This document shows, one piece after another, positions 1 to 64,000 of a stretch of 64,000 nucleotides of DNA. The position numbers and the translations under genes are program-made. The first letter of the stretch is position 1. Each line of letters begins with the position of its first letter. The notes below the pieces were generated by a model. That model was not told the DNA's origin and did no database searches. It saw only the letters and a program-made list of their open reading frames with translations. The DNA is from Anadara kagoshimensis. Taxonomy: Eukaryota > Mollusca > Bivalvia > Arcoida > Arcidae. The stretch spans positions 33,694,245-33,758,244 of the forward strand of contig CM037862.1 in NCBI GenBank assembly GCA_021292105.1, given 5' to 3'.

Positions 1-3000
1 ACTACGGTAAAACACAGCAATCATCACAGAAAATACTATGTATACATAGTACAGTAAAACACAGCAATCATCACAGAAAATACTATGTATAGATAGTACA
101 GTAAAACAGCAATCATCACAGAAAATACTATGTATATATAGTACAGTAAAACACAGCAATCATCACAGAAAATACTATGTATATATAGTACAGTAAAACA
201 CAGCAATCATCACAGAAAATACTATGTATAGATAGTACAGTAAAACACAGCAATCATCACAGAAAATACTATGTTATATAGTACAGTAAAACACAGCAAT
301 CATCACAGAAAATACTATGTATATATAGTACAGTAAAACACAGCAATCATCACAGAAAATACTATGTATATATAGTACAGTAAAACACAGCAATCATCAC
401 AGAAAATACTATGTATATATAGTACAGTAAAACACAGCAATCATCACAGAAAATACTATGTATATATAGTACAGTAAAACACAGCAATCATCACAGAAAA
501 TACTATGTATACATAGTACAGTAAAACACAACAATCATCACAGAAAATACTATGTATATATAGTACAGTAAAACACAGCAATCATCACAGAAATACTATG
601 TATATATACTACGGTAAAACACAGCAATCATCACAGAAAATACTATGTATATATAGTACAGTAAAACACAACAATCATCACAGAAAATACTATGTATACA
701 TAGTACAGTAAAACACAGCAATCATCACAGAAAATACTATGTATATATAGTACAGTAAAACACAGCAATCATCACAGAAAATACTATGTATATATACTAC
801 GGTAAAACACAGCAATCATCACAGAAAATACTATGTATATATAGTACAGTAAACACAACAATCATCACAGAAAATACTATGTATACATAGTACAGTAAAA
901 CACAGCAATCATCACAGAAAATACTATGTATATATAGTACAGTAAACACAGCAATCATCACAGAAAATACTATGTATATATAGTACAGTAAAACATAGCA
1001 ATCATCACAGAAAATACTATGTATACATAGTACAGTAAAACATAGCAATCATCACAGAAAATACTATGTATATTAGTACAGTAAACACAGCAATCATCAC
1101 AGAAAATACTATGTATATATAGTACAGTAAAACATAGCAATCATCACAGAAATACTATGTATACATAGTACAGTAAAACACAGCAATCATCACAGAAAAT
1201 ACTATGTATACATAGTACAGTAAAACACAGCAATCATCACAGAAAATACTATGTATACATAGTACAGTAAAACACAGCAATCATCACAGAAAATACTATG
1301 TATACATAGTACAGTAAAACACAGCAATCCACAGAAAATACTATGTATACATAATACAGTAAACACAGCAATCATCACAGAAAATACTATGTATATAGTA
1401 CAGTAAAACACAGCAATCATCACAGAAAATACTATGTATACATAGTACAGTAAAACACAGCAATCATCACAGAAAAATACTATGTATACATAGTACAGTA
1501 AAACACAGCAATCATCACAGAAAATACTATGTATACATAGTACAGTAAAACACAGCATCATCACAGAAAATACTATGTATATATAGTACAGTAAAACATA
1601 GCAATCATCACAGAAAATACTATGTATATATAGTACAGTAAAACACAGCAATCATCACAGAAAATACTATGTATATATAGTACGGTAAAACACAGCAATC
1701 ATCACAGAAAATACTATGTATACATAGTACAGTAAAACACAGCAATCATCACAGAAAATACTATGTATACATAATACAGTAAACACAGCAATCATCACAG
1801 AAAACACTATGTATAGATAGTACAGTAAAACACAGCAATCATCACAGAAAACTATGTATATATAGTACAGTAAAACACAGCAATCATCACAGAAAATACT
1901 ATGTATACATAGTACAGTAAAACACAGCAATCATCACAGAAAATACTATGTATACATAATACAGTAAAACACAGCAATCATCACAGAAAACACTATGTAT
2001 ACATAGTACAGTAAAACACAGCAATCATCACAGAAAATACTATGTATATATAGTACAGTAAAACATAGCAATCATCACAGAAAATACTATGTATATATAG
2101 TACAGTAAAACATAGCAATCATCACAGAAAATACTATGTATATATAGTACAGTAAAAACACAGCAATCATCACAGAAAATACTATGTATACATAGTACAG
2201 TAAAACACAGCAATCATCACAGAAAATACTATGTATACATAATACAGTAAAACACAGCAATCATCACAGAAAACACTATGTATAGATAGTACAGTAAAAC
2301 ACAGCAATCATCACAGAAAATACTATGTATACATAGTACAGTAAAACACAGCAATCATCACAGAAAACACTATGTATAGATAGTACAGTAAAACACAGCA
2401 ATCATCACAGAAAATACTATGTATACATAGTACAGTAAAACACAGCAATCATCACAGAAAATACTATGTATACATAGTACAGTAAAACACAGCAATCATC
2501 ACAGAAAATACTATGTATACATAGTACAGTAAAACACAGCAATCATCACAGAAAACACTATGTATAGATAGTACAGTAAAACACAGCAATCATCACAGAA
2601 AATACTATGTATACATAGTACAGTAAAACACAGCAATCATCACAGAAAATACTATGTATATATAGTACAGTAAAACACAGCAATCATCACAGAAAATACT
2701 ATGTATACATAGTACAGTAAAACACAACAATCATCACAGAAATACTATGTATATATAGTACAGTAAAACACAGCAATCATCACAGAAAATACTATGTATA
2801 CATAGTACAGTAAAACACAGCAATCATCACAGAAAATACTATTTATACATAGTACAGTAAAACACAGCAATCATCACAGAAAATACTATGTATACATAGT
2901 ACAGTAAAACACAGCAATCATCACAGAAAATACTATGTATACATAGTACAGTAAAACACAGCAATCATCACAGAAAACACTATGTATAGATAGTACAGTA

Positions 3001-6000
3001 AAACACAGCAATCATCACAGAAAATACTATGTATACATAGTACAGTAAAACAGCAATCATCACAGAAAATACTATGTATACATAGTACAGTAAAACACAA
3101 GCAATCATCACAGAAAATACTATGTATACATAGTACAGTAAAACACAGCAATCATCACAGAAAACATGTATAGATAGTACAGTAAAACACAGCAATCATC
3201 ACAGAAAATACTATGTATACATAGTACAGTAAAACACAGCAATCATCACAGAAAATACTATGTATACATAGTACAGTAAAACAGCAATCATCACAGAAAA
3301 TACTATGTATATAGTACAGTAAAACACAGCAATCATCACAGAAAATACTATGTATACATAGTACAGTAAAACACAGCAATCATCACAGAAAATACTATGT
3401 ATACATAGTACAGTAAAACACAGCAATCATCACAGAAAATACTATGTATACATAGTACGGTAAAACACAGCAATCATCACAGAAAATACTATGTATACAT
3501 AGTACAGTAAAACACAACAATCATCACAGAAAATACTATGTATACATAGTACAGTAAAACACAGCAATCATCACAGAAAATACTTTGTATATATAGTACA
3601 GTAAAACACAGCAATCATCACAGAAATATACTATGTATATATAGTACAGTAAAACATAGCAATCATCACAGAAAATACTATGTATATAGTACAGTAAAAC
3701 ATAGCAATCATCACAGAAAATACTATGTATACATAGTACAGTAAAACACAGCAATCATCACAGAAAATACTATGTATATATAGTACAGTAAAACATAGCA
3801 ATCATCACAGAAAATACTATGTACTACATAGTACAGTAAAACACAGCAATCATCACAGAAAATACTATGTATACATAGTACAGTAAAACACAGCAATCAT
3901 CACAGAAAACACTATGTATACATAGTACAGTAAAAACAGCAATCATCACAGAAAAATACTATGTATATATAGTACAGTAAAACATAGCAATCATCACAGA
4001 AAATACTATGTATACATAGTACAGTAAAAACACAGCAATCATCACAGAAAATACTATGTATACATAGTACGGTAAAACACAGCAATCATCACAGAAAATA
4101 CTATGTATATATAGTACAGTAAAACACAGCAATCATCACAGAAAATACTATGTATATATAGTACAGTAAAACACAGCAATCATCACAGAAATACTATGTA
4201 TACATAGTACAGTAAAACACAACAATCATCACAGAAAATACTATGTATACATAGTACAGTAAAACACAGCAATCATCACAGAAAATACTATGTATACATA
4301 GTACAGTAAAACACAGCAATCATCACAGAAAATACTATGTATATATAGTACAGTAAAACACAGCAATCATCACAGAAAATACTATGTATATATAGTACAG
4401 TAAAAACAGCAATCATCACAGAAAATACTATGTATACATAGTACGGTAAAACACAGCAATCATCACAGAAAATACTATGTATACATAGTACAGTAAAACA
4501 CAGCAATCATCACAGAAAATACTATGTATACATAGTACGGTAAAACACAGCAATCATCACAGAAAATACTATGTATACATAGTACAGTAAAACACAGCAA
4601 TCATCACAGAAAATACTATGTATACATAGTACAGTAAAACACAGCAATCATCACAGAAAATACTATGTATATATAGTACAGTAAAACACACGCAATCATC
4701 ACAGAAAATACTATGTATACATAGTACAGTAAAACACAGCAATCATCACAGAAAATACTATGTATACATAGTACAGTAAAACACAGCATCATCACAGAAA
4801 ATACTATGTATACATAGTACAGTAAAACACAGCAATCATCACAGAAAATACTATGTATACATAGTACAGTAAAACACAGCAATCATCACAGAAAATACTA
4901 TGTATACATAGTACAGTAAACACAGCAATCATCACAGAAAATACTATGTATACATAATACAGTAAAACACAGCAATCATCACAGAAAACACTATGTATAG
5001 ATAGTACAGTAAAACACAGCAATCATCACAGAAAATACTATGTATACATAGTACAGTAAAACACAGCAATCATCACAGAAAATACTATGTATACATAGTA
5101 CAGTAAAACACAGCAATCATCACAGAAAATACTATGTATACATAGTACAGTAAAACACAGCAATCATCACAGAAATACTATGTATACATAGTACAGTAAA
5201 ACACAGCAATCATCACAGAAAACACTATGTATAGATAGTACAGTAAAACACAGCAATCATCACAGAAAATACTATGTATACATAGTACAGTAAAACACAG
5301 CAATCATCACAGAAAATACTATGTATACATAGTACAGTAAAACACAGCAATCATCACAGAAAATACTATGTATATATAGTACAGTAAAACACAGCAATCA
5401 TCACAGAAAATACTATGTATACATAGTACAGTAAAACACAGCAATCATCACAGAAAATACTATGTATACATAGTACAGTAAAACACAGCAATCATCACAG
5501 AAAATACTATGTATATATAGTACAGTAAAACATAGCAATCATCACAGAAAATACTATGTATACATAGTACAGTAAAACACAGCAATCATCACAGAAAATA
5601 CTATGTATATATAGTACAGTAAAACATAGCAATCATCACAGAAAATACTATGTATACATAGTACAGTAAAACACAGCAATCATCACAGAAAATACTATGT
5701 ATACATAGTACAGTAAAACACAGCAATCATCACAGAAAATACTATGTATACATAGTACAGTAAAACACAGCAATCATCACAGAAAATACTATGTATACAT
5801 AGTACAGTAAAACACAGCAATCATCACAGAAAATACTATGTATACATAGTACAGTAAAACACAGCAATCATCACAGAAAATACTATGTATATATAGTACA
5901 GTAAAACACAGCAATCATCACAGAAAATACTATGTATATATAGTACAGTAAAACACAGCAATCATCACAGAAAATACTATGTATACATAGTACAGTAAAA

Positions 6001-7482
6001 CACAGCAATCATCACAGAAAATACTATGTATACATAGTACCGTAAAACACAGCAATCATCACAGAAAATACTATGTATACATAGTACGGTAAAACACAGC
6101 AATCATCACAGAAAATACTATGTATATATAGTACAGTAAAACACAGCAATCATCACAGAAAATACTATGTATACATAGTACAGTAAAACACAGCAATCAT
6201 CACAGAAAATACTATGTATACATAGTACCGTAAAAACACAGCAATCATCACAGAAAATACTATGTATACATAGTACGGTAAAACACAGCAATCATCACAG
6301 AAAATACTATGTATATATAGTACAGTAAAACACAGCAATCATCACAGAAAATACTATGTATACATAGTACCGTAAAACACAGCAATCATCACAGAAAATA
6401 CTATGTATACATAGTACGGTAAAACACAGCAATCATCACAGAAAATACTATGTATATATAGTACAGTAAAACACAGCAATCATCACAGAAAATACTATGT
6501 ATATATAGTACAGTAAAACACAGCAATCATCACAGAAAATACTATGTATATATAGTACGGTAAAACACAGCAATCATCACAGAAAATACTATGTATATAT
6601 AGTACAGTAAAACACAGCAATCATCACAGAAAATACTATGTATACATAGTACAGTAAAACACAGCAATCATCACAGAAAATACTATGTATACATAGTACC
6701 GTAAAACACAGCAATCATCACAGAAAATACTATGTATACATAGTACGGTAAAACACAGCAATCATCACAGAAAATACTATGTATATATAGTACAGTAAAA
6801 CATAGCAATCATCACAGAAAATACTATGTATACATAGTACAGTAAAACACAGCAATCATCACAGAAAATACTATGTATACATAGTACAGTAAAACACAGC
6901 AATCATCACAGAAAATACTATGTATACATAGTACAGTAAAACACAGCAATCATCACAGAAAATACTATGTATACATAGTACGGTAAAACACAGCAATCAT
7001 CACAGAAAATACTATGTATAGATAGTACAGTAAAACACAGCAATCATCACAGAAAATACTATGTATACATAGTACAGTAAAACACAGCAATCATCACAGA
7101 AAATACTATGTATACATAGTACGGTAAAACACAGCAATCATCACAGAAAATACTATGTATACATAGTACAGTAAAACACAGCAATCATCACAGAAAATAC
7201 TTTGTATACATAGTACAGTAAAACACAGCAATCATCACAGAAAATACTATGTATATATAGTACAGTAAAACATAGCAATCATCACAGAAAATACTATGTA
7301 TATATAGTACAGTAAAACATAGCAATCATCACAGAAAATACTATGTATATATAGTACAGTAAAACACAGCAATCATCACAGAAAATACTATGTATACATA
7401 GTACAGTAAAACACAGCAATCATCACAGAAAATACTATGTATACATAGTACAGTAAAACACAGCAATCATCACAGAAAATAC
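1..7482. repeat. 47-bp satellite array, first block
   Basis: Head-to-tail copies (about 159) of a 47-bp unit, AT-rich, reading from 'acagtaaaacacagcaatc' through 'atcacagaaaa' to a dyad. In the commonest form the dyad is the perfect 18-bp palindrome TACTATGTATACATAGTA. Main variants change one base in the palindrome (TATATA or TAGATA for TATACA) or the first bases of the unit (acag, acgg, accg). The block runs off the left edge of the window. Since 47 is not a multiple of three, minus-strand reading cycles through all frames and the short peptides (FTVLCIHSIFCDDC type) end at the TAG in the dyad. They are artefacts, not genes. Roughly positions 840-5000 contain many one-base gains and losses (gtaaacac, aaaaacagc, cagaaatact); 5000-7480 is much cleaner. 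Confidence 0.97.
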
Positions 7483-7484
7483 TA

Positions 7485-7945
7485 CACAGGTAAAAGTGCT
7501 ATGCACGAAAATCATGCGTTGAATTTTTCGCATGATTTTCGCATGAAAAACGTGTCAAATTCATACGTATTTTGTGAAAGCGAATTTCGCATGAAAAAAT
7601 TATGCGATTTACGTGTATAATTTCGTGCGAAATTTGTACGAAAATTCTGCACACGAAAATCGCATGAATTTTTCAATTCGTGCGAATATCTCATGAAAAA
7701 TTTATGCGAATTCTCACGAAAAATTATGGTAAAATATTAACCATATCAATGTAAAAATATCCATTATATTAAAAATCACTTGGAATTATAAACATTTTGG
7801 TGAATAATTCCATTGTGGAATTTATAAAAGACATCACATGAAATTTTAAGTCATGTGAATATCGCACGAAAATTTCATGCGAAAATATCATGAAAAATTC
7901 ATGCAAAAATGTCACGAAAATTTTGGGTGAAATTCTCATGCAATT
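7485..7945 (+). repeat. left terminal/subterminal repeat region of the 8.8-kb element
   Basis: About 460 bp of short degenerate motifs related to GCACGAAAAT and CGCATGAAAAA, in both orientations, with many CpG and CATG steps inside otherwise AT-rich DNA. The first ~32 bases are the terminal inverted repeat. Motifs are dense at 7500-7735 and recur at 7850-7935 after an ordinary AT-rich gap. Dense subterminal motifs are known in several DNA transposon families as transposase-binding sites; that role is inferred here. A 60-codon minus-strand frame at 7512-7694 is a by-product of the repeats. Confidence 0.75.
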
Positions 7946-8880
7946 GTAACAGCTTTTTTTATTTTAATTAATAATAAACCCAGAGAATTTCTTCATTTGA
8001 AAATTCAAAGAACATTAGAACCTTTCAGGGCCAAAACATCCTATCCTGAAGATTACATTCAACTTTTGTAAAGTACAAATCATAGCACTATTGCATATTT
8101 AACCAAATATAGTGTTATCACCCTAAAATGTTAGAAAAATCAGATAAAACATACGAGTCAGTACATGCAGTGGGTGTCATTTTATTTCCACATAAGATTT
8201 TGCACTCAAAGGCATAGTATAAAGATAATTTGATTGATGTTTGGTAACTAGCAATGTTGGTCCTGGATTTACATGGAACTGTCAGTAATAGTAATGTATA
8301 TTCATGTGCACAACTACTTAAAATGAGGCCCATGGAACTTAAAATACTAGCATTGATGGTTTGGTTTACATGGGACTGTCAACAATGTATATTGTGTGAA
8401 TAACTACTTAAAATGGGGTTTTTGTAACAAAATAGCTTCCATCTTCCAAACAACAATGTTGCTAATGCTTAAATGCAGTTGGAATTTGAAATCCATTGAG
8501 CTTAAGCTGTTGAGGCTCTCTTTATAAGACCTTTTCCACTGAATAAGTTACTTGAATTAACAGTGATCATGTTTTTTTAAGATTTGACACAATTATTATA
8601 TCTTCTGTCTATTTTTCCATTTCTAAGTGTCACCACATTTTGTAGTTGGCAGGAAGTCAACAATACGGATGTAAAATATGGAGTTGGTAAACCGTTCAGT
8701 GTTCCGGAACAAATCATGGTGATTTGAGTCAGTTTCAATTTTAACCCTCTTGATAACTTGGATGATAAGTGTGATTCATATGAAGACAAGAAAAAAATTA
8801 CTTTCCTAATATTTGGTATTTCAAATCTTACTAATGAAAAGTAAATAATTTAAAATAATTCCTTATACATGTAACACGAA
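7946..8880. other. AT-rich spacer, no gene seen
   Basis: Unique-looking AT-rich DNA inside the 8.8-kb element. A short passage resembling 'ggatttacatgg(a/g)actgtca...aatgtatatt' occurs twice (about 8265-8305 and 8360-8395) with 'actacttaaaatg(a/g)gg' after each, so a diverged direct duplication of roughly 95 bp is present. Open frames (60-71 codons) have no recognisable domain. Confidence 0.5.
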
Positions 8881-8884
8881 AGGG

Positions 8885-9080
8885 GGAATTCATTGGTAAA
8901 TCAGGACTCAAACATGTGACGCTTACCATATACTAGCAGAATGCTCCAAGTACTGTCTGAGCAACCCAGCCACCTGTCAAGACCAGAGTCCCACTTTCCC
9001 CCTTCATTTCCTTGTTTAGACTACCTGTCATGAATTGAAACCAGCCCGAGACCAACCTATTGCTCTACCACTTCCCAGGG
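8885..9080 (-). repeat. tRNA-derived SINE-like sequence, possibly two tRNA-like heads
   Basis: On the minus strand, 8895-8975 reads GGTGGCTGGGTTGCTCAGAC ... GTTTGAGTCCTG ATTTACC. This gives an A-box-like and a B-box-like promoter element, and the 5' GGTGGCT can pair with the 3' ATTTACC at six of seven positions if G-U pairs are allowed. Just upstream (9030-9078) a second GTGGTAGAGCAATAGG ... GGTTTCAATTCATGAC pair resembles another degraded A/B-box set. The anticodon arm is not tRNA-like, so a functional tRNA gene is unlikely. A SINE or tRNA pseudogene fits better. Confidence 0.45.
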
Positions 9081-9143
9081 TCAGAATACATTGATCTAGC
9101 TATTACTACCACAAAGTTGTGAATTTTAAATTTTGCAAACAGT

Positions 9144-9159
9144 ATTTATTTATTTATGT

Positions 9160-9203
<44 letters not shown>

Positions 9204-9248
9204 TTAAATATTATTATGGTCTTGAGAAAATTTATTTCACCACATAAA

Positions 9249-9285
<37 letters not shown>

Positions 9286-9288
9286 ATC
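9144..9288. repeat. inverted tetranucleotide microsatellites (ATTT)n and (AAAT)n
   Basis: A run of about fifteen TTTA/ATTT repeats (9144-9206) is followed after ~40 bp by a run of AAAT repeats (9245-9288). The two are reverse complements and could fold into one long AT hairpin with a loop containing 'ggtcttgagaaaatttatttcacc'. Confidence 0.85.
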
Positions 9289-9417
9289 ATTGCATAGTAC
9301 TATATATAATGTACAGTAAAAGATACTACAGTAATCTATGTGCATATTCATTTAAAGTCATTGTAAGCAGGTATGATTTAATTTCCCATTAGGAAAAGGT
9401 GCTCTTTATTTTCTCCA

Positions 9418-9458
9418 CAGTAATAATAATAATAATAATAATAATGATAATAATAATG
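9418..9458. repeat. (AAT)n microsatellite
   Basis: About thirteen TAA/AAT triplets with one GAT interruption. On the minus strand it gives the poly-isoleucine tract of a spurious 60-codon frame. Confidence 0.9.
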
Positions 9459-9589
9459 CTCAATACATTGTAATACAATGAAGCAGACATCATAAAGGTA
9501 CATAGACAGAGCTGGTGCTCCTGACACTTACAGGAACTACATATAACAATAACAACAAGAAGCCTGATCATGTGACATTAGATCATGTG

Positions 9590-10934
9590 ACATGATGGCA
9601 ACACTTGCAGTTTACAAGGATTGGAACTTCATTTGGCTAAAAACAAACTTGGAACATAAAATCGGTAAATATTTTGAGCCAGTAACAAAGGATATAAGAC
9701 CAGGAGGAATATTCATACAAATGTTTTGCTTGTCTTGCACTGAATCCAACAAAAATAATCATGCTAGGCCGGTGCAGTGCCAGATGAATTTTAGCAGCAG
9801 ACGATTAGACAACATGGTGAATGAAATGGTAGGCTACTAGGCATAAGGCTGAAGATTAGCAAGAACACAGGCATAGATAAAAGCAACAGAAAGATGAAAG
9901 AAAGAAGAAAATTTGGTGAGTTGAATCAAGTAAATGAATTTCAAGTGTAAAATAGAGTATTGGTTCACAAAATCCAAACACAAAATTGGCATTTACAGCA
10001 TATTCAAAACATTTTACCTTGACAATGAAACTCTAAATATGGAAGCAAATAAAGTAAAATTTGATTGGTATCATTCATCAGCTGTTTCACAAGTTATATT
10101 TCCAGTAGAAATAGATCTACATGTATTTTTAGAAAAGTGCTAGATCTATCAAGAACTTTAGTGGGAGGGGAAGGGGACAATGTAGGCTACATTGTAGCCC
10201 AGAAATCCTTTGCCTAAATGGTTAACATAATAACCCCACAATGAGCAATTATAGTCGCAGAGTAACAAATATCTTCTATTAGGACCCCTCATTATTCTCC
10301 TATACACTGCTATACAAAGTCCAAAAACAAAGTTCAATATTTTGTTACTTTGCATGAAAAAAATATATTTACTCTTTGCAACTTTGGACAATACACCCAA
10401 ACTCTAATGTAGAGAAGCATGGTCACCCATCCAGCTGCTGAGCACACATGTCATTGCTTAACTTTCAGTGTTTAACAAGAAACACAATTACAATTTTTCA
10501 AATTTACCCATAGTCACTCGTCCAGTAGAAGCAGCCCATATCCTTCCTATTGCTACACTAACATTTTCAATGGAAATTGAATTCTTTCTGTGCTTACAAT
10601 TTTATCACCACATGAAAAATAAGTTAAATAACAGGTATGCATAACTACCAGTACCAGAAGGAATGCAACAACTTTGACTGGTAATGGTAATGGTCTAGGT
10701 ATATATTTCTCATTTTCTTGCTTTTATCTTAATAAACTTAAAGTTAAACTTGAAATTTCAATTAAACCCACTTGTTTCCATTTTTTCAATGCGGCATTGT
10801 CATTCACAATGCAAAATTGATGTTACTTCAACATAGGTTATGACATCACAAGAATTTGTAGACATGACACCATTAGTTAATGGTAGATTTAATCTCAATA
10901 GTCAACATTTTGCATTTAAAAGATTATAAGTATT
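9590..10934. other. spacer without a recognised gene
   Basis: Two short plus-strand frames (9592-9840, 82 codons; 9934-10143, 69 codons) and one minus-strand frame (10158-10400, 80 codons) exist. None shows a known motif, a convincing splice context or a signal peptide, and their lengths are near chance for this composition. The direct repeat GATCATGTGACAT at 9566-9594 precedes the first. Confidence 0.5.
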
Positions 10935-12640
10935 TCACTTCTATTGAGACTGTGAGTCCTGACTCATGGGTTGATGGAGTGAAGTAATGGCATTTGTACC
11001 CAAGTCAAGATTATTTCACCTATAGTATCAAGATTAAACCTGGATGGTGTTTGACATTTCATTTGATTCTTTAACTTATATTGACAAGATCAGTTGTGTA
11101 ATGCCTAATGGCGAAGTGGAGTTTTTGGTGTTTAGCAAATATTTTAATTTAAAAGTCAAGATATTTATTTTCATTTATATCGAGACATTCAGTTCTGGGA
11201 TGGTTGAATAATGGTGTTATGTGCCTAAATCAAGATTCTTTCACTTATAAAGATATGGCCAGTTTTGGATGATGTTTTATGCCCCAGAAAACATTATTTT
11301 ACTTATATTGAGATGGTCAGATGGTATGGTGGATTAATGATGTCTTAAACCTGGTTGAGATTCTTTCACTCATATAGAGACAGTCAGTTCAGGGATATAG
11401 TGGCGTGGAGTAGTGGTGTTTACACGCAGACAACATTTTTCCACATATCAAGAATTAGATGGTCAGTTCTGGGATGGAAGAGTGAAATAATTATGTTTTA
11501 TTCTTGGTCAAGATTCTTTCACTTATATTGAGACAGTCAGTTCTGTGATCATAGGGTGGAATAATGATTTTTTATGCCTTGTCAAGATTCTTGCACTTAT
11601 ATTGAGACAGTCAGTTCTGGGATTATAGAGTGGAGTTATGATGTTTTATTCCTGGTCAAGATTCTTGCACTTATATTGAGAGAGTCAGTTCTGGGATCAT
11701 AGGGTGAAATAATGTTTTTTGATGCCTTGTCAAGATTCTTGCACTTATATTGAGACAGTGAGTTCTGTGATTATAGAGTGGAGTTATGATGTTTTAGACC
11801 TGGTCAAGATTCTTTCACTTATATTGAGACAGTCAGTTCTGGGATCATAGGGTGAAATAATGTTTTTTATGCCTTGTCAAGATTCTTGCACTTATATTGA
11901 GACAGTCAGTTCTGGGATTATAGAGTGAAGTTATGATGTTTTAGACCTGGTCAAGATTCTTTCACTTATATTGAGACAGTCAGTTCTGGGATCATAGGGT
12001 GAAATAATGTTTTTTATGCCTTGTCAAGTATTAGACAGTCAGTTCTGGGATTATAGAGTGAAGTTATGATGTTTTAGACCTGGTCAAGATTATTTCACTT
12101 ATATTGAGAAGTCAGTTCTGGATTGTAGAGTGAATTATGATGTTTTATGCCTGGTCAAGTTTCTTGCACTTATATCGAAACGGTCAGTTCTGCATTTAGA
12201 GTGGAGTTATGATGTTTAGTCTTGGTCAAGTTTTTTTTTTCACTATATCAACAGTCAGTTCTGGATTATAGAGTGAGTTATGATGTTTTATGTTGTGACA
12301 AGATTCTTTCACTTATATTGAGACAGTCAGTTCTGGATCATAGAGTGAAATTATGATGTTTTATGTTGGGACAAGATTCTTTCACTTGTATCGAGACAGT
12401 CAGTTCTGAGATAGTGGAGTAGAGTAATGGTGTTTACACCCCAGATAACATTCTTTCACTTATATCAAGATGGTCAGTTCTGCCATGGGGGAGAGGAGTA
12501 ATGATGTTTTATGTCCCAGACAAGATTTTTTCACTTAATTGAGATGATCAATCTGGGTTGGAAGAGAAATTGTGTTTTACACTCATCAAATTTGACAATT
12601 CCTGGATGGTGGAGTGTAGTAACATTAATAGTGTTTTACA
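10935..12640. repeat. 74-bp degenerate minisatellite
   Basis: About 22 diverged units of roughly 74 bp. The core of each is 'cttatattgagacagtcag' then 'ttctggg(a/t)tatagagtg', followed by 'ttatgatgttttatgcctgg' and 'tcaagattctt'. The middle (11480-12110) is most uniform, and two alternating subtypes are visible there: one ends 'gatcatagggtgaaataatg', the other 'gattatagagtggagttatg'. This suggests a 148-bp dimer. The edges decay gradually. No open frame persists because of indels. Confidence 0.9.
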
Positions 12641-12659
12641 CACAAAAAGATTTTTAGAT

Positions 12660-13566
12660 CACTAAAGCCAAAGGCTCAGATGAGCTATTGTCATTGATCT
12701 TGATCGTCCGTATGTAAGCTTTTCACATTTTAATAAACTACTCCAAAACTACTGGCCCAAATTTGATGATATTTAGGAGTAATAATGCCTAGGTAAAGGG
12801 GTTTCAGATTTGCACATATGAAGGGGTTGTGTCTCTTTGGGCACCATATAGGAGGAAATTGTTAAAATCATCTCCTGAACATACAGATATTTCATGTAAA
12901 ACATATTCTTAGGGCACCTAGTTTCAGATTTGCACAAATGGTAGCTGTAGGAGCTAAAATTGGGATATGGCAAGGAACTTTCCGGTAAGAGGGGATTTTT
13001 AAAACTAAAGGATTTCTCATTATATCTGGAAAACTATAAACTTTTTGTATAGGTATATGTATATTAATTAGTATATTGTAAGTAATGGCATAATGATAAT
13101 TTTGATATGAATAAAGGCCATGGGTTCAAAGGTCAAGGTTATAGATGCAACACATACTAAAATCGTTAATTATCTCAAAAAGTATAAACTTATTGTATAG
13201 TGAATGGGCATGTATACTAGAATATTGTAGGTATTAGCCTAACAATCCGTGTGAAATATAAATTAATGTTATATGTTCAATGGTCAAGGTCAAATGCAAA
13301 CAATTACTGAAATAGCCTAGTTTTTTTTTCACATTAGTTCTTTTATTTTTACTATTTTTTAGTTGTTTATGAATATACTTCAGTCGGACCGTAGATTCTT
13401 TAGATGTAGCATACTTAGGATAACATATAATTAATTTGCAAAAATCTTTGCATATTTTGCTCTAACTGCTGAAAATTTTGACATTCTCTTTAATAAACGT
13501 AATTGACCATTGAACCACTGCATGAGATACTCAGGTCAACATTAAGGCCCATGAGCCTCTTGTTTC
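12660..13566. repeat. bivalve-type interspersed repeat with imperfect inverted ends
   Basis: The left end 'cactaaagccaaaggctcag' and the right end (reverse complement 'gtgaaacaagaggctcatgg') share an imperfect terminal inverted repeat around GGCTCA. The 'aggctcatgggcc' end style is one remembered as widespread in bivalve genomes. The interior passage 12741-12860 matches, in opposite orientation, 24480-24600 ('ccaaaactactggcccaaat', 'tttcagatttgcac'). Positions 13005-13310 hold two ~150-bp diverged tandem copies marked by 'actataaactttttgtatag' and 'gtataaacttattgtatagt'. Likely a non-autonomous DNA element; the family is not named. Confidence 0.55.
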
Positions 13567-13666
13567 ACGAATGCACTTGTCAAGACAGTCGGGTCTGAGA
13601 TGAAGGAGGAAAATAGAACACCACAAGAAAACTTTAACAAGCAACTGATACACTGTCACACAAGGA

Positions 13667-13749
13667 TCTGTCAAGCAGGATTTGAACCTAAGTATTTATA
13701 GAGGTGTTGTATTTGGTAAGACAATGCCATAGACCACTTTAGTCACAAA
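13667..13749 (-). repeat. tRNA-derived SINE head or tRNA pseudogene
   Basis: On the minus strand GACTAAAGTGGTCTATGGC (A-box-like) is followed about 35 nt later by GGTTCAAATCCTGC, a near-consensus B box. No proper anticodon stem or matched acceptor stem was found, so this is more likely a polymerase III-promoted SINE head than a functional tRNA. Confidence 0.5.
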
Positions 13750-14600
13750 GAGGTGAAGGAAACAGGAGTCTCCTGAAGTGCACATGTAACTCATTTTAAA
13801 CATGGATAAGTAGGTTTTGAATAAATGATCAACACCAATGCAGCCTGGCATTTATTTTCCATAACCTCTTAAGATATATTGGTCTTACTACTTAAAAAGT
13901 TAATTGAAATATATATATTTTTTTAGGATAAAGAATAATCTACACGAAGGAAGAGGCACCAAGTTATATTTTTGGTCTAAAAGTCAGATCAAATGGTTTT
14001 CCAACCCAGTGTTATTCTGTTTAGTCAGCTTTTTATAAGTGGTAAGTTTTAATTTTACACAAGTTATTTTAGAGTGAACATCATTGACTTCCATACAAAG
14101 TGAAATAAGTTTTATTGTAAAATAAGTGGGATAGTTGGTCCATTTAATAAATCTAAAACCACACCATAGGCATTTCCTACAGTACCTTTCCAGAAGTGGA
14201 AGTTTTACATTCAGTGAACATTTTCTATATTTGTTTGTAATCTTTGTTCCATCTTGTGTGCTTCAATTTCTAACCTTTTATCACCAAAGTATCTTGCAAG
14301 CCAACGTTTGCTTCAATCGACCAAGTATTTTCAAAAAAGATTTTGAAAGATTTTGGTTATAAAAATACAACTTATTTGCATATTGGGAGATATTTCACAC
14401 AAACTAAACAAAATTATGGAAAAACTGCTACAACAGTTTAATACTCCCAGTTCTATCTTCTATGTTTAAAATTGAAATAAAATCAGTACATTTATAATGG
14501 CGTAATGGTAATTATATACATGCAAACATCATGGTAAAAACATGCTCTCTGCTTGTGATTATTTGAACCTAATCCAGATCAAAAAGACCATTTTACTATG
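13750..14600. other. AT-rich spacer, no gene seen
   Basis: A 75-codon plus-strand frame (14135-14362) has a hydrophobic, phenylalanine-rich translation without a recognisable domain. Nothing else supported. Confidence 0.45.
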
Positions 14601-14609
14601 GATTCAGAG

Positions 14610-14611
<2 letters not shown>

Positions 14612-14640
<29 letters not shown>
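14612..14640. repeat. (AT)n microsatellite
   Basis: Uninterrupted AT dinucleotides, about 14 copies. They explain the IYIYIY tract in a spurious 86-codon frame. Confidence 0.95.
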
Positions 14641-14643
<3 letters not shown>

Positions 14644-14719
14644 CCCTATGTTACATGTCTCTGACTACACATGAAATATTGTTTACACTAATAAGATTTA
14701 TGTATCAGATTGTATCAAC

Positions 14720-15140
14720 TCTACCACTTAATATTAGCAATCTAATGTTTTTGAGGTACTATTTGAACTGGGACCACTTGACCTTTTTTACCTGGAAGTG
14801 TTTAATGAGACCCCAGTTTAATGGAGTTATGCCCCTTTTTACATTCAGATTTATTTAACACAATATGTGAACTTTGCGACCTAAACCAATTTGAAATTCA
14901 ATGGGCATTTCAATAATTTGTTATGACATGATCATCATAAAATTATGATGCTGCTCAAATATTTAATGGAGTCATGTCACTTTTCCACTTTGATTTATTT
15001 TTACACAATATAGGCACCTAATGACCTTTACCATGTTTAGTCTTACAGTTTGATTGGTGTGTGTATTTGAATTTGGCACAGTGAATTAAGCGGTACTAAT
15101 TTTGTAAAGATTCTTAACCTTGACCTTTATTGAAGGTCAA
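14720..15140. repeat. degenerate ~147-bp tandem duplication of bivalve-repeat type
   Basis: 'taatggagttatgccccttt' at about 14819 and 'taatggagtcatgtcacttt' at about 14966 are each followed by 'ttgatttattt..acacaatat' versions, giving two diverged copies ~147 bp apart. 'Ggagttatgcccctt' is a phrase remembered from bivalve interspersed repeats. Confidence 0.5.
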
Positions 15141-15867
15141 AGTAACCTAAAGTGGGGAAACTTTTAACAGTTCTATGCCTTTGCTCATGTTGAATGAATA
15201 CAGGTATCTATATCAACATTATTTTTAAATTATATATGTTTCAATTCATTTACAGATACTGAGATGGACAGCACCTGTGTACAGTAACATTGAAATATTC
15301 CATCAGAAGTGGATCATAGCCAAAAATGAAGATATTTTGCACCAAAATTGATATTTAAGAAACAGACTGAAGAAAAATTTTGATAAGTTTTTCTGTGAAA
15401 TGACGTTTTACCACATCAGGACATATTTCTGACTATACTGATATAGTGAAAAACATTTAGTGTGATATATTCATTATTACTTTTTCTATTTATGCATCAG
15501 CATACAGTTTTACTAAAGTTTTGTTTGTACAACTACTACAGCAAGAATGTAAGAAAGTAACTTTAATGAAATATGTTTATAATTCATGTAATTAATATAT
15601 AAAAAGTTGTAGAAATTCTGTTGCCTCTTTTATTCTATTGGTCCCTTAAAAATGTTGATGTAAAGAAGTCCTAAAATGTTTTATGCAATTATTTATGAGC
15701 ACAATTTTATTGTATTTTCAGTTTGCACTGTAATCTGAAATGAAACGAAGAAAGTAAACTAAAGCAATGTGCTGTTATATCTCCCATTTGAACAGACAGA
15801 TTCTGTCATCACAATTGAAATTTTGTGAAAAATCTACATTGAAAATAATGCTCTTTTTGTATAAGTA
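15141..15867. other. AT-rich spacer, no gene seen
   Basis: No domain-bearing frame, RNA gene or repeat structure was recognised here. Confidence 0.45.
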
Positions 15868-16281
15868 TCACGAGATTTGTTTCGCACGATTTTCGTGCGT
15901 GTGCTCATTTAAAATTGTTTATAATACATTCATGGATTTCACTCAATTTTCATACGAATTTCGTGCGAAAAATTATTATGATGCGAAATTCATACATTTT
16001 TCTCACGTATTTCATGAGATGTTTTCGCATGGTTTTTGTGCGTGTGCTCCTTTCAGCTTCTTTACGCACGAAATTTTTTCACGAAATTCGCACGATTTTT
16101 ATACGTTTTTCGTGCGAAAATCCTGATCGTGCGAAATTGATGCGTTTTTCGCACAAATTTCATGAGATTTTTTCTCACAATTTTCATGCGTGTGCTCCTT
16201 TCAGCTTTTTTACGCACAAAAATTTGATACAAATTTCGTGAAAATTTTTCATGATTTTCGTGCGTAGCACTTTTACCTGTG
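15868..16281 (-). repeat. right terminal/subterminal repeat region of the 8.8-kb element
   Basis: Mirror counterpart of the left end, with dense CG-containing motifs (TTTCGTGCGAAAA, TTTTCGCAC, CATGAGAT). It contains an internal ~155-bp duplication: 'gcgtgtgctcctttcagctt' occurs at about 16040 and 16190. Two overlapping plus-strand frames (119 and 108 codons, His/Phe/Cys rich) and a 114-codon minus-strand frame are by-products. The outermost ~32 bases are the terminal inverted repeat shared with the left end. Confidence 0.75.
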
Positions 16282-16283
16282 TA

Positions 16284-19200
16284 TGTATACATAGTACAGT
16301 AAAACACAGCAATCATCACAGAAAATACTATGTATACATAGTACAGTAAAACACAGCAATCATCACAGAAAATACTATGTATACATAGTACAGTAAAACA
16401 CAACAATCATCACAGAAAATACTATGTATACATAGTACCGTAAAACACAGCAATCATCACAGAAAATACTATGTATACATAGTACAGTAAAACACAGCAA
16501 TCATCACAGAAAATACTATGTATACATAGTACAGTAAAACACAGCAATCATCACAGAAAATACTATGTATATATAGTACAGTAAAACACAGCAATCATCA
16601 CAGAAAATACTATGTATATATAGTACGGTAAAACACAGCAATCATCACAGAAAATACTATGTATATATAGTACAGTAAAACACAGCAATCATCACAGAAA
16701 ATACTATGTATACATAGTACAGTAAAACACAACAATCATCACAGAAAATACTATGTATACATAGTACAGTAAAACACAGCAATCATCACAGAAAATACTA
16801 TGTATATATAGTACAGTAAAACACAGCAATCCATAGTACGGTAAAACACAGCAATCATCACAGAAAATACTATGTATACATAGTACAGTAAAACACAGCA
16901 ATCATCACAGAAAATACTATGTATACATAGTACAGTAAAACACAGCAATCATCACAGAAAATACTATGTATACATAGTACAGTAAAACACAGCAATCATC
17001 ACAGAAAATACTATGTATATATAGTACAGTAAAACATAACAATCATCACAGAAAATACTATGTATATATAGTACAGTAAAACACAGCAATCATCACAGAA
17101 AATACTATGTATATATACTACGGTAAAACACAGCAATCATCACAGAAAATACTATGTATACATAGTACAGTAAAACACAGCAATCATCACAGAAAACACT
17201 ATGTATAGATAGTACAGTAAAACACAGCAATCATCACAGAAAATACTATGTATACATAGTACAGTAAAACACAGCAATCATCACAGAAAATACTATGTAT
17301 ACATAGTACAGTAAAACACAGCAATCATCAAAGAAAATACTATGTATATATAGTACAGTAAAACACAGCAATCATCACAGAAAATACTATGTATATATAG
17401 TACAGTAAAACACAGCAATCATCACAGAAAATACTATGTATATATAGTACAGTAAAACACAGCAATCATCACAGAAAATACTATGTATATATAGTACAGT
17501 AAAACACAGCAATCATCACAGAAAATACTATGTATATATAGTACAGTAAAACACAGCAATCATCACAGAAAATACTATGTATACATAGTACAGTAAAACA
17601 CAGCAATCATCACAGAAAATACTATGTATACATAATACAGTAAAACACAGCAATCATCACAGAAAATACTATGTATACATAGTACAGTAAAACACAGCAA
17701 TCATCACAGAAAATACTATGTATATATAGTACAGTAAAACACAGCAATCATCACAGAAAATACTATGTATACATAGTACAGTAAAACACAGCAATCATCA
17801 CAGAAAATACTATGTATACATAGTACGGTAAAACACAGCAATCATCACAGAAAATACTATTTATACATAGTACAGTAAAACACAGCAATCATCACAGAAA
17901 ATACTATGTATATATAGTACAGTAAAACACAGCAATCATCACAGAAAATACTATGAATATATAGTACAGTAAAACACAGCAATCATCACAGAAAATACTA
18001 TGTATATATAGTACAGTAAAACACAGCAATCGATAGTACGGTAAAACACAGCAATCATCACAGAAAATACTATGTATATATAGTACAGTAAAACACAGCA
18101 ATCCATAGTACGGTAAAACACAGCAATCATCACAGAAAATACTATGTATACATAGTACAGTAAAACACAGCAATCATAACAGAAAATACTATGTATATAT
18201 AGTACAGTAAAACACAGCAATCATCACAGAAAATACTATGTATATATAGTACAGTAAAACACAGCAATCATCACAGAAAATACTATGTATATATAGTACA
18301 GTAAAACACAGCAATCATCACAGAAAATACTATGTATATATAGTACAGTAAAACACAGCAATCATCACAGAAAATACTATGTATATATAGTACAGTAAAA
18401 CACAGCAATCATCACAGAAAATACTATGTATATATAGTACAGTAAAACACAGCAATCCATAGTACGGTAAAACACAGCAATCATCACAGAAAATACTATG
18501 TATATATAGTACAGTAAAACACAGCAATCCATAGTACGGTAAAACACAGCAATCATCACAGAAAATACTATGTATACATAGTACAGTAAAACACAGCAAT
18601 CATCACAGAAAATACTATGTATATATACTACGGTAAAACACAGCAATCATCACAGAAAATACTATGTATACATAGTACAGTAAAACACAACAATCATCAC
18701 AGAAAATACTATGTATACATAGTACAGTAAAACACAGCAATCATCACAGAAAATACTATGTATATATAGTACAGTAAAACACAGCAATCCATAGTACGGT
18801 AAAACACAGCAATCATCACAGAAAATACTATGTATACATAGTACAGTAAAACACAGCAATCATCACAGAAAATACTATGTATATATACTACGGTAAAACA
18901 CAGCAATCATCACAGAAAATACTATGTATACATAGTACAGTAAAACACAACAATCATCACAGAAAATACTATGTATACATAGTACAGTAAAACACAACAA
19001 TCATCACAGAAAATACTATGTATATATAGTACAGTAAAACACAGCAATCATCACAGAAAATACTATGTATACATAGTACGGTAAAACACAGCAATCATCA
19101 CAGAAAATACTATGTATACATAGTACAGTAAAACACAGCAATCATCACAGAAAATACTATGTATATATAGTACAGTAAAACATAACAATCATCACAGAAA

Positions 19201-21694
19201 ATACTATGTATATATAGTACAGTAAAACACAGCAATCATCACAGAAAATACTATGTATATATACTACGGTAAAACACAGCAATCATCACAGAAAATACTA
19301 TGTATACATAGTACAGTAAAACACAGCAATCATCACAGAAAACACTATGTATAGATAGTACAGTAAAACACAGCAATCATCACAGAAAATACTATGTATA
19401 CATAGTACAGTAAAACACAGCAATCATCACAGAAAATACTATGTATACATAGTACAGTAAAACACAGCAATCATCACAGAAAATACTATGTATACATAGT
19501 ACAGTAAAACACAGCAATCATCACAGAAAATACTATGTATAGATAGTACAGTAAAACACAGCAATCATCACAGAAAATACTATGTATATATAGTACAGTA
19601 AAACACAGCAATCATCACAGAAAATACTATGTATATATAGTACAGTAAAACACAGCAATCATCACAGAAAATACTATGTATATATAGTACAGTAAAACAC
19701 AGCAATCATCACAGAAAATACTATGTATATATAGTACAGTAAAACACAGCAATCATCACAGAAAATACTATGTATATATAGTACAGTAAAACACAGCAAT
19801 CATCACAGAAAATACTATGTATACATAGTACAGTAAAACACAGCAATCATCACAGAAAATACTATGTATATATAGTACAGTAAAACACAGCAATCATCAC
19901 AGAAAATACTATGAATATATAGTACAGTAAAACACAGCAATCATCACAGAAAATACTATGTATATATAGTACAGTAAAACACAGCAATCATCACAGAAAA
20001 TACTATGAATATATAGTACAGTAAAACACAGCAATCATCACAGAAAATACTATGTATATATAGTACAGTAAAACACAGCAATCGATAGTACGGTAAAACA
20101 CAGCAATCATCACAGAAAATACTATGTATATATAGTACAGTAAAACACAGCAATCCATAGTACGGTAAAACACAGCAATCATCACAGAAAATACTATGTA
20201 TATATAGTACAGTAAAACACAGCAATCCATAGTACGGTAAAACACAGCAATCATCACAGAAAATACTATGTATACATAGTACAGTAAAACACAGCAATCA
20301 TCACAGAAAATACTATGTATATATACTACGGTAAAACACAGCAATCATCACAGAAAATACTATGTATATATAGTACAGTAAAACACAGCAATCATCACAG
20401 AAAATACTATGTATATATAGTACAGTAAAACACAGCAATCATCACAGAAAATACTATGTATATATAGTACAGTAAAACACAGCAATCATCACAGAAAATA
20501 CTATGTATACATAGTACAGTAAAACACAGCAATCATCACAGAAAATACTATGTATATATACTACGGTAAAACACAGCAATCATCACAGAAAATACTATGT
20601 ATACATAGTACAGTAAAACACAGCAATCATCACAGAAAATACTATGTATATATAGTACAGTAAAACACAGCAATCATCACAGAAAATACTATGTATATAT
20701 AGTACAGTAAAACACAGCAATCATCACAGAAAATACTATGTATATATAGTACAGTAAAACACAGCAATCATCACAGAAAATACTATGTATAGATAGTACA
20801 GTAAAACACAGCAATCATCACAGAAAATACTATGTATAGATAGTACAGTAAAACACAGCAATCATCACAGAAAATACTATGTATATATAGTACAGTAAAA
20901 CACAGCAATCATCACAGAAAATACTATGTATATATAGTACAGTAAAACACAGCAATCATCACAGAAAATACTATGTATACATAGTACAGTAAAACACAGC
21001 AATCATCACAGAAAATACTATGTATATATAGTACAGTAAAACACAGCAATCATCACAGAAAATACTATGTATACATAGTACAGTAAAACACAGCAATCAT
21101 CACAGAAAATACTATGTATACATAGTACAGTAAAACACAGCAATCATCACAGAAAATACTATGTATACATAGTACAGTAAAACACAGCAATCATCACAGA
21201 AAATACTATGTATACATAGTACGGTAAAACACAGCAATCATCACAGAAAATACTATGTATACATAGTACAGTAAAACACAGCAATCATCACAGAAAATAC
21301 TTTGTATATATAGTACAGTAAAACACAGCAATCATCACAGAAAATACTATGTATATATAGTACAGTAAAACATAGCAATCATCACAGAAAATACTATGTA
21401 TATATAGTACAGTAAAACATAGCAATCATCACAGAAAATACTATGTATATATAGTACAGTAAAACATAGCAATCATCACAGAAAATACTATGTATATATA
21501 GTACAGTAAAACATAGCAATCATCACAGAAAATACTATGTATATATAGTACAGTAAAACACAGCAATCATCACAGAAAATACTATGTATACATAGTACAG
21601 TAAAACACAGCAATCATCACAGAAAATACTATGTATATATAGTACAGTAAAACACAGCAATCATCACAGAAAATACTATGGATACATAGTACAG
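16284..21694. repeat. 47-bp satellite array, second block
   Basis: About 115 units of the same 47-bp sequence as positions 1-7482, in the same orientation and phase, interrupted only by the 8.8-kb element. This block has few indels. It carries a shortened ~25-bp unit in which 'cagcaatc' joins directly to 'catagtacgg' or 'gatagtacgg' (for example 16830, 18031, 18104, 18457, 20083, 20155). These shortened units cluster, showing local amplification of a multi-unit module. The array ends at 'gatacatagtacag' and passes into unrelated repeat DNA. Confidence 0.97.
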
Positions 21695-21705
21695 TCATTG
21701 TATGG

Positions 21706-23147
21706 AAACAAGAGGACCATGTGGTCTTGGGCGCTCACCAATTGAATTCTGCACATTTTGCGAAAAATGTAATGTAAAGAGGGTTAACATAGTTCTTCAA
21801 TAGCTTGATGAAATGACCAGTTTATTTGTCCTAGTTAACACAAACATGATGATTTTGTGCAAGAACATCATTCTAGTCAAGTTTGATGACGATTGGTGTC
21901 TAGAGCATTTACAAGTTTTTTTTATTTGACATAGCGACCTACTTATAGGCCCAACAGGACCTATATACATACTTGAAATAGATTTGCTAATGAAGATCAT
22001 TCTAGGTAAGTTTGATGAAGGTTGGATGAAAAATGTGTTGTTCAGAGGGTTAACAATGTTTTTTTCAATAAATTGCCCTAATGACATACTTATTGGCCCA
22101 ACTCAACCTATATACACATTTGAAGTTTAACGATCATGAAGATCTTTCTGGGTAAGCTTGATGAAAATTGGATGGAAAATGTGCTGTCAAGAGGGTTAAC
22201 AATGATTTTATATGATTTGATTTAGTGACCTACTTATTTGCCCAACATAACCCATACAAACTTGACGTAGATTAAGTCATGAAGATCATTCTGGGCATGT
22301 TTGATGAAGATTGGATGAAAAATGTGGTGTCTAGAGGGTTAGCATTGTTGTTCTACGATTTGACTTAGTGACCTACTTAGTGACTCAACATGACCCATAT
22401 ACACATTTAACATAGATTTAGTAATGAGGGTAGATCAATCTGGGCAATTTAAATGCAGATTGGATGAAAAATGTGGTGTCTAGAGGGTTGACAAGGTTCT
22501 TCTATGATTTGACCTAATGACCTACTTATTGATTAAAGATGACCTATAAATACACTTTGCATTAATTTGGTCATGAAGATCCTTCTAAGCAAGTTTGGTG
22601 AAGGTTGGATAAAAATGTGGTGTCGATTGGGTGACTAATGTTTTTCTATGATACGACCTAGTGACCTACTTATTGGTGCAATATGACCCATATACACTTG
22701 GTGTATATTCGGTCATGAAAATCTTTCTGGGTAAGTTTGATGAAAATTGGATGGAATTTGTGCTGTTTAGAGGGTAAACAATTATTTTCTATGATTTAAC
22801 CTAGTGACCTACTTATTGGCTCGACATGACCCATATACATACTTGATCTATGATTTTATCATGAAGATCATTCTGGACAAATTATATGAAGAATGGACAA
22901 AAAATAAAGTTTTAAAGTTCTCTATGATATGACCTAGTGACCTACTTATAGATCCAACATGACCCATATACCAACTTGACCTAGCTTTGGTCATGAATAT
23001 CATTTTAGACAAGTTTGATAACTGTTAAGTGTTAATAAGGTTTTTCTATGATTTTCCTAGTGACCTAATTAGTGATCCCACATGACCCATAAATGAACTT
23101 GACCTAGCTTTTGTCATGAAGATCGTTCTGGACAAATTATATTACAC
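21706..23147. repeat. ~145-bp bivalve-type repeat array
   Basis: Starts with 'aacaagaggaccatgtggtc', a repeat-end phrase remembered from bivalve genomes. About nine to ten diverged units of ~145 bp follow, each with 'gacctagtgacctacttatt', '(c/t)aacatgacccatatacac', 'tcatgaagatcattctgg', 'aagtttgatgaagattgga' and 'gtctagagggttaacaa'. Divergence grows toward the right end, where units shorten. The 96-codon minus-strand frame at 21797-22087 lies across two units and is not a gene. Confidence 0.85.
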
Positions 23148-23900
23148 TTTACTCTTCAGTACTTAGCAAGTGTTATATTAGATGTAGACATTTCTAATGA
23201 CACTCATACCATAAGCAAAATGAAAACAGAATGTTAAAAACTTCTGATGTAAAAACAAACATATCTATACTTACAATATCTAATGTCTAGCTATTGTACA
23301 CAAGTCATTTTTGCATTTTATTAATTTTTAGAGGCCCCTATACAGTTTTCTCCTTTGAAGCCCAACAGCCACTAGTTGTTTAAATCAAATAATACTTGCC
23401 CTAAGGATTTTTCATCTAAAATGTCATAGGTACATTAGCTGTTTATGATTTTCAAATAATTAACAGTTTTTAAACTGATAAATTAAGTGAAATGAAAGCA
23501 TGAACTTTCATCAGGGATGTGGGGCCGGGTGCTACAGAGGGGCAAGAACCTCCTGTTTAGCTTAGCTACACCTCCCATGTGTGTAATCAAAATTGAGTAA
23601 GAAGATAACATGGGACTATTGACACATCAAATATATCAACATATCATACTTATCAACAATATTGTGATGAGGGCCATAAAACTTTTTGATAAGCCTAGAT
23701 TTAAAGGCATCATATTTTTGCATCAACTATTTATTTGTACGCAGCTTGCTTCATTGTATAAATTTAGTTTCTGCAAGTGTGAACAAGCTCTACTAATTAG
23801 TGTATTATGAATTAATACACCATAAGCAGGAGAAGCAGGTATATTGCTGCACAGAAAAGTTGACATTAGAAAAGTAGAAGTCATCTGAGCTTTAGTTAAG
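23148..23900. other. spacer, no gene seen
   Basis: AT-rich. A 66-codon plus-strand frame (23610-23810) has no recognised motif. Positions 23290-23356 match 24375-24441 as a diverged direct repeat ('attgtacacaagtcattttt ... cctatacagttttct' against 'attgtacatgagtcaatttt ... ccttctacagtttcct'), ~1.1 kb apart. Confidence 0.5.
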
Positions 23901-23902
23901 AA

Positions 23903-24051
23903 ATAACACTCTATTTGAGTGTATTCATTCGGTATTATGAATGAGAGTCAGGAATAGCATATTCAATGAACTGTGACGCAGTTCATGTTAAATATGCTAT
24001 TCCTGACTCTCATTCATAATACCAAATGAATACACTCAAATAGAATGTTAT
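23903..24051. repeat. 149-bp near-perfect inverted repeat (hairpin/MITE-like)
   Basis: Arms 23903-23963 and 23991-24051 are reverse complements over 61 bp with two mismatches. The 27-bp centre itself contains the stem ATGAACTG / CAGTTCAT around TGACG, so almost the whole segment can fold into one long hairpin. Flanks (taaga / tctta) extend the pairing imperfectly. No clear target duplication was found. It could be a foldback or MITE copy, or the palindrome centre of a larger element. Confidence 0.85.
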
Positions 24052-24214
24052 CTCTTATATTTACAATTATAAAAAAATATTGATAGCATGTTTATCGCTA
24101 CAATAATTTGTTTTATTCAAGATTCCGACAAACATACAGGATTGATGGAACAGCCTTGCTCCAAATAAGGATAGTTACATCGGGACTTAACTTGGATGCT
24201 GGCCAATCAAACAA

Positions 24215-24290
24215 TGCATGACGTAATATGATGACATTCTGTGACGTAATCTGATAGTTAAACATTACGTAGTCAGAGGTCATGACCCCT
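24215..24290. promoter_or_regulatory. cluster of CRE-like and palindromic motifs
   Basis: TGACGTAA at about 24219 and 24242, TTACGTA at about 24265, an inverted CCAAT-type 'ggccaatcaaac' at about 24201, and the palindrome GGTCATGACC (24278-24287), two AGGTCA-like half-sites inverted without spacer. This lies just beyond the 149-bp hairpin and may belong to the same element. Function is inferred only from motif resemblance; no gene start was identified. Confidence 0.25.
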
Positions 24291-24479
24291 GGTGACACTG
24301 TATTCAAGAGCAATTGAATGCCAGCAAATACAAATAGGTTCATCTAAAGAAGGTCAATTTCTATTGTAAGTATATTATTGTACATGAGTCAATTTTGATT
24401 TTTTTTTAATAATTTATAGGGACCCTTCTACAGTTTCCTGATTTATGACTTTTTATCCAAGAATTGGGCAAATTAAAAT

Positions 24480-24640
24480 ATAGACTTTTTCCCCCTTTGT
24501 GGGGTTCCAAGTGGACAATCCCCTTCATTTGTGCAAATCTGAAAGCACTCACCAGAACATGAATATTAGTCAAATCATCAAATTTGGCTCAATAGTTTTG
24601 GAGAAGATAACATTTTAAAAAATTTACACATAACACAACC
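24480..24640 (-). repeat. fragment of the interspersed repeat also present at 12741-12860
   Basis: The reverse complement reads 'ctccaaaactattgagccaa', 'atttgatgattt', 'tttcagatttgcacaaatga', 'aggggattgtccacttgga', matching the order of blocks at 12741-12860. Two copies of one family in opposite orientation. Confidence 0.6.
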
Positions 24641-25270
24641 CACAATGCATGGTAAAAGGGAGTGATCACAAAAGCTTATCTGAGTTTTCAGTTCAGTTAA
24701 GCTAAAAATGTTACAAGTAGGTAAAAGGTGAAGAAGGTCAGCAAAACCAATATTTTAGTTTTTTCAAAGTAAGTGAAAGTAGGTCAATTTTAAATCTAAC
24801 AAGTAAGTCAAATATCAAAGTAATCAACATTTAAAATTTAAACTGATTTTTTTATCTTCATTCAAATTCTGAAAATCAAATTTCTTTAGTATGGTCTATG
24901 TAACCTGTCAATTTACAGTAATGATTAAGTGTAAACAAACATTATACATATGATTTCAATATGTATGAATGAAAACTAATGTAAAAGTAAAATTCATTAA
25001 AATTCCAATAATCACAATGCTTGAGGTATGTTTTATGTAACCTGCCACATTACTGAAATATTAAGAGACAATTTTGACTTGTTGAATGTAAAATTGTTAG
25101 ATAACCAATGTATTTAATATGGTGTTAGATACCAATCTCTCCAGAGATTTAGGGATCATCTTAAATAAAACATGGATAATTTCAATTCTAATGTTGAATA
25201 ATTGACAATGAATGTTTTACAGCTAAATAAACTAATGACATATAAGGAGCAAATGCAATGTCAGCAATTT
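24641..25270. other. AT-rich spacer, no gene seen
   Basis: Contains a loose duplication ('atggtctatgtaacctg(t/c)ca' type phrases at about 24892 and 25030, each followed by 'attac...'). No coding or RNA gene was recognised. Confidence 0.45.
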
Positions 25271-28200
25271 TGTGCCCTTCAGTGACCATGTGACGATAAT
25301 ATACCATTATGTATGAGATAATTCCTCTGTGCTCCTCAGTGACCATGTGACAATGATATACCAATATATGAGATAATTACTCTGTACCCTCAGTGACCAT
25401 GTGACAATGATTTGACCATGTGACGATGATATACCATTATGTATGAGATAATTACTCTGTGCTCCTCAGTGACCATGTGACAATGATATACCAATATATG
25501 AGATAATTACTCTGTACCCTCAGTGACCATGTGACAATGATATACCATTATGTATGAGATAATTACTCTGTGCCCCTCAGTGACCATGTGACAATGATGT
25601 GACCATGTGACAATGATATACCATTATGTATGAGATAATTACTCTGTGCCCCTCAGTGACCATGTGACAATGATATACCATTATGTATGAGATAATTACT
25701 CTGTGCCCCTCAGTGACCATGTGACAATGATATACCAATATATGAGATAATTCCTCTGTACCCTCAGTGACCATGTGACAATGATATACCATTATGTATG
25801 AGATAATTACTCTGTGCCCCTCAGTGACCACGTGACAATGATATACCAATATGTACGAGATAATTCCTCTGTGCCCTCAGTGACCATGTGACAATGATAT
25901 ACCATTATGTATGAGATAATTACTCTGTGCCCCACAGTGACCATGTGACAATGATATACCATTATGTATGAGATAATTACTCTGTGCCCCACAGTGACCA
26001 TGTGACAATGATATACCATTATGTATGAGATAATTACTCTGTGCCCCTCAGTGACCACGTGACAATGATATACCAATATGTACGAGATAATTACTCTGTG
26101 CCCCACAGTGACCATGTGACAATGATATACCATTATGTATGAGATAATTACTCTGTGCCCCTCAGTGACCATGTGACAATGATGTGACCATGTGACAATG
26201 ATATACCATTATGTATGAGATAATTACTCTGTGCCCCTCAGTGACCACATGACAATGATATACCAATATGTACGAGATAATTACTCTGTGAACCACAGTG
26301 ACCATGTGACAATGATATACCATTATGTATGAGATAATTACTCTGTGCCCCTCAGTGACCATGTGACAATGATATACCATTATGTATGAGATAATTACTC
26401 TGTGCCCTCAGTGACCATGTGACAATGATATACAATTATGTATGAGATAATTCCTTTGTGCCCCTCAGTGACCATGTGACAATGATATACAATTATGTAT
26501 GAGATAATTCCTCTGTGCCCTCAGTGACCATGTGACAATGATATACCAATATATGAGATAATTACTCTGTGCCCCCAGTGACCATGTGACAATGATATAC
26601 CATTATGTATGAGATAATTACTCTGTGCCCTCAGTGACCATGTGACAATGATATACAATTATGTATGAGATAATTACTCTGTGCCCTCAGTGACCATGTG
26701 ACAATGATATACCATTATGTATGAGATAATTACTCTGTGCCCTCAGTGACCATGTGACAATGATATACCATTATGTATGAGATAATTACTCTGTGCCCTC
26801 AGTGACCATGTGACAATGATATACAATTATGTATGAGATAATTACTCTGTGCCCTCAGTGACCATGTGACAATGATATACAATTATGTATGAGATAATTA
26901 CTCTGTGCCCTCAGTGACCATGTGACAATGATATACAATTATGTATGAGATAATTACTCTGTGCCCTCAGTGACCATGTGACAATGATATACAATTATGT
27001 ATGAGATAATTCCTCTGTGCCCCTCAGTGACCATGTGACAATGATATACAATTATGTATGAGATAATTACTCTGTGCCCCTCAGTGACCATGTGACGATG
27101 ATATACCATTATGTATGAGATAATTACTCTGTGCCCCTCAGTGACCATGTGACAATGATATACCATTATGTATGAGATAATTACTCTATGCCACTCAGTG
27201 ACCATGTGACAATGATATACCATTATGTATGAGATAATTACTCTGTGCCCCTTAGTGACCATGTGACAATGATATACCATTATGTATGAGATAATTACTC
27301 TGTGCCCCTCAGTGACCATGTGACAATGATATACCATTATGTATGAGGTAATTACTCTGTGCCCCTCAGTGACCATGTGACAATGATATACCATTATGTA
27401 TGAGATAATTACTCTGTGCCCCTCAGTGACCATGTGACAATGATATACCATTATGTATGAGGTAATTACTCTGTGCCCCTCAGTTACCATGTGACAATGA
27501 TATACCAATATATGAGATAATTACTCTGTGCCCCTCAGTGACCATGTGACGATGATATACCATTATGTATGAGATAATTACTCTGTGCCCCTCAGTGACC
27601 ATGCGACAATGATATACCAATATATGAGATAATTACTCTGTGCCCCTCAGTGACCATGTGACGATGATATACCATTATATATGAGATAATTCCTCTGTGC
27701 CCCTCAGTGACCATGTGACAATGATATACCAATATATGAGGTAATTACTCTGTGCCCCTCAGTGACCATGTGACAATGATATACCATTATGTATGAGATA
27801 ATTACTCTGTGCCCCTCAGTGACCATGTGACAATGATATACCATTATGTATGAGATAATTACTCTGTGCCCCTCAGTGACCATGTGACAATGATATACCA
27901 TTATGTATGAGGTAATTACTCTGTGCCCCTCAGTGACCATGTGACAATGACATACCAATATATGAGATAATTACTCTGTGCCCCTCAGTGACCATGTGAC
28001 AATGATATACCATAAAAATTGAGATAATTAGTCTGTGCCCCTCAGTGACCATGTGACAATGATATACCATTATATATGAGATAATTACTCTGTGCCCCTC
28101 AGTGACCATGTGACAATGATATACCATTATGTATGAGATAATTCTCTTTGTCCCTCAGTGACCATGAGACAATGATGTGACCATGTGACAATGATATACC

Positions 28201-31200
28201 ATTATGTATCAGATAATTACTCTGTGTCCCTCAGTGACCATGTGACAATGATATACTATTATGTACGAGATAATTACTCTATGCCCCTCAGTGACCATGA
28301 TATACCATTATGTATGAGATAATTACTCTGTGCCCCTCAGTGACCATGTGACAATGATATACCATTATGTATGAGATAATTACTCTGTGCCCTCAGTGGC
28401 CACATGACGATGATATACCATTATGTATGAGATAATTACTCTGTGCCCCTCAGTGACCACGTGACGATGATATACCATTATGTATGAGATAATTACTCTG
28501 TGTCCCTCAGTGACCATGTGACAATGATATACCAATATATGAGATAATTCCTCTGTACCCTCAGTGACCATGTGACAATGATATACCAATATATGAGATA
28601 ATTCCTCTGTACCCTCAGTGACCACGTGACGATGATATACCATTATGTATGAGATAATTACTCTGTGTCCCTCAGTGACCATGTGACAATGATATACCAA
28701 TATATGAGATAATTCCTCTGTACCCTCAGTGACCATGTGACAATGATATACCATTATATATGAGATAATTACTCTGTGCCCCTCAGTGACCATGTGACAA
28801 TGATATACCAATATATGAGATAATTACTCTGTGCCCCTCAGTGACCATGTGACAATGATATACCAATATATGAGATAATTACTCTGTGCCCCTCAGTGAC
28901 CATGTGACAATGATATACCATTATGTATGAGATAATTCTCTTTGTCCCTCAGTGACCATGAGACAATGATGTGACCATGTGACAATGATATACCATTATG
29001 TATCAGATAATTACTCTGTGTCCCTCAGTGACCATGTGACAATGATATCCATTATGTACGAGATAATTACTCTGTGCCCCTCAGTGACCATGATATACCA
29101 TTATGTATGAGATAATTACTCTGTGCCCCTCAGTGCCCATGTGACAATGATATACCATTATGTATGAGATAATTACTCTGTGCCCCTCAGTGGCCACATG
29201 ACGATGATATACAATTATGTATGAGATAATTACTCTGTGCCCCTCAGTGACCATGTGATGATGATATACCATTATGTATGAGATAATTACTCTGTGCCCC
29301 TCAGTGACCACGTGACGATGATATACCATTATGTATGAGATAATTACTCTGTGCCCCTCAGTGACCACGTGACGATGATATACCATTATGTATGAGATAA
29401 TTACTCTGTGTCCCTCAGTGACCATGTGACGATGATATACAATTATGTATGAGATAATTACTCTATGCTCCTCAGTGACCATGTGACAATGATATACCAA
29501 TATATGAGATAATTCCTCTGTACCCTCAGTGACCATGTGACGATGATGTGACCATGTGACAATGATATACCATTATGTACGAGATAATTATTCTGTGCCC
29601 CTCAGTGACCATGTGACAATGATGTGACCATGTGACAATGATATACCATTATGTATGAGATAATTACTCTGTGCCCCTCAGTGACCACGTGACAATGATA
29701 TACCAATATGTACGAGATAATTACTCTGTGCACCAGTGACCATGTGACAATGATATACCATTATGTATGAGATAATTACTCTGTGCCCCTCAGTGACCAT
29801 GTGACAATGATATACCATTATGTATGAGATAATTACTCTGTGCCCCTCAGTGACCACGTGACAATGATATACCATTATGTATGAGATAATTACTCTGTGT
29901 CCCTCAGTCACCATGTGACGATGATATACCATTATCTATGAGATAATTACTCTGTGCCCCTCAGTGACCATGTGACAATGATATACAATTATGTATGAGA
30001 TAATTCCTCTGTGCCCCTCAGTGACCATGTGACAATGATATACCAATATATGAGATAATTACTCTGTGCCCCTCAGTGACCATGTGACAATGATATACCA
30101 TTATGTATGAGATAATTACTCTGTGCCCCTCAGTGACCATGTGACAATGATATACCAATATATGAGGTAATTACTCTGTGCCCCTCAGTGACCATGTGAC
30201 AATGATATACCATTATGTATGAGATAATTACTCTGTGCCCCTCAGTGACCATGTGACAATGATATACCAATATGTATGAGATAATTACTCTGTGCCCCTC
30301 AGTGACCATGTGACAATGATATACCATTATGTATGAGATAATTACTCTGTGCCACTCAGTAACCATGTGACAATGATATACCATTATGTATGAGATAATT
30401 ACTCTGTGCCCCTCAGTGACCATGTGACAATGATATACCATTATGTATGAGGTAATTACTCTGTGCCCCATAGTGACCATGTGACAATGATGTGACCATG
30501 TGACAATGATATACCATTATGTATGAGATAATTACTCTGTGCCCCTCAGTGACCATGTGACAATGATTTGACCATGTGACGATGATATACCATTATGTAT
30601 GAGATAATTACTCTGTGCCCCTCAGTGACCATGTGACAATGATATACCAATATGTATGAGATTATTACTCTGTGCCCCTCAGTGACCATGTGACAATGAT
30701 ATACCAATATATGAGATAATTACTCTGTGCCCCTCAGTGACCATGTGACAATGATATACCATAAAAATTGAGATAATTAGTCTGTGCCCCTCAGTGACCA
30801 TGTGACAATGATATACCATTATATATGAGATAATTACTCTGTGCCCCTCAGTGACCATGTGACGATGATATACCATTATGTATGAGATAATTACTCTGTG
30901 CCCCTCAGTGACCATGTGACAATGATGTGACCATGTGACAATGATATACCATTATGTATGAGATAATTACTCTGTGCCCCTCAGTGACCACGTGACAATG
31001 ATATACCAATATGTACGAGATAATTACTCTGTGCCCCACAGTGACCATGTGACAATGATATACCATTATGTATGAGATAATTACTCTGTGCCCCTCAGTG
31101 ACCATGTGACAATGATATACCATTATGTATGAGATAATTACTCTGTGCCCTCAGTGACCATGTGACAATGATATACAATTATGTATGAGATAATTCCTCT

Positions 31201-34200
31201 GTGCCCCTCAGTGACCATGTGACAATGATATACAATTATGTATGAGATAATTCCTCTGTGCCCCTCAGTGACCATGTGACAATGATATACCAATATATGA
31301 GATAATTACTCTGTGCCCTCAGTGACATGTGACAATGATATACCATTATGTATGAGATAATTACTCTGTGCCCTCAGTGACCATGTGACAATGATATACA
31401 ATTATGTATGAGATAATTCCTCTGTGCCCCTCAGTGACCATGTGACAATGATATTCCAATATATGAGATAATTACTCTGTGCCCCTCAGTGATCATGTGA
31501 CGATGATATACAATTATGTATGAGATAATTACTCTGTGCCCCTCAGTGACCATGTGACAATGATATACCAATATGTATGAGATAATTACTCTGTGCCTCT
31601 CAGTGACCATGTGACAATGATATACCATTATGTATGAGATAATTACTCTATGCCACTCAGTGACCATGTGACAATGATATACCATTATGTATGAGATAAT
31701 TACTCTGTGCCCCTCAGTGACCATGTGACAATGATATACCAATATATGAGATAATTACTCTGTGCCCCTCAGTGACCATGTGACGATGATATACCATTAT
31801 GTATGAGATAATTACTCTGTGCCCCTCAGTGACCATGTGAAAATGATATACCAATATATGAGGTAATTACTCTGTGCCCCTCATTCACCATGTGACGATG
31901 ATATACCAATATATGAGATAATTACTCTGTGCCCCTCAGTGACCATGTGACAATGATATACCAATATATGAGATAATTACTCTGTGCCCCTCAGTGACCA
32001 TGTGACAATGATATACCAATATGTATGAGATAATTACTCTGTGCCCCTCAGTGACCATGTGACAATGATATACCATTATGTATGAGATAATTACTCTGTG
32101 CCACTCAGTTACCATGTGACAATGATATACCATTATGTATGAGATAATTACTCTGTGCCCCTCAGTGACCATGTGACAATGATATACCATTATGTATGAG
32201 GTAATTACTCTGTGCCCCTCAGTGACCATGTGACAATGATGTGACCATGTGACAATGATATACCATTATGTATGAGATAATTCCTCTGTGCCCCTCAGTG
32301 ACCATGTGACAATGATATACTATTATGTATGAGATAATTCCTCTGTGCCCCTCAGTGACCATGTGACAATGATATACCAATATATGAGATAATTACTCTG
32401 TGCCCCTCAGTGACCATGTGACAATGATATACCAATATATGAGATAATTACTCTGTGCCCCTCAGTGACCATGTGACAATGATATACCATTATATATGAG
32501 ATAATTACTCTGTGCCCCTCAGTGACCATGTGACAATGATATACCATTATTTATGAGATAATTCTCTTTGTCCCTCGTGACCATGAGACAATGATGTGAC
32601 CATGTGACAATGATATACCATTATGTATCAGATAATTACTCTGTGTCCCTCAGTGACCATGTGACAATGATATACCATAATGTACGAGATAATTACTCTG
32701 TGCCCCTCAGTGACCATGATATACCATTATGTATGAGATAATTACTCTGTGCCCCTCAGTGACCATGTGACAATGATATACCATTATGTATGAGATAATT
32801 ACTCTGTGCCCCTCAGTGACCATGTGACAATGATATACCATTATGTATGAGGTAATTACTCTGTGCCCCTCAGTGACCATGTGACAATGATGTGACCATG
32901 TGACAATGATATACCATTATGTATGAGATAATTACTCTGTGCCCCTCAGTGACCATGTGACAATGATTTGACCATGTGACGATGATATACCATTATGTAT
33001 GAGATAATTACTCTGTGCCCCTCAGTGACCATGTGACAATGATATACCAATATGTATGAGATAATTACTCTGTGCCCCTCAGTGACCATGTGACAATGAT
33101 ATACCAATATATGAGATAATTACTCTGTGCCCCTCAGTGACCATGTGACAATGATATACCATAAAAATTGAGATAATTAGTCTGTGTCCCTCAGTGACCA
33201 TGTGACAATGATATACCATTATATATGAGATAATTACTCTGTGCCCCTCAGTGACCATGTGACAATGATATACCATTATTTATGAGATAATTCTCTTTGT
33301 CCCTCAGTGACCATGAGACAATGATGTGACCATGTGACAATGATATACCATTATGTATCAGATAATTACTCTGTGTCCCTCAGTGACCATGTGACCATGA
33401 TATACCATTATGTATCAGATAATTACTCTGTGCCCCTCAGTGACCATGTGACAATGATATACCATTATGTATGAGATAATTACTCTGTGCCCCTCAGTGA
33501 CCATGTGACAATGATATACCATTATGTATGAGGTAATTACTCTGTGCCCCTCAGTGACCATGTGACAATGATGTGACCATGTGACAATGATATACCATTA
33601 TGTATGAGATAATTACTCTGTGCCCCTCAGTGACCATGTGACAATGATTTGACCATGTGACGATGATATACCATTATGTATGAGTAATTACTCTGTGCCC
33701 CTCAGTGACCATGTGACAATGATATACCATATGTATGAGATAATTACTCTGTGCCCCTCAGTGACCATGTGACAATGATATACCAATATATGAGATAATT
33801 ACTCTGTGCCCCTCAGTGACCATGTGACAATGATATACCATAAAAATTGAGATAATTAGTCTGTGCCCCTCAGTGACCATGTGACAATGATATACCATTA
33901 TATATGAGATAATTACTCTGTGCCCCTCAGTGACCATGTGACAATGATATACCATTATGTATGAGATAATTACTCTGTGCCACTCAGTTACCATGTGACG
34001 ATGATATACCATTATGTATGAGGTAATTACTCTGTGCCCCTCAGTGACCATGTGACAATGATATACCATTATGTATGAGATAATTCCTCTGTGCCCCTCA
34101 GTGACCATGTGACAATGATATACCATTATGTATGAGATAATTCCTCTGTGCCCCTCAGTGACCATGTGACAATGATATACCATTATATATGAGATAATTA

Positions 34201-37200
34201 CTCTGTGCCCCTCAGTGACCATGTGACAATGATATACCATTATGTATGAGATAATTACTCTGTGCCCCTCAGTGACCATGTGACAATGATATACCAATAT
34301 ATGAGATAATTACTCTGTGCCCCTCAGTGACCATGTGACAATGATATACCATAAAAATTGAGATAATTAGTCTGTGCCCCTCAGTGACCATGTGACAATG
34401 ATATACCATTATATATGAGATAATTACTCTGTGCCCCTCAGTGACCATGTGACGATGATATACCAATATATGAGGTAATTACTCTGTGCCCCTCAGTGAC
34501 CATGTGACAATGATATACCAATATGTATGAGATAATTACTCTGTGCCCCTCAGTGACCATGTGACAATGATATACCAATATATGAGATAATTACTCTGTG
34601 CCCCTCAGTGACCATGTGACAATGATATACCAATATATGAGATAATTACTCTGTGCCCCTCAGTGACCATGTGACAATGATATACCATAAAAATTGAGAT
34701 AATTAGTCTGTGCCCCTCAGTGACCATGTGACAATGATATACCATTATATATGAGATAATTACTCTGTGCCCCTCAGTGACCATGTGACAATGATATACC
34801 ATTATGTATGAGATAATTACTCTGTGCCACTCAGTTACCATGTGACGATGATATACCATTATGTATGAGGTAATTACTCTGTGCCCCTCAGTGACCATGT
34901 GACAATGATATACCAATATATGAGATAATTCCTCTGTACCCTCAGTGACCATGTGACAATGATATACCATTATATATGAGATAATTACTCTGTGCCCCTC
35001 AGTGACCATGTGACAATGATATACCATTATGTATGAGATAATTCCTCTGTGCCCCTCAGTGACCATGTGACAATGATATACCAATATATGAGATAATTAC
35101 TCTGTGCCCCTCAGTGACCATGTGACAATGATATACCAATATATGAGATAATTACTCTGTGCCCCTCAGTGACCATGTGACAATGATATACCATTATATA
35201 TGAGATAATTACTCTGTGCCCCTCAGTGACCATGTGACAATGATATACCATTATTTATGAGATAATTCTCTTTGTCCCTCAGTGACCATGAGACAATGAT
35301 GTGACCATGTGACAATGATATACCATTATGTATCAGATAATTACTCTGTGTCCCTCAGTGACCATGTGACAATGATATACCATAATGTACGAGATAATTA
35401 CTCTGTGCCCCTCAGTGACCATGATATACCATTATGTATGAGATAATTACTCTGTGCCCCTCAGTGACCATGTGACAATGATATACCATTATGTATGAGA
35501 TAATTACTCTGTGCCCCTCAGTGACCATGTGACAATGATATACCATTATGTATGAGGTAATTACTCTGTGCCCCTCAGTGACCATGTGACAATGATGTGA
35601 CCATGTGACAATGATATACCATTATGTATGAGATAATTACTCTGTGCCCCTCAGTGACCATGTGACAATGATTTGACCATGTGATGATGATATACCATTA
35701 TGTATGAGATAATTACTCTGTGCCCCTCAGTGACCATGTGACAATGATATACCAATATGTATGAGATATTACTCTGTGCCCCTCAGTGACCATGACATGA
35801 TATACCAATATATGAGATAATTACTCTGTGCCCCTCAGTGACCATGTGACAATTATACCATAAAAATGAGATAATTATCTGTGTCCCTCAGTGACCATGT
35901 GACAATGATATACCATTATATGAGATAATTACTCTGTGCCCCTCAGTGACCATGTGACAATGATATACCATTATTTATGAGATAATTCTCTTTGTCCCTC
36001 AGTGCCATGAGACAATGATGTGACCATGTGACAATGATATACCATTATGTATCAGATAATTACTCTGTGTCCCTCAGTGACCATGTGACCATGATATACC
36101 ATTATGTATGAGATAATTACTCTGTGCCCCTCAGTGACCATGTGACAATGATATACCATTATGTATGAGATAATTACTCTGTGCCCCTCAGTGACCATGT
36201 GACAATGATATACCATATATGTATGAGGTAATTACTCTGTGCCCCTCAGTGACCATGTGACAATGATGTGACCATAACAATGATATACCATTATGTATGA
36301 GATAATTACTCTGTGCCCCTCAGTGACCATGTGACAATGATTTGACCATGTGACCGATGATATACCATTATTATGAGATAATTACTCTGTGCCCTCAGTG
36401 ACCATGTGACAATGATATACCAATATGTATGAGATAATTACTCTGTGCCCCCAGTGACCATGTGACAATGATATACCAATCTATGAGATAATTACTCTGT
36501 GCCCCTCAGTGACCATGTGACATGATATACCATAAAAATTGAGATAATTACTCTGTGCCCCTCAGTGACCATGTGACAATGATATACCATTATATATGAG
36601 ATAATTACTCTGTGCCCTCAGTGACCATGTGACAATGATATACCATTATGTATGAGATAATTACTCTGTGCCCTCAGTGCCATGTGACGATGATATACCA
36701 TTATGTATGAGGTAATTACTCTGTGCCCCTCAGTGACCATGTGACAATGATATACCATTATGTATGAGATAATTCCTCTGTGCCCCTCATGACCATGTGA
36801 CAATGATATACCATTATGTATGAGATAATTCTCTGTGCCCTCAGTGACCATGTGACAATGATATACCATTATATATGAGATAATTACTCTGTGCCCCTCA
36901 GTGACCATGTGACAATGATATACCATTTGTATGAGATAATTCCTCTGTGGCCCCTCAGTGACCATGTGACAATGATATACCATTATAATGAGATAATTAC
37001 TCTGTGCCCCTCAGTGACCATGTGACAATGATATACCATTATGTATGAGATAATTACTCTGTGCCCCTCAGTGACCATGTGACAATGATATACCAATTGT
37101 ACGAGATAATTACTCTGTGCCCCTCAGTGACCATGTGACAATGATATACCATTATTATGAGATAATTCCTCTGTGCCCCTCAGTGACCATGTGACAATGA

Positions 37201-40200
37201 TATACCCTTATATATGAGATAATTACTCTGTGCCCTCAGTGACCATGTGACAATGATATACCATTATGTATTGAGATAATTCCTCTGTGCCCCTCAGTGA
37301 CCATGTGACAATGATATACCAATATATGAGATAATTACTCTGTGCCCTCAGTGACCATGTGACAATGATATACCATATATATGAGATAATTACTCTGTGC
37401 CCCTCAGTGACCATGTGACATGATATACCATTATTATGAGATAATTCTCTTGTCCCTCAGTGACCATGAGACAATGATGTGACCATGTGACAATGATATA
37501 CCATTATGTATCAGATAATTACTCTGTGTCCCTCAGTGACCATGTGACAATGATATACCATAATGTACGAGATAATTACTCTGTGCCCTCAGTGACCATG
37601 ATATACCATTATGTATGAGATAATTACTCTGTGCCCCTCAGTGACCATGTGACAATGATATACCATTATGTATAGATAATTATCTGTGCCCCTCAGTGAC
37701 CATGTGACAATGATATACCATTATGTATGAGTAATTACTCTGTGCCCCTCAGTGACCATGTCAATGATGACATGTGACAATGATATACCATATGTATGAG
37801 ATAATTACTCTGTGCCCCTCAGTGACCATGTGACAATGATTTGACCATGTGACGATGATATACCCATTATGTACTGAGATAATTACTCTGTGCCCTCAGT
37901 GACCATGTGACAATGATATACCATATGTATGATAATTACTCTGTGCCCCTCAGTGACCATGTGACAATGATATACCATATATGAGATAATTACTCTGTGC
38001 CCTCAGTGACCATGATGTGACAATGATATACCATAAATTGAGATAATTAGTCTGTGTCCCTCAGTGACCATGTGACAATGATATACCATTATATATGAGA
38101 TAATTACTCTGTGCCCCTCAGTGGACCATGTGACAATGGTATACCATTATGTATGAGATAATTACTCTGTGCCCTCAGTGACCATGAGACAATGATGTGA
38201 CCATGTGACAATGATATACCATTATGTATCAGATAATTACTCTGTGTCCCTCAGTGACCATGTGACAATGATATACCATATGTATGAGATAATTACTCTG
38301 TGCCCTCAGTGACCATGTGACAATGATATACCATATGTATGAGATAATTACTCTGTGCCCCTCAGTGACCATGAGACAATGATGTGACCATGTGACAATG
38401 ATATACCATTATGTATCAGATAATTACTTTGTGTCCCCTCAGTGACCATGTGACAATGATATACCATAATGTACGAGATAATTCTCTTTGTCCCTCAGTG
38501 ACCATGTGACAATGATATACCATAATGTCGAGATAATTACTCTGTGCCCCTCAGTGACCATGATATACCATTATGTATGAGATAATTACTCTGTGCCCCT
38601 CAGTGACCATGTGACAATGATATACCATAATGTACGAGATAATTACTCTGTGCCCTCAGTGACCATGATATACCATTATGTATGAGATAATTACTCTGTG
38701 CCCCTCAGTGACCATGTGACAATGATATACCATTAGTATGAGATAATTACTCTGTGCCCCTCAGTGACCATGTGACATGTATACCATTATGTATGAGGTA
38801 ATTACTCTGTGCCCCTCATGACCATGTGACAATGATGTGACCATGTGACAATGATATACCATTATGTATCAGATAATTACTCTGTGCCCTCAGTGACCAT
38901 GTGACAATGATGTGACCAGTGACAATGATATACCATTATGTATCAGATAATTACTCTGTGTCCCTCAGTTGACCATGTGACAATGATATACCATAATGTA
39001 CGAGATAATTACTCTGTGCCCTCAGTGACCATGATATACCATTATGTATGAGATAATTACTCTGTGCCCCTCAGTGACCATGTGACAATGAATTACCATA
39101 TGTATGAGATAATTACTCTGTGCCCCTCAGTGACCATGTGACATGATATACCATTATGTATGAGGTATTACTCTGTGCCCCTCAGTGACCATGTGACAAT
39201 GATGTGACCATGACATGATATACCATTATGTATCGAAATACTCGTGTCCCTCAGTGACCATGTGACAATGATATACCATTATGTACGAGATAATACTCTG
39301 TGCCCCTCAGTGACCAGATATACCATTATGTATGAGATAATTACTCTGTGCCCCTCAGTGCCCATGTGACAATGATATACCATTATGTATGAGATAATTA
39401 CTCTGTGCCCTCAGTGGCCACATGACGATGATATACAACTATGTATGAGATATTACTCTGTGCCCCTCAGTGACCATGATGATGATATACCATATGTATG
39501 AGATAATTACTCTGTGCCCCTCAGTGACCACGTGACGATGATATACCATTATGTATGAGATAATTACTCTGTGCCCCTCAGTGACCACATGACGATGATA
39601 TACCATTATGTATGAGATAATTACTCTGTGTCCCTCAGTGACCATGTGATGTGATATACCATTATGTATGAGATAATTACTCTGTGCTCCCGTGACCATT
39701 GACAATGATATACCAATATGTATGAATAATTACTCTGTGCCCCTCAGTGACCATGTGACAATGATATACCAATATATGAGATAATTATCTGTGCCCCTCA
39801 GTGACCATGTGACAATGATATACCATTAAAAATTGAGATAATTACTCTGTGCCCCTCAGTGACCATGTGACAATGATATACCATTATGTATGAGATAATT
39901 ACTCTGTGCCCTCAGTGACCATGTGACAATGATATACCATTATGTATGAGATAATTACTCTGTGCCACTCAGTACCATGTGACATGATATACCATATATG
40001 AGGTAATTACTCTGTGCCCCTCAGTGACCATGTGACAATGATATACCATATATGAGATAATTACTCTGTACCCTCAGTGACCATGTGACAATGATATACC
40101 ATTATTATGAGATAATTACTCTGTGCCCCTCAGTGACCATGTGACAATGATATACCATATATGAGATAATTCCTCTGTGCCCTCAGTGACCATGTGACAA

Positions 40201-43200
40201 TGATATACCAATATATGAGATAATTACTCTGTGCCCCTCAGTGACCATGGTGACAATGTATACCAATATATGAGATAATTACTCTGTGCCCCTCAGTGAC
40301 CAGTGACAATGATATACCATTATATATGAGATAATTACTCTGTGCCCCTCAGTGACCATGTGACAATGATATACCATTATTTTGAGATAATTCTCTTGTC
40401 CCTCAGTGACCATAGACAATGATGTGACCATGTGACAATGATATACCATTATGTATCAGATAATTACTCTGTGTCCCTCAGTGACCATGTGACAATGATA
40501 TACCATAATGTACGAGATAATTACTCTGTGCCCTCAGTGACCATGATATACCATTATGTATGAGATAATTACTCTGTGCCCCTCAGTGACCATGTGACAA
40601 TGATATACCATTATGTATGAGATAATTACTCTGTGCCCCTCAGTGACCATGTGACAATGATATACCATTATGTATGAGTAATTACTCTGTGCCCCTCAGT
40701 GACCATGTGACAATGATGTGACCATGTGACAATGATATACCATTATGTATGAGATAATTACTCTGTGCCCCTCAGTGACCATGTGACAATGATTTGACCA
40801 TGTGACGATGATATACCATTATGTATGAGATAATTACTCTGTGCCCCTCAGTGACCATGTGACAATGATATACCAATATGTATGAGATAATTACTCTGTG
40901 CCCCTCAGTGACAATGTGACAATGATACCATTATGTATGAGATAATTACTCTGTGCCCTCAGTGACCATGTGACAATGATATACCAATATGTATGAGATA
41001 ATTACTCTGTGCCCCTCAGTGACCATGTGACAATGATGTGACCATGTGACAATGATATACCATTATGTATCAGATAATTACTCTGTGTCCCTCAGTGACC
41101 ATGTGACAATGATGTGACCATGTGACAATGATATACATTATGTATCAGATAATTACTCTGTGTCCCTCAGTGACCATGTGACAATGATATACCATAATGT
41201 ACGAGATAATTACTCTGTGCCCCTCAGTGACCATGATATACCATTATGTATGAGATAATTACTCTGTGCCCCTCAGTGACCATGTGACAATGATTACCAT
41301 TATGTATGAGATAATTACTCTGTGCCCCTCAGTGACCATGTGACAATGATATACCATTAGTATGAGGTAATTACTCTGTGCCCCTCAGTGACCATGTGAC
41401 AATGATGTGACCATGTGACAATGATATACCATTATGTATCAGATAATTACTCTGTGTCCCTCAGTGACCATGTGACAATGATATACCATTATGTACGAGA
41501 TAATTACTCTATGCCCCTCAGTGACCATGATATACCATTATGTATGAGATAATTACTCTGTGCCCCTCAGTGCCCATGTGACAATGATATACCATTATGT
41601 ATGAGATAATTACTCTGTGCCCCTCAGTGGCCACATGACGATGATATACAATTATGTATGAGATAATTACTCTGTGCCCCTCAGTGACCATGTGATGATG
41701 ATATACCATTATGTATGAGATAATTACTCTGTGCCCCTCAGTGACCACGTGACGATGATATACCATTATGTATGAGATAATTACTCTGTGCCCCTCAGTG
41801 ACCACATGACGATGATATACCATTATGTATGAGATAATTACTCTGTGTCCCTCAGTGACCATGTGATGATGATATACCATTATGTATGAGATAATTACTC
41901 TATGCTCCTCAGTGACCATGTGACAATGATATACCAATATGTATGAGATAATTACTCTGTGCCCCTCAGTGACCATGTGACAATGATATACCAATATATG
42001 AGATAATTACTCTGTGCCCCTCAGTGACCATGTGACAATGATATACCATAAAAATTGAGATAATTAGTCTGTGCCCCTCAGTGACCATGTGACAATGATA
42101 TACCATTATATATGAGATAATTACTCTGTGCCCCTCAGTGACCATGTGACAATGATATACCATTATGTATGAGATAATTACTCTGTGCCACTCAGTTACC
42201 ATGTGACGATGATATACCATTATGTATGAGGTAATTACTCTGTGCCCCTCAGTGACCATGTGACAATGATATACCAATATATGAGATAATTCCTCTGTAC
42301 CCTCAGTGACCATGTGACAATGATATACCATTATATATGAGATAATTACTCTGTGCCCCTCAGTGACCATGTGACAATGATATACCATTATGTATGAGAT
42401 AATTCCTCTGTGCCCTCAGTGACCATGTGATAATGATATACCAATATATGAGATAATTACTCTGTGCCCCTCAGTGACCATGTGACAATGATATACCAAT
42501 TATGAGATAATTACTCTGTGCCCCTCAGTGACCAGGTGTGACAATGATATACCATTATATATGAGATAATTACTCTGTGCCCCTCAGTGACCATGTGACA
42601 ATGATATACCATTATTTATGAGATAATCTCTTTGTCCTCAGTGACCATGAGACAATGATGTGACCATGTGACAATGATTACCATTATGTATCAGATAATT
42701 ACTCTGGTCCCTCAGTGACCATGTGACAATGTATACCATAATGTACGAGATAATTACTCTGTGCCCCTCAGTGACCATGATATACCATTATGTATGAGAT
42801 AATTACTTCTGTGCCCCTCAGTGACCATGTGACAATGATATACCATTATGTATGAGATAATTACCTGTGCCCCTCAGTGACCATGTGACAATGATATACC
42901 ATTTGTATAGGTAATTACTCTGTGCCCCTCAGTGACCATGTGACAATGATGTGACCATGTGACAATGATATACCATTATGTATGAGATAATTACTCTGTG
43001 CCCCTCAGTGACCATGTGACAATGATTTGACCATGTGACGATGATATACCATTATGTATGAGATAATTACTCTGTGCCCTCAGTGACCATGTGACAATGA
43101 ATATACCAATATGTATGAGATTAATACTCTGTGCCCCTCAGTGACAATGTGACAATGATATACCATTATGTATGAGATAATTACTCTGTGCCCCTCAGTA

Positions 43201-46200
43201 CATGTGACAATGATATACCAATATGTATGAGATAATTACTCTGTGCCCCTCAGTGACCATGTGACAATGATATACCATAAAAATGAGATAATTAGTTGTG
43301 TCCCTCAGTGACCATGTGACAATGATATACCATTATATATGAGATAATTACTCTGTGCCCTCAGTGACCATGTGACAATGATATACCATTATTTATGAGA
43401 TAATTCTCTTTGTCCCTCAGTGACCATGAGCAATGATGTGACCATGTGACAATGTATACCATTATGTATCAGATAATTACTCTGTGTCCCTCAGTGACCA
43501 TGTGACCATGAATATACCATTATGTATGAGATAAATTACTCTGTGCCCCTCAGTGACCATGTGACAATGATATACCATTATGTATGAGATAATTACCTGT
43601 GCCCTCAGTGACCATGTGACAATGATATACCATTATGTATGAGGTAATTACTCTGTGCCCCTCAGTGACCATGTGACAATGATGTGACCATGTGACAATG
43701 ATATACCATTATGTATGAGATAATTACTCTGTGCCCCTCGTGACCATGTGACAATGATTGACCATGTGACGATGATATACCATTATGTATGAGATAATTA
43801 CTGTGCCCTCAGGACCATGTGACAATGATATTACCAATATGTATGAGATAATTACTCTGTGCCCCTCAGTGACCATGTGACATGAGTATACCAATATATG
43901 AGATAATTACTCTGTGCCCCTCAGTGACCATGTGACAATGATATACCATAAAAATTGAGATAATTAGTCTGTGCCCCTCAGTGACCATGTGACAATGATA
44001 TACCATTATATATGAGATAATTACTCTGTGCCCCTCAGTGACCATGTGACAATGATATACCATTATGTATGAGATAATTACTCTGTGCCACTCAGTACAT
44101 GTGACGATGATATACCATTTGTATGAGGTAAATTACTCTGTGCCCCTCTGAGTGACCATGTGACAATGATATACCAATATATGAGATAATTCCTCTGTAC
44201 CCTCAGTGACCATGTGACAATGATATACCATTATATAGAGATAATTACTCTGTGCCCCTCAGTGACCATGGACAATGATATACCATATGTATGAGATAAT
44301 TCCTCTGTGCCCCTCAGTGACCATGTGACAATGATATACCAATATATGAGATAATCCTCTGTACCCTCAGTGACCATGTGACAATGATATACCATTATAT
44401 ATGAGATAATTACTCTGTACCCTCAGTGACCATGTGACAATTATATACCATTATATATGAGATAATTACTCTGTGCCCCTCAGTGACCATGTGACAATGA
44501 TATACCATTATGTATGAGATAATTCCTCTGTGCCCCTCAGTGACCATGTGACAATGATATACCAATATATGAGATAATTACTCTGTACCCTCAGTGACCA
44601 TGTGACGATGATATACCATTATATATGAGATAATTACTCTGTGTCCCTCAGTGACCATGTGACAATGATATACCAATATGTATGAGATAATTACTCTGTA
44701 CCCTCAGTGACCATGGACAATGATATACCAATATATGAGATAATTACTCTGTGCCCTCAGTGACCATGTGACAATGATATACCATTATATATGAGATAAT
44801 TACTCTGTGCCCTCAGTGACCATGTGACAATGATATACCATTATTTATGAGATAATTCTCTTTGTCCCTCAGTGACCATGAGACAATGATGTGACCATGT
44901 GACAATGATATACCATTATGATCAGATAATTACCTGTGGTCCCTCAGTGACCATGTGACCATGATATACCATAATGTACGAGATAATTACTCTGTGCCCC
45001 TCAGTGACCATGATATACCATTATGTATGAGATTAATTACTCTGTGCCCCTCAGTGACCATGTGACAATGATATACCATTATGTATGAGATAATTACTCT
45101 GTGCCCCTCAGTGACCATGTGACAATGATATACCATTATGTATGAGGTAATTACTCTGTGCCCCTCAGTGACCATGTGACAATGATGTGACCATGTGACA
45201 ATGATATACCATTATGTATGAGATAACTTACTCTGTGCCCCTCAGTGACCATGTGACAATGATTTGACCATGTGACGATGATATACCAATTATGTATGAG
45301 ATAATTACTCTGTGCCCCTCAGTGACCATGTGACAATGATATACCAATATGTATGAGATAATTACTCTATGCCCCTCAGTGACCATGGACAATGATATAC
45401 CAATATATGAGATAATTACTCTGTGCCCCTCAGTGACCATGTGACAATGATATACCATAAAAATTGAGATAATTAGTCTGTGTCCCTCAGTGACCATGTG
45501 ACAATGATATACCATTATATATGAGATAATTACTCTGTGCCCCTCAGTGACCATGTGACAATGATATACCATTATGTATGAGATAATTACTCTGTGCCCC
45601 TCAGGACCATGAGACAATGAGTGACCATGTGACAATGTATATCCATTATGTATCAGATAATACTCTGTGTCCCTCAGTGACCATGTGACAATGATATACC
45701 ATTATATATGAGATAATTACTCTGTGCCCCTCAGTGACCATGTGACAATGATATACCATTATGTATGAGATAATTACTCTGTGCCCCTCAGTGACCATGA
45801 GACAATGATGTGACCATGTGACAATGATATACCATTATGTATCAGATAATTACTCTGTGTCCCTCAGTGACCATGTGACAATGATATACCATAATGTACG
45901 AGATAATTCTCTTTGTCCCTCAGTGACCATGTGACAATGATATACCATAATGTACGAGATAATTACTCTGTGCCCCTCAGTGACCATGATATACCATTAT
46001 GTATGAGATAATTACTCTGTGCCCCTCAGTGACCATGTGACAATGATATACCATAATGTACGAGATAATTACTCTGTGCCCCTCAGTGACCATGATATAC
46101 CATTATGTATGAGATAATTACTCTGTGCCCCTCAGTGACCATGTGACAATGATATACCATTATGTATGAGATAATTACTCTGTGCCCCTCAGTGACCATG

Positions 46201-49200
46201 TGACAATGATATACCATTATGTATGAGGTAATTACTCTGTGCCCCTCAGTGACCATGTGACAATGATGTGACCATGTGACAATGATATACCATTATGTAT
46301 CAGATAATTACTCTGTGTCCCTCAGTGACCATGTGACAATGATGTGACCATGTGACAATGATATACCATTATGTATCAGATAATTACTCTGTGTCCCTCA
46401 GTGACCATGTGACAATGATATACCATAATGTACGAGATAATTACTCTGTGCCCCTCAGTGACCATGATATACCATTATGTATGAGATAATTACTCTGTGC
46501 CCCTCAGTGACCATGTGACAATGATATACCATTATGTATGAGATAATTACTCTGTGCCCCTCAGTGGCCATGTGACAATGATATACCATTATGTATGAGG
46601 TAATTACTCTGTGTCCCTCAGTGACCATGTGACAATGATGTGACCATGTGACAATGATATACCATTATGTATCAGATAATTACTCTGTGTCCCTCAGTGA
46701 CCATGTGACAATGATATACCATTATGTACGAGATAATTACTCTATGCCCCTCAGTGACCATGATATACCATTATGTATGAGATAATTACTCTGTGCCCCT
46801 CAGTGACCATGTGATGATGATATACCATTATGTATGAGATAATTACTCTGTGCCCCTCAGTGACCACGTGACGATGATATACCATTATGTATGAGATAAT
46901 TACTCTGTGCCCCTCAGTGACCACATGACGATGATATACCATTATGTATGAGATAATTACTCTGTGCCCCTCAGTGACCATGTGACAATGATATACCATT
47001 ATGTACGAGATAATTACTCTGTGCCCCTCAGTGACCATGTGACAAATGATATACCATTATGTATGAGATAATTACTCTGTGCCCCTCAGTGACCACGTGA
47101 CAATGATATACCAATATGTACGAGATAATTACTCTGTGCCCCTCAGTGACCATGTGACAATGATATACCATTATGTATGAGATAATTACTCTGTGCCCTC
47201 AGTGACCATGTGACAATGATACCATTATGTATGAGATAATTACTCTGTGCCTTTCAGTGACCATGTGACAATGATGTGACCATGTGACAATGATATACCA
47301 ATATGTATGAGATAATTACTCTGTGCCCCTCAGTGACCATGTGACGATGATATACCATTATGTATGAGATAATTACTCTGTGCACCACAGTGACCATGTG
47401 ACAATGATATACCATTATGTATGAGATAATTACTCTGTGCCCCTCAGTGACCATGTGACAATGATATACCAATATATGAGATAATTACTCTGTGCCCTTC
47501 AGTGACCATGTGACAATGATATACCATTATGTATGAGATAATTAGTCTGTGTCCCTCAATGACCACGTGACAATGATATACCAATATGTATGAGATAATT
47601 ACTCTGTGCACCACAGTGACCATGTGACAATGATATACCATTATGTATGAGATAATTACTCTGTGCCCCTCAGTGACCATGTGACAATGATATACCATTA
47701 TGTATGAGATAATTACTCTGTGCCCCTCAGTGACCACGTGACGATGATATACCATTATGTATGAGATAATTACTCTGTGTCCCTCAGTCACCATGTGACG
47801 ATGATATACCATTATCTATGAGATAATTACTCTGTGCCCCTCAGTGACCATGTGACAATGATATACAATTATGTATGAGATAATTACTCTATGCCACTCA
47901 GTGACCATGTGACAATGATATACCATTATGTATGAGATAATTACTCTGTGCCCCTCAGTGACCATGTGACAATGATATACCAATATATGAGATAATTACT
48001 CTGTGCCCTTCAGTGACCATGTGACAATGATATACCATTATGTATGAGATAATTAGTCTGTGTCCCTCAGTGACCATGTGACAATGATATACCATTATGT
48101 ATGAGATAATTACTCTGTGCCCCTCAGTGACCATGTGACAATGATATACCAATATGTATTAGATAATTAGTCTGTGCCCCTCAGTGACCATGTAACAATG
48201 ATATACCAATATATGAGATAATTACTCTGTGCCCCATAGTGACCATGTGACAATGATATACCATTATGTATGAGATAATTACTCTGTGCCCCTCAGTGAC
48301 CATGTGACAATGATATACCATTATGTATGAGATAATTACTCTATGCTCCTCAGTGACCATGTGACAATGATATACCATTATGTATGAGATAATTACTCTG
48401 TGCCCCTCAGTGACCATGTGACAATGATATACCAATATGTATTAGATAATTACTCTGTGCCCCTCAGTGACCATGTGACAATGATATACCATTATGTATG
48501 AGATAATTACTCTGTGCCACTCAGTTACCATGTGACAATGATATACCATTATGTATGAGATAATTACTCTGTGCCCCTCAGTGACCATGTGACAATGATA
48601 TACCATTATGTATGAGGTAATTACTCTGTGCCCCATAGTGACCATGTGACAATGATGTGACCATGTGACAATGATATACCATTATGTATGAGATAATTAC
48701 TCTGTGCCCCTCAGTGACCATGTGACAATGATTTGACCATGTGACGATGATATACCATTATGTATGAGATAATTACTCTGTGCCCCTCAGTGACCATGTG
48801 ACAATGATGTGACCATGTGACCATGATATACCATTATGTATGAGATAATTACTCTGTGCCCCTCAGTGACCATGTGACAATGATATACCAATATGTATGA
48901 GATAATTACTCTGTGCCCCTCAGTGACCATGTGACAATGATTTGACCATGTGACGATGATATACCATTATGTATGAGATAATTACTCTGTGCCCCTCAGT
49001 GACCATGTGACAATGATATACCAATATGTATGAGATAATTACTCTGTGCCCCTCAGTGACCATGTGACAATGATATACCATAAAAATTAAGATAATTAGT
49101 CTGTGCCCCTCATTGACCATGTGACAATGATATACCATTATATATGAGATAATTACTCTGTGCCCCTCAGTGACCATGTGACGATGATATACCATTATGT

Positions 49201-50354
49201 ATGAGATAATTCTATTTGTCCCTCAGTGACCATGTGACAATGATGTGACCATGTGACAATGATATACCATTATGTATCAGATAATTACTCTGTGTCCCTC
49301 AGTGACCATGTGACAATGATATACTATAATGTACGAGACAATTACTCTGTGCCCCTCAGTGACCATGATATACCATTATGTATGAGATAATTACTCTGTG
49401 CCCCTCAGTTACCATGTGACGGTGACGATGATATACCATTATGTATGAGATAATTACTCTGTGCCCCTCAGTGACCATGTGACAATGATATACCATTATG
49501 TATGAGATAATTACTCTGTGCCCCTCAGTGACCATGTGACAATGATATACCATTATGTATGAGATAATTACTCTGTGCCCCTCAGTGACCACGTGACGAT
49601 GATATACCATTATGTATGAGATAATTACTCTGTGCCCCTCAGTGACCACGTGACAATGATATACCATTATGTATGAGATAATTACTCTGTGCCCCTCAGT
49701 GACCATGTGACGGTGACGATGATATACAATTATGTATGAGATGATTACTCTGTGTCCCTCAGTGACCATGTGACAATGATATACAATTATGTATGAGATA
49801 ATTCCTCTGTGCCCCTCAGTGACCATGTGACGATGATATACAATTATGTATGAGATAATTCCTCTGTGCCCCTCAGTGACCATGTGACAATGATATACAA
49901 TTATGTATGAGATAATTCCTCTGTGCCCCTCAGTGACCATGTGACAATGATATACCATTATGTATGAGATAATTACTCTGTGCCCCTCAGTGACCATGTG
50001 ACAATGATATACAATTATGTATGAGATAATTCCTCTGTGCCCCTCAGTTACCATGTGACGGTGACGATGATATACCATTATGTATGAGATGATTACTCTG
50101 TGCCCCTCAGTTACCATGTGACGATGATATACCATTATGTATGAGATAATTACTCTGTGCCCCTCAGTTACCATGTGACGATGATATACCAATATGTATG
50201 AGATAATTACTCTGTGCCCCTCAGTGACCATGTGACAATGATATACCATTATGTATGAGATAATTACTCTGTGTCCCTCAGTGACCATGTGACGATGATA
50301 TACCATTATATTTGATATAATTACTCTGTGCCCCTCAGTGACCATGTGACAATG
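25271..50354. repeat. 25-kb satellite of a 57-bp unit
   Basis: About 440 head-to-tail units of 57 bp: GACCATGTGACAATGATA, then 'taccattatgtatgagataa', then 'ttactctgtgcccctcagt'. Common variants are 'ccaatatatgag' (shortened), 'ccataaaaattgagataattagtctg', 'tgtatcagataatt', and CACGTG for CATGTG. A 19-bp partial duplication (gtgaccatgtgacaatgat) recurs irregularly. Since 57 is 19 codons, the minus strand reads MVYHCHMVTEGHRVIISYI repeatedly and gives open frames of 60-329 codons (longest 49356-50345). The 19-bp insertion or base losses shift the frame and end them. There is no start context, splice signal or domain suggesting a gene. Units are most uniform in 46-50 kb and most damaged in 35.8-40.4 and 42.4-45.7 kb. 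Confidence 0.97.
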
Positions 50355-51252
50355 TCCATTACTTTTTCTCTAAAACATCCAGTTATTTTGCTCTTTTGTC
50401 CAATGCTTTTGCACATTAATGTCCAACACTGAAATAGTATATCATTGATCACCTTGTGTGTTATCAACATACCTAAGGTGAATGTCAAGTCAAATACCTG
50501 CAAATAAGCAAATTATATCATTTAAAATAAACTTTTTAGAAAATTTGGATAAAAAAATTGTGTATTTTATGCTAAAATTAACAATTGTTATTTTTTTAAA
50601 AACATGTCAAACGATTTTGATTAAATCATAAGTTGTCAAATAAAATTGCAAATTTAGTCATTAGGAATTTTTAAATATTGTTGCATGAAGTGTATTTTAA
50701 TGAAAACTATTACCAGTATGAACTCATGACCGACATCTATACATCAAAATGATGGTTAAATCACATACAGGTATGTACAATATTCTAATAAACATACCTA
50801 TAAAAAAAGTTTGCAAGATTATTAACCATTCAGCATTCTTATTCCACCTTGACCTTTGAGTTAGGTCCTGTGTTTCATGGTATGTGTGGCACTGCTATTT
50901 CTCACACCTGTGACATGGAAATCCCTTGTTTTTACCCATGTGGTATTTCCTTGTCTCACCCTAGGGTTGAGACAGGCTACATGCTGAATTTCCCGTGTAG
51001 TTATACCTGCTCTGGATTTATCGTTGGGAAAACTTAATATGTTGGGAAAGTTTCGAAGTCAACCAACAATTTCTCAACATCACAATCACTTACATACGCT
51101 TAACTGATGACGTCATAATCATTTTATGTGAGAACGTCAACAAAAATTGATTACGTCATTCTCAGCAGGCACAGATGGTGACATGAAAACTCAACAGTTG
51201 ATGCAATGTTTTGTTTTCAAATCATGTTTTATGTTGCAAATGTGTGAGAAAA
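50355..51252. other. spacer with a probable interspersed-repeat fragment, no gene
   Basis: After the satellite, AT-rich DNA runs to ~50840. Positions 50845-51060 are less AT-rich and give a 62-codon plus-strand frame with several cysteines (50849-51037). The passage includes the near-palindrome 'ctcaccctagggttgagac' and 'tgacctttgag', which look like repeat-family sequence. A CRE palindrome TGACGTCA lies at about 51106. I could not assign a protein. Confidence 0.4.
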
Positions 51253-51410
51253 AGAATCCTACACCAGTAACAGGGTAAGACAGAGATATCTCAAACTCGG
51301 ATGAATATTTTCAATGTCCAGAACTCGCTAAGGCTCGTTCTGGACAGGAAAATATTCATCCTAAATGTTTGAGATATCTCTGTCTTACCCTGTTACCTGT
51401 GTAAGATTCT
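51253..51410. repeat. 158-bp inverted repeat (hairpin)
   Basis: The left arm begins AGAATCCTACACCAGTAACA; the reverse complement of the right arm begins AGAATCTTACACAGGTAACA. Both continue with GGGTAAGACAGAGATATCTC and 'aaac(t/a)'. The arms converge on a centre where GTCCAGAAC and GTTCTGGAC also pair. It can fold end to end with a few mismatches. MITE-like; no clear target duplication. Confidence 0.8.
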
Positions 51411-51417
51411 ATTAATA

Positions 51418-52130
51418 ATGCCATCAGCACAATGCACAGGCAAAATATTTGCACCTTAACATATAGCTGACAACAGCTTGTTATATGTGAAATATTTTTG
51501 ATTGGCTTGGGACGTTAACATCATTGCTCAACTATTAATACAAAAAGTTTATAATTTTCTAGATATTTAGCAAAAGCACAAAGATAAACAATTGGGTCAT
51601 TACCTTCATTTTTACCTTATTTTGAAGGTTATCAAAACTGGAAACCTCATATCTGCACAAATAGTTAAGTTATAACAATTTGAAGCCATTTTATGTTTTC
51701 TAAATTTAATGCAAAAATACCTATTTTATTTGTTCTGTCCAAATTTCACAAAGTGAACAAACTATAGGCTAAAGACCCTAGGGAAGATAAATATGCAAAT
51801 ATTGTGTCAGTTTTTTTCTCACATCATTATTTTGGAGAAGAACAATGAACAAAAAATCTGCCCCATGAATATCTCTGACCAAGTTTCAATGAAATCTGCC
51901 TGGTGGTTTCAATGGAAAAATTGCTAAATATGTATTAACGTGCACACACATAACCATGCACACACTATGCTATACAAGAAGCCATCCTTACATTTGGTCA
52001 GGTGAGAGCTGAGAGTTGAGTTAAGTAATGATGTTAAATGTTCCAAGAAAGAGTTTTTCACTTATATCTAGATATCACCAGCTATAGGCAAAGGTGCAGA
52101 AATTTTGCCTGTGCATTGTGCTGATGGCAT
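51418..52130. mobile_element. 713-bp TA-flanked inverted-repeat element (MITE-like)
   Basis: The left end ATGCCATCAGCACAATGCAC and the reverse complement of the right end are identical for the first ~30 bases (continuing AGGCAAAAT). Similarity persists to about 75 bp with patches such as TATAGCTG and GTGAAA. TA flanks both ends (51416-51417, 52131-52132). The interior is AT-rich without a coding frame. Likely a non-autonomous cut-and-paste transposon; the family is not assigned. Confidence 0.75.
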
Positions 52131-52132
52131 TA

Positions 52133-52357
52133 TACAGCAGCGTTCTTTATTGCCACATTTACTGTGACATAGGACCTTGTTTATTTTAAGTTCCCATCTA
52201 AAAGAACTGTGACTTTATTTTGTAATGTCGAATGCTTAGTGAAAGAACAGTCACTACCCACTTTCAAGTCTTTGGTTAGACCAGGTCGGAGTTTGAACCC
52301 ACTACCTCCCACTTAGGGAGGGAGCACTCTGCCAACTGGGCTACCACATTGGTTCAT
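52133..52357 (-). repeat. tRNA-derived SINE
   Basis: On the minus strand the head reads TGTGGTAGCCCAGTTGGCAG (A box) ... GTGGGTTCAAACTCCGACC (B box), spaced as in a tRNA. A body follows with 'ctttcactaagcattcgaca' and a tail ending 'gtggcaataaagaacgctgc'. The tail style recalls bivalve SINEs of the Meta/V-domain type (from memory). Its 3' end abuts the 713-bp element at 52132. The lack of a matched acceptor stem argues against a functional tRNA gene. Confidence 0.75.
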
Positions 52358-53155
52358 TTGGTCAGGTGAGGTTACAAGCCTAGTGAAATTCAAACTGTGA
52401 GAGGCAATATGATCTATCAACACATGCTTTATACCACTTTGCTACTGGGACTATTTAAGACTCTGGTCTTTGTAACACTTAAAGCTAATTCTGACAAACC
52501 ACTGACTCAACCCCAGTACAGTTTTAACTTTTACTTCTTCTATTTCCTAATATTTATTGTGTGCATTGATAAAAATTGAATAAAACTTTCAGACATATTG
52601 CTAAAACACAAAATACAAATTTTGGATAACCAACTGGTTAAGCTAACAAAGCTTTGAACACTCAGCACTGATGTACATGTTATTATAGAACTGCAATTTA
52701 CAAGTAAAAACATTGACCTTTCAACACTAAATTAACTGAACTTCTGAAAACACTAGAACAACTCGGTAACAACATCTAACAATAAACTCAATTAAAACAC
52801 TGATCAAGCAAGATAATCCAGAATTGAATAAGCTCTGTTAATATCAATGATGTATGTCTGTTTATCCAATGACTTCAAAATATTTTAATTAAAAGTCAAT
52901 TATCTCAATCGGGTTAATTGAAAGTAGCTGCAATATAGTGCTGACGTAGTGCTTTCATTCCCAATTTAAATCAGAGAACATGTTTAAAATGTAAATTTCA
53001 ACAAATCATTAAGATTCTAAAGTTAAGATTTTAACTAAAAAAGTCAATTTGTTTAAATAGAGAATTTCAGTTAAATTTCACTTCAAAACAGCACATTTCC
53101 ACTTTGTTACAAGAATGTACAGCTAAGTAAATAATTATACACAAACTAAATATAA
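52358..53155. other. AT-rich spacer, no gene seen
   Basis: A 60-codon plus-strand frame (52397-52579) ends in a hydrophobic tail without recognisable function. No other feature. Confidence 0.45.
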
Positions 53156-53368
53156 GGACCCAGTTGTTCGAAGCTTGATTAATCTAATCAATGTGAATTT
53201 TGCATAATTTCAAATATGTTGTGAAATTAAAAAAAGAATATAATTTTACAAAACTAAAGCACATTGCTATAAAACCATCAGTTTGAGGATGTACTGGTGA
53301 TTTTTCTTGATGTTTTTAATCTGTGTTAATCACTGATTAAACCAATCAAGCTTCTAACAACTGGTCCC
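53156..53368. mobile_element. ~213-bp MITE-like element
   Basis: The left end GGACCCAGTTGTTCGAAGCT and the reverse complement of the right end GGGACCAGTTGTTAGAAGCT are followed in both by TGATT..T.TAATCA.TG. The inverted repeats are ~43 bp with several mismatches. The interior is AT-rich and non-coding. The exact target duplication is unclear. The 'CCAGTTGTT(c)GAA' end is one I recall as common among invertebrate MITEs. Confidence 0.7.
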
Positions 53369-53404
53369 TGAACTTAAACATAAATATTTGCTGCATCTGA
53401 TTAA

Positions 53405-56012
53405 AGTTGTGATTACACCATTATCACTATTCTACTTGATTTAAGTTGTTATTACCCCATTCTGACATTCCTTCTTCATTTAAGTTGTGATTATCCCATT
53501 CTGACATTCCTACTTCATTTAAGTTGTGATCACCCCATTCTGACATTCCTTCTTCATTTAAGTTGTGATTATCCCATTCTGACATTCCTACTTCATTTAA
53601 GTTGTAATTTTCACATTCTGACATTCCTACTTCATTTAAGTTGTGATCACCCCAATCTGACATTCCCACTTGATTTAAGTTGTGATTACTCCATTCTAAC
53701 GTTCCCACTTGATTTAAGTTGTGATCACCCCATTCTGACATTCCTTCTTCATTTAAGTTGTGATTATCCCATTCTGACATTCCTACTTCATTTAAGTTGT
53801 AATTTTCACATTCTGACATTCCTACTTCATTTAAGTTGTGATCACCCCAATCTGACATTCCCACTTGATTTAAGTTGTGATTACTCCATTCTAACGTTCC
53901 CACTTGATTAAAGTTGTGATTACTCCATTCTGACATTCTTACTTGATTTAAGTTGTGATTACTCCATTCTGACATTCCTACTTGATTTAAGTTGTGATTA
54001 CTCCATTCTGACATTCTTACTTGATTTAAGTTGTGATTACTCCATTCTGAATTCTTACTTGATGTAAGTTGTGATTACTCCATTCTGACATTCCGACTTG
54101 ATTTAAGTTGTGATTACTCCATTCTGACATTACCACTTAATTTGTGATTACCTGATTGTGACATTCCCACTTGATTTTAGTTGTGATTACCCCATTCTAA
54201 CATTCCCACTTGATTTAAGTTGTGATTACTCCATTCTGACATTCCTACTTGATTTAAGTTGTGATCACCCCATTCTGACATTTCCACTTAATTTGTGATT
54301 ACCTGATTCTGACATTCCCACTTGATTTTAGTTGTGATTACCCCATTCTAACATTCCCACTTGATTAAAATTGTGATTACCCTATTGTGACAATTCTACT
54401 TTATTAAAATATGATTACCACATTGTGACAATTTTATTTTATTAAAGATGTGATTACCCCATTCTGAGGTTCCCTCTTGATTTAAGTTGTGATTACCCCA
54501 ATCTGACATTCCAATTTGATTCAAGTTGTGATCACCCCATTCTGACATTCCTACTTGATTTAAGTTGTGATTACCCCATTCTGACATTACCACTTGATTT
54601 AAGTTGTGATTACCCCATTCTGACATAACCACTTGATTTAAGTTGTGATTACCCCATTCTGACATTACCACTTGATTTAAGTTGTGATTACCCCATTCTG
54701 ACATTACCACTTGATTTAAGTTGTGATTACCCCATTCTGATATTACCACTTGATTTAAGTTGTGATTACCCCATTCTGACATAACCACTTGATTTAAGTT
54801 GTGATTACCCCATTCTGATATTCCTACTTGATTTAAGTTGTGATTACCCCATTCTAACATTCCTACTTAATTTGTGATTACCTGATTCCGACATTCCCAC
54901 TTGATTTTAGTTGTGATTACCCCATTCTGACACTTCCACTTGATTTTAGTTGTGATTACCCCATTCTGACATAACCACTTGATTTAATTTGCGATTACCC
55001 CATTCTGACACTCCCACTTGATTTTAGTTGTGATTACCCCATTCTGATATTACCACTTGATTTAAGTTGTGATTACCCCATTCTGATATTCCTACTTCAT
55101 TTAAGTTGTGATCACCCCATTCTGACATTACCACTTGATTTAAGTTGTGATTACCCCATTCTGACATTACCACTTGATTTAAGTTGTGATTACCCCATTC
55201 TGACATAACCACTTGATTTTGGTTGTGATTACCCCATTCTGACATTACCACTTGATTTAAGTTGTGATTACCCCATTCTGACATTACCACTTGATTTAAG
55301 TTGTGATTACCCCATTCTGACATTACCACTTGATTTAAGTTGTGATTACTCCATTCTGAGGTTCCCACTTGATTTTAGTTGTGATTACCCCATTCTGACA
55401 TTCCCACTTGATTTTGGTTGTGATTACCCCATTCTGACATTCCCACTTGATTTAATTTGTGATTACCCCATTTTGACATTCCCACTTGATTTAAGTTGTG
55501 ATTACTCCATTCTGAGGTTCCCACTTGATTTTAGTTGTGATTACCCCAATCTGACATTCCTACTTCATTTAAGTTGTGATTACCCCATTCTGACACTCCC
55601 ACTTGATTTTAGTTGTGATTACCCCATTCTGACATTACCACTTGATTTAAGTTGTGATAACCCCATTCTGATATTCCTACTTCATTTAAGTTGTGATTAC
55701 CCCATTCTGACATTCCCTCTTGATTAAAGTTGTGATTACCCCATTCTGACATTCCCTCTTGATTAAAGTTGTGATTACTCCATTGTGAAAATTCTACTTG
55801 ATTAAAGTTGTGATTACCCCATTTTGATATTCCCACTTGATTAAAGTTGTGATTACCCCATTCTGACATTTTCACTTGATTTAAGTTGTGATTATCACAC
55901 TCTAATATTCCCACTTGATTTAAGCTGTGATTACCCAAATATGACAATTTAACTTGGTTGAAGTTTCGATTACCTCATTCTGACATTCCCACTAGATTAA
56001 AGTTGTAATTAC
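53405..56012. repeat. 39-bp minisatellite
   Basis: About 66 units of 39 bp: CATTCTGACATTCCCACTTG, then 'atttaagttgtgattaccc'. On the minus strand each unit is 13 codons, MSEWGNHNLNQVG, giving open frames of 195 (53427-54014), 154 (54396-54860), 114 (55024-55368) and 112 codons (55609-55947). The plus strand is also open in one frame (55473-55727), as expected of a stop-free unit. Frames end at shortened units ('cacttaatttgtgattacctg') or base losses. At the left end a five-unit module (195 bp) is present twice. No flanking exon or signal supports expression. Confidence 0.95.
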
Positions 56013-56416
56013 CTCCATTCTTAAGTTTAAATTTAAAACTCTGAGAAGACAGAATTTACACAAATCTTGTTTCATGCTTGATAATAAAATTTTGTAATTT
56101 AAACTTTAAATAAGACAAGCTCTTTTACAATTTAAGATGCTACTTCCTGTGCTTCAATTTTACGATTAAATTTTGCGAAAATGCAATTATCTTAAAAGTA
56201 AATGTGAGGAACTCTTATGTATCTTAACAGCAATGTAGCATGAAATATTTGCATAAATAGTGAACTTTGTATAAATTTAAGACATCTATTCCTTTAATTA
56301 GTCAGTAAAAATATCTGTAAAAGTTGAAAAGTGAAAAATTATTGAAGTCTGGTGATTTACAGCCACATAAACATTTCATTTTCCAACAGGAAAAAATTTA
56401 AACCTTTAAATTTAGG
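56013..56416. other. AT-rich spacer, no gene seen
   Basis: No frame, RNA gene or element recognised. Composition is similar to the other spacers. Confidence 0.45.
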
Positions 56417-56466
56417 TTTTTTGCTTAAATGAGAGAAGGTTTTTTGCTTAAATGAGAGAAGATTTT
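56417..56466. repeat. short tandem duplication
   Basis: The phrase 'ttttttgcttaaatgagaga' plus 'agg/aga' occurs twice in a row (period ~24 bp). Confidence 0.8.
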
Positions 56467-56896
56467 TTTTAATCTCTAAGGAGAAGTTAAGACAACCTAA
56501 AAACATGAATAATAAAGTAAATAACTGTAGAACAACACTTTTAGTGTGAAAAAATATAATTGCCAGTTGAAAACTGAAAATGCCAGTACAAAAATTTCAT
56601 ACTGGCAAAAGTTTGCCAGTGGGGAAAAAATAATTCTACCCCTGCTTTGGGTGCATTTTTATGTGCATTAAAAACACATTTTCATTACCGTCACAATGAA
56701 TAAAAGTGGATGCATATTTCTATAATAAAACAGAAAGCAATGTAACTGGTCCCGTTGTTGACAACATCAGTCCTTTATGGAATTGTCTGATATTCACTAC
56801 AAAATTGTATGCAGTCAACCAAAAAATGAGTAGCACACTTTACAATTATATCAGTAGACATAATTTTCTCAGGAGCATTAAAACAGAAACTTTCTC

Positions 56897-56986
56897 TTTG
56901 ATATAGAAAGTACAAAATTGATTCACTTTGATATAGAAAGTACAAAATTGATTCACTTTGATTTCAAAGGTACATAATTGATTTAT
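56897..56986. repeat. 30-bp tandem triplication
   Basis: 'tttgatatagaaagtacaaa' plus 'attgattcac' starts at 56897 and 56927, identical. A third diverged copy ('tttgatttcaaaggtacata') starts at 56957. Confidence 0.85.
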
Positions 56987-57481
56987 GAATATTGATATTG
57001 ATTAGATAATGGTCTATTGGTTGAAACACCAAAAGACAATTTTTGGTATGTTAACATTTATTTTTTCAATAATTTTTCAACCAAGATTGGTTCACTGAAT
57101 GACTTCAATAAAACATGAAAATATTGCCACAAACTTTATGTCATGTTTTGCACATTTAAAAAAAAACAGACAAGAGAAAAAAAAGTACACTCATAAAACA
57201 GGAAAAATATTAGTTTAATTAGCTTTTTCTGCATGTGATATTAAACCAAAATTCCAATAATTGTGACTTTCTGAACTAAGATCCAACACCAAAGCCCTAA
57301 ATAGGGAATCAAGGATAGCAACTGCAACACATTTGGAATCATTAGAAATTAGTTTTATTTGCCATTATGATATCTAGCAAGTTATATTATAGTACCTTGC
57401 AAGATCAGCACTAGCACAAATGTTGCATACTGTATAAGATGAAACATTCACATAGAAAATATAATCACATTTTTCACATAC

Positions 57482-57669
57482 TCTTGTATGGCAAATATAT
57501 CTTCTCTGCTAAAATTTGTTATGTTCCTTTGTACACTTTCCTTGAAGTCGGAATTGTGGAAATTTCTTACTGCGGAATAGTTAAGAAGGTCAAAACCACA
57601 AAAGTTTCCTACCGCTAATGTTTCTCCTATAAAGTATAGGACCAAGTGAATTGTAAATATACCAGGCAT
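57482..57669 (-). CDS. possible first coding exon of a secreted protein (weak)
   Basis: On the minus strand a frame begins MPGIFTIHLVLYFIGETLAV, a plausible signal peptide: hydrophobic core at residues 3-14 and small residues near 18-21. It continues with a mixed, protein-like composition (one cysteine, several Asn, possible N-glycosylation site NIT). The start ATG has A at -3. A GTATGT splice-donor-like sequence (57481-57476) lies just after the codons for Ala-Ile-Gln; if unspliced, the frame runs on to a stop at 57448. I recognise no family. No promoter, downstream exon or acceptor was identified, so this may be a chance frame of 73 codons in AT-rich DNA. Confidence 0.2.
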
Positions 57670-58552
57670 ATTGAAAAATTAAAATATGTGTTGGAATAAG
57701 TAATAGTAACCACTTCTTTTTCAGAAAAATAAATGACACAATTTACAAAGCATGGCCGGGGACAATTATCTTTATTTCACACTGCATTGACTGAAACAGG
57801 GTTTTGTTTGTTAGTGGAATGTTGTTTCATATTTTGACAATTTTTCAACTATTTGCAAAGAGACCATTTTTCTGATTTACCTCAAGGATTAATCTATTAA
57901 CACAAGTTTATGTGGAGCTTAAGTTTTGTACAAGAGATCTGCTATGTACTAATGCACACTTCTGGAGTGTTAGTACATGTGTCCACAATGTTGCATGTCA
58001 ACATCACAGACCACTCAGTCCATAAAAATGGTACTGAGCAAACCATTTGAGCCCTATGACTAGAGAAAAAATTATTTTCAGTTGCCATTGAACAAGGTCA
58101 AACACATTGACTTTAGGTTTGAAGTTAAGTAGCATCAGTCCAGCTAAAAATCATGTAAAATGAATAACAGTGATTTATTGATAATTGCAAAATGTATATA
58201 TAAATAATATGTATATACACAGACCTCTATGTACTAAATACGAAGATGAATATCCTTATATATTTAGTACCAATCAATTCAAACTATAGGCAATATTAGC
58301 CCTTCCAGAGACAAGGAACATTAGTTTTCCTTTTTTTATAAAGACTGCCAACACAACAATAGTATTATTATTGTTATTATTATTTAAAAATCTGAGTTTT
58401 CTTCAACTGTTTGTCCTCTGAGTATCCCTACAGGCCTCAACTACATTTAATATACAATCCAATCTTAAAACATTATCTTTTCAACACTTATGTAAACATT
58501 CCAATCACAAATCTTGGATTTCTTATATTTACTTTATTTAATAAACTACACA
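57670..58552. other. AT-rich spacer, no gene seen
   Basis: Includes a short TTATTA-rich stretch (58360-58385). No coding or RNA gene recognised. Confidence 0.45.
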
Positions 58553-58796
58553 GGCCCCAGCTTCACAATCATGTCTGACCTAAGATTTTTCTAAAGTTAA
58601 CTTAAATTTACTTTTTCCATAACTACTCATAGATTTCTTAAAAAAACTAAATATCAATGCTTTAAGATCTTCAAAATGATACCTTAAAATTTCTGAATAT
58701 CAAAAATTAACAAAATTATATAGATTTGAAATTTTGAGAGATTTAATTGATGAGGAAAATCTTAGTAAAGTATTGAATGATTGTAAAACTGGGGCC
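58553..58796. mobile_element. 244-bp MITE-like element
   Basis: The left end GGCCCCAGCTTCACAATCAT and the reverse complement of the right end GGCCCCAGTTTTACAATCAT are inverted repeats, with CTAAGATTTT(t/c)CT further in on both sides. The interior is AT-rich and non-coding. Target duplication is not evident. Confidence 0.75.
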
Positions 58797-60249
58797 AGAT
58801 GACATTTTGTTTCACTGTCCATCATATATTATTAAATCCATTTCTTGGTACATAAGCTACATGTTTCCATACTAACAGGTGTGGAAATATGTTACCTCAC
58901 AAATATTTCCAGGGACTAGGAAGGAACTGGACTACAGTAAATTTAAATTAGCACATTGCCAATGCAGAGGGCCCATTCACTGACAAAACCTTACATGACT
59001 CGTAAAAATAATGACAGTATTATTATTTGAAAATTTTTGAAAAACTTGAAAATGCCCATAGTGAAAAGAATCTTCAAATTCACTGTACATCCATCTACTT
59101 CATATATTATCCAATCATAATTTTCCTTTTTACATTACAATGGCACTCTTTTTCTGCAAGTGATGGGATTGCAGCTGTAGAGTATGTCCAATCAAATATC
59201 CCAATTTGTCTCTTTGTATTGAAATGACTCTGTTATTATGAGTGACAAAATTACAACTTTAAAGTCTGGCTTTTTACAATAAATGTTTCTGTACATACTG
59301 TTTTATTCATGTACTGTGTACAAGACAATTATACTCAAATCATTTGGTCACATTTCAGTTGAAACAGTATGAAAATATCTCTTTTGGGCAGTAAACACTT
59401 TCTTTTGTAATTAAATACCATCACCAATGGTTTCTCAAAATGTGCAATAACAGTAAAAATCCATTTCCCCTCCATTGTATTGTGTCACAAAACTCCAAAT
59501 TTGGCTACAATCATTCAGCTAGAAAGAAAGTTCTGTTCAATAATTTAAACACCTTTGCTGTTAAGCTGACTTGATTACAGAGATAGTGGTCATAAAAGTT
59601 GAAAACTGTCTTGAATTGAGGAATGACAAATCACAGGGAATGTCTGAAGGTCTAACTGAAATATGCTTTGGAACTTCCAAGAAGTCATATATATGATTTA
59701 TCCAGGATGTGTTATCTATAGAACCCCAAGAGGTTTTTATGGTCCATAAATTATTAAGTATCTGTATATTTTATGATTCGTAAATATCAAGCAACAGAGG
59801 TGATTCCCAATGATTTATGGGATTGATCTTCATTAAAACACAGACAGCATGGTTATTACACAGAAAATTTATAAGAAACATTATATTAACACCTACTGTT
59901 TAATTTCTACATCGTGTCAGGTAGTAATCTCTTTGATCTGTCAATCCTTTTTATATCCAGAACAATAATTATTTTTTTCTTTTTTATATAACTAAAACAT
60001 GTTCTAGACTACTAGTAGTTCCAGGGGCTTGTTCAATGATGACATTAAAAAAATGACCCATCTATTGTATCACCAGGATAGTCTTAATAATGGTAATCTG
60101 AAATAGAAGACAAATAACTAACTGGAAAAAATTTACTAACAGTATCAGCCAATGCAACATAGGCCTTAACACTCAACTGAGGATACGGCCCATATTTTAT
60201 GCAGAAAATGTCAATTGAGGTTCACCACTGTTCAATGTGATCACTATCT
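58797..60249. other. AT-rich spacer, no gene seen
   Basis: A 66-codon plus-strand frame (59027-59227) has no recognisable domain. No RNA gene or tandem repeat seen. Confidence 0.45.
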
Positions 60250-62760
60250 CTTAATGTTTGTGCGGAACATTTTGGAAAATGTTCCCTAATTCTCTCAATG
60301 TCAGGAGGCACACAAGGCTTGGATGTCATTCCTCCATGTCTGTCAGTCTGAGGCTACAGGATGTGCCACATTCCAGATGTTCCAGCCTGCACCATTCTGT
60401 ACTACTTCCATGCCAAGTAGTTTTAGGGCTGCCTCTTTTCCTTCTACCCTCAGGAGTCTACCCAATGGCAACAACGCAATCGTCTGTCTGTCCTTTCCTC
60501 AGTATGTGGCCAATCCAGTTCCATCTTTTCCTCCTCACTTCATCACTGATCTTCTTGACTTCTGCCATTTCAAGGACTGCTTTGTTGGCGACATGTTTCT
60601 GCCATCAAATTTTGTAGATTTTTCTGAGACATTTAGTTTCGGGGGCATCAAGTTTTTGTTTCTTATTTATGGTCAGCTTCCATGTCTCACATCCATAGAG
60701 GAGAACTGATAGCACTAAGCTTTTGAAGAGAGAGATCTTTTTCTTCCATCTTCCTATGTTTGAGATAGAGATTTCAACTTGAATACACAATGTATTTTTC
60801 CTGACTGTTACACATTGTAGAGTCTCTTGAAGGCTGCACATGCTAACCCTAATCTCTTTTTGATGTCAATGGTGCCTTTGCTGTCTTTGGTCACATTTGC
60901 ACCAAGATAAGTGAAATTTTCCACTTCTTCAACTTCGCTCCCTCCTACCTTCAGGCTTGCTTCACCCATGTTGTTGGATTTCATTGCCTTGCATTTCTTT
61001 GCATTCAACTCGAGTCCAACTCATGACGCATTGTCTTCCAACTTGGTTGTTTTGGACTGAAAGGTGGCTCATTGTTGATGACAAAAGAGCAATGTCATCT
61101 GCAAAGTCTAGGTCTTCCAGCATTGTTGTGAAGTTCCATCAGATTCCAGTTTTCTCACCCTCTTCTGTCTGCCTCATCACCAACTCAATGACTAGTAGGA
61201 ACAGGAATCCTGAAATGCAGCAGCACCATTTTACTCCGGTCACCACTGGAAAGAAGTCAGTGGTCTAGTTCTCAGCAATCACAGAGCACTGGAAGTCCTC
61301 GTACAGGGAGCTGACCATCTGGATCACCTTCTGTGGAATTCTGTATGCCTTCATGATTGTCCAAATGCTCTCAAATGTGTACATTGTTGAAGACCTTTTC
61401 AAAGTCCCCAAAAAAATGTACAAGGTCCACACACTGACTTGTTCCAGAATGTTCCTGAGAATAAAGATCTGGTCCACTGTTCTCTCATTGCAGAATCCTG
61501 CTTGCTCTTTTCTAAGGCAATAGTCTACTCCTGTTTGTATTCTGTTGATCAGGATTCTGCTGAATACTTTGCTGGCTAATGGTAGCAAGGTGAATCCTCT
61601 CCAGTTGCTGCTATCTTGGAGGTTTTCTTTCTTGGGTATCAAGCATATGAGATCTTTAGTCAATGGCTTTGGCACTTTCTCTTTTTTCCATATCAGATCA
61701 ATTAGCTGTTTCAGTTGTTTACTGGACTTTGTCTGATTTCAGTATTTCTGCTGTAATCTGGTCTGTTCCTGGTGCCTCCCCATCATTGCTCTTCACAGCT
61801 GATGCCTGACAGTTGCTCTGTGAGTTGTTTCACAATACTATAAAGCTCCTTCTGTCTTCTGTTCTCTGCTGCACTCTGAGCTTTTTATATCCACCTTCTC
61901 TTTGTCTTCTCTCACGCTTCTCTTCACCTCTTCCCATCTCTCTGTACACTTCTCTCATTTTGTCTTTGAGTCTTTCTGAGCAGGTGCTGTTAATCTTGGT
62001 TTTTATTCCTTTCCTACCATCAATCAATTTCCATGTGTCTTCACTAATCCACTGTTTGTTCTTCCCTTTCCTGAAGCCTAGCATTTCTTCTGCTGACTGG
62101 ATATGTGCTTGCTGCTGATGTTCCCACAGTTCCTCTATTTCTTCTATGTTCTCTTTTAATTTCTTTTTAGCAGAGTTATTGAATATTTTCTTGGTTTCAT
62201 CATTCTTGAGTTGTTCCACGTCTAGCCTGGGTTTGACTCTATTCTTTGTTTTATGAGACCTGAGGCGTAGTTTGATGCATGCTCTTACCAAAAAGTGGTC
62301 GCTGTGGACATCTGCTCCTCTCTGTACTTTAGTGTTAAGTACAGAAGACCTATATTGTCTCTTAATCAAAAGATGGTCAATCTGATTCTTAGTGTTTCCA
62401 TCTGGAGATATCCATGTCGCCTTGTGGTTGTCTTAATGGGGTTGTACCTGTGATAACCAGTCCATTGATTTAACAGTATTCACACAGCCTTTCACTGTTC
62501 TCATTCTCTGACAGTATTCACACAGCCTTTCACCGTTTTCATTCTCTGACAGTATTCACACAGCCTTTCACCGTTCTCATTCTCTGACAGTATTCACACA
62601 GCCTTTCACCGTTCTCATTCTCTGACAGTATTCACACAGCCTTTCACCGTTCTCATTCTGAGACCCTAGTCAATGTGTGCTCATTGTTTGTTCAAACCCA
62701 GAGTTATTGCTACCATCTTTCGCATTGAAGTCTCCCATAATGATGATGATTGGTAATTGT
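60250..62760 (-). pseudogene. degenerate 5'-truncated APE-type non-LTR retrotransposon (LINE)
   Basis: Reading down the minus strand, pieces of an endonuclease-reverse transcriptase polyprotein appear in order. Endonuclease: MGDFNAKDGSNNSG (62697-62738), TWISPDGNTKNQIDHLLI (62363-62417), VHSDHFLV (~62285-62309). Then a linker rich in Lys/Glu. Reverse transcriptase: NWRGFTLLPLASKVFSRIL and RKEQAGFCNERTVDQIF (61480-61620), FGDFEKVF in another frame (~61385-61415), and LDFADDIALLSS, the FADD catalytic box (61080-61113). C-terminal part: ENFTYLGANVTKD (~60895-60935), LLYGCETW (~60683-60706), RWNWIGHILRK and TPEGRRKRGSPKTTW (60410-60555). Frameshifts and stops separate the pieces, so it is inactive. 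Sequence N-terminal to GDFNAK is missing, consistent with 5' truncation. The clade (RTE, CR1/Jockey or related) is not decided. The source element likely encoded target-primed retrotransposition functions. Confidence 0.9.
62473..62662. repeat. 38-bp tandem amplification inside the LINE endonuclease region
   Basis: 'acagtattcacacagccttt' plus 'caccgttctcattctctg' repeats five times with starts at 62473, 62511, 62549, 62587 and 62625. The copies are nearly identical (c/t at one site, ttctc/tttc at another). In the minus-strand frame one unit covers NENGERLCEYC. Since 38 is not a multiple of three, each added unit shifts the frame. Confidence 0.93.
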
Positions 62761-64000
62761 TAATGTCTCAAATTCCCGGAATGTCATTTTTTAGGGAAAA
62801 TGTCATCTTATGCATTCCTAATTCATTGGGAATAAGTGTTCTGCACAAACATTAGAGGGTATCATGTGGTACAGCGGCTAATCCCATTACCCCAATTACA
62901 AAGACTATTACAATTTTCCCTAGTTTGGGTCTAAATATCAAGATATTGACAAATTAAATTTACTTTTCTTAAGAATGCTACATCTAAAAATAGATTTCTA
63001 GATAAATGATTATAATTTCACTTTTTTTTTATTCATATATAACCTTGATTTTTGAACCCATGACCTTCATTCATATATTGAAATGATCAAATTATTAAAC
63101 CCTACAGTATTCGAAAATATGCCTGTTGGTGGTATTTTCAGTATTTTTTGTTTGGAGCCAGTATGGTGCTTGACAAAATAACCAGAATGCCTGTTCAGCA
63201 CTAGATATTTGTATCATGGATTACCTTTTTGTAAAAGAATTGACAAGTAAATAATTTGTAAAGTTTGTATGTGGTTTTGTTTTCCAGTTCAAACTTTTTA
63301 TTAAGCAAATTAATTGTCTTCCGCGCTACTTAGAGTAGGAATAAAATGTGTTGGGGTATGCAATATGGTAAAATCATAATTTCTCGGTTATTGCTTGCCC
63401 TAATTAAAAATATTTTTCAGAGATAGTGTACTTCATACATATCTGAACGATTACCATCAGTGAGTTTGCACTTTAATTCTCAAGATTAATAAAAACAATG
63501 ACATTGTATTTGTCTTGTATGCCTGAACAACTGCTGAAGCAACAAAAACAATATGCAAGCAACCTTAGGCCTATATAGTAAACACACTGCAAATGTAAAA
63601 TGTATAGATTTCTGCTAATTCAGCAATATTTAGTGATGCATCGATACAAGAGAAATAACCTTATAAAAGACATGGCATGCCTATTCAGCATGACCATCCA
63701 GGATTAATTTAAAGTGTCCACTCCCTGAAGATTAAATATATTGTTAAGATTTTTGTTAAAATATGCTTGTGGCTTGGTTAGGATTATCATTTTCTTTAAT
63801 TTCAGAATATGAATGATTGATTTGAAGTTTCATCTCTGGACAAAAGTTTCCATGAAGAAATTGTTTCATTCTGCCCATTAGGCAAATCAAACGATATTTT
63901 GTTTCTATTTTTTCAGAGTAGAAGCAACCTTACAATGTTTGCTGTAGACAACAATAAACATTCAAGGACTTTTAAAAACAGTTATTGTCAATGTTATGGG
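62761..64000. other. AT-rich spacer, no gene seen
   Basis: No frame of 60 codons or more, no tRNA-like element and no tandem repeat was recognised to the end of the window. Confidence 0.5.

Follow-up and report, generated by a model that had tools for sequence, protein, structure and literature searches.

Duplication of a TA target is the mark of Tc1/mariner transposons, and repeated short motifs near the ends are typical of EnSpm/CACTA elements. Among abundant elements that lack a transposase, the best known are short, with MITEs reaching at most several hundred bp. According to the accessible text of PMC12730594, most of the CMCT group has CA..TG termini and 2–5 bp target duplications, and EnSpm has CAC..GTG termini and a 3-bp duplication. 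The Repbase rule for non-autonomous elements, as it appears in the available part of PMC4455052, places elements with the same target duplication length and similar positions 1–11 in the same superfamily.

Within a 64,000-nucleotide stretch of the Anadara kagoshimensis genome (the window), we observe a mobile element of 8,797 bp (7485–16281) inserted in a satellite array, which is probably a large non-autonomous CMC (CACTA/EnSpm-like) DNA transposon with a TA target duplication (Table 1). The first-pass annotation had reported inverted ends, and CACAGGTAAAAGTGCTA is indeed read inward from each end without mismatch (7485–7501 on the forward strand, 16265–16281 on the reverse strand), although the repeat is in fact longer, extending to 34 nt at 97% when the TAs are included (7483–7516 versus 16250–16283). 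These two ends are the only matches to CACAGGTAAAAGTGCTA in the window at up to 3 mismatches; shuffled windows gave a mean of 0.26 such matches, with at least two in 2 of 100 shuffles. Joining the flanks minus one TA yields unbroken 47-bp units, as the annotation had also claimed, and the satellite location thus provides an unusually clean proof of the TA duplication. Inspection of the coded satellite units by eye distinguished no empty paralogous site.

A literature search with CACAGGTAAAAG matched only unrelated papers. The 17-mer end has one match each in 13 viral and 20 prokaryote contig stretches, which we read as chance: all 33 agree with only 18–24 of the 32 terminal inverted repeat positions, and blastn at 1e-3 aligned none of them with the element's termini or its core.

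Table 1. Features of the element and its insertion site, in window positions.
Feature	Position	Strand	Remark
Host 47-bp satellite, left of insertion	3..7484	+	Repeat analysis, phase
TA, left target duplication copy	7483..7484		Satellite phase restored on removing one TA
Left terminal inverted repeat, 32 nt	7485..7516	+	31/32 to right end
Left terminal domain, CpG-rich short repeats (CGCAYGAAA type)	7485..7923	+	Border 7923 by Markov scoring
Core, ~7.9 kb, CpG-poor, without recognizable protein domain	7924..15806		In whole or part in 18 large paired copies including the window element
74-bp minisatellite within core	11155..12579	+	Aligned length differs among copies
Dispersed repeat in core	12655..13562		Outer borders by eye
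Point lacking ~410 bp of several other copies	15067..15067		Missing in window element and C7_33.9
Core segment with ~72%-identical relatives	15096..15814	+	Non-family loci C18:0.19 Mb and C36:0.2 Mb
Right terminal domain, CpG-rich short repeats	15807..16281	-	Border 15807 by Markov scoring
Right terminal inverted repeat, 32 nt	16250..16281	-	31/32 to left end
TA, right target duplication copy	16282..16283		Satellite phase
Host 47-bp satellite, right of insertion	16282..21695	+	Repeat analysis, phase

The element belongs to a family. The 1.115-Gb assembly from which the window comes contains 81 occurrences of the 17-nt end (44 forward, 37 reverse; control 0), and 46 of these ends form 23 inverted pairs at approximately 18 distinct sites; by chance, about 0.04 forward-then-reverse neighbors within 30 kb are expected. 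TA flanks are present at all 23 pairs and are missing at 2 of 13 unpaired ends examined; that the TA is truly duplicated is seen from the satellite phase around the window element. CAC..GTG termini are likewise found in all 23 pairs, but this is implied by the search pattern itself. Nineteen of the pairs are large, and because 18 of them (3.9–17.0 kb) carry the window element's core in whole or part, at ~90–99% identity where present, this comparison of copies indicates that it is a family core and not a one-off capture. With positions 13650–15050 as a probe, 13 of 46 matches gave full cover at at least 95%, each of them at a locus that has an exact end, and the long matches of two further core probes are also at family loci. 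Internally deleted copies (3.9–6.1 kb) and four mini copies with the same ends (180–251 bp) are observed as well. The paired ends at similar spacing and the shortened copies are both what the first-pass annotation had proposed to look for.

The nineteenth large pair, a 26.6-kb element (C3_41.2), has the same ends but does not share the core. Its ends are similar to those of the window element (95% for 276 bp and 83% for ~370 bp), with at most one mismatch in the first 32 nt, and both elements are flanked by TA. When we joined three exon-like ORFs of this element, at which GT/AG borders are seen, the product matched Pfam Transposase_21 (CACTA/EnSpm; E = 7e-5), at 22.5 bits and thus below the cut-off of 28.6. 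CMC-type DDE transposases carry C(2)C and H(3–4)H motifs; the CPKC of the former is present here, although the exon carrying it, when taken alone, matches zf-RING_4 (E 0.0032) ahead of Transposase_21 (E 0.041); the DDTS exon alone has no Pfam match, and we could not locate the last catalytic acid. Scanning the entire element in six frames, on both strands, gave no transposase at E 0.05 and no mariner domain, nor was a TET/JBP domain found in six frames at E 0.05. Two of the transposase exons, searched in the assembly, occur in only two copies, which look like one insertion later duplicated since they have a common flank; in the second copy, one exon contains a stop and a different one is frameshifted. 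The anticipated relative with the same ends plus a transposase has its counterpart in C3_41.2, the transposase-like exons of which are recognized by a match below the Pfam cut-off. Because the family is multi-copy and its ends are common to an element with CACTA-like transposase parts, we favor a large passenger transposon over an artefact, and the earlier proposal of a large non-autonomous cargo transposon gains support from the paired ends, the deleted copies and this transposase-like relative.

Each end of the window element consists of ~440–475 bp of CpG-rich short repeats, as opposed to the CpG-poor core, a feature absent from the first-pass annotation. The observed/expected CpG ratio is 2.26 in the left end (7485–7950) and 2.29 in the right (15851–16281), versus 0.19 in the core, which resembles host DNA in this respect. 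In a comparison for CpG decay among 15 of the 19 large copies (four of five C14 duplicates were dropped), positions of the right terminus that differ between copies are more frequent at CpG (48/937) than at A/T (79/4608) or other C/G (29/1436), whereas the left terminus lacks a clear CpG excess (42/720 versus 203/4600 and 69/1213, respectively).

Consistent with the earlier report of a missing transposase, no Pfam family reached its cut-off in 10 ORFs of the window element (the best match, to Replitron_C, is weak, with E 0.042 and 14.7 bits against a cut-off of 27) or in its six frames (one match, E 0.077); these frames also contain no mariner-type DDE/D transposase domain. The 74-bp minisatellite and microsatellites described previously are present, and short relatives of parts of the dispersed repeat occur both at other positions of the window and within the 26.6-kb element. 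At the right edge of the core, ~720 bp have relatives at two related non-family loci with 72% identity, and this similarity ends 7 bp from the border between core and terminus. We read this as pointing to the acquisition of host sequence. An array beside the C18 relative has a 74-bp period as well, but this is a coincidence, since its unit scores 15.0 and 200 shuffles average 15.1. Only these ~720 bp of the core were traced outside the family, and we infer the origin of the greater part. The earlier suggestion that a stretch of ordinary genome is being carried needs correction in one respect: the interior is not a single, one-time piece, as the core is common, in whole or part, to 18 of 19 large pairs.

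A different reading of the core, that it is the decayed body of a once-coding member of the same family, is possible though unlikely. It would suit a core that moves as a unit, in whole or part, in 18 paired copies and most of which has no source outside the family with the probes used. Against it, the six frames contain no protein domain, five transposase exons searched by tblastn against the other 22 paired elements gave nothing beyond chance, the core has host-like CpG depletion in contrast to its CpG-rich ends, and the ~720-bp segment has relatives elsewhere. A point against our own preferred reading is that the core shares nothing with the 26.6-kb element save the ends and general repeats, so simple internal deletion is not demonstrated as its descent.

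We find it improbable that the family is of Tc1/mariner or another TA-targeting type, with the CMC-type gene of the 26.6-kb copy being a passenger or chance neighbor. The TA duplication is as expected for Tc1/mariner, and the transposase-like exons occur in one independent insertion only, with a match below the Pfam cut-off; yet the only transposase-like gene found inside such ends belongs to the CMC type, and six-frame scans of both strands of the element that holds it reveal no mariner domain. The CA..TG termini and 2–5 bp duplications fit most of the CMCT group, and CAC..GTG fits EnSpm, as far as the accessible text of PMC12730594 describes them. A composite of two small elements mobilized together with the intervening DNA is very improbable: small elements with these ends do exist, but the window contains no inner end copies at up to 3 mismatches, and one core is common to 18 paired copies. 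Although satellites are difficult to assemble, a mis-join of two satellite blocks is at odds with an exact TA duplication that preserves the satellite phase, and the paired, TA-flanked ends at ~17 other sites effectively refute it.

For the passenger transposon that we favor, we infer mobilization in trans and an active family. A transposase from an element like C3_41.2 would bind the common 32-nt ends and the CpG-rich repeats in the outer ~270–370 bp, excise the passenger and join it to TA. The core would have been assembled from DNA that has no relation to the transposase gene and that comes at least in part from the host. It would then have multiplied as one piece, with its minisatellite varying in length and with nested elements and deletions building up over time. 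Long transposase-less elements with one common core at ~30 loci are a concrete case for asking what keeps a large passive core in place and how host DNA enters between transposon ends, and CpG-rich ends in a CpG-poor genome raise the question of whether methylation is tied to movement.

When compared to known systems, the family resembles Tc1/mariner in its TA duplication and differs in that neither the window element nor C3_41.2 has a mariner-type DDE/D domain in six frames; for the remaining paired copies, the check covered long ORFs. Like MITEs, the window element is transposase-less with terminal inverted repeats and TA, and its family has members of 180–251 bp, but it is 35–49 times longer than these four. 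The window element shares with plant Pack-TYPE/Pack-CACTA elements, as presented in the available portion of PMC8903248, the absence of transposase, CACTA-like ends and apparent chromosomal cargo; it differs in that its core has no identified coding exon, the 7.9-kb core is common to its family, and the host is not a plant. With EnSpm/CACTA (CMC), it has in common 5'-CAC..GTG-3' termini, a short target duplication, subterminal short repeats and, in C3_41.2 with its matching ends, Transposase_21-like exons whose match is below the curated cut-off. TA is within the 2–3 bp target duplication of CMC, whereas EnSpm itself has 3 bp in the accessible text of PMC12730594. By the Repbase rule, as worded in the available part of PMC4455052, the window element and C3_41.2 would fall in one superfamily, with C3_41.2 classified only by its sub-cut-off Pfam match. 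ESTA elements, as the accessible part of their paper describes them, likewise combine a CMCT-like transposase (here a sub-cut-off Pfam match) with TA duplication; they were named from rust-fungus families with a TET/JBP gene, a domain not found in C3_41.2 at E 0.05, and families without TET/JBP are listed in Data S1 of that paper. We tentatively suggest that an animal branch of TA-targeting, ESTA-like CMC transposons may exist, the main successful members of which would be not miniature elements but vehicles of 8–10 kb that lack a transposase and have a fixed, non-coding core derived in part from the host, mobilized through CpG-rich subterminal repeats in a possibly methylation-dependent manner.

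The window element, an 8,797-bp insertion in a 47-bp satellite, is bounded by terminal inverted repeats (TIRs) alike at 31 of 32 positions (97% over 34 nt when the flanking TAs are included). Once one TA is removed, the satellite phase runs unbroken over the insertion, and thus the TA is a true target duplication rather than an element end, bearing out the first-pass annotation on both the inverted ends and the target site. With up to 3 mismatches allowed, the window holds no end copies besides these two. Right of the insertion (window 16573-19989), a run of satellite unit variants recurs by eye ~2 kb apart, and the best self-match spans 1,459 bp at 97.5% with an offset of 1,958, other offsets being nearly as high; this satellite has a higher-order pattern. 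Elsewhere in the window, a ~0.7-kb stretch between 55-bp inverted arms (51415-52133; 91%) is likely another non-autonomous DNA element, and two long palindromes (23897-24057 and 51253-51413; 91% and 84% self-complementary) are likely foldback MITE-type elements, while antisense ORFs at 60290-62432 resemble by eye a broken non-LTR retrotransposon with endonuclease and reverse transcriptase parts.

Across the assembly (1,115,223,567 bases, 36 contigs), in which the window lies at C6:33694245-33758244, the exact outermost 17 nt of the TIR occur 81 times and a control sequence 0 times. Paired by hand as forward-then-reverse neighbours, these ends form 23 inverted pairs, 19 of them large (3,874-26,609 bp) and the other 4 small, at 180-251 bp, leaving out a possible extra pair on C8 that lies 92.7 kb apart. 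In every one of the 23, TA flanks both ends. The paired ends and shorter, internally deleted copies that the first-pass annotation had suggested seeking thus both exist, at spacings of 180-26,609 bp. Shared flanks mark five C14 pairs and two small C6 pairs as duplicated loci, so that the 23 pairs represent ~18 insertion sites. The five C14 copies (C14:35.317-35.494 Mb; L054, L066, L067, L055 and L068) are internally deleted, spaced 41-45 kb apart and identical in their 12-bp flanks apart from one base in one copy; the region is a tandem segmental duplication that apparently took the transposon with it. A further 34 ends are unpaired, plus one surplus end in the 180-bp copy. All 13 of the 34 that we inspected match at least 29 of 32 TIR positions, 11 with TA outside, and several unpaired ends adjoin core sequence.

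The interior had been read as ordinary genome in transit, which may fit one segment with relatives outside the family (window 15096-15814) but not the presence of the core, in whole or part, in 18 of the 19 large pairs, window copy included. Three unique core pieces are 89.7-99.1% identical to the window copy where present; the paired copy C7_33.9 reaches 98.7, 99.1 and 98.9% over them and 93.8% over another stretch. The second piece is missing from C3_5.2, the second and third from the five C14 copies, and C7_40.5 holds the first two in part. Copies also vary in minisatellite length, nested elements and deletions, and ~410 bp present in several is missing at window 15067 in the window copy and C7_33.9. 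The 17-kb copy at C14:72.61 Mb (L056, L057) bears a nested insertion at element positions 2995-10600, judged LINE-like by eye, with ORFs of 696, 548 and 292 aa.

A probe from window 13650-15050 returned at least 46 match rows (40 of 925 candidates scored), including at least 13 full-probe matches at ≥95%, 13 of 13 at loci with an exact end. Probes 9300-10880 (at least 43 rows, 40 of 139 candidates scored), 15070-15830 (at least 43, 40 of 80) and 7930-9130 (at least 60, 40 of 68) gave long matches mostly at those same loci, many of their other rows being short dispersed repeats. By hand count over the four probes, about 30 loci bear the core among the matches listed; at three (C9:68.60, C15:14.75 and C17:36.39 Mb) long core matches have no exact end nearby.

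Over the four core stretches that they span, these probes found no source outside the family for most of the core. Window 15096-15814 matches C18:0.19 Mb in two pieces (~72% identity), and most of it C36:0.2 Mb, with shorter or weaker matches on C11, C33, C34 and C35 among those listed. The C18 and C36 loci are mutually related (92% over 1.7 kb) and stay alike past the point where likeness to the window element ends, only 7 bp from the core/terminus border set by composition alone. On the simplest reading of these alignments, the segment would be host sequence joined to a terminal domain; possibly, it and its C18/C36 relatives instead share an older repeat.

As the first-pass annotation held, the interior contains a 74-bp minisatellite and microsatellites and no recognisable transposase; the core also has short stretches with relatives in other parts of the window. 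At curated Pfam cut-offs, nothing matched the 10 ORFs scanned (best, Replitron_C, E 0.042, and PilJ_Pilin, E 0.19) or the six-frame translation (one match, E 0.077), and a comparison of two of the six frames with PDB sequences gave no match. The terminal domains (~440 and ~475 bp) are built from short motifs: every window occurrence of CGCACGAAA (7), CGTGCGAAA (5) and CGCATGAAA (4) lies inside them, as do 6 of 7 of ATGCGAAA. The CpG observed/expected ratio is 2.26 and 2.29 in these domains but 0.19 for the core, 0.13 and 0.21 for the satellite blocks, and between 0.18 and 0.27 for three further stretches of the window; none of 6,177 sliding 450-bp windows outside them reaches 0.75. The CpG-rich ends might plausibly serve as transposase-binding, methylation-sensitive sites. 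The mutation pattern is consistent with methylation in the right end only.

The candidate partner, C3_41.2 (26.6 kb), is flanked by TA and its 32-nt ends are perfect; its terminal sequences align with those of the window element over 276 bp (95%) and about 370 bp (83%). It contains exon-like ORFs whose borders are GT/AG and, by six-frame scan, a nested LINE reverse transcriptase.

Features of the window element and exon-like ORFs of C3_41.2
Feature	Location	Observation	Flanks
Window element	7485-16281	TIRs inverted	TA outside both ends
C2H2 finger exon	C3_41.2	zf-H2C2_5, E 0.0002, below cut-off	
Exon with FLDDTSSNKSKRW	C3_41.2	exon-like ORF	
Exon with CPKC pair	C3_41.2	alone: zf-RING_4, E 0.0032, ahead of Transposase_21, E 0.041	
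Exon with LHWMFLG	C3_41.2	exon-like ORF	

We take a DDTS stretch to be a putative first catalytic site; its exon alone matched no Pfam family. When three exons are joined, the product matches Transposase_21 across 83 residues (E=7e-5, below the curated threshold), and zf-RING_4 falls to second place (0.034). The anticipated relative is present as regards shared ends, but its transposase stands at a sub-threshold match. At E 0.05, six-frame Pfam scans of the entire element gave no transposase match; a split gene would produce this outcome, but it does not count as support. Searched genome-wide, two of the exons each have two copies. At the second site, 2.1 Mb from the first, an exact end is present on only one side within the 30 kb examined, and the copy is damaged (a stop in one exon, a frameshift in another); a common 100-bp flank indicates that the locus was duplicated. 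Five exons gave chance matches only to the other 22 paired elements.

A transposase of CMC type (CACTA/EnSpm-like), supplied in trans, would recognise the ends common to the family and cut at TA, and it is quite probable that the window element is of this class. C3_41.2 as the particular source is a less secure proposition.

Among the EnSpm-related paper titles listed, none was seen to describe this family, though a published account may still exist. Under the Repbase scheme, a non-autonomous element is classed by the length of its target duplication together with its first 11 positions (PMC4455052). According to Kojima (2025; PMC12730594), most CMCT elements have CA..TG termini and 2-5 bp duplications, and TA-duplicating EnSpm-like elements of rust fungi are named ESTA. 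Plant Pack-CACTA elements are reported to carry captured sequence (PMC8903248).
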